Below are positions 1-34,171 of a stretch of DNA of 34,171 bases, piece after piece (positions within the stretch are counted from its first letter, which is position 1; each line of letters opens with the position of its first letter). The notes under the pieces are model-generated. The model was given only the letters and a program-made list of their open reading frames with translations. It was not told where the DNA came from and ran no database searches. The position numbers and the translations under genes were made by a program. The stretch is taken from NCBI GenBank assembly GCA_947462875.1, contig CANHQJ010000033.1, positions 1 through 34,171 of the forward strand, read 5' to 3'. Source of the DNA: Verrucomicrobiia bacterium (GTDB lineage: Bacteria; Verrucomicrobiota; Verrucomicrobiia; Verrucomicrobiales; Akkermansiaceae).

Positions 1-102
1 CGAAGTGGAACCACCCGGTCCCATTCCGAACCCGGAAGTGAAACGCTTCAGCGCCAATGGTAGTGAGACGATAGGTCTTGTGAGAGTAGGTCGTCGCCAG
101 GT
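1..102 (+). rRNA. rrf: 5S ribosomal RNA, 3' part (5' end outside window)
   Basis: The window opens inside a 5S rRNA gene. The conserved loop A/helix III segment (CCATTCCGAACCCGGAAGTG, 22-41) and the 3' half ending in GTCGCCAGGT near 102 match bacterial 5S rRNA. The first bases of the gene lie outside the window, so it is partial. A strong intrinsic terminator follows at once, so this is the distal end of an rRNA operon. The exact 3' end is estimated. An open frame crossing this region (5-409) is not a gene. Confidence 0.93.
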
Positions 103-106
103 ATAT

Positions 107-142
107 GCCCCGCATTCAGCAATGAATGCGGGGCTCTTTTTT
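107..142 (+). terminator. Rho-independent terminator of the rRNA operon
   Basis: A perfect 11-bp stem (GCCCCGCATTC at 107-117 with GAATGCGGGGC at 124-134) closes a 6-nt loop and is followed by TCTTTTTT. It lies 4 nt past the end of the 5S gene, the expected place for termination of an rRNA operon. Confidence 0.93.
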
Positions 143-153
143 GTACGTGGCAG

Positions 154-175
154 GGACCGCCTCTCCGAGCGGTCC
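154..175. other. Short hairpin in the 5S downstream spacer
   Basis: GGACCGC (154-160) and GCGGTCC (169-175) form a perfect 7-bp stem with an 8-nt loop. No T-run follows, so it is not a canonical terminator. Nothing else was recognised in the spacer 143-366. Confidence 0.4.
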
Positions 176-366
176 GGTGGGGTGCGCATCGTTTTCTCCC
201 TAACGCAACCAACCTTCACCCCAGACCTTGTTCACAAAGAACGGCGAATGACGCGGATAAATCTTGGTGACCAAACCAAGCTTTCCCCACCAGAAGACAC
301 TCGTAGATACGGTCCCTGCTACAAAAAAAGTCGTGCATTGCATCATTCGCACGCTAGCATATCGAC

Positions 367-609
367 ATGGAATGCTTTATCATTGGATGCTTGGGAGTGG
401 TTGTTCTGATAGTGCTTTTGGTGCGCAAAGGATCGCGCCGAGGTGGGGCACATGATCACTTTCACGGCTCATCTTCCGATAACCAAGTCTGGACAGGACA
501 TTCCGATGACTCTCGCAGAGAGGAAGACAGCGGAGGCGGCAGCTGGAGCAGCGACGATAGCAACAGTGACAGCGGCAGCAGTGACAGCGGAGGTAGCAGT
601 AGCGATTGA
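367..609 (+). CDS. Small single-pass membrane protein with Ser/Asp/Gly-rich tail
   Basis: An 80-residue predicted protein of unknown function. Residues 3-19 form a strongly hydrophobic segment (FIIGCLGVVVLIVLLV) followed by a basic RKGSRRGG stretch, as in a membrane anchor with the tail on the positive-inside face. The remainder is low complexity: a short His-containing patch (HDHFH), then a tail of almost only Ser, Asp and Gly. Such tails occur in small bacterial membrane proteins, but no family is recognised. No clear Shine-Dalgarno site precedes the ATG. Another frame (443-721) overlaps it, but only this frame gives an anchor plus a coherent low-complexity tail. It stands alone between the rRNA operon and a convergent RNase gene. 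Confidence 0.5.
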   Translation: MECFIIGCLGVVVLIVLLVRKGSRRGGAHDHFHGSSSDNQVWTGHSDDSRREEDSGGGSWSSDDSNSDSGSSDSGGSSSD

Positions 610-656
610 GCTACCGCAATTTCATTGCCAAGTCAGATCGATCTGCGACTACCCGC

Positions 657-2018
657 TCAAAGCCCATAATTTCTCCCGGGCTCGGGCACGATGGCTTCGG
701 TGCTGGGGAGTTTTTCTTTGAGCTGCGCGGCGAACCAGGCGACGGCATCGTCGTCACCGTGGACGAGGAAGGTTTTTTTCGGTTTCACCTGGAGGATGTA
801 GTCGAGCAATTCCTCGCGCGTGGCGTGGCCGGAGAAGTCGAAGGTATCCACATCGCAGAGCAGTGGCACGGCGGGGAGGCGGTCATCCATTTTCACGAGC
901 TCACCTTGTTTGGCAGCCTTGATGCGGAAGCCGGGCGTGGCGGAATCCGTGTAGCCAACAAAATAGATCGCGTTTTTGCGGTTCTCCATGAAACCTTGCG
1001 CGGCAAAAGTGTTAGATACGGTGTTTTCCGACATCATGCCGCTGGAAAGAGCGTAGATGCAACCGGGATGAAGGGGAATGGGCCCACGGCGCTTGCGGTT
1101 TCCTGTGACGAGATCCATGTCTTCGAGAATCTCGAAGTCGGGGAAATTCCGGCGCGACCCTTTCATGTGGCGATCGTAAATCATCGTCATCTTGGTGCTG
1201 AGTCCGCCGATGTAGACGGGCGTCTTGCGCGGGATGAGTTTCTTTTTCTTGAACTGATGGATCATCGTCAGCAGTTCCTGCGTCTTGCCGATGGCGAAAA
1301 CGGGGATCAACACCGAGCCACGGCGATCGATCACTTCGCGAATTTGCTCTGCCAGGCGTGATTCTTCGGATTCGCGGGTGTAGTCGGGGCGTCGTGCCTG
1401 GGCGCCGCGTGTGGTTTCGATGATCAATGCATCCACCGGTTCATTCGGCAAAACAGCGCCTTTCAGCAGCGTGTGGCCGCCAAAGTTCAAATCTCCGGTG
1501 TAGAGAATTTTTTTCCCCTCCGCGTCTATGGTGATCGCCACGGAGCCGAGAATGTGTCCGGCATCATGAAAGGTGCCACGCACGGTACCGGCGGCATCGA
1601 GATCGAACGGGCGCTCGTAGCCACGCGTTTCGAAACGCGGCTCGAGTTGCTCCAGTTCTTCGTGGGTGAAAAAGGGATACTCGGTGATGCCCAGTTCGAC
1701 GCGTTTGCTGTTCATCACGTTGACCGAGTTGTGAAGCATGGCCTTGGCCAGATCCGCCGTGGCGGGGGTCATGTAAATTGGCGCTTGCGGGTGGCGGCGC
1801 AGCAGAAGAGGCACCGTGCCTGTATGGTCGAGGTGGGCGTGGGTCAATACGGCGGCATCCACGCTGCCATCTTCCACAAACTCGAAGTGCGGGGTGGCTT
1901 GTTCGCCCTCGTGTTTCGGGTGCATGCCCGAATCGAGCACAATCTTCGCTTTTCCGGTATCGATCAGATACGAATTGGCACCTATTCCTGCGTGCCTGCA
2001 CAAACTTTTGAAAATCAT
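657..2018 (-). CDS. Beta-CASP metallo-beta-lactamase-fold RNase (YSH1/CPSF-like)
   Basis: A 453-residue predicted zinc-dependent RNA-processing nuclease. The metallo-beta-lactamase signature THAHLDHTG lies at residues 59-67. Further family motifs follow in order: DAGHILGS, the YTGDLNFGG metal ligand region, the central beta-CASP insert, and near the C-terminus FSGHA and FLVHGD. Length suits the single-module CPSF73-like bacterial family, and no KH or other RNA-binding domain is added. Known relatives act as endo- or exonucleases on RNA; the substrate here cannot be read from sequence. It diverges from the YhaM-like exonuclease gene at 2140 across 121 bp, so the two probably share a divergent promoter region. 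An AGGA lies 11 nt upstream of the start. Confidence 0.9.
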   Translation of the reverse strand: MIFKSLCRHAGIGANSYLIDTGKAKIVLDSGMHPKHEGEQATPHFEFVEDGSVDAAVLTHAHLDHTGTVPLLLRRHPQAPIYMTPATADLAKAMLHNSVNVMNSKRVELGITEYPFFTHEELEQLEPRFETRGYERPFDLDAAGTVRGTFHDAGHILGSVAITIDAEGKKILYTGDLNFGGHTLLKGAVLPNEPVDALIIETTRGAQARRPDYTRESEESRLAEQIREVIDRRGSVLIPVFAIGKTQELLTMIHQFKKKKLIPRKTPVYIGGLSTKMTMIYDRHMKGSRRNFPDFEILEDMDLVTGNRKRRGPIPLHPGCIYALSSGMMSENTVSNTFAAQGFMENRKNAIYFVGYTDSATPGFRIKAAKQGELVKMDDRLPAVPLLCDVDTFDFSGHATREELLDYILQVKPKKTFLVHGDDDAVAWFAAQLKEKLPSTEAIVPEPGRNYGL

Positions 2019-2139
2019 TCGATATGAGTCCTAACTGCGAACAGGGTGGAACAGCGGCGCAAGCTTGTCAACTGCGTACCGCAATCGGGCGCGCATACTT
2101 TTTGCTTTTCCTGCCGCAGTCTTGTGAAAGAATCTTCGT

Positions 2140-3243
2140 ATGGAAATTTTGACCATAGCGCAACTGAAGGAGCAGGCGGGTGATCAGCCGTTTTATGCGG
2201 AGATCGATGTGCAGTTGCAGTCACGGTCAAACAAAACGACCAAAACGAACAAGCCGTATCTGGAGCTGGCGTTCGCGGATTCCACGGCGGGCTTCACGCT
2301 GAAACTATGGGAAGACAGGCCGCTCTTCTCTGCTGCGCGCGATTGGCCGGATGGGGTGATGATACGGCTTGCCGGCAAGTGGACGCAGAACCAGTACGGT
2401 CTTGATGGCAACGACCTCAGCGCGCGCGTGCTGAACAAGGAAGAGCGCGAGCTTTTCCTCTCGGGTGATCCTGACTTGCAGATGAAGCAGCATCACGATT
2501 GGCAAACGATCCTCGATCTCTGCGCCACGTTGCAAGATCCGCGCCTGAAACAAGTGACGGGGATGTTTTTCGAAAAATTCGGCGACATCTTCCGCCGTAC
2601 CGCTGCCGCCCGGCGCAATCACCACGCGAGACGCGGCGGTTTGGTGGAGCACGTCGCGCAGATGATGCGCTCTGCCGAGGCGCTCTGCGGCGTCTATGAC
2701 GGATGGAATCGCGATTTGCTCATCGCCGGTGTGTTGTTTCACGACTGCGGCAAGCTCTGGGAAAATTCGTATCCGCGCGATGGCTTCAATCAAATCCACA
2801 GCCTGCGCGGAGAAATGTTAGGGCACATTCCCATCGGCATCGAGGTGGTGAACACCCTGTGGCGCGAGATGATGGAGTCGGAAATGGCGGCGGATTGGCT
2901 CACGTTGGATCCTCATTCGGAGGAAGTGCGCTTGCACTTGCTGCACCTGATCGCCAGCCATCACGGGCAATACGAATTCGGCTCGCCCACACTGCCACGC
3001 ACGCCCGAGGCCTTTGCGCTGCATTTCATCGACAACATCGATGCCAAGATGGAAATGCTGAAAGACGCCTACGCGAACGCCAACGAGATCGCGCCGAACA
3101 TTTACGAGAAAGTGTTTCCTCTACCCGCCAATCTCATCACCCCGCTCCGCACATACGAGGTCCCGGTGTTGATTGCCGAGACCCGGGAGGAGAGTGGTGA
3201 AGCGCCGACGGGCGCCATTGTGGGGGAAGAGATCATTTCGTGA
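2140..3243 (+). CDS. YhaM-like 3'-5' exoribonuclease (OB-fold plus HD domain)
   Basis: A 367-residue protein with the two-part layout of the YhaM family: an N-terminal OB-fold nucleic-acid-binding region (about residues 15-100) and an HD phosphohydrolase-type nuclease domain. HD-domain metal ligands are visible as HHARRGGLVEHV near residue 160, FHDCGK near 200 and ASHHGQYEFG near 271. Known YhaM proteins degrade RNA or DNA 3'-5' with a metal ion. This one is somewhat longer than the usual ~310-320 residues. It is divergent from the beta-CASP RNase and convergent with mnmA, with only 22 bp between the stop codons and no evident terminator. Confidence 0.85.
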   Translation: MEILTIAQLKEQAGDQPFYAEIDVQLQSRSNKTTKTNKPYLELAFADSTAGFTLKLWEDRPLFSAARDWPDGVMIRLAGKWTQNQYGLDGNDLSARVLNKEERELFLSGDPDLQMKQHHDWQTILDLCATLQDPRLKQVTGMFFEKFGDIFRRTAAARRNHHARRGGLVEHVAQMMRSAEALCGVYDGWNRDLLIAGVLFHDCGKLWENSYPRDGFNQIHSLRGEMLGHIPIGIEVVNTLWREMMESEMAADWLTLDPHSEEVRLHLLHLIASHHGQYEFGSPTLPRTPEAFALHFIDNIDAKMEMLKDAYANANEIAPNIYEKVFPLPANLITPLRTYEVPVLIAETREESGEAPTGAIVGEEIIS

Positions 3244-3265
3244 AGACTCCCTTGAGGTCAGATGC

Positions 3266-4345
3266 TTATTTTACCACCTCAAACACCCCGCCGCCTAACA
3301 ATCGGCCGCCATCGTAGAAGGCGCAGATTTGGCCGGGGGAGATGGCGCGTTGGGGAGTGCGGAAGGTGACTTCGCATTTGCCGTCGTCGCGCGGGATGAC
3401 CTCGCAGGGCTCGGCTTTCGCGCGGTAGCGGGGTTGGGCTTCCATGAGGACTTTTCCGCCGGGGGATTCGTTGATCCAGTTGAGCGTGCCGACGGTGCAA
3501 TGTGTGGCGTAGAGGCCGGGGGAATCCTGGGTGTCCCAGCCGACGACGAGGCGGTTGTTCGCCAAATCTTTTGCGACGACCACATAGGCCATGCCCTCAC
3601 GGGGCGAGGCAACGCCGTGGCCTTTGCGCTGGCCGAGAGTATAGAGGTGCAGGCCTTGATGGCGGCCGCGGAGTTTGCCTTCGGTATCGACGATGTCGCC
3701 GGGTGAATCCGGGACGTAGTGGCGGAGGAAGTCGCTCATTTTGACGGCGCCGATGAAACAAATGCCCTGGCTGTCTTTTTTCTGCGCGACGGGGAGGGCG
3801 AGGCGAGTGGCGATGGCGCGGGCTTCGGGCTTGAGCATTTCGCCGACGGGAAAGAGCGCGTGGGCGGTTTGCTGCTGCGTCATCATCGCGAGGAAATAGC
3901 TCTGGTCCTTGTTCGGATCGGCGCCGCGCAAGATGGCGGCACTGCCATCGGAAAGGGTTCTGCGGCGGGCATAGTGACCGGTGCCGACGAAGGAAAAGCC
4001 CTGCGCCAGGGCGTAGTCGAGAAACACGCCGAATTTCATTTCGCGATTGCACCAGACATCGGGATTCGGCGTGATGCCCTGGCGGTAGCCATCGATCAAA
4101 TAATCGACGATGCGCTGGCGATACGAGTCGATCAGATCGATCACGCGAAACTCGATGCCGAGGTGTTTCGCCACGGCGTGGGCGTCCTCGATATCCTGCT
4201 CCCACGGGCAATCGCCGGGGATGCCCTCCTCGTTGATCCAGTTCTTCATGTAGCCCGCCACGACTTCATGACCTTGCTCCAACAACAATGCCGCCGCTAC
4301 GGCGCTGTCCACGCCTCCCGATAAACCGACCAATACTTTTGCCAT
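3266..4345 (-). CDS. mnmA: tRNA-specific 2-thiouridylase MnmA
   Basis: A 359-residue enzyme that thiolates U34 of tRNAs for Lys, Glu and Gln, using ATP and a sulfur relay. The PP-loop SGGVDS is at residues 9-14. The two catalytic cysteines are in place: Cys99 in WCNREMKFG and Cys196 in SQGICFIG. Other family motifs include GTGHYAR and DPNKDQSYFL. Length is standard. It is the last gene of an apparent minus-strand operon ParA/roadblock-like/mnmA, 7 bp after the roadblock-like gene. Pairing with those genes is not an expected functional association. Confidence 0.97.
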   Translation of the reverse strand: MAKVLVGLSGGVDSAVAAALLLEQGHEVVAGYMKNWINEEGIPGDCPWEQDIEDAHAVAKHLGIEFRVIDLIDSYRQRIVDYLIDGYRQGITPNPDVWCNREMKFGVFLDYALAQGFSFVGTGHYARRRTLSDGSAAILRGADPNKDQSYFLAMMTQQQTAHALFPVGEMLKPEARAIATRLALPVAQKKDSQGICFIGAVKMSDFLRHYVPDSPGDIVDTEGKLRGRHQGLHLYTLGQRKGHGVASPREGMAYVVVAKDLANNRLVVGWDTQDSPGLYATHCTVGTLNWINESPGGKVLMEAQPRYRAKAEPCEVIPRDDGKCEVTFRTPQRAISPGQICAFYDGGRLLGGGVFEVVK

Positions 4346-4352
4346 ACGCGGA

Positions 4353-4976
4353 TCAGGGTTGTGGCGGAGCTACCGCTTGTTGGAGCGCGGCTGTCAGAGG
4401 GGAAACGTCTGCGGCATCCAGCGGGTGTTCCACGATGAGACCGAGCACCATGCGGCCGTACACCGTTTCGATCGGGATCACTTCCAGCAGTCCGGTCGAG
4501 CCTACTTTCATGTGCACGTGGCTCCATCCTTCCGGCGAGCGCTTGGCCGCCATGGCGAGACTGCGCGCCATGAAATGCAGGCGCTCGTGATCACCGTCAT
4601 CGAAAATGACGGCGCCGTCTTTATCTAACACAAAAAGCCCTTGCACCCTGCCACGCGCAACAAGCCACTCGCGGAAACGGGAGAGACGCTCGAGAAATGG
4701 ACCTCGCACCCGGGTGGTGGGAGTGACAGCGGGAGCGGCGACGCGTGGTGGTTCTGCGGGTGCTGTGAAAACTGTGACGGCCGGGGGAGGGGGTGTTTTT
4801 TCCTCGGCGGGAACGGGCACGGCAGGTGCAGAGGTTTTGTCATCGGCGAACCCGACAAAATCGCCATTGAATCCGGCATCAGATGATGTTTCCAGCGTGC
4901 GAACAGGGGAAGTCATCAGCGCTTCGGCCAAGCGCCTCATTTCCTGTGCGTCCACCCATGGCTGCAGCGGGTCCAT
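4353..4976 (-). CDS. Roadblock/LC7-like protein with Pro/Ala-rich linker, coupled to ParA gene
   Basis: A 207-residue predicted cytosolic protein. Residues 1-25 are a short helix-like segment, about 35-95 form a Pro/Ala/Val-rich disordered linker, and about 105-205 resemble a roadblock/LC7 domain (GLFVLDKDGAVIFDD, then a helix and a strand pattern ending in LGLIVEH). Roadblock proteins commonly dimerise and regulate small GTPases or partner with NTPases; that role here is inferred. The open frame extends to 5003, but ATG at 4976 is preferred because it overlaps the ParA stop as TGATG, the classic arrangement for translational coupling. It is followed closely by mnmA. Confidence 0.65.
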   Translation of the reverse strand: MDPLQPWVDAQEMRRLAEALMTSPVRTLETSSDAGFNGDFVGFADDKTSAPAVPVPAEEKTPPPPAVTVFTAPAEPPRVAAPAVTPTTRVRGPFLERLSRFREWLVARGRVQGLFVLDKDGAVIFDDGDHERLHFMARSLAMAAKRSPEGWSHVHMKVGSTGLLEVIPIETVYGRMVLGLIVEHPLDAADVSPLTAALQQAVAPPQP

Positions 4977-5755
4977 CAGGCACGTACGTTCGATTGTTGC
5001 CACTTCGCTTCGATTTCCGCGCGAAGACTGTCAAACACAGCCAGCGCTCCCGCCCCGTCTTCGAGGATGCCGACGGGCAATCCCTTGGCACTGGCGCGCA
5101 CGAAAATCCCATCGCGCGGCACGCTGGTCTGGAATACCATGCCCTGTGGCAGCAACTGGCGCAGGGCCTGCGCGGCCTCGCGGCTTTCCGCCAGATCTTG
5201 CTGCAGCATTGTCAGCACCACGCCCAGCACGACCAGGCGCGGATTGAGCATGCGAATGCGGCCGAGCCCCTCTAACATTTTAGGCACCGAGCGCACGCCG
5301 AGCGGCTCGGATTGTTGCGGGATGAGCACGGCATCCGAGCAGGCGATCACGTCCGCCGTCACGCCGAACAATCCCGCTGCCGTATCGATCAAACAGACTT
5401 CATACCCGCGCATCGAGACCGCCCGCATGAAAGCGCGGCTGCGCGCCAGATGCGCACCGGCGATGCCGCCGCCCGCCTCGTAGTTGCTGGCCTGACCGGA
5501 TGCCACCAGGGAAAAGGTGGCGAGGCGCGTGGGTATGATCAACTTTTCCAAATCCAGGCCGGGATCCTCGAGGAAATCATAAAACCCCGGTAACATGCGC
5601 GACTGCCGTGTCAACGACAGCCCCACGGAACCCTGAGGGTCGGCATCAACCAGCAAGGTGCGCACTCCGGCACGAGCGAACGCATGGGCCAAGTTGATCG
5701 CCACCGTCGTCTTGCCGACGCCTCCTTTTTGACTGGTTATCGCTATACTGATCAC
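4976..5755 (-). CDS. ParA/MinD-family ATPase
   Basis: A 259-residue P-loop ATPase of the ParA/Soj type. The deviant Walker A motif KGGVGKTT (residues 10-17) has the signature lysine, followed by LLVDADPQGS and a Walker B-like LIDTAAG. Relatives position DNA, plasmids or protein complexes by ATP-dependent dimerisation. No ParB gene or obvious parS site is visible nearby. The immediate partner is the roadblock-like gene translated through a TGATG overlap, which suggests protein-cargo positioning rather than chromosome segregation (inference). The start is GTG, with GGGAG about 10 nt upstream. Confidence 0.88.
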   Translation of the reverse strand: MISIAITSQKGGVGKTTVAINLAHAFARAGVRTLLVDADPQGSVGLSLTRQSRMLPGFYDFLEDPGLDLEKLIIPTRLATFSLVASGQASNYEAGGGIAGAHLARSRAFMRAVSMRGYEVCLIDTAAGLFGVTADVIACSDAVLIPQQSEPLGVRSVPKMLEGLGRIRMLNPRLVVLGVVLTMLQQDLAESREAAQALRQLLPQGMVFQTSVPRDGIFVRASAKGLPVGILEDGAGALAVFDSLRAEIEAKWQQSNVRA

Positions 5756-5876
5756 AATGAAAGAACTCCCGCGCCCATCATAGCGGGCGCTTGCCGTTGC
5801 GAAAGTCTTTTCTTCACAAGTCGCAGCATGATATCATTTTTTGTGGCGGCATGGTGGTGCGGACGTTTTTCAGATG

Positions 5877-7055
5877 CTAGCGGGAGGCGGACTTGATCAG
5901 TTGGCTGGGCTTCATCCCGGTATGGCGGGAAAAGTAGTTGTAGAAAGCGGCCTGGGACGAGAATCCGCAGCGCTGTGCCACCTCGCCGATGCTGGATTTG
6001 TTTTCCATGAGCAAACGGCGCGCATGGGCGATGCGCAGTTGATTGATTTCGTCGATCGGCTTGATGCCGAATGCGTTCCAGTACTCGCGATTGAACGTTT
6101 TGGCGGAGAGTTGGGAGCGCTCCACGAGCTCATTGATGCTGATGCCCCTGATGGCATTTTCTTCAATGTAGCGGCGGATTGCGGCGAGAATGGTGCGTCC
6201 TGATTTTCCCACGGTGCTTTCCCTCTCTATCAAATCGGCTCCGCGAACGATCACTTGAGATTCGGCGATATGGCCCGTGCTGATCCATTCCACCATCAGA
6301 TCCACCGCTCTGCGGCCGATCGCACGCATCGGGGCGAGCACGCTGGTGAGCGGCGGGTGCGACAATTCGCCGATAACTTCACCACCGCCACCCATAATCG
6401 CAAAATCATCAGGCACGCGGAAGCCGCAATAACTCGCGACGGAACAAACCAAGTGCCCCATGTAGTCGCCACTGCAATAAATGCCCGATGGCTTGGGCAG
6501 CGATCGCAGCAGTTTTTGCAAGTGGGTTTCCTCCGCGTAACACAGCAGCCTGCGAGGATCCGCGCTCGGGCCTTTTTCGCCACCGATGTCGCGCACCACG
6601 GCGTCAAGACCCATGCCTTGCGCGATGTCCGCCATCGCCTGCAAAACGCCTTGCGTCGCCGGGCGGGTGCCGAGGCCGTGCCCTAAAATCACCAATCGTT
6701 TCAAGCCGAGCGATTGAAAGTGGGTGATGATCATTTGATTGACGTCATCGATGTGTGGAGAGACTCGCACAACGCCCGGCTCATCCGCCCACTCCATTCC
6801 GCAATTGATCACGGGTATGCCTTGCTGCGCCAATTCCCTCACAAAAATGTCGCGCGGCTCGCACCAGACGATGGCACCATCGATGGGGAAATTTCCCTCC
6901 GGCAACGGGCTGACTCCCGCGGTTTGACGCGGCAGGTTGATGAAATTCCAGTCAGGAAATTCCATATGCCGTTCGATCACGCCTGCGGTCAACATCTGCG
7001 AGTAGCCGACATTGACCGGGAAAATCAGGGCGATGGTTTTTTTCGTCTTGGGCAT
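5877..7055 (-). CDS. XylR-like transcription regulator: ligand-binding PBP fold plus AraC HTH
   Basis: A 392-residue regulator. Residues about 6-275 show the LacI/periplasmic-binding-protein fold used as a ligand sensor (IALIFPVN, then FPIDGAIVWCEP, RLVILGHG and FAIMGGGGE). Residues about 285-390 are an AraC-type double helix-turn-helix ending FSSQAAFYNYFSRHTGMKPSQ. This fused layout is known from XylR-type sugar-responsive regulators and is common in Verrucomicrobia. The ligand is unknown. It is transcribed away from the giant gene at 7551, across 495 bp that contain three GTGTAA motifs, making it the likely regulator of that gene and possibly of itself. It has the same length as the second regulator at 18641-19819. 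Confidence 0.9.
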   Translation of the reverse strand: MPKTKKTIALIFPVNVGYSQMLTAGVIERHMEFPDWNFINLPRQTAGVSPLPEGNFPIDGAIVWCEPRDIFVRELAQQGIPVINCGMEWADEPGVVRVSPHIDDVNQMIITHFQSLGLKRLVILGHGLGTRPATQGVLQAMADIAQGMGLDAVVRDIGGEKGPSADPRRLLCYAEETHLQKLLRSLPKPSGIYCSGDYMGHLVCSVASYCGFRVPDDFAIMGGGGEVIGELSHPPLTSVLAPMRAIGRRAVDLMVEWISTGHIAESQVIVRGADLIERESTVGKSGRTILAAIRRYIEENAIRGISINELVERSQLSAKTFNREYWNAFGIKPIDEINQLRIAHARRLLMENKSSIGEVAQRCGFSSQAAFYNYFSRHTGMKPSQLIKSASR

Positions 7056-7124
7056 GAAGCGGTGGAGTTGAGGGATACGATTGATAACAAAACGTATAGG
7101 CGACGCGAATCTTTTCCACTAAAT

Positions 7125-7130
7125 GTGTAA
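7125..7130 (+). promoter_or_regulatory. Single GTGTAA motif close to regulator start
   Basis: GTGTAA in the context AAATGTGTAATTC lies 70 bp upstream of the regulator start at 7055. It matches the paired motif at 7408-7434, so it may be an autoregulatory site. A six-base match alone is weak evidence. Confidence 0.25.
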
Positions 7131-7287
7131 TTCTTTCCGCGAGAAGTAGAATGACGCTGTGGCCAGTCAGTGGTTAGATCATGTTCATTCGCCTTGCCGG
7201 AGCAAAACTGTTTTCATGGTGGTTTTGGCGAGGTCAGGACGAAAGAAATTCCTACGGGGAATGGGTTGGGAAGAAATTCCTGATTCT

Positions 7288-7323
7288 GGGCGAGAAGCAT
7301 TAAGGGGTTTTTGCTTCTCGCCC
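7288..7323. repeat. 12-bp perfect inverted repeat in the regulator/adhesin intergenic region
   Basis: GGGCGAGAAGCA (7288-7299) and TGCTTCTCGCCC (7312-7323) are perfectly complementary around a 12-nt loop. Neither strand has a T-run after the stem, so it does not look like an intrinsic terminator. It lies between the regulator-proximal motif and the half-sites near the giant gene. It could be an operator, an RNA structure or a dispersed intergenic palindrome. Confidence 0.6.
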
Positions 7324-7407
7324 CATCTTTGTGCAGGCCGTCGCTTTTTCAGCACATTTGCCCAACCTTGTGCGGGGTGAGGCCTCGTAGGCATTGGTGC
7401 GGTAAAC

Positions 7408-7434
7408 GTGTAAATCTCTTCACAACAAGTGTAA
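7408..7434 (+). promoter_or_regulatory. Candidate AraC-type operator: two GTGTAA half-sites 21 bp apart
   Basis: GTGTAA occurs at 7408-7413 and 7429-7434 in the same orientation. The 21-bp repeat distance is two helical turns, as expected for direct half-sites bound by the two HTH motifs or two subunits of an AraC-family regulator. The downstream copy touches the proposed -35 box. The divergent AraC-type gene is the obvious candidate binder. This is inferred from spacing and context. Confidence 0.45.
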
Positions 7435-7463
7435 TGACATGGCGTGGAATGCGCTGACATACT
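7434..7463 (+). promoter_or_regulatory. Candidate sigma70-type promoter of the first giant repeat protein
   Basis: ATGACA (7434-7439; five of six to TTGACA) and CATACT (7458-7463; four of six to TATAAT) are separated by 18 bp. This would give a leader of about 80 nt before the ATG at 7551. The weak -10 box fits a promoter needing an activator bound next to -35. Confidence 0.35.
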
Positions 7464-7550
7464 TTCACACCTGTCCGACAGTGAAAACGTCAGTGAGAAA
7501 ACTGTTGGCGGTTAACCATTCACTCCTGTGTCCCGAATTCCCGTATTGCC

Positions 7551-10500
7551 ATGAAACTCCGAAAATCACCCTTCGCCATCGCCGCCATCTTCGCTTCACT
7601 GTGCCTCACTCACGCGCATGCGGCCACGGGAAGCTGGAATGTCAATGCTGCCGGCAGCTGGGGCGATGCCGCCAACTGGAGCGGCAGCATTCCGAATGCC
7701 GTGGGCGACGAAGCCGTTTTTTCGTTCGATATCTCTACAGGCCGCACCATCAGCCTCAATGGCGATCGCACCGTTGGCAAAGTGACCATCGGTGACCCAG
7801 TTACGACATTTTCTGCTTACACCATCGCAGCCGGTTCTCCCTCGGCATCGCGCTTGATTTTTGATCAAGGTGACAACGCAGGGGTTTCTCTGTCCTTCCC
7901 CGTTACTAGTTCCACTGCGAACAACAACATTTCCGCTGCATTGCTTTTGAAGGGGAATCTCTCGATCACTGCCAGCGCCACCACCACTGCGGTCCAGACG
8001 CTCAGTGGCACGATCTCGCAAGACGCCAGCAACCGCTCCATCGCACTCGGTGGTGGCGGTATTGTAACGCTCAGTGGACTGAACAACTACCAAGGCGGCA
8101 CTCTCATCAATGCGGGAAAAATCAATGCCAACACCTTGCTCTCCTTCGGCAGCGGTGATGTGACGGTGAACTCGGGCGGGCAAGCGAACCTTGCTGTGGC
8201 GGTGAACTACGCGAACGCCTTTAGCCTGGCAGGAAATGGTTTTGGCATCACGGAAACAAGTAACACGCAGTCTCTCGGAGCCCTGCGCTATGCCGGTTCT
8301 GTGACCACGGGAAACATCTCCATTCAATCGGCCGGTGCCCGCATCGGCGCGCTCAATACCACCTTCGGCATCCACACGGGCAACCTTGGTGGCGCGGGAA
8401 ATTTGGAGATCAACAGCAGTACGGCGAATCATAGCGGTGGTTTTACTTTTACCGGTGATCTGAGTAACTACACGGGAACTGTGACACTCCGCCAAGGAAC
8501 GCTCAAGCTTGGCACGCTCGACATCGGCGGCAGCCTCAGTGTTATCGATGGCGCACGCCTTTACCTGAACACCCTGCGCGCCGATGGTGCCTCGCCTGTG
8601 ATCGGTTCTGATTCATCCGCTTCACGGAGTCTTGCCTTGGGCAGCAGCACAGGAGCCGGCATATTCCTCAACCCCTCGGCTACAAGTGTCACTTCCGTTG
8701 AGGGAAATCTTGTCTTGAACGGAACGCAGACCGTTCACTTCACCACCGCGCCTGCCGCTACCAATTCCTTGCTCACCTTCACTGGCACGCTCACGGGCGC
8801 AGCCTCGCAATTCGAACTCCCCGGCGGCATCGCCAGCTATCGGGCTGGCACGGCCTTTCAGGTCGTATCCGGCACACCGAACTCTATCCAATTCAACCTC
8901 GCCTCCGAATCGCGCTCGTGGACTCAGGCTGTAGCGGGAGACTGGAACACCACGGCTCTCAACTGGGACACAAAGACCACCGAAACATTTGTGAATGGCG
9001 ACCGTCTCACCTTTGGCGACTTTAACTCTACTGCGGAAACGGTCACCGTCACGGTGCCAACGGGCGTGACCGTCGCACCCACGTCGTTGACTTTTTCGAA
9101 CAGTGTCAAAAATTACCTCTTCAATGGTGCGGGCATCATCGCTGGCACGGCACAAATTCTCAAAACCGGAACAGGAACCGTGACCATCGCCAATACGGGA
9201 GCCAATGGCTTTTCCGGCGACATTCGCATCGAAAACGGCATCTTGCACCTTGCACCTTCCGTTGCGCTCAACACGACCCGCTTCACCATGACGGGCGGGC
9301 AGTTCGCTTCTGCCACCACGGCAGCGCTGACCGTCAATGCCAATGCCCAGCTTAGTGGTTCCGTTACCCTGGGCGATACCACCACGGGACGTACGGGATC
9401 GGTGACGTTCATTGGTTTGCATGGTTTTGCTAACGAGACCAGTATCACCGTGGCTCGTCCGGTATCGGTGAATTTCTCAGGTCGCAATATCATTCCTGCG
9501 GCACTCACGTGTGCAACCCCATTCGACGGATCTCAGAATGCGAATTTGTCATTCACGGGAGAAAATCAACTCACTGCCGATACCACCATCAATGTCACCT
9601 CGGCTTTCAACTCCAGCAATCAGGTCAATTTCAATGGACCGCTGGGTGATGGTGCGAATTCGTATAAATTGACAAAGCAGGGCGTGGGTGCGTTGCGTCT
9701 TTCATCCGCTAATTTTTATGACGGCGGCACCCTTATCAGCGGCGGCACGCTTTCGGTCAATAGTCCCCTTGCTTTTGGCACCGGCGATGTGGCAATTGAA
9801 GGATCGGGCCAAGCGTATCTTGTCGCTGCCGGGACGTATGCGAACTCGTTCTCGATCCGGGGGCGCGGGCAAACTTTGAACGGCTTTAATGACACGAGCG
9901 AATCAGGAGCCATTCATCTCAACGCTTCCAACCAGATTCTGAGCGGCACGATCACTCTGACGGGAGATGCGCGCATCGCCGGCTACTTCAGTTCCTCCAA
10001 TAACGTGATCAGTGGAAACATTGTCGAAAGCGGCGGTCCATGGAAACTGGAACTCGGCAACCCCGGAAGCGCGAACGGAACGGGCACGCTGCGCCTAACG
10101 GGTAACAACACCTACAGCGGCGGAACTTTCATTAGCAAAAAAACCGTGCAGGCGTTTTCCACCAACAGTTTCGGCGCGGGCGAAGTGGAGATTTCCAATG
10201 GGTTCACTTCGAATGGCGCGACTCTGGCCACACGCGTGGAGGTTGGCGCAGGCTTGGAAATTTCCAATGATTTCTATCTCAACCACGGTGGTCGTACCAA
10301 TGGCACAGCAGCCACACAAACATGGGGTGCGATTACCGCGTTTCCCGGTGACACTACCACAGCATCGGTCGTCACTCTGACCGGTGATGTGAGAATTGCG
10401 AAGACTCCCGCAAACGGCGGTCATTTCGCCGTGCAGGGACTCGCCACCAACGTGCTCCGTGTGATGGGTGCCATCGACTCGACGGTGCCGGTGATTGTCG

Positions 10501-13500
10501 CGAACGGTCTCGTGGAGTTCGGTGGCGGCGGTCTCTACACCGAGCTGCAACAATGGCGCGATACCCTGAAACTGGCCGCCAACGACGGCATTTCTACTAC
10601 TTCCATAGTAGCTAAGGGGGCGCAAGCTGCCGCGATACTTGATCTCAATGGCTACAACCAGACACTCACAGGCATCACGCGTCCGACGGGAACGAATGCC
10701 GTTTCCGTCACGAACAGCAGCACCACCACCGCTTCCACGCTGACGCTGGCACCACTCGTTGATTTCAGCTACCCGGGCACGTTTGTGACGGGCGCCGCGG
10801 CCCTGAATCTCTCGATCGGCGGCTATGCGGTCACCAGCCTGAGCGGAAACTCCAGCGCGTTCTCGGGGACGACCACGGTCACCAATGGCGGCATTCTCGA
10901 GCTGACCGGCACACTCGGAAATACCGGCAGTTCCCTGGTGACGGGGTCGGGTTCGACGCTGCGAGGAAAAGGAACTTTCGGTGGCAACGTGAGCCTCGGC
11001 GCGGGCACCACGATTGATGTGAATCCCGCCACAGCGGGCAATCTCACCGTGGTGGGCAATCTCACGGTGACCGGTCCTGTGACCGTAAACCTCACCAATG
11101 CTCCGACAGGTCCGGTGGTGGTCATGTCCTGCTCAGGCACACTCACGGCCTCCGCCGGAAGCTTTTCCGCACCAGCCTATCCCGGCGCCACCTTTTCCGT
11201 TATCGGCAATCAGGTGACCGTCACTGTTTCGGCGGAAGAGCGGACCTGGACGGGTGTGGGAGGAAACATTTGGGACATCAACAATACCACCAACTGGCTC
11301 AACGGGGCCGTGGCTGCCACTTTCCCGAACGGCGCCAAGGCCATTTTCAATGATACGGTGGGGAGCAATCAGACGATCGATGTAGCCTCCACCATTCAGT
11401 CATCGAACCTGACCTTCAGCAACACGAACCGCAGCTACACCTTCACCGATGCATCCACCGGTTTGATTCAGGCGGGTTCCCTCGTGAAAAACGGAACAGG
11501 CTACGTGAACTTTGCCGTGCCGGTTTCCTTGGCGACGGGCATGACGCTTAATGCCGGCAGGGTTTCCTTCAGTTCTCCGGATTTCACTCCATCCAACATC
11601 AATCTCTCAAGCGCGGTGACTGGTGCAGGCACTCTCGCCATCGCGGCGGGACTCAATAATCCGATCACCGTCTCCGGCGCGAACGGCGCCTTCACCGGCA
11701 CGCTGGCCGTCAGCAGGGGCAACATGACCGTGTCCACCACGGCAGCGAGCGGCACGGCGCAGATCGCTATCGGCGACGCTCTGACGACATCGACCGACGA
11801 GCCGCAACTGACACTGTCCACCGGAGTCAGCATCGCCAACGCGGTCACTGCCAACTCCGCGGCGAATCTATCGAAAATCACCGGACCCGGGGTGATCGGT
11901 GGTGCGGGCAGCATCACCAAGAACGGATCCGGCACGCTCGAGGTGTTCAACGCCAACACCTACACTGGCGCCACCACGGTCGTCGCCGGCACCTTGCGCC
12001 TGCGTGCGGTGAATGCGATTGCCTCTGCCAGCACGATCACCCTGGGCACGGCGGCCAGTGGTGTCAATGAAGCGGTTCTGGAACTGCCCGCGGGTGCCAG
12101 CGCCTTCCAGACGGTATTGTCCTCGCCGCTTGTTTTGGGTGCCGCCGCGACTTCTTCCCAAGCGACCCTGAAAAAAATGGCGGGAGAAACGGCGAGCTTC
12201 GATGGCTCTGTCACGCTCAACGGGCGCAGCTTGCGCGTGGCTTCCCCCGGCATTCGTTTCGGCGGCGCGGTCACGGGGAATGGCAATCTCGTGGTGGATA
12301 CCAGCGATGTTTCCACCCCCGTCATCCTTAACAGCACGGCGAGTGATTTCAGTGGCAATATCTCGGTGCTTTCGGGGGTGTTGCAGAGCTCTTCGACTGC
12401 GGGCGTTCGCAATTGCATCCCCGATACCAGTTCCGTTTCGTTAGGCGCGGATGCCGTGTTTTCGTTAGGCGCGAGCGATGCGATCAATCAACTCACCGGC
12501 GCGGCATCTTCCATCGTGCGTGCGGCCAATGGCAATGTGGTGCTCTCGGTGGGCGCGGGCAATTCTTCGTTTGTCTACGACGGGCGAATCCAGAACGGTT
12601 CCGCGGCATTTACCGTGGCGAAGATCGGCACGGGCACAATGACGCTCAATGGCAACAGCAGCCACACCGGATCGTTGCAAGTGAAAAACGGCACGGTCTT
12701 GCTCAATGGCAGCTCTACCGCGCGATTGGAGATCGAAGCCGGCGCGGTCTTCGGCGGCACGGGCAGTATCTCCGATGCTTCGGTTCCTTCAGGCGGACAC
12801 ATCCCGCTGTATGGCACGATCGCACCGGGCGGTTCTGCTATCGGCACCTTGACCATTGGCAACAGCATCGCCCTCTATAGCGCGAGCATGCAGTTGCAAA
12901 TCGCCGATTGGAATTCCACCACACCCGGTACGGGGCATGATCTGTTGATCACACCGAACGTCCTTTTCGTATCAGGCAATCTCACGGTGAAATTGGACTG
13001 TGCCGGTATGACCAACTTCAGCGAGACGCCAAAAACCTTCACCGTGGTGCAGGCGGATCAGACACAATTCGGTCCTGGCATCAATACCCAAACCTTCCAA
13101 GTCACCAACTTCGCAGGCACGGGCACCTGGAGAATGCTGGGGCAGGGGAATACCTTGCAGATCGTTTACACACCCGCACCATACTTCGCTTGGGCCTCAC
13201 AAAAGGGCCTGACGGCATCGAACAACGGACTGGAAGTGGATCCGGATCACGATGGCATCAACAATCTTCAGGAATACTACTTCGATGGCAATCCACTTTC
13301 AGGCAGCTCCAGCCCGCTGCCGCAAATGACCGCGGATCCCAACTACGTGATCTTCCGCTTCCAACGCCGCGATGATGCGGAGGCGGACATGTCGGCACAG
13401 GTGGCCCAATACAGCAGCACTCTCAGCAGTTGGAATTCTGTGCCAATTCCCGCCGCGTCGGTGGCGGAGGATGGCAATGGCGTCATTGTGAACGTGGCGG

Positions 13501-13595
13501 AAAATGGCACCGGTGCCGATGATGTGGAAATCAAAATTCCGTTAGGCAGTGTGCCGGGTCGCGTGTTCGCCCGTGTGCAAATCACCAAACCGTAA
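7551..13595 (+). CDS. Giant exported autotransporter-associated beta-strand-repeat protein
   Basis: A 2014-residue exported protein. Residues 1-24 are a signal peptide (basic KLRK, hydrophobic AIAAIFASLCLT, cleavage after HAHA). The body is Gly/Thr/Ser/Asn-rich beta-helix-like repeat, with copies of the pattern GTGTLxLxGxNTYxGGTxIxxGTL (for example near residues 170, 710, 850 and 1455). Three Trp-rich starter motifs (W-x-NW type) lie near residues 28, 456 and 1229. The C-terminus (about 1877-2014) has DPDHDGINNLQEY, a calcium-binding-like loop, and ends FARVQITKP. No autotransporter beta-barrel or PEP-CTERM anchor is present. A cell-surface or matrix adhesin role is likely but unproven. No Shine-Dalgarno site precedes the ATG. 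Confidence 0.88.
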   Translation: MKLRKSPFAIAAIFASLCLTHAHAATGSWNVNAAGSWGDAANWSGSIPNAVGDEAVFSFDISTGRTISLNGDRTVGKVTIGDPVTTFSAYTIAAGSPSASRLIFDQGDNAGVSLSFPVTSSTANNNISAALLLKGNLSITASATTTAVQTLSGTISQDASNRSIALGGGGIVTLSGLNNYQGGTLINAGKINANTLLSFGSGDVTVNSGGQANLAVAVNYANAFSLAGNGFGITETSNTQSLGALRYAGSVTTGNISIQSAGARIGALNTTFGIHTGNLGGAGNLEINSSTANHSGGFTFTGDLSNYTGTVTLRQGTLKLGTLDIGGSLSVIDGARLYLNTLRADGASPVIGSDSSASRSLALGSSTGAGIFLNPSATSVTSVEGNLVLNGTQTVHFTTAPAATNSLLTFTGTLTGAASQFELPGGIASYRAGTAFQVVSGTPNSIQFNLASESRSWTQAVAGDWNTTALNWDTKTTETFVNGDRLTFGDFNSTAETVTVTVPTGVTVAPTSLTFSNSVKNYLFNGAGIIAGTAQILKTGTGTVTIANTGANGFSGDIRIENGILHLAPSVALNTTRFTMTGGQFASATTAALTVNANAQLSGSVTLGDTTTGRTGSVTFIGLHGFANETSITVARPVSVNFSGRNIIPAALTCATPFDGSQNANLSFTGENQLTADTTINVTSAFNSSNQVNFNGPLGDGANSYKLTKQGVGALRLSSANFYDGGTLISGGTLSVNSPLAFGTGDVAIEGSGQAYLVAAGTYANSFSIRGRGQTLNGFNDTSESGAIHLNASNQILSGTITLTGDARIAGYFSSSNNVISGNIVESGGPWKLELGNPGSANGTGTLRLTGNNTYSGGTFISKKTVQAFSTNSFGAGEVEISNGFTSNGATLATRVEVGAGLEISNDFYLNHGGRTNGTAATQTWGAITAFPGDTTTASVVTLTGDVRIAKTPANGGHFAVQGLATNVLRVMGAIDSTVPVIVANGLVEFGGGGLYTELQQWRDTLKLAANDGISTTSIVAKGAQAAAILDLNGYNQTLTGITRPTGTNAVSVTNSSTTTASTLTLAPLVDFSYPGTFVTGAAALNLSIGGYAVTSLSGNSSAFSGTTTVTNGGILELTGTLGNTGSSLVTGSGSTLRGKGTFGGNVSLGAGTTIDVNPATAGNLTVVGNLTVTGPVTVNLTNAPTGPVVVMSCSGTLTASAGSFSAPAYPGATFSVIGNQVTVTVSAEERTWTGVGGNIWDINNTTNWLNGAVAATFPNGAKAIFNDTVGSNQTIDVASTIQSSNLTFSNTNRSYTFTDASTGLIQAGSLVKNGTGYVNFAVPVSLATGMTLNAGRVSFSSPDFTPSNINLSSAVTGAGTLAIAAGLNNPITVSGANGAFTGTLAVSRGNMTVSTTAASGTAQIAIGDALTTSTDEPQLTLSTGVSIANAVTANSAANLSKITGPGVIGGAGSITKNGSGTLEVFNANTYTGATTVVAGTLRLRAVNAIASASTITLGTAASGVNEAVLELPAGASAFQTVLSSPLVLGAAATSSQATLKKMAGETASFDGSVTLNGRSLRVASPGIRFGGAVTGNGNLVVDTSDVSTPVILNSTASDFSGNISVLSGVLQSSSTAGVRNCIPDTSSVSLGADAVFSLGASDAINQLTGAASSIVRAANGNVVLSVGAGNSSFVYDGRIQNGSAAFTVAKIGTGTMTLNGNSSHTGSLQVKNGTVLLNGSSTARLEIEAGAVFGGTGSISDASVPSGGHIPLYGTIAPGGSAIGTLTIGNSIALYSASMQLQIADWNSTTPGTGHDLLITPNVLFVSGNLTVKLDCAGMTNFSETPKTFTVVQADQTQFGPGINTQTFQVTNFAGTGTWRMLGQGNTLQIVYTPAPYFAWASQKGLTASNNGLEVDPDHDGINNLQEYYFDGNPLSGSSSPLPQMTADPNYVIFRFQRRDDAEADMSAQVAQYSSTLSSWNSVPIPAASVAEDGNGVIVNVAENGTGADDVEIKIPLGSVPGRVFARVQITKP

Positions 13596-13646
13596 TACTC
13601 CCCGCCCACATCGAAAGGCCTGGGTATTTTCTCCCGTAGAAAGCGC

Positions 13647-14495
13647 ATGCGATTGTTGATGTTGTGGGTGGCGATGGTGATTTGTGCAGGATGCACGAAG
13701 AAACCCATCGAGGTGCAGGTGATGACGTTTAACATCCGCTACATCAACATGGGTGACCAGGGCGCGCGGGCATGGGTCAATCGCCGCGATGCCGTGGCGG
13801 ATCTGATGCAGGCCCAGCCATTGGATTTCATCGGCCTGCAAGAGGCGTTTCGTCCGATGATCGATCACATCCATGAACGCATGCCCGGCTATGGTGAGAT
13901 CGGCGTGGGGCGGGAAAACGGCAAGGAAAAGGGCGAGTATGCCGCGATCCTCTACAAGCAGGAGGCATGGGAGGTGCTGGAGCACGGCACCTTCTGGCTG
14001 TCCGATACACCGGAGGTGGTGGCATCGAGCACATGGGGAAACAAAGTCACGCGCATCTGCACCTGGGGGCTTTTCCAGCACAAGCATTCATCGCGCAAAT
14101 TGTATGTGTACAATGCGCACTTCGATCATGAATCACAAATGGCTCGTGAAAATGGAGCCGCGTTGGTGTTGCAACGCATCCGGAAACAGGATCGGTCGAT
14201 TCCCGTGATCTTCACCGGCGATCTCAATGCTGCGCCGGAAAATCCCGCGATCCAACAGATCACGGCGCACGAGTCCGCACTGCGCGACGTATGGGGCGTG
14301 GTTCATGGGGCCGCGCCACCAGGCGATGCAGGCACGGTTCACGGCTTCAGCGGTCGCCGCGATGGCGCGCGCATCGACTACATTTTCGCCACACCCGAAC
14401 TCACGCCCCGCTCCGCGATGGTTCATTACGATCAACGCGATGGCAATTATCCCTCGGATCACTTCCCCGTGAGCACACGGTTGGTGATGCCCTGA
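13647..14495 (+). CDS. Endonuclease/exonuclease/phosphatase-family lipoprotein
   Basis: A 282-residue predicted exported metal-dependent hydrolase. The N-terminus (LLMLWVAMVICAGC) resembles a lipoprotein signal with lipidation at Cys16, though Cys at the -3 position is unusual. Catalytic motifs of the EEP family are visible: TFNIRY (27-32), LQEAF (64-68) with the metal-binding Glu66, NAHFDHES, TGDLNAAP near 191, and SDHFPVS near 270. Substrates in this family range from DNA and RNA to phosphoinositides and other phosphodiesters, so specificity cannot be assigned. It lies 51 bp after the giant repeat protein and may be co-transcribed. It converges with cysN, with 4 bp between the stops. Confidence 0.85.
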   Translation: MRLLMLWVAMVICAGCTKKPIEVQVMTFNIRYINMGDQGARAWVNRRDAVADLMQAQPLDFIGLQEAFRPMIDHIHERMPGYGEIGVGRENGKEKGEYAAILYKQEAWEVLEHGTFWLSDTPEVVASSTWGNKVTRICTWGLFQHKHSSRKLYVYNAHFDHESQMARENGAALVLQRIRKQDRSIPVIFTGDLNAAPENPAIQQITAHESALRDVWGVVHGAAPPGDAGTVHGFSGRRDGARIDYIFATPELTPRSAMVHYDQRDGNYPSDHFPVSTRLVMP

Positions 14496-14499
14496 CGGA

Positions 14500-15744
14500 T
14501 CAGACAATCATGCCAGCACCGACGGTTTCGTTGGTGCCGGGGTCGATGAGGATGAAGCTGCCGGTCTGGCGGTTGCGGCTGTAGCTGTCGTGAATGAGCG
14601 GCACGGCGGTGCGCAGGGAAATGCGTCCGATGTCGTTCATGGCAAAGGTTTCCAATCCCTCGACTTTGTGAAGGGTGTTGATATCGACGTGGTATTTCAC
14701 TTCCTGAACCACGGCTTTGGTTTCGCGGGTGGTATGGCGGATGATCAGCTTGGCACGGTGCGGCATGGGCTTGCTGGAGAACCAACAGATCATCGCCTCG
14801 ATGTCCTGCGTGACTTCCGGCGGGTTGTTGTCTTTCACCAGCATGTCGCCGCGGGAGATGTCGATTTCATCTTCCAAGGTGATGCAAACGGACTGCGGGG
14901 CGTAGGCTTCTTCCTTTTCGCCATCGGGCGAGTGGATGGCCTTGACGCGGGTGGAAAAGCCGGAGGGCAGTACGGTGACGCGATCGCCGGGCTTGAATAC
15001 GCCACCGGCCACGCGGCCGGCATAGCCACGGAAATCATGCCACTCATCGCTCATGGGACGGATCACCCACTGCACGGGGAAGCGGGCATCCACGTGGTTT
15101 TCCTCGCCACCGATATACACATGCTCGAGGTGATAGAGCAAGGCGGGGCCTTGGTACCATGGCATGTGCTGCGATTTATCGACGACGTTATCGCCATTGA
15201 GCGCGGAGATGGGGATGAAAGTGATATCGACGATGTTGCCGAGGCGCGATGCCATGGCACGGTAATCCTCGACGATCTGGTCATAGACCTGCTCCGAGTA
15301 ATCGACGAGGTCCATCTTGTTGATGGCGACAACGAGGTGCTGGATGCGCAGCAGGTTCGCGATGAAGCTGTGACGTTTCGTTTGCTCGATCACACCCTTG
15401 CGCGCATCGATGAGAATGATGGCGAGGTTCGCGGTGGAGGCGCCGGTGACCATATTGCGGGTGTATTGGATGTGACCCGGCGTATCGGCGATGATGAACT
15501 TGCGTTTCGGCGTGGCGAAGTAGCGGTAGGCGACATCGATGGTGATGCCTTGCTCGCGCTCGGCCTTGAGGCCATCGGTGAGGAGAGCGAGGTTCACGTG
15601 CTCATCGCCGCGTTTGCGCGATGATTCCTCCACGGCTTCGAGCTGGTCCTCGAAGATGGACTTGGAATCATAGAGCAAACGCCCGATGAGTGTGGATTTG
15701 CCGTCATCGACGGAGCCAGCGGTGGTGAAACGTAGTAAATCCAT
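14500..15744 (-). CDS. cysN: Sulfate adenylyltransferase GTPase subunit CysN
   Basis: A 414-residue GTPase that drives formation of adenylylsulfate (APS) from sulfate and ATP with CysD. From the chosen start, G-motifs are GSVDDGKS (10-17), DTPGH (87-91) and NKMD (142-145), followed by EF-Tu-like beta-barrel domains. The open frame runs on to 15810, but ATG at 15744 (MDLLRFTTAGSVDDG) matches the family start, and the upstream part is repeat-rich intergenic DNA. It is shorter than E. coli CysN (475) and carries no fused CysC domain, consistent with the separate cysC at 16876. It is the last gene of cysC-cysD-cysN. Confidence 0.95.
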   Translation of the reverse strand: MDLLRFTTAGSVDDGKSTLIGRLLYDSKSIFEDQLEAVEESSRKRGDEHVNLALLTDGLKAEREQGITIDVAYRYFATPKRKFIIADTPGHIQYTRNMVTGASTANLAIILIDARKGVIEQTKRHSFIANLLRIQHLVVAINKMDLVDYSEQVYDQIVEDYRAMASRLGNIVDITFIPISALNGDNVVDKSQHMPWYQGPALLYHLEHVYIGGEENHVDARFPVQWVIRPMSDEWHDFRGYAGRVAGGVFKPGDRVTVLPSGFSTRVKAIHSPDGEKEEAYAPQSVCITLEDEIDISRGDMLVKDNNPPEVTQDIEAMICWFSSKPMPHRAKLIIRHTTRETKAVVQEVKYHVDINTLHKVEGLETFAMNDIGRISLRTAVPLIHDSYSRNRQTGSFILIDPGTNETVGAGMIV

Positions 15745-15755
15745 TTTGAGTGTAA

Positions 15756-15832
15756 AGTGAGCAGTGTGAAGTGAGCAGTGGTTTGACGATTGGAGTTTGT
15801 TGAGTGGCACTGATCACGGATCACTGCTCACT
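15756..15832. repeat. Two direct and one inverted copy of an 11-mer between cysD and cysN
   Basis: AGTGAGCAGTG occurs at 15756-15766 and 15770-15780, and its exact reverse complement CACTGCTCACT at 15822-15832. The second copy and the inverted copy can form an 11-bp stem with a 41-nt loop in the cysD-cysN mRNA. It fills most of the 96-bp gap between the genes. Confidence 0.7.
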
Positions 15833-15840
15833 CGGCACTT

Positions 15841-16746
15841 TCAGAAGTATCCTTCTTTTTTTCTGTCTTCCATTGCGGTTTCGGAGCGTTTGTCATCGGC
15901 GCGGGTGCCGCGTTCGGTTTGGCGGGCGGCGGCGACTTCGGCGATGACTTCATCGAGGTTGGACGCGTGCGACTCCACGGCTCCGGTGCAGGTGGCATCG
16001 CCGATGGTGCGGAAGCGGACGATGCGTTTTTCCACGGTTTCGTGGTCCTGGGGTTTGAGGAAATCGGTGACGGCGAGGAGCTGGCCGTTGCGTTCGAAAA
16101 TTTCGCGTTCGTGGGAGAAGTAGATCGAGGGCAGGGGGATTTCTTCGCGTTGGATATACATCCAGATGTCCATCTCGGTGAAGTTCGAGAGTGGGAAGAT
16201 ACGGAAGTGCTCGCCCGGGTTCTTGCGACCGTTGAAAAGATTCCAGAGCTCGGGGCGCTGGTTTTTCGGGTCCCATTGGCCGAAGTCATCGCGGTGGGAG
16301 AAGAATCGCTCTTTGGCGCGGGCCTTTTCCTCATCGCGGCGGCCGCCGCCGAGGCAGGCATCGAACTGATATTTTTCGATGGTATCGAGCAGGGTCACGG
16401 TCTGCAACTTGTTGCGCGACGCGTTCGGGCCTTTTTCCTCAACGACTCGGCCGGTGTCGATCGATTCCTGCACGAGGCCGACGACGAGGCGGGCACCGAC
16501 TTTTTCGACGAATTCATCGCGGTAGGTCATCGTCTCGGGAAAGTTGTGTCCGGTATCGACGTGGACGAGCGGGAAAGGCATTTTTGCCGGCCAGAATGCC
16601 TTGCGGGCGAGCCAGGCCATGACGATGGAATCCTTGCCGCCGGAAAAGAGCAGAGCCGGGTTTTCGAATTGAGCGGCGGTCTCGCGGAGCACAAAAATGG
16701 CTTCCGCTTCCAATTGATCCAAGTGACTGAGCTGATAGTTGGGCAT
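15841..16746 (-). CDS. cysD: Sulfate adenylyltransferase small subunit CysD
   Basis: A 301-residue ATP-pyrophosphatase subunit that adenylylates sulfate with CysN. The PP-loop SGGKDS is at residues 35-40, followed by LLFSGG/AWLARKAF context and the FPLVHVDTGHNFPE motif. The open frame extends to 16785, but ATG at 16746 gives MPNYQLSHLDQLEAEAI, aligned with the usual CysD N-terminus, and a length close to E. coli (302). The 129-bp gap upstream, after cysC, contains a possible weak promoter on this strand (TATACT at 16832-16827). CysD-CysN-CysC together convert sulfate to PAPS. Confidence 0.96.
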   Translation of the reverse strand: MPNYQLSHLDQLEAEAIFVLRETAAQFENPALLFSGGKDSIVMAWLARKAFWPAKMPFPLVHVDTGHNFPETMTYRDEFVEKVGARLVVGLVQESIDTGRVVEEKGPNASRNKLQTVTLLDTIEKYQFDACLGGGRRDEEKARAKERFFSHRDDFGQWDPKNQRPELWNLFNGRKNPGEHFRIFPLSNFTEMDIWMYIQREEIPLPSIYFSHEREIFERNGQLLAVTDFLKPQDHETVEKRIVRFRTIGDATCTGAVESHASNLDEVIAEVAAARQTERGTRADDKRSETAMEDRKKEGYF

Positions 16747-16875
16747 GATGAAAATTGGGGCTGAGAGAGCGAACACGCGCCGCACGGACGCGAGGGTAAG
16801 TCATTTTACCGATTCGTCAATCAAAAAGTATAAGTTCGGTGCTTAATTTACTAATGATTGATAAATGATTGGAAA

Positions 16876-17469
16876 TCAATGGCTTCTGCGCCGAGCGGTG
16901 GCTTGAAGCAGGGCGTCCACGCATTCTTCCAGATCCAGTTCCTCGCTATCGAGGATGAGATCTGCCTGCATCGGTTCCTCGAAGGAGCTGTCCTTGCCGG
17001 TGAAGTGCTCGATTTCGCCCTTGGCGGCTTTGGCGTAGAGGCCTTTGACGTCGCGAGCGGCGCAGGCTTCGTAGCTCGCCCTGACATAGACTTCGAAAAA
17101 ATCATCTCCGAGGATGCCGCGGGCGACATCGCGGAGTTCGCCGCGCGGGGTGATGGCGGAGACCAGGGTGATGATGCCTTGGGCGGCGAAAAGTTTGGCG
17201 ACTTCGGCGATGCGGCGGATGTTTTCGAGGCGATCGTCATCCGAGAATCCGAGATTGGCATTGAGTCCGGCGCGCATGTTATCGCCATCGAGAATCACGG
17301 TGGCGCGTCCTTGCTGGTGCAGCACGCGCTCGGCGGCATTGGCGATGGTGGATTTACCCGAACCGGAGAGTCCGCAGAGCCAGATCACGATGCCGCGCTG
17401 CCCGAGCAAACGCTCTTTGTCCTCGCGTTGCAGAAAGCGGTGGAATTCCGTGTGGATGTTTGTAGTCAT
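16876..17469 (-). CDS. cysC: Adenylylsulfate (APS) kinase CysC
   Basis: A 197-residue kinase that phosphorylates APS to PAPS. The P-loop GLSGSGKS lies at residues 33-40, followed by DGDNMRAGLNANLGFS, the APS-binding RRIAEVAKLF region, and LVSAITPRGELRD containing the family serine. Length is typical. It is the first gene of the cluster, and its upstream DNA is the truncated end of a repeat-protein remnant, so its promoter probably lies within former coding sequence. PAPS could serve sulfate assimilation or sulfation; no reductase or sulfotransferase is in the window. Confidence 0.96.
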   Translation of the reverse strand: MTTNIHTEFHRFLQREDKERLLGQRGIVIWLCGLSGSGKSTIANAAERVLHQQGRATVILDGDNMRAGLNANLGFSDDDRLENIRRIAEVAKLFAAQGIITLVSAITPRGELRDVARGILGDDFFEVYVRASYEACAARDVKGLYAKAAKGEIEHFTGKDSSFEEPMQADLILDSEELDLEECVDALLQATARRRSH

Positions 17470-17471
17470 GA

Positions 17472-17487
17472 CTGCTGATCACAGCAG
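17472..17487 (-). promoter_or_regulatory. Hairpin adjacent to cysC start codon
   Basis: CTGCTG (17472-17477) and CAGCAG (17482-17487) form a 6-bp stem with a 4-nt loop, ending 2 nt before the cysC ATG on the transcript. It would occupy the ribosome-binding zone, where no Shine-Dalgarno site is seen. A regulatory role is speculative. Confidence 0.35.
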
Positions 17488-17513
17488 GGCAAGGGGGTGT
17501 TTGTAAAGAAAGA

Positions 17514-18546
17514 ATTGGCTGCACTCTTATCCGTGTGGGCTCCGCCAATAGCCCGGGAGTCACGGTGTTCGGTAGCCGTTCGAACACCCGGACCTTCACC
17601 ATCAATGATGGCGGGACCTTGCAGTTCAATTCAGGTACCATTGTGGCCTCGGGTTACAATCAGATGACGGCACCCACGTTGATCATCAACAGTGGTGGCA
17701 TTGTCACCAATGACGGCATTGCCACCAACAACGCCCTCAACAATGTGGAGTTGCACAATGGCACCTTGACCTCCACCACGGGGCATGTGGGCTCCACCTC
17801 CGGCATTCCTGTCTACGGCGCATGGAACCTCAACGGTTCGATCTTATCCACGGGAACCTCCACCATTTCCACGACAGCACCGGATCGCGGCTGGGTCATG
17901 CTGAAGGTCACGGGAGACACTACCACGAACTTCAATGTGACGGATGGAACCTTGACGGTATCCGCTCCGGTGGTGGACAACCCGACCGATGGAAACATCG
18001 GTTCTCTCTGCAAAACGGGCGATGGGAAATGTCAGCACGCTCACAGGAGCCTATGGATTGAGTTTTGCTGTGGTGGGCTTTAGCGATGTGGGTGCCGACA
18101 AGTGGGAAAAAGTCCTGAGTCCCACGAAAAAATACGTCTTCGATGAAACCACGGGAGTTCTCACGTTAATCACCAACGGCTATGCCTCATGGGCCGGAGT
18201 GAACGGCGCTGGTGCCAACCTGAATGATGATCATGACAATGACGGCGTGCCGAACGGCGTTGAGTATTTCCTCGGCGGACCAAGCGGCAATACCACGGGC
18301 TTTACGTCCTTGCCAGGCGTCACAAACACAGCAGGCACGCTGAGTGTCACCTGGGTGATGGGGGCAGGCTATGCCGGCGTGTATGGCACCGACTTCACGG
18401 TGGAAACGTCCGATACCCTCACGGGCTCGTGGACCACGGAAATCACACCGGGCAATGTCACCATTTCTGGCAGTAACGTGACCTACATCTTCCCCACACC
18501 GCTCGGCACGAAGAGATTCGTGCGACTGAAAGTGACGGGGCCGTAA
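17514..18546 (+). pseudogene. Decayed 3' remnant of a third beta-strand-repeat exported protein
   Basis: Homology to giant repeat proteins begins abruptly near 17514 (TLIRVGSANSPGVTVFG) with no signal peptide, and the frame is open only from 17472. The first part (17535-18083) is passenger-like sequence up to LCKTGDG, then shifts to nonsense. The second part in another frame (about 18030-18546) resumes with GLSFAVVGFSDVG and carries the C-terminal module: NDDHDNDGVPNGVEY and a final FVRLKVTGP. The repeat expected between the halves is missing, so an internal deletion around 18020-18040 probably caused the frameshift. A start at GTG 17535 would give a product without an export signal. Confidence 0.75.
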
Positions 18547-18590
18547 TGGCACGCTGCCAGTGTCGCGAACGACAACCACTCCTCTTTGCC

Positions 18591-18620
18591 CTCCAGCCTG
18601 TGTGCTGGAGAGCGATTTTT
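18591..18620 (+). terminator. Possible weak intrinsic terminator after the remnant gene
   Basis: CTCCAGC (18591-18597) and GCTGGAG (18604-18610) form a 7-bp stem with a 6-nt loop, followed by AGCGATTTTT. The gap before the T-run weakens the case. The position, between convergent genes, fits. Confidence 0.4.
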
Positions 18621-18640
18621 GTGATCACAGGATCAATTTA

Positions 18641-19819
18641 TCACATAGTCTTTCGAGAGCGGTACGCACTTGCCGACATGCCGGTCTCCCGTTTGAAAAA
18701 ATTGCTGAACTTCGCCATTTGGTCGTAACCGCAGAGGCGTGCGATGCGCTCGATGCTGAATACGGTTTGGCGCAAATATGACTTGGCTTGTTCTACACGG
18801 ACATGCCGGATTTCTTCACCCGGCGTGCGGCCGAACAATGCCGCAAAACGTTTGGAGAAGGTGTGCTGAGACATGGGTACGAGTTCCATCAGTTCATTGA
18901 CCGTGATGCCCTCGCACGCATGCTTCAGAATCCACTCGCGTGCCAGCAGCAAGGGGGCGTCAGGAGATTGAGCAGAAACCGTCGATTGCCGTATCGTCAC
19001 GGGCGGTGGCGAGATCGCCACTTTGCGTGAGGCCAAGGGTCGTCCTTGCAGCAAATCAAGCACCATGACAAGTGCCGCGCTGCCGATCAATTGCCCGGGT
19101 TGGGAAATGGTGGAAATGCCCGGGTGCCCCATTTGCGCTTCACGCAAGTCGCCCATCCCCATCACAGCCAGCCCATGCGGTATCGCCATGTTCGCCGCAT
19201 CGGCCACATCGCAGACGAGACGCGCCAACACATCATCCTCGCAACAAACGACCGCTGGCAAGGTGAGGCCTTTGAGGAAGCGTGAGAGCCGGGATTTGAT
19301 TTTTACGGGGATTTTTGAGAGTCGGACCTTGCCTCCGCGCAGCTTGCCCGTCTCGAAACTGATGGTTTTCATTCCTGCGAGCTGGCATCTGGAGAAAAAT
19401 TCTTCCCTATGCTTGGTATGCAGTGCGCTCGCTGCGGTGGCCCAGCCGACATAGGCTGCATTCTTGCGCCCGAGCTCGATTACGTGATCTATCACTTGTT
19501 GTCGCACTATTTCACCGTCAAAACCCACGCATGGCATGATTTCTTCGGGCCACTCACCGTTGGTATTGACCACTTTGATCCCTTTGCGCAGCAGCTCCTC
19601 CACCCACCGGTCATCACGATCCAGCCACACAATCGCTCCGTCAAAATCCATCGCGTGCCCGGTCAATGGTTGGGGGTCACCATAGGTGTAGCCGATGTCG
19701 ATCAACTCCACGCCGGGGAGCCGGACGGCATGATCGATGGCCCCCTGCGTCAACCGCAGGGCATACTCACCTTCGGTGGGCATGATCATCGCTATGCGCA
19801 AGTGTTTTGCACGTTTCAC
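18641..19819 (-). CDS. XylR-like transcription regulator: PBP fold plus AraC HTH (second copy)
   Basis: A 392-residue regulator with the same layout as the gene at 5877-7055 but clearly diverged. An N-terminal ligand-binding fold (about residues 7-280) shows IAMIMPTEGEY, MDFDGAIVWLD and LAVMGMGD. A C-terminal AraC domain (about 290-390) ends MAKFSNFFKRETGMSASAY. The likely ligand is a small molecule such as a sugar, by analogy with XylR. It is divergent from the second giant repeat protein, with 161 bp between starts, and probably controls it. It faces the pseudogene remnant on the other side. Confidence 0.9.
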   Translation of the reverse strand: MKRAKHLRIAMIMPTEGEYALRLTQGAIDHAVRLPGVELIDIGYTYGDPQPLTGHAMDFDGAIVWLDRDDRWVEELLRKGIKVVNTNGEWPEEIMPCVGFDGEIVRQQVIDHVIELGRKNAAYVGWATAASALHTKHREEFFSRCQLAGMKTISFETGKLRGGKVRLSKIPVKIKSRLSRFLKGLTLPAVVCCEDDVLARLVCDVADAANMAIPHGLAVMGMGDLREAQMGHPGISTISQPGQLIGSAALVMVLDLLQGRPLASRKVAISPPPVTIRQSTVSAQSPDAPLLLAREWILKHACEGITVNELMELVPMSQHTFSKRFAALFGRTPGEEIRHVRVEQAKSYLRQTVFSIERIARLCGYDQMAKFSNFFKRETGMSASAYRSRKTM

Positions 19820-19891
19820 CGTGGCACTCTAGCCAACCATGCGACCGAGTGCAATTCAGAAAACGTAAAATGAAATCTCAGAACCTAAAAA

Positions 19892-19920
19892 TTGCCCAAA
19901 AAATTCTTCTTCCGTATCAT
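19892..19920 (+). promoter_or_regulatory. Candidate sigma70-type promoter of the second giant repeat protein
   Basis: TTGCCC (19892-19897; four of six to TTGACA) and TATCAT (19915-19920; five of six to TATAAT) are separated by 17 bp. Initiation a few bases further on would leave a leader of about 55 nt before the ATG at 19981. The GTGTAA motif of the first unit is not found here, so the operators of the two units may differ. Confidence 0.42.
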
Positions 19921-19980
19921 AAGTATAAGCAACACGTACCTTATCTATTCTTCCAGCCATACCTGAACCCCTTGCAATTC

Positions 19981-22900
19981 ATGAAAAACCGTTTCTCACG
20001 CACAACACTTGGTCTGCTATCAACGATCACTTTGTCTCTCACCTCCGTTCATGCTGTCAGCGGCACCTGGAGTGCCACCACCGGCTCACCCGCCAGTTGG
20101 GCCACTGCTTCCAACTGGGGCGGTACTGCCAACGTCGGCAACACCGCAGGTGATGTGGTGACGATCACCGCCAACATCACGGGTACAACCGCCTACACGA
20201 TCAGCCTCAATGGCAACCGCACGATGGGCAGACTCATTCTTGGCGATGTCACAGACTCTAGTTCGGCCTACACGCTTGCGGTCGGCACCCCGACCACATC
20301 GGCACTGGTCTTTGATCAGCCCGGCACCGGCACGGCGTTTCTTCAGACGGTGGGAACCGGCACAGGCACTACGGGTGGCAATACCATTTCGGCGTTGGTG
20401 AGCCTCAATGATACTCTGAGAATGTATGGCAACCATAACATCGCCACCACGATGTCTGGCGTAATATCGGGCTCTTTCGGACTGGAAATTGATAATGACG
20501 ATGGCGTCACGGCTGCGGGTCCGGCTATGGGGATCTCTCAATTTAACTTTTCGGCAGCCAATACGTTCAGCGGTGGTGTCACCATTGATGACGCACGTGC
20601 GGCGATTACCAACGCGGCGGGCTTTGGCACTGGCACAGTGACCGTGAACAATGGTGGGGGCGCCTGGATCAATGCGAGCAGCTTGACCATCGCCAATTCG
20701 TTCAATCTCAGCGGCACGGGGTGGTTGGAAGGCAACGGCTATCTGGGCACCATTCGTATTGGTAGCAACACCATATTCAGTGGCAATATCACACTTTCTG
20801 GAATAGCGGGCGACTCCTCTGGCACAGCCCCAGATGCCAGCCTCTTCCCACTTGCCGCCTCTTCCACTGCGGTAGCCGCGACGGTCAATGGCACCGTCTC
20901 CGGTGGCGATTTGCTCCTCGGCTCGTTGAGCGTTGACACTGGCGCGACGACCTGGACTGGCAACGAGACGTTGACACTCAACGCCGCCAATTCATACGGT
21001 GACACAATCATCAAACCCCTGGACCTCCCCACCAGCGGTCAGATCGCACTCTCCATCGGCGGTGCCACCACCAATACCACCGCCACTCTCGGCAGCGGTG
21101 ATGTTTATTTGATCGGCGGCAAAGGAGGCAAGATCGCGGCACTGAGGATTTTCCGTGGAAACGGCTATACTCTGACACAAAACATTCAGACACTCACTAA
21201 CGGTGGCACGGTCAACAAGACCGCCTTGATCGCTGATGTCACCGGCACCGGCTTGACCCTCAATGGAAAGTCGGTGCAGGTCACCGAGCAGGTGCGGCTT
21301 GGTGGAAATGCGAATGGTACCACCCTTACCATTGACAGCGGTTCTTCGGTCAGTGCGGATCAGTTTTTCACCGGCAACGCAGCGAATAACTCCACCACTG
21401 TGAACCAAACCGGTGGCACTGTGACCGTATCCAGTGAAGTGCGAGTCGCGCATTTCGCTACGGAAACGTCGGTCTGGAACATGAGCGGTGGCACCCTCAC
21501 TCTCACTGGCACACCTACAAGCAACCCCTACTTTACCACGGGAACGAATGAGGACAGCATTGGCAAGGGCACACTCTACATCGGCATCGATGGTCAGGGA
21601 ACTTTTCAGCAGACGGGTGGTGTGGTGAATGCCGCAGCCGTTGTCCTGGACAATCGTACCAACAACATTTCCGGCACCAACATGGCCACCGGCATTGATT
21701 TGTATAATCTGAACGGCGGCACGCTGAATCTTGGCTCGCCCACTTCCACATGGGGCATCCAAGGCAACGCGAGTTCCCAGTTTGTGTTTGGCGGCGGCAC
21801 TCTCAAAGTCGGTGCGTCCCTGCCCATCACGGTGGCCATGAGCGCCAATGACACCGGTTCGGTGCTCGATACCAACGGCTTCACTGTGACTCTGCAAAGT
21901 GGCATCGCTGGCACGGGCGCTCTCGCGTTGACCGATAGCACCAACACCACGGGCAAGGTGGTGTTCGATCTCTCCAGCAATGCCACCGTGACAGCCGCCC
22001 TCTCGGGCACGCGATCGGTGGAAAAGACCGGCACTGGCTTGCTGACCCTGGCTGGTGCCAATACCTACAACGGTGCTACCTCGGTCACCGCAGGTGGCTT
22101 GCGCCTCACGGGCTCCGTGACCAGTGATGTGACGGTGGATGGTGCCGCGTTGTGGACGGGTGGGGCGATCACGGGGAATTTGAGCGTGGCACCCACCACG
22201 AATGGCACGGTCGTTTATGCCGGCGTGCCGACTGCCGTGACTGGCAATCTGACATTTGGCGCGGCGAGCCTCAATAAGGTGAATCCGGTAGGCAATGGCG
22301 TGCCGGCCAACGGCACGTATCCTCTCATCACCTTCACCGGCGCGTTGACCGGTGGTCTGGGAAATCTGCAGATCGACCCCGCTATCGTGCCGCTATACCG
22401 TCAGACCTTCGGCCTCACCGCGTCTGCTAACAGCATCGACCTCACCGTTTCCGGCACCAGTCTATCGCTCGTCTGGAACGGCGTGGGTGCGGGCGCGGGC
22501 ACATGGGATGTGGCCAGCTCCACCACTTGGGCAAGCGGTGAAAAATTCTTTGCCAGCGATACCGTGACATTCAATGACAGCGCAGCCTCCGCGGCCCTCG
22601 GCAACGCATCGTTCACCACCAATCTCACCAATTCCCTTGATAACGACTTGGTCTTTTCGGCCAAGACGGCGGGTGTGGGCGGGGAAGCCGTATCGATCCG
22701 ATACGTCGTGCCTACCGAAGTGGAGCAACCATTGAGCGTCGATGTCACGGGTAGTGCCATTACGGTCAATCTCGCCACCGATGCCGGAGGTTTTGTCATC
22801 ACCGTCGCATCCGAGGTCAAAGCTGCCATCGAAGGGAATGTCGCGGCCAATGCCCTGGTAAGCGTGGTGGATGCCGGCGCCGATAACGGCACAGGCTTTG

Positions 22901-25518
22901 TGGCTGCCTTGCCACAGACATTTTTGAATTTGGCTACCGTGGAAACGGTCGCCATTCCCACCGATGTCATCGTATCCCCGACTGCGATGACCTTCGCCAA
23001 CAATGCGCTCGATTATCAGATCGATGGCCCTGGCTCGATCAGTGGCAGCGGTGGTTTGCTTAAATCCGGCACAGCAAGGGTGACCATCAATTCCACCAAT
23101 AGCTATAGTGGAAACACGGTCATCGCCAAAGGTGTGTTGGTCGCAGGAGCCAGCAATGCGCTCGGAACGGGTGGCATCATTTTTGGCGATGCCACGACCT
23201 TGGCGGCCGACACCTGCACACTTTCGCTGGCAACAGGACCGCTCACTCTATCCAATCCGACCATCGCGGTAGCTGACACCTGCCTCAACGCCCGTATCAT
23301 CAGCACCGGCGGTACCATCAACAACACCACGATCACCAAAAAAGGTGCGGGCAAGTTGACCATCGGCCACCCAACGGTTACCAGTACGATCACCAACTAC
23401 ATCACAGGCACCTCCAGCGTGTTAGTGGAGCAGGGAAATATCGCCTTCAGCTCGATGAGCGCCATGGCGAACAACATACCTGTCACCCTAGGCAACAGCA
23501 ATTCGGGATCGGTCAACACCGTGTTGGAAATGCCAGTGAACGGAACGGCTACCGGTGATGCAACCACACTCACCGCCGCCATTACTTTGGGAACTTTGGG
23601 CGTGGGAGATACCTCGCAGGCAATCCTTCGCTATGTCGGGTCAGGAGCCAGCGGTGCCTCCGCTTCACTTGCAGGTACGATCAACCTCAATGGGCGAGAC
23701 CTCTATTTGGAAAATACCTCACATATCACGGGCATCCCGCCGTTAGGGACAGCCGCGCGCCTCTGCAACTATACTGCTAGGATCTCAGGTGCCGGCGATG
23801 TCCACGTGCGTTGCGGCACGAACATCGACGGTACTTTCAATGCGACACCGCGCTGCCGCATCACCAACGCCTCCAATGACTGGGTGGGGGATCTTTATGT
23901 GGATACCGGCATGGTGCAAATTGGCAATGGCTCCGCTGGCACCGCTCTCACCGCGATTCCCAACACTTCTGTCATTCGACTGTCCGCAGGCACCCGATTA
24001 GGCCTTGGGGGTGCCAGTGAAACGGTGGCAGGATTGGTCGGAGGCGGGGCTTCAGGTTCTCTTCCTGCCGCCATTATCAATAACAATACGGGCGGTGGTG
24101 GACTAAGCACTTTAACGCTCTCAGGCACTGGAGACTATGTCTATGATGGCACCATCGCCGATGAAAACGCCACCCGTGGCTTCGTGATTGTCAAAAGCGG
24201 CAGTGGCACGCAGACATTCAACGGGCCGGGTACCTACACCGGTATCAACAATGGTGCCACGCCTACTGTGGCCACCGTATCCATGAACATCACCGGCGGC
24301 ACGGTCGCCGTCGGCCACGACACGGCACTGGGTGCCGGTGCGGTGAATCTCAACAGTGCCACCGGGACGCTGCGTTCCGCGGATGCGAATGCCCGCACTC
24401 TGGCCAACCCGGTGACATACTCGACCAATTTCACTCTCGGTAGCCCCACCACAGGAAATCTGCTGTTCACCGGACCTGTCAATGTCGGCAGCGGGGCCAA
24501 GGATTTCAAGGTCCTGAATGCCGTCACGGAGTTCAGCGGGATCATCTCCGGTGGCGGAACTCTCATCCGCAGCAAGAGCGGTCCCGGCACACTCATTTTC
24601 AGTGGTGCCAACACCTACCCTGGCACTACTGCCGTCAACGAGGGCACTCTGTTGGTCAATAACGCCAGCGGCAGCGGCACAGGTACTACTGCCGTCACCG
24701 TGGCCGAAGCAGCAACGCTCGGAGGTTCCGGTACGATCAGCGGCGCTGTGACCACCAGCGGTCCCACGGCGAAGATCGCCCCGGGCAACTCGACGGGTGC
24801 GCTCACCATCGGCAGTCTCGACCTGAGCGCGGGCGGATCGGTAGCCATCGAGATTGACGACGCCTCCACGCCCAAGAACGACAAGCTCGTCATCACCGGC
24901 ACTGCTGCCAACAGTCTGAATGTCACCGGTGCCACCCTAAACATCTCTGTGACCGGCACGCCCACCCAATCGGTCTATGTGCTGGCTTCCTGTCCGACGG
25001 GCGCCCTCACCGGCACCTTTGCAACTGTCACGGGAATACCTTCCGACTACGTGCTGGTATACAACTACAACGACGGTGTCAGTGCCAACAACATCGCCTT
25101 GGTTGACAAATACATGGGCTGGCTCGGCGGCTATCCGGTGATTACCGGTGCCAATCGTTCTCCGGATGTGGACTATGACAACGACGGACTGGATAACGGC
25201 ATCGAGTTCATGATCGGCGCTGATCCCACCGTATCCACGGGGGCGGCGACGCCCGGTTATCCGGTTGGCACGCCCAGCGGTGGCAATTTCGTCTATAGCT
25301 TCAAACGCAGCGCGGCATCGAAGATCTACCCGGTGACCGTGGAAACCAGTGTCGATTTGGTAAACTGGCCACTCGCGAAAGCCTACTTGATTCCCACGGT
25401 GGATGGCACCACAGGAGATGTCACTGTGTCTGGCGAGACCGTCACCGTGACCATTCCGATGGCGCCGGACGCGCGGAAGTTTGTCCGTGTCAGTGCGGCG
25501 ATTCCTTTCAATCCCTGA
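19981..25518 (+). CDS. Second giant exported beta-strand-repeat protein with inserted phage-like domain
   Basis: An exported protein of 1845 residues. The open frame begins at 19807, but ATG 19981 starts a clean signal peptide (MKNRFSRTTLGLLSTITLSL, cleavage after SVHA). Trp-rich starter motifs lie near residues 27 and 828, and repeats of the GTGLLTLAGANTYNGATSV type follow, as in the first giant protein. Residues about 884-984 (NSLDNDLVFSAKTAG to TGFVAAL) differ in character and resemble a module seen in phage structural proteins. They interrupt a normal repeat. The C-terminus has DVDYDNDGLDNGIEF and ends near FVRVSAAIPFNP, matching the shared C-terminal module. No beta-barrel or PEP-CTERM anchor is seen. 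The stop overlaps the convergent gene at 25508 by 11 bp. Confidence 0.87.
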   Translation: MKNRFSRTTLGLLSTITLSLTSVHAVSGTWSATTGSPASWATASNWGGTANVGNTAGDVVTITANITGTTAYTISLNGNRTMGRLILGDVTDSSSAYTLAVGTPTTSALVFDQPGTGTAFLQTVGTGTGTTGGNTISALVSLNDTLRMYGNHNIATTMSGVISGSFGLEIDNDDGVTAAGPAMGISQFNFSAANTFSGGVTIDDARAAITNAAGFGTGTVTVNNGGGAWINASSLTIANSFNLSGTGWLEGNGYLGTIRIGSNTIFSGNITLSGIAGDSSGTAPDASLFPLAASSTAVAATVNGTVSGGDLLLGSLSVDTGATTWTGNETLTLNAANSYGDTIIKPLDLPTSGQIALSIGGATTNTTATLGSGDVYLIGGKGGKIAALRIFRGNGYTLTQNIQTLTNGGTVNKTALIADVTGTGLTLNGKSVQVTEQVRLGGNANGTTLTIDSGSSVSADQFFTGNAANNSTTVNQTGGTVTVSSEVRVAHFATETSVWNMSGGTLTLTGTPTSNPYFTTGTNEDSIGKGTLYIGIDGQGTFQQTGGVVNAAAVVLDNRTNNISGTNMATGIDLYNLNGGTLNLGSPTSTWGIQGNASSQFVFGGGTLKVGASLPITVAMSANDTGSVLDTNGFTVTLQSGIAGTGALALTDSTNTTGKVVFDLSSNATVTAALSGTRSVEKTGTGLLTLAGANTYNGATSVTAGGLRLTGSVTSDVTVDGAALWTGGAITGNLSVAPTTNGTVVYAGVPTAVTGNLTFGAASLNKVNPVGNGVPANGTYPLITFTGALTGGLGNLQIDPAIVPLYRQTFGLTASANSIDLTVSGTSLSLVWNGVGAGAGTWDVASSTTWASGEKFFASDTVTFNDSAASAALGNASFTTNLTNSLDNDLVFSAKTAGVGGEAVSIRYVVPTEVEQPLSVDVTGSAITVNLATDAGGFVITVASEVKAAIEGNVAANALVSVVDAGADNGTGFVAALPQTFLNLATVETVAIPTDVIVSPTAMTFANNALDYQIDGPGSISGSGGLLKSGTARVTINSTNSYSGNTVIAKGVLVAGASNALGTGGIIFGDATTLAADTCTLSLATGPLTLSNPTIAVADTCLNARIISTGGTINNTTITKKGAGKLTIGHPTVTSTITNYITGTSSVLVEQGNIAFSSMSAMANNIPVTLGNSNSGSVNTVLEMPVNGTATGDATTLTAAITLGTLGVGDTSQAILRYVGSGASGASASLAGTINLNGRDLYLENTSHITGIPPLGTAARLCNYTARISGAGDVHVRCGTNIDGTFNATPRCRITNASNDWVGDLYVDTGMVQIGNGSAGTALTAIPNTSVIRLSAGTRLGLGGASETVAGLVGGGASGSLPAAIINNNTGGGGLSTLTLSGTGDYVYDGTIADENATRGFVIVKSGSGTQTFNGPGTYTGINNGATPTVATVSMNITGGTVAVGHDTALGAGAVNLNSATGTLRSADANARTLANPVTYSTNFTLGSPTTGNLLFTGPVNVGSGAKDFKVLNAVTEFSGIISGGGTLIRSKSGPGTLIFSGANTYPGTTAVNEGTLLVNNASGSGTGTTAVTVAEAATLGGSGTISGAVTTSGPTAKIAPGNSTGALTIGSLDLSAGGSVAIEIDDASTPKNDKLVITGTAANSLNVTGATLNISVTGTPTQSVYVLASCPTGALTGTFATVTGIPSDYVLVYNYNDGVSANNIALVDKYMGWLGGYPVITGANRSPDVDYDNDGLDNGIEFMIGADPTVSTGAATPGYPVGTPSGGNFVYSFKRSAASKIYPVTVETSVDLVNWPLAKAYLIPTVDGTTGDVTVSGETVTVTIPMAPDARKFVRVSAAIPFNP

Positions 25519-25801
25519 TGTTCGTGTCATCCGGTTCGGGCGGATCCGGGGATTTTTCAGGTGTGTTTGTCATTTCAGCCGTTGGTGCGTCGCCGATGGG
25601 TGGGAGCGGATTGCCCACCATGTGGCCGATGACAAAAGCGAGAAAGCCGACGCATCCCATCAGCCCGAGAAACACCATCAGCACCACGCCGAGCGGTGGA
25701 TGGAATCGCGGGTGAATGCCACGGCGCGAAAATTTCCAGCTCACCCCCAGGGCCAACAGTGTGCCGAGAATGATCGTGATCAAAAATGCTTGTTGGTTCA
25801 T
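25508..25801 (-). CDS. Small two-helix membrane protein, unknown function
   Basis: A 97-residue protein with two hydrophobic segments (about 6-24, FLITIILGTLLALGVSW; about 36-63, GVVLMVFLGLMGCVGFLAFVI) and a hydrophilic Pro/Asp/Glu-rich tail. No family is recognised. It lies 12 bp after the NusG-like gene and ends the long minus-strand run, overlapping the convergent giant gene by 11 bp. The operon position and regular hydrophobic pattern support a real gene. Confidence 0.6.
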   Translation of the reverse strand: MNQQAFLITIILGTLLALGVSWKFSRRGIHPRFHPPLGVVLMVFLGLMGCVGFLAFVIGHMVGNPLPPIGDAPTAEMTNTPEKSPDPPEPDDTNIRD

Positions 25802-25813
25802 ATGCGGATTTTT

Positions 25814-26359
25814 CTAGGGAGAGTGTTGATCGGGTAGCGGCCGGCGTGGCAGCAGCAGGGAAAACAAATCAATGTCGATCATCTGTGGCTGGCCGAGGAA
25901 TTCCAGCAATACCTTCACCCGCTCGATGCCTGGCATCACCTCCACCACGGAACCCTTCAGGCCTTGCAGCGGGCCGTGGGCCAGCTCGACCTCATCGCCT
26001 TTTTCAAAACGAGGCTTCACCGTAAGAACGTCGTTCTGCGAGTTCTCCTGCCATGTTTCCCTCATCTCGTCCACGAACCACTGCGGCACCGGCGGGATCA
26101 GGCTGCCGAATTTCACAAAGCCACGCACTCCCTGGCAGTAGCCCACAGCGCGTTGCCGTTCCACTAACGGAAAACGCGCCAACACATAGCCGGGGAACAA
26201 GGCCTCCTCCCACCAGATCTTGCCGCGGCGTGTCGCCTTGCGATAGCGCAGCATGGGGCAAAACACCTCCACTCCCTCCAGTTCACGCAAATGCTGGGCC
26301 GCCAGGCGCTCGCGCTTGGTCTGGGTCCGCACCACATACCACTGAGGTTCCTCTGTCAT
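25814..26359 (-). CDS. NusG/RfaH-family transcription elongation factor (specialised paralogue)
   Basis: A 181-residue protein with an N-terminal NGN domain (WYVVRTQTKRERLAAQHL at about 7-24, FPGYVLARF near 55-63, VRGFVKFG near 78-85) and a C-terminal KOW motif (FEKGDEVELAHGPLQGLKGS, about 118-137). Such proteins bind RNA polymerase at the clamp. Genuine NusG usually sits beside secE/rpl genes, which are absent here, so this is more likely an RfaH/LoaP-like paralogue acting on particular long operons, often for polysaccharide. The target is not visible; only one small gene follows. It starts one nucleotide after the GbsR-type stop codon, suggesting coupling. Confidence 0.85.
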   Translation of the reverse strand: MTEEPQWYVVRTQTKRERLAAQHLRELEGVEVFCPMLRYRKATRRGKIWWEEALFPGYVLARFPLVERQRAVGYCQGVRGFVKFGSLIPPVPQWFVDEMRETWQENSQNDVLTVKPRFEKGDEVELAHGPLQGLKGSVVEVMPGIERVKVLLEFLGQPQMIDIDLFSLLLPRRPLPDQHSP

Positions 26360-26360
26360 G

Positions 26361-26870
26361 TCATTCGCCCAACATACGCTGAATCAGCGGCAGCACAATG
26401 CGGCCGCGGCTCATCCACGCTTCCAGTTTCTGCAAGCGGCGCCGATAGAATTTACGCAGTTCCGCATCTTCCTCTTCCGCTGCGTTTTTCATCAGTTTCC
26501 CGACCTTGCCCTTGCCGCTTTCCAGATGCGGGCGCACCTGTTCGCGGATGAAGCCTCCGACCAACCGTTTGAGATCCACGTCCGGTTCATACCGGGTGCG
26601 GCGGCTGCCGTTCGCCTCCGCCTCCTTGACCGCTCCCAGCTCGCGCAGCATGCGCAGCCCCTGGCTGGCGGAACCCTTGCTCAGGCGCAGCTTGCGCACG
26701 ACGTCGTCGAGCGATAGCGCTGCAGGAGAAACGAACAACAATCCGTAGATTTCCCCCAATGATTTCGGCAGGCCGATGACCTTGACGCCATCGACAAACA
26801 CGTCGATCACCTGACGATCCAAGGCGGTCAGTTCCGCGTCATTTTCCGCAGCATGCCTTGTCGCATCCAT
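26361..26870 (-). CDS. GbsR/MarR-type winged-helix transcription regulator
   Basis: A 169-residue regulator. Residues about 30-100 form a winged helix: LGEIYGLLFVSPAALSLDDV, then the recognition region LRLSKGSASQGLRMLRELGAV, and a wing with RRTRYEP. The C-terminal part is highly charged and helical, probably for dimerisation. The pattern fits the GbsR branch of MarR-like regulators, known for osmoprotectant control in Bacillus but widely used otherwise. The effector is unknown. It is 22 bp after pabB and immediately followed by the NusG-like gene, so the two probably form a regulatory pair. Confidence 0.82.
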   Translation of the reverse strand: MDATRHAAENDAELTALDRQVIDVFVDGVKVIGLPKSLGEIYGLLFVSPAALSLDDVVRKLRLSKGSASQGLRMLRELGAVKEAEANGSRRTRYEPDVDLKRLVGGFIREQVRPHLESGKGKVGKLMKNAAEEEDAELRKFYRRRLQKLEAWMSRGRIVLPLIQRMLGE

Positions 26871-26892
26871 AGCGGGATACTAGCGACAGGAA

Positions 26893-28173
26893 TCATTTGT
26901 TCAATTCTTTTTGAACAAAATTCCGCCAATCGTTCACGGCGAGCCGGATGCCGCGCGCCTTGTGCAGGGTTTCCTCGTATTCCATTTCCGCCTGCGAATC
27001 GGCGACGATGCCCGCGCCCACATGATAGTGCAGTTGCGAGTTTTCCCGCACCAAGGTGCGGATGGCGATGTTGAACTGGCTCTCCTGATTGTAGCCGAGA
27101 TAGCCGATGGCTCCGCAGTAGAGGCCGCGCGGTACGGGCTCGATTTCCGCGATGATTTCGCAAGCCCGTTTTTTCGGCGCACCCGTGATGCTGCCGCCGG
27201 GAAAACAGGCGGCCAGAAGATCGATCTCATCCGCGTCCGGTCGCAAGACTCCGCGCACGGTGGAGACCAGATGAAACACCTGCTCCAGCGTCTCGAGTCG
27301 CAGCATTTCATCCACGCGCACGCTGCCGAATTCGCAGACCTGGCCGATATCGTTGCGCAACAGGTCCGTGATCATGACCAGCTCGGAAATTTCCTTGGCG
27401 GAAGTTTGCAGTTCGTAGGCGGAGCGGCGGTCTTCATCGGCATCCGCACAGCGGGGACGCGTGCCTTTGATCGGGCGGGTCTCCACCTGTCGTCCGCTGA
27501 TGCGCAGAAACGTTTCCGGCGAGGAACTGAGAATCTCGCGGCCTGCGAGTCGCATCCACGCCGCCATCGGCGCTGGCGAGCGGTCACGCAGACGTTCGTA
27601 GAGTCCGAGCAACGAACCATCACCCTCACAGGTGGCGATGAATTGTTGCGTCAGGTTGACCTGATAGATATCGCCTGCCGCGATCCATGAGCGGATGCGT
27701 TCGACGGCGGATAAAAACGTCTCGCGTTTCATGACCGCGCGGAACCCGGAGACCTCGCAGGGTTTCTGTGGAGCGGGCGGACGAAGTTGCGACGAAAGTT
27801 TCCCCTGTTCCCGCCATTGCTGTTGTTCGTGCTGATAGACCAGCATCTGCGGGTAGTGGCCGAAAACGAACGAGCCATCATACTCGATCCAGCCACAGAG
27901 CCCGCCGAGCGGATAGCCGCAGTCAACGGCTTCGCGCTGCCGTGCGCGCCAGAAGCCGCGCAGGTGTTGCCGGTCCTCCAGATGGTGAAGATTGCCGCGC
28001 ACGAGAAACTCCGGTGCCGCGGCGATGATGGATATGGCAGGGCCGGCGTTGTCCGGCGCATGTCCCGATGAGTCGAAAAACACGAGGCCGTCTAGATGCG
28101 ACAGATGCGCGGCCACTTCCAGCGGGGACATTTCCTGCCAGGTTTGTTCGAGAATTTGCTGGTCCGCGCGCAC
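26893..28173 (-). CDS. pabB: Aminodeoxychorismate synthase component I (PabB)
   Basis: A 426-residue chorismate-utilising enzyme that makes 4-amino-4-deoxychorismate for folate synthesis, with a glutamine amidotransferase partner not present here. The key PIKGTRPR motif (about 233-240) contains the lysine typical of PabB rather than the PIAGTR of anthranilate synthase. Other motifs are AGDIYQVNLTQ, SSSPETFL, FPGGSITGAPKKRA near 325 and the ending GAGIVADSQAEMEYEET. The start is GTG; an in-frame stop shortly upstream limits extension. It lies within the minus-strand run, 75 bp after the MglA-like gene. Confidence 0.92.
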   Translation of the reverse strand: MRADQQILEQTWQEMSPLEVAAHLSHLDGLVFFDSSGHAPDNAGPAISIIAAAPEFLVRGNLHHLEDRQHLRGFWRARQREAVDCGYPLGGLCGWIEYDGSFVFGHYPQMLVYQHEQQQWREQGKLSSQLRPPAPQKPCEVSGFRAVMKRETFLSAVERIRSWIAAGDIYQVNLTQQFIATCEGDGSLLGLYERLRDRSPAPMAAWMRLAGREILSSSPETFLRISGRQVETRPIKGTRPRCADADEDRRSAYELQTSAKEISELVMITDLLRNDIGQVCEFGSVRVDEMLRLETLEQVFHLVSTVRGVLRPDADEIDLLAACFPGGSITGAPKKRACEIIAEIEPVPRGLYCGAIGYLGYNQESQFNIAIRTLVRENSQLHYHVGAGIVADSQAEMEYEETLHKARGIRLAVNDWRNFVQKELNK

Positions 28174-28248
28174 GACGGAACCTGCACCATCAGCAAGCCG
28201 TCGTCAATCCCTGCTCACGCGCGGTGGCCGGTGGCGGACATTTTTTGT

Positions 28249-28833
28249 TCAGAATGCCTGCATGCGCAGCGCTTCAAGGGCGCGTGTGATGAGAGCCTCC
28301 ATGGCCAGCAGGCTGTTGTTGTCGAACTCTGTCGCACAGCAGAAGCGTGGTATCCTGTTGTGCCCGAGTTCTAACAGTTGATCCCATTCCTGCAGCAGGG
28401 CGGGAGTCGTTAGCTCGGCACGATGGTAGAGGAAAACGACGGGAAACTCCCGCAGGTCGATGCCTTGGCGCTGCAGGCTGCGGATCGTTTGCACCACTGT
28501 ATGCAAGCTCGCCTCGCGCTGGCTCGGCTCCATGTCCATCAGCAAAAGTATGCCATCCGCATTGCTCAACAGCACCTCCTGAAGAGCGTTGTATTGCCGC
28601 TGGCCGACGAGGCCGTGCAGGGAAATGCGCAATTGCTGCAAAAGTGTCGGTGAAAAGCGTATGGTTTCCATGCGCAGCGCATCGAGTGTGCCGAGTTGGT
28701 AGTTCCGCAGTACGGCACCGCCATGCAGCCGCGCCAGATCGCGGAACAGCGCCATCAGGTCCACCGAGGGCGGGGCGGCGATGACCAGTTTGAGCGCATG
28801 ATCATGAGCCGAGGATGCGCTGGCGCTCTTCAT
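28249..28833 (-). CDS. MglA/Ras-like protein lacking canonical GTP-binding motifs
   Basis: A 194-residue protein that follows MglA-type small GTPases along its core: LRISLHGLVGQRQYNALQE (68-86) aligns with the strand-PGQ-helix region, NADGILLLMD (91-100) with the VDGVVFVAD strand, and GIDLREFPVVFLYHRAEL (124-141) with the strand carrying NKxD. The P-loop position reads APPSVDLM (20-27) instead of GxxxxGK[ST], and the NKxD position reads HRAE (137-140). It is therefore probably a pseudo-GTPase with altered or no GTP binding. It begins 11 bp after a roadblock-domain gene, matching the MglB-MglA pairing. Function is unknown; a role in polarity or protein localisation is possible. Confidence 0.7.
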   Translation of the reverse strand: MKSASASSAHDHALKLVIAAPPSVDLMALFRDLARLHGGAVLRNYQLGTLDALRMETIRFSPTLLQQLRISLHGLVGQRQYNALQEVLLSNADGILLLMDMEPSQREASLHTVVQTIRSLQRQGIDLREFPVVFLYHRAELTTPALLQEWDQLLELGHNRIPRFCCATEFDNNSLLAMEALITRALEALRMQAF

Positions 28834-28844
28834 GCGGAATGGTG

Positions 28845-29669
28845 TTAGAGCGAGCCCATTTTATCGAGCTCGCGGGCGACAATCATGATGGTCTCGCGTA
28901 TACCGGGAGCAAAGCCGCCATCGGTTTGCACCGCGAGAATCGTATTGCCATCACGCACGAATTCGATCGGCACGCTGCCGCTGTACAAGCGCAACTGACC
29001 ACCGCCGAAGCCGAGAGCCTGCAGGGTGCGTTTGAGAGTATCAAGAGCTCCCACCTCGTGACTTCCGATGCGCGCCACGTGGCGGATGCCCGGCAGTGAG
29101 CGCGTGCGCTGGAGAATTTCCTCAGCACTCATTTCACGATCCACACCGAAAATGGCGCGCAGCTCCAGTTGGCGGTAGGGAACGTGTTCTTCCGGGAGAT
29201 CGATGGTTGGCGCCATCATTTGACCGTTCAGCGATTGCTGCGGAGGCATGGCATGAGCTGCCATGGGCTGAAGTGCGGGAGCGGAAGGTCTCGCGGTCAC
29301 GGGAGCCGGGGCAGGTGCCACTGAGAAAGGACTCTGTGTCGCGGGTGCCGGTGCCATCGTGCCCACGGTGGCAAAGGGGCTGGAGGCCGGATCCTGGTAG
29401 CCTAACGGTTGTGCGGTTTCGGCAGCGATTTGGAACGGGCTGTCGGCAGCCTTCGAGCGCGGCGATGGAATTTTGGCGGGTCTTCCCGCCTCGGGAACCA
29501 GTCTTTCATGCGCCTCATCCGGCATGGCGGCAAAGGGAGACTGTGGCACGAGAGGCGCTGCCGCAAATGGGCTGCTCGGCGCGGTTTCGGATGCGAAAGA
29601 AAACGGATTGGCTGCGCCGTTGGACTCGCTTGTTGCAAAGGGGTCAAAAATGCCTCGTGATGTGCTCAT
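28845..29669 (-). CDS. Roadblock/LC7-domain protein with repeated [S/D/N]PF motifs
   Basis: A 274-residue protein in two parts. Residues 1-150 are low complexity, rich in Pro, Ala and Ser, with seven short motifs of the form DPF, NPF or SPF (residues 9-11, 21-23, 33-35, 44-46 and around 77, 97 and 113). Residues about 160-274 resemble an MglB/roadblock domain: MSAEEILQRTRSLPGIRHVA, a central region, then NTILAVQTDGGFAPGIRETI. It is directly followed by the MglA-like gene, so a complex is expected. No Shine-Dalgarno site is visible. The 161-bp gap upstream to def may hold a promoter. Confidence 0.7.
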   Translation of the reverse strand: MSTSRGIFDPFATSESNGAANPFSFASETAPSSPFAAAPLVPQSPFAAMPDEAHERLVPEAGRPAKIPSPRSKAADSPFQIAAETAQPLGYQDPASSPFATVGTMAPAPATQSPFSVAPAPAPVTARPSAPALQPMAAHAMPPQQSLNGQMMAPTIDLPEEHVPYRQLELRAIFGVDREMSAEEILQRTRSLPGIRHVARIGSHEVGALDTLKRTLQALGFGGGQLRLYSGSVPIEFVRDGNTILAVQTDGGFAPGIRETIMIVARELDKMGSL

Positions 29670-29830
29670 AGCGTTGGGAGGGGTGATTCGGGGGCGGGTG
29701 ATGTTGGGAAAACGCCATTGCTGGCTCGGCCGCTATCTTACCTATCAATTCCTTAGCATCAAGCAAATATCGTAAATACATCTTGACATTTTTGACAGAA
29801 AGCTGGGCCGCATGCACGGGGCGGCGGGGA

Positions 29831-30370
29831 TCATTCCAGCGACCTGAGTTGCTTGCGAATGGCCATCTTGGCCGCAGGCGAGAGGCGGTCGAGAAACAGG
29901 ATGCCATCGAGGTGATCGATCTCATGCTGAAAGGCGCGGGCCAGCAGGCCATCCGTTTCCACCTCGATCTCCGCGCCATCCAGTTGCTGGAAACGCACCC
30001 GCACGATCGAAGGGCGCCCCACCGGGGCGCGCACGCCGCGAATGCTCAGGCAGCCCTCTGTCTCGACCGCGCGTGGTCCATCGAGTTCCATGATTGGGTT
30101 GAGAAATACGAGGGGCATGTGCTCCACCATGTCCACTTCCTCGCCATTGATCGTCATGAAACTCACGCACTCCGGATCGTGCGAGACATCGATCGCCGCC
30201 ATGCGCAGGGCGCGGCCGATTTGCGGCGCGGCGAGTCCCACGCCATTGGCATGATACATCGTCTCCAACATGTTTTCCGCGAGTGTGACGATCTCTTCCG
30301 TGATCTCCGTGACCTCAGCGCATTTTTCCCGCAGGACGGGATCACCGATTTGAACAATATCTAACAACAT
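29831..30370 (-). CDS. def: Peptide deformylase
   Basis: A 179-residue metalloenzyme that removes the formyl group from nascent protein N-termini. All three signature motifs are present: GVGLAAPQIG (43-52), EGCLS (105-109, metal-binding Cys107) and QHEIDHLDG (148-156, metal-binding His149 and His153 with catalytic Glu150). Length is typical. It follows exbD by 16 bp, so it probably belongs to the tonB-exbB-exbD transcript, although there is no functional link. Confidence 0.97.
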   Translation of the reverse strand: MLLDIVQIGDPVLREKCAEVTEITEEIVTLAENMLETMYHANGVGLAAPQIGRALRMAAIDVSHDPECVSFMTINGEEVDMVEHMPLVFLNPIMELDGPRAVETEGCLSIRGVRAPVGRPSIVRVRFQQLDGAEIEVETDGLLARAFQHEIDHLDGILFLDRLSPAAKMAIRKQLRSLE

Positions 30371-30386
30371 AAGCGTTTTCTAACAA

Positions 30387-30812
30387 TTAGGGGCCGGGGG
30401 TGGCGGAGGATTTTTTGGCACGGGTGGGCATGACCTTGATACCCAGGCGGCTGAGAGCGCCCCAGATCTCCACCATTTTTCCGAAAGGCGCCTTTTCATC
30501 GGCCTCGACCTCGAGTGTGCGGTCGGGATTGAGCTTGCGCCAGGCCTCGAGGTAGGAATCGAGCAGGCCTTCCGGCACGGCGGCGCCCTCCAGCGCGAGA
30601 TTGCCCGTGGCATCGATGGCGAGCACCGACATTTCCGCCAGCACGGTTTCAGTGGGCAGATCCTTGGCAGTGGGCAAGGTGATTTGCATTTGGTGGCGCG
30701 GGCGCTTGAAGTTGGTGGAGACGATGAAAAAGATCAGCAAGATGAAGAGGATGTCGATCATGGGGACGATCGGCACGGTGGAGCTCTTTTTGATAGGGCG
30801 GGCGAACTGCAT
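30387..30812 (-). CDS. exbD: ExbD/TolR-type biopolymer transport protein
   Basis: A 141-residue inner-membrane protein of the Ton energy complex. After the short cytosolic MQFARPIKKSS lies one membrane helix (PMIDILFILLIFFIVSTNF, about 18-36) with the conserved Asp thought to take part in proton movement, then a periplasmic domain. The open frame starts at 30854, overlapping exbB by 31 bp; ATG 30812 is preferred because MQFARP resembles usual ExbD N-termini and leaves an 11-bp gap after the exbB stop. The choice is not certain. Confidence 0.88.
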   Translation of the reverse strand: MQFARPIKKSSTVPIVPMIDILFILLIFFIVSTNFKRPRHQMQITLPTAKDLPTETVLAEMSVLAIDATGNLALEGAAVPEGLLDSYLEAWRKLNPDRTLEVEADEKAPFGKMVEIWGALSRLGIKVMPTRAKKSSATPGP

Positions 30813-30823
30813 GGGTGCGGCGG

Positions 30824-31513
30824 TTAGTGTTTCGGCGAGCGCGCTTTTTGGCAAACATGGACAAGCTTGCTGAGCAGCATTTCCAGCTCGGTGGTGAAAC
30901 TCTCAATTTTGCGATTGAAAAAGCTCTGGGCGATCACGCAGGGAACGGTGATGGCAAGGCCGAAGATGGTGGTGTTCAGCGCCACGGCGATGCCTTGGGC
31001 GATGCGCTGGGCGTCGCTCATGTCGCCCGCCTTCCCCATTTCCTGGAACAGAAAGGCCAGACCGCTGGCGGTGCCGAGCAGGCCTAACAAGGGTGAGACG
31101 ACGATCACCACATCCAGTTCGGTCATACCGGTGCTGAGGTGGAGCAATTCATGGCGGGCGGTGGTTTGCACGGCATCGCTGATGTCCGTTTGTGACTTGC
31201 CGCGGTTCCTGACGGCCACGGCGGCAAGGCGTGCGAGAGCGGTTTTGCCGCGTTCGAATTCCTCCAGCAAGGGCTCCACCGTGCCCGCTTCCACACACTC
31301 TTCGAAGCGGTCCACCTGAGCGGCGAGGGCCGGCGGGATGATGATGGCGCGGCGCAGCGATAGAAATTTGAAAACGATGATGGTAAAGCCGACGACCAGG
31401 CACAGCAGCAACGGATACATGAACATGCCTCCTGCGTGAAAGTATTCCCATACCGTTTGCAGGGCGCTTTGGGTGGATACGGGAGATTGGGCAAGGGTAG
31501 GTAGGTGCGTCAT
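30824..31513 (-). CDS. exbB: ExbB/TolQ/MotA-family proton channel protein
   Basis: A 229-residue inner-membrane protein. Three hydrophobic segments are visible: about 34-52 (LLLCLVVGFTIIVFKFL), about 133-156 (VVIVVSPLLGLLGTASGLAFLF, the conserved channel helix) and about 172-194 (VALNTTIFGLAITVPCVIAQ). The GLLGTxxGL pattern and ALNTTxxGLAIxxP pattern are hallmarks of the family. With ExbD it uses the proton gradient to drive TonB. It begins 1 nt after the tonB stop (TGATATG), so translation is probably coupled. Confidence 0.93.
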   Translation of the reverse strand: MTHLPTLAQSPVSTQSALQTVWEYFHAGGMFMYPLLLCLVVGFTIIVFKFLSLRRAIIIPPALAAQVDRFEECVEAGTVEPLLEEFERGKTALARLAAVAVRNRGKSQTDISDAVQTTARHELLHLSTGMTELDVVIVVSPLLGLLGTASGLAFLFQEMGKAGDMSDAQRIAQGIAVALNTTIFGLAITVPCVIAQSFFNRKIESFTTELEMLLSKLVHVCQKARSPKH

Positions 31514-31514
31514 A

Positions 31515-32690
31515 TCAGAAGTAGAAATTGTATATCAGCTCGATCGGTTCGTCATCGATTTGTGCTTTCAGCTCGGCGGGGATGGGCGGGATTTTCGCTT
31601 GGCGGATGGCGCTGAGGGTGAAGCCCTTTTGCACCTCGCCGGCATCGACCATTTCCACCACGGAGATCGTGCGCACCGAGCTGTCCGGAGCGATGACGAA
31701 GCGCACGGTGATGATGCCGGGCGTGATGAAGTCGCGGTATTTGGTGCAGTTGCGGTGCCACTCGGCCTCCACGGCACGGCTGAGTGCGCTGTGATAGCGT
31801 CCCATGGGGGTGTTGGCGACGTTGAGCGCCGAGCGGCCCTTGCGGGAGATCGAGCCGCTGAGTTTGGTTTTGCTCTGATTGCCGCGGAAGCCAGGCTCGT
31901 TCGGGTCCTGTTTGGGAGTGGGCTTGGGCAATTCCGGGCGGGCCGTTTCCGCCATTTCTTTGTTTTGTGTGTCCGGCTTGCTCGCGGGCTGGGGCTTGAG
32001 GGCTTCTTCCGCGGGCTTGGGTCGTTCCACGTCCTGATCTCCGGGTAGCGTGGGAGTGGAAGTGGCTGCCATTTTTTCCGGGGACTCGCCCTTGTTTTCG
32101 TCTGGTTCCGTGGGCGGGGTGGTGGGCTGGGGTGGCTCGGTGACGGCGGTTTTGACGGGCGATTCGGCAGCGGTCGTGGTGGCGGGTGTGGGGGGCGTGG
32201 GCGGTGCCATGGCTTTGGCGAGCTCGCGGCTCTCCAGTTTGCCATCTTGCGCACGGCTTTCCGTGGTTTCGATTTCGCCGGGGCGGCGGGGATCGCGGCC
32301 CGCCTGGCTGGGCATGTTCGGCGCGCCGGCGACGGGGAGGGCGTCGCTGGTGGCGATGGTATCGCGTTCGCCGATGAAGTCGGCTTTCTCCGGCGGGGCC
32401 GATGCCTGATCGGCAGAAGTGCGGGCGAACGAGGGCCGCTGCTTTTCTGCTGCGGGTGGCTCCACTGCGGGCTTGGGTGTCAGCGGCGCGGGCGGGGCCA
32501 TGACGATGACCACCTGCTCTTTCGGTTTCGGCGCGATTTTGGGACTGTGCTTGGCGAGGAGTTGTGATTGCAGTGCGAGGAAACCCACCACCACCAGCAA
32601 CGCGAAAGTGATAGCCACGGCAATCGCAAACGAAAGCAACCAGAGTTGTCGTTCTTTTTCCCAAGCATGAGATGTAAGCGTCGCTGCCAT
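31515..32690 (-). CDS. TonB-like energy transducer
   Basis: A 391-residue protein with an N-terminal membrane helix (about 18-42, LLSFAIAVAITFALLVVVGF) after a short cytosolic segment, then a long periplasm-spanning region of more than 230 residues rich in Pro, Lys, Glu and Ala, and a C-terminal domain (about 290-391) with the TonB/TolA-type strand pattern GIITVRFVIAPDSSV and IRQAKIPPIP. It would link ExbB-ExbD to outer-membrane transporters. The central region is longer than in E. coli TonB (239 residues in total). A same-strand frame of almost equal length (31552-32724) lacks these features and is a shadow. Confidence 0.85.
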   Translation of the reverse strand: MAATLTSHAWEKERQLWLLSFAIAVAITFALLVVVGFLALQSQLLAKHSPKIAPKPKEQVVIVMAPPAPLTPKPAVEPPAAEKQRPSFARTSADQASAPPEKADFIGERDTIATSDALPVAGAPNMPSQAGRDPRRPGEIETTESRAQDGKLESRELAKAMAPPTPPTPATTTAAESPVKTAVTEPPQPTTPPTEPDENKGESPEKMAATSTPTLPGDQDVERPKPAEEALKPQPASKPDTQNKEMAETARPELPKPTPKQDPNEPGFRGNQSKTKLSGSISRKGRSALNVANTPMGRYHSALSRAVEAEWHRNCTKYRDFITPGIITVRFVIAPDSSVRTISVVEMVDAGEVQKGFTLSAIRQAKIPPIPAELKAQIDDEPIELIYNFYF

Positions 32691-32798
32691 CGGCTGACAG
32701 CATTATGAGCGCATTTGTGAGCAATCACAAGGAATTAGGGCTCGGATTTGTGATTTCTTTCTTTGCAAATGCTGCGATCCCGCTACAGAATCGCGCCC

Positions 32799-33182
32799 AT
32801 GCGAACCCATGGGCTGATTTTGATTTTGCTGGCATTGCACTCGCTGGCCTGCACCCGGAAAATGATCCAGGTGCCGATCAATGCGCCGGTGAAACCTGTC
32901 GCCAAAAAAGAAAACGCCACAGTTGCCGCTCCCGCGCCTGCTGACGATTCGCTGGATCTGGCCAATCAACTGCGCGATCCGGATATGTTGAATCGGCTGG
33001 ATGATCCGGCGCAGCAAGACGCTCAGAAATCCCCGTCCAAACCGAACACGAACAAACCGGTGGTGATCAAAGGGTCTGATCAGCCGCCGGAACCGCCGAA
33101 CAGCAATCGACCGACACCAGCCCCGCCGTTGCCGCCGATCAACGGTGCCACTGGAGGTAAAACCCCGGGCTCCGGTAACTGA
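32799..33182 (+). CDS. Small Pro-rich lipoprotein, unknown function
   Basis: A 127-residue predicted lipoprotein. From ATG 32799, the sequence MRTHGLILILLALHSLAC gives a good lipoprotein signal with lipidation at Cys18. The frame extends to 32763, but that start would put charged residues ahead of the signal. The mature part is hydrophilic, with SLDLANQLRDPDMLNRLDDP followed by a Pro/Asn-rich low-complexity tail. No family is recognised. It diverges from tonB (108 bp) and overlaps the convergent gene at 33139 by 44 bp. Confidence 0.6.
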   Translation: MRTHGLILILLALHSLACTRKMIQVPINAPVKPVAKKENATVAAPAPADDSLDLANQLRDPDMLNRLDDPAQQDAQKSPSKPNTNKPVVIKGSDQPPEPPNSNRPTPAPPLPPINGATGGKTPGSGN

Positions 33183-33531
33183 AGTTCCACGAGCTTCCAG
33201 AGCGGTGGCATCCACTGCCGTATACGCGTGGCTGCATGCATGGGTTGCGATAAAACCAACCTGTGCCGATCGTCCATGGACCGAAGGGATTCCACGCATT
33301 GATATACCAATCGCGCAAACGACTGTAGCGCCGACCCGCATTCCATGGCTGCGCCGCCGCGCGGATCAAGGCCTGATCGTTGGCGACCAAATCGCGCGGC
33401 TGCGTCGTGGGGATGGCGTCCGCAGGCAGTTCGCCCACGGGTTGACCCTTGGCATCATACCACATCTCTTTCTCCTCCGCCGCAGCGATGTGCCATGCGA
33501 TGAGTGTGATTAAAAGACAGCGTCCTTTCAT
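33139..33531 (-). CDS. Small secreted protein, unknown function
   Basis: A 130-residue predicted exported protein. Residues 1-18 form a signal peptide (MKGRCLLITLIAWHIAAA), and the mature part starts EEKEMWYDAKG. It is unusually rich in Trp, Tyr and Arg toward the C-terminus, with two cysteines that could form a disulfide bond. GTAGGTAG upstream of the ATG is a plausible ribosome-binding site. It overlaps the end of the lipoprotein gene tail to tail, so one of the two may be misread; the signal peptides on both support both genes. Confidence 0.5.
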   Translation of the reverse strand: MKGRCLLITLIAWHIAAAEEKEMWYDAKGQPVGELPADAIPTTQPRDLVANDQALIRAAAQPWNAGRRYSRLRDWYINAWNPFGPWTIGTGWFYRNPCMQPRVYGSGCHRSGSSWNFSYRSPGFYLQWHR

Positions 33532-33737
33532 GACTACCTACCCTAAACACGCGGCGAAAATTCTCCAGTGCAAATGTGAGAAAAAATTCGTGAAATTTTT
33601 CTAAGAGACGAAACACATTGCGCGTTACTGCCCGTGAGAAGAGGCGAGTGCATACAATTTTGCTGGTAATTTTCCACAAAACTTCGCACATTCGTCTCGG
33701 AAATTAGTAACAACAACCTCCAAACCGAAAAAGTCCC

Positions 33738-34171
33738 ATGAGTCTCCACGCCCAACTCAGCCCCGAAGCGCAAGCCCGTCTTGACGCGATGAAGCGCAAT
33801 TCGACGATCTCCTCGATCATCATTGCGGTGCTCTCCATCGTCCTCATCGGCCTCCTGCTTGGTTTCATCTTCATCCAGCCGCTGTTTAAGGAAACACCGG
33901 TCATCGTGAGCTATAGCGCGAACATCCCGGCGGAAGAGGTGCTGGAAACGAAAAAAGTCAGCACCAATTCCAAACAAAAGCCCTCGGCTCCTTCCTCCTC
34001 GAGCGCGAAAGTGATCGCGGCGGCCACCACCTCGAACGTGGCGATTCCCGTGCCGGAAGTGGATGTGCAACAACCGTCCACCGATTTCGGAAATGGTGAT
34101 GACTTCGGCGATGGCTGGGGCTCCGGTGGTGACGGCGGCGGCGGCGGCGGTGGCTTCGGTGCCATCCCTGC
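33738..34171 (+). CDS. Membrane-anchored protein with Gly-rich linker (3' end outside window)
   Basis: A gene open to the window edge, giving 144 residues. A cytosolic N-terminus (MSLHAQLSPEAQARLDAMKR) is followed by a membrane helix at about 22-45 (SSIIIAVLSIVLIGLLLGFI). The rest is presumably periplasmic, Ser/Pro/Lys-rich, then a PVPEVDV segment and FGDGWGSGGDGGGGGGGFG. From memory, similar N-termini occur in Verrucomicrobia next to ExbB-ExbD-TonB genes and may precede an alpha-toroid domain; this cannot be confirmed here. The spacer 33532-33737 is AT-richer and probably carries its promoter. No Shine-Dalgarno site is evident. Confidence 0.7.
   Translation, partial: MSLHAQLSPEAQARLDAMKRNSTISSIIIAVLSIVLIGLLLGFIFIQPLFKETPVIVSYSANIPAEEVLETKKVSTNSKQKPSAPSSSSAKVIAAATTSNVAIPVPEVDVQQPSTDFGNGDDFGDGWGSGGDGGGGGGGFGAIP

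Follow-up and report, generated by a model that had tools for sequence, protein, structure and literature searches.

We identified an ancestral lineage of constrained pseudo-GTPases in the bacterial family Akkermansiaceae that descends from the small Ras-related GTPase MglA. This conclusion is well supported, since the nucleotide-binding motifs are lost family-wide, the altered copies cluster on one side of a single branch and dN/dS values in sister genera are low. The member described here is encoded on a 34,171-nucleotide contig of a Verrucomicrobiia bacterium (assembly GCA_947462875.1, contig CANHQJ010000033.1; this whole stretch is the window in what follows), directly behind the gene of a partner with a putative roadblock-like domain (Table 1). 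Our overall reading, to which we assign a probability of roughly 0.6, is that the pair derives from a canonical module of MglA and a roadblock protein, that the switch was lost toward Akkermansiaceae and that the GTPase-like protein is now a non-switching subunit of the roadblock protein.

Table 1. Positions of the gene pair, its motifs and domains, and the adjoining genes in the window
Feature	Position	Strand	Basis
GTPase-like (MglA-derived pseudo-GTPase) gene, 194 aa	28249..28833	-	ORF, MglA homology, predicted fold
Former P-loop (G1), residues 20-27, APPSVDLM	28753..28776	-	column alignment with GxxxxGK[ST] of 15 canonical homologues
G77-Q78, remnant of G3 (TVPGQ)	28600..28605	-	column alignment
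Former G4 (NKxD), residues 137-140, HRAE	28414..28425	-	column alignment
Partner gene: [SN]PF-repeat low-complexity N-terminus and putative reduced roadblock-like domain, 274 aa	28845..29669	-	ORF
Predicted roadblock-like C-terminal domain, from QLELRAIFGVDRE, without the beta2 region of outgroup homologues	28848..29171	-	AlphaFold, hhalign
Low-complexity N-terminal tail, 7 xPF tripeptides (5 SPF, 1 NPF, 1 DPF)	29220..29669	-	tail end set by eye
def, exbD, exbB and TonB-like gene	29831..32690	-	upstream, same strand; Pfam, gene order

The original prediction, made from the sequence alone, described a pair 11 bp apart whose GTPase reads APPSVDLM at the P-loop and HRAE at NKxD and keeps the GQ of G3; the open reading frames, both on the minus strand, and the column alignment agree with it on every point. 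Across the family loci, the distance from the partner stop to the GTPase-like start is estimated at -6 to 85 bp. Of the upstream genes, def, exbD and exbB have Pfam matches and the TonB-like gene has none; pabB lies downstream of the GTPase-like gene. GC3 is 0.73 for the GTPase-like gene, 0.72-0.79 for pabB, def, exbD and exbB, and 0.63 for the partner gene. Judging by gene order, these surroundings are typical of Akkermansiaceae and membership of a common module is only putative; def is found next to the partner gene, in the same orientation, in seven genera. The gliding motor of Myxococcus is of the TolQR/ExbBD type, and we considered a functional link between the pair and the adjoining TonB-ExbB-ExbD genes. 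We do not claim one, because the TonB-like protein is far commoner than the partner gene (184 versus 95 of 195 family genomes) and because in several genera only def, of these neighbours, adjoins the pair. The gene neighbours thus point to no clear function. Elsewhere in the window, the regions 5877-13595 and 18641-25518 share a duplicate layout; each holds, by eye, a XylR/AraC-type regulator of 392 aa and, divergently oriented, a giant protein of beta-strand repeats (2014 and 1903 aa).

The 194-aa protein is homologous to MglA and has a Ras-type G-domain fold. A phmmer search against PDB sequences matches Myxococcus xanthus MglA over residues 68-167 (E 4.2e-8), and a profile built from 21 homologues, of which one is canonical, matches MglA at E 4.5e-26. 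The AlphaFold model (pLDDT 89.8) retains an intact G-domain fold for which MglA is the best structural match in Foldseek (E 1.9e-12) and MglA entries rank at the top in VIA-align (Z 22.4, rmsd 2.2, 180 residues). The proposed alignment with the MglA core is thus borne out by sequence, profile and structure. The best Z belongs to GDP-bound MglA, with forms bound to a GTP analogue or to MglB at Z 20.1-21.4, an order that carries no weight without a canonical control model; the predicted model itself was built without nucleotide and cannot show whether the pocket is closed. Pfam and NCBIfam scans of both pair proteins gave no family above cut-off, and single-protein Pfam matches to the 194-aa protein are weak (Ras, E 0.043). 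When the genome that carries the pair (97.7 % complete) was searched with canonical MglA, only the gene at 28249-28833 scored below E 0.1.

A comparison of the window copy with relatives inside and outside the family reveals where the motifs were lost. In the order's other families, all 15 homologues found in 22 genomes are canonical in G1, the G2 Thr and G4, and these outgroup relatives carry TVPGQ (SVPGQ in one) together with the Arg-Thr of Group 1. Among 37 comparable Akkermansiaceae copies, NKxD occurs in none, a complete GxxxxGK[ST] P-loop in two and Thr in the G2 column in two; in G3, the Gln is present in five and the Gly in 33. Other positions persist more widely, including the P-loop Lys (29/37), its first and second Gly (36/37 and 33/37), an Asp or Glu in the column of the NKxD Asp (33/37) and Y136, just before former G4, which is present in all 37. 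Living intermediates include GKS with NRAD (as in g12) or NRAE, GKL (as in Haloferula-type orthologues) or GKA with HRAD, copies with no P-loop and genomes from which the gene is gone. The window copy lacks the P-loop Gly, Gly, Lys and Thr simultaneously; its G3 reads GLVGQ, and Asp and Ala stand in place of Arg-Thr in the G2 columns, where the alignment is less certain than at the other motifs. The partner gene adjoins 36 of the 37 copies. Conservation of the altered motifs in orthologues beside the partner, which the original prediction set as a check, is thus what we find; the alteration is no private loss of this genome, and no family copy among the 37 combines an intact GxxxxGKT with NKxD. 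The count of 37 leaves out G003 (frameshift), G076 (in-frame stop) and the weak matches away from the partner in G023 and G062; the fragments of G007 and G065 were never part of it.

Two individual loci deserve mention. At L088 (G076), a single in-frame TGA interrupts the GTPase-like frame and the remainder is readable. At L101 (G131 contig 21, 3433 bp), a fully canonical MglA is encoded, with a degenerate copy elsewhere in the same genome. A search with canonical MglA identified this protein, which by eye presumably resembles Myxococcus MglA, as the only one of its kind in the 195 family genomes; apart from it, the P-loop and NKxD motifs are intact together only outside Akkermansiaceae. Located on a short contig, it may be contamination.

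We characterized the distribution of the pair through its partner. A scan of genome contigs with the window GTPase-like protein alone found no relative, and a scan with the partner profile found 66 related loci, many under the names Akkermansiaceae, Haloferula, Luteolibacter and Roseibacillus and some under broader or other Verrucomicrobial names. Of the 195 family genomes, 95 have a match to the partner profile and 45 to the GTPase-like profile. Inspection of partner loci in 76 of the 95 partner-bearing genomes revealed 36 with an intact GTPase-like gene, 35 with none recognisable, four with a broken gene (G003 entered among these) and one at a contig end, where "none" means that frames of at least 45 aa gave no match to the first family profile, so that the remnants in G002 and G008 are counted as none. 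The GTPase-like gene has thus been lost repeatedly beside a retained partner.

In a tree of the GTPase-like proteins, a single branch separates the 38 Akkermansiaceae rows from all other rows (100/100; recovered in all 200 bootstrap trees). Relations inside Akkermansiaceae are uncertain, because the tree keeps the doubtful G023 row, which has the longest branch, and because other branches, the window's among them, are long. The GTPase-like gene is under purifying selection in sister genera, where frames are intact. Pairwise dN/dS (NG86, own script) is 0.09-0.22 in the 40 most similar pairs of the sister genus g7, 0.07-0.25 in g9 (7 pairs), 0.09-0.20 in g12 (7 pairs) and 0.27 in one pair of g11, figures that are rough because saturated pairs were dropped (dS of at least 3 in g7 and at least 4 in g9, g12 and g11) and many remaining dS values exceed 1. 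Among the 14 best-conserved of 197 columns (genus-weighted) are Y136, L154, A83, D151, K15, G77, A34, R163, R54 and H137. In five of these columns (D151, A34, R163, R54 and H137) the conserved residue is not the one usual in the outgroup, a pattern that favours a new constraint at the altered G4 and at other sites. In most pairs, the GTPase-like protein diverges faster than the partner domain.

The partner consists of a low-complexity tail and a highly conserved C-terminal domain (QLELRAIFGVDRE to the end), which, on the basis of modelling and profile comparison, is probably a reduced and weakly recognised roadblock-like domain. The Roadblock/LC7 fold is alpha-beta-beta-alpha-beta-beta-beta-alpha. 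The AlphaFold model of the partner domain (pLDDT 90.4) shows helices, one strand, a helix, three strands and a helix, with no beta2. Roadblock entries come first in Foldseek (best E 6.6e-3, probability 1.00, TM 0.40), with no match for the domain at E <= 0.001, and VIA-align returns an Asgard roadblock protein (Z 8.2, rmsd 4.5, 94 residues), M. xanthus MglB (Z 7.2) and profilin (Z 6.5). An hhalign comparison with the outgroup domain gives 99.6 % and E 3e-24, interrupted by a gap of some 20 residues that corresponds to the beta2 region. At the outgroup loci examined, this counterpart sits at the end of a protein (about 330-1250 aa) whose gene lies ahead of canonical MglA; partner open frames in the family are about 210-480 aa, as opposed to about 330-1250 aa outside. 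The window partner has six [SN]PF tripeptides and other family members have 0-10, while one outgroup protein reaches 24.

Database profiles contribute little to this assignment. A Pfam scan of the 274-aa partner returned zero families, a search of its own genome with PF03259 gave no match above cut-off, and Robl_LC7 weakly touches one of 30 domains of alignment A4 and two of 14 outgroup domains (best E 0.013). Against PDB sequences, the profile of the partner domain has zero matches and the outgroup roadblock profile only weak ones, among them two roadblock chains (E 0.46 and 0.55). The earlier designation as a roadblock-domain gene is thus upheld by predicted fold and by profile homology to the outgroup, and not by Pfam. 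Four long outgroup roadblock proteins (L056, L057, L065 and L194) contain, by eye, further LPxxxVxxxLP-like stretches; a Pfam scan of L056, L057, L065 and L059 gave no match. Within the window, the C-terminal half of a separate 216-aa protein (4353-5003, minus strand) also reads like a roadblock domain by eye, and the protein has no Pfam match and only chance-level PDB matches. Its gene is overlapped by that of a ParA-like ATPase (4976-5755, minus strand; Pfam AAA_31 and CbiA).

The window's own genus presents a different picture, in which the GTPase-like gene is largely decaying. The window's copy is the sole intact one in the ten genomes of the collection. In six others the gene is lost or broken: the G003 copy is frameshifted (possibly an assembly error in a single MAG), the G007 copy has a frameshift and a partial deletion, G002 and G008 have only remnants, and nothing is recognisable in G005 and G009. 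The partner gene of G002 contains a stop as well. The remaining three genomes (G001, G004 and G006) lack the pair altogether. Of these, G004 is closest by its TonB-like protein (87 %), and the seven proteins flanking its site share 86-92 % identity with those of the window; about 230 bp separate def from pabB there (L200, 5274-5504), compared with 1657 bp holding the pair in the window (28173-29831). In G001, 205 bp lie between the aligned parts of the two flanking genes (L201, 6655-6861). These two genomes thus provide a natural empty site, with both flanks kept, which we read as loss rather than as gain in the window because def adjoins the partner gene in seven genera. Readable P-loops of the broken copies are GPANCGKA (G003), DTANCGKA (G007) and GPPNCGED (G002), and the window copy alone among readable same-genus copies has lost both the P-loop Gly and Lys. 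The Gly-Lys-Ala of G003 and G007 and the Gly-Glu of G002 suggest that the last P-loop residues disappeared in the window's own line.

These patterns raise the question of whether the window species simply carries a late-stage decaying gene, unneeded, still open by an accident of timing and without a P-loop for lack of selection. The single intact copy, the three pair-less genomes with the short def-pabB gap of G004, and the stop in the G002 partner gene all favour decay, as does an identity to G003 of 0.35 for the GTPase-like protein versus 0.77 for the partner domain. This divergence is not outlying, however, as 60 other pairs with a partner identity of 0.70-0.78 have a median GTPase-like identity of 0.38. 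Further points that speak against decay are the intact 194-codon frame with a GC3 in line with its neighbours, the confidently predicted fold and a pN of 0.45 below a pS of 0.84 against the G003 fragment (161 codons; dS saturated), which indicates that selection was at work during much of the time since the split from G003. We therefore consider simple decay unlikely, while noting that, with the gene mostly lost in its genus, the window copy may have little function. The original view of a constrained rather than decaying gene accordingly applies to the sister genera, where purifying selection is evident, and does not extend to the window's genus, in which nine of ten genomes have a broken gene or none. 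A second alternative is that the protein statically binds GDP or another nucleotide through its retained fold, without switching. The widely kept P-loop Lys and Gly residues and the acidic residue at the NKxD Asp are consistent with this, and precedents exist: Group 2 and 3 MglA proteins deviate in G4, and the Group 2 protein CvnD9 still hydrolyses GTP, according to a passage of PMC4316618, while an excerpt of PMC4359372 reports that the human dynein light intermediate chain LIC1 binds GDP and that the fungal one has lost nucleotide. The simultaneous loss of Gly, Gly, Lys and Thr speaks against static binding in the window copy, which is likely nucleotide-independent, and we regard this alternative as improbable. 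For the family, "nucleotide-independent" is nonetheless too strong a term, since the Lys is kept in 29 of 37 copies and most relatives may still bind nucleotide. Finally, the weak single-protein Pfam matches might suggest an unrelated, P-loop-free Rossmann-like protein that only resembles MglA. The phmmer, profile and structural matches, with MglA entries first, and a position behind the partner gene identical to that of canonical MglA in outgroups make such a resemblance extremely improbable.

Conversion of an MglA module into a non-switching complex would have begun with a Group 1-type MglA and a roadblock protein, a module still canonical in other families of the order. On the Akkermansiaceae branch, the switch-I Thr, NKxD and, in most copies, the catalytic Gln were lost, with the P-loop Ser/Thr, Lys and Gly presumably following in a graded way. 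The roadblock protein is shorter than its outgroup counterparts, and the beta2 part of its domain is gone. The G-domain, no longer switching with GTP, would thereby have become a constitutive protein-binding subunit in a physical complex with its partner, presumably docking through remains of an MglA-MglB-type interface and either stabilising the roadblock protein or adding a binding surface to it. By analogy with the pseudo-GTPases of eukaryotic scaffolds, such as CENP-M and the dynein light intermediate chain, the GTPase-like protein may play a scaffold role. The core would be the roadblock protein, which carries the [SN]PF-repeat tail and could work alone; this would explain why, after the ancestral conversion, the GTPase-like gene alone was repeatedly lost. 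A broader formulation, in which the whole family exchanged the MglA switch for a nucleotide-independent structural subunit of a roadblock scaffold and the roadblock protein runs without a GTPase, is tentative and in our estimate falls somewhat short of even odds.

A comparison with described systems places this lineage in context. Group 1 of the MglA family is defined in PMC4316618, a passage of which places Verrucomicrobia under Group 5. The pair shares fold, ancestry and the adjacency of a roadblock-type partner with the Group 1 MglA and MglB of M. xanthus and Thermus thermophilus, and differs in the loss of the P-loop, G2 and NKxD, in its reduced partner with an [SN]PF tail and in that no canonical MglA was found in the genome. 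Bdellovibrio and Bacteriovorax also have an MglA/MglB module reduced in one lineage; there, as described in part of PMC3983030, it is MglB that has disappeared or diverged, and the GTP-binding residues of MglA are retained, whereas in Akkermansiaceae the partner persists and the GTPase is the one to degenerate. CENP-M of the human kinetochore is likewise a small-GTPase descendant, required for complex assembly without GTP binding or switching (excerpt of PMC4080450), although it is eukaryotic and has other partners, and its non-switching nature was established by experiment where ours is deduced. The G domain of the dynein light intermediate chain, Ras-like in fold, shows a similarly uneven loss, nucleotide binding being lost in fungi and GDP preferred in human (PMC4359372), but it belongs to a eukaryotic motor subunit and has no roadblock operon partner. 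Two further papers, PMC12719659, which names both pseudoGTPase and MglA, and PMC13236570, are unrelated to this lineage in the portions consulted.

Among the matches listed in our search of the open-licence literature, we found no account of this lineage, and the pseudo-GTPases found among them, as far as the excerpts go, are eukaryotic. The Akkermansiaceae family thus probably provides a bacterial example of a Ras-related GTPase becoming a non-switching protein through graded motif loss, mostly kept beside its partner. With canonical relatives, graded intermediates and repeated loss all available, the order in which a Ras-type switch is dismantled becomes testable. The same family lets one ask how a roadblock partner functions once the switch is gone and whether there is a GTP-independent task for MglB-type proteins.
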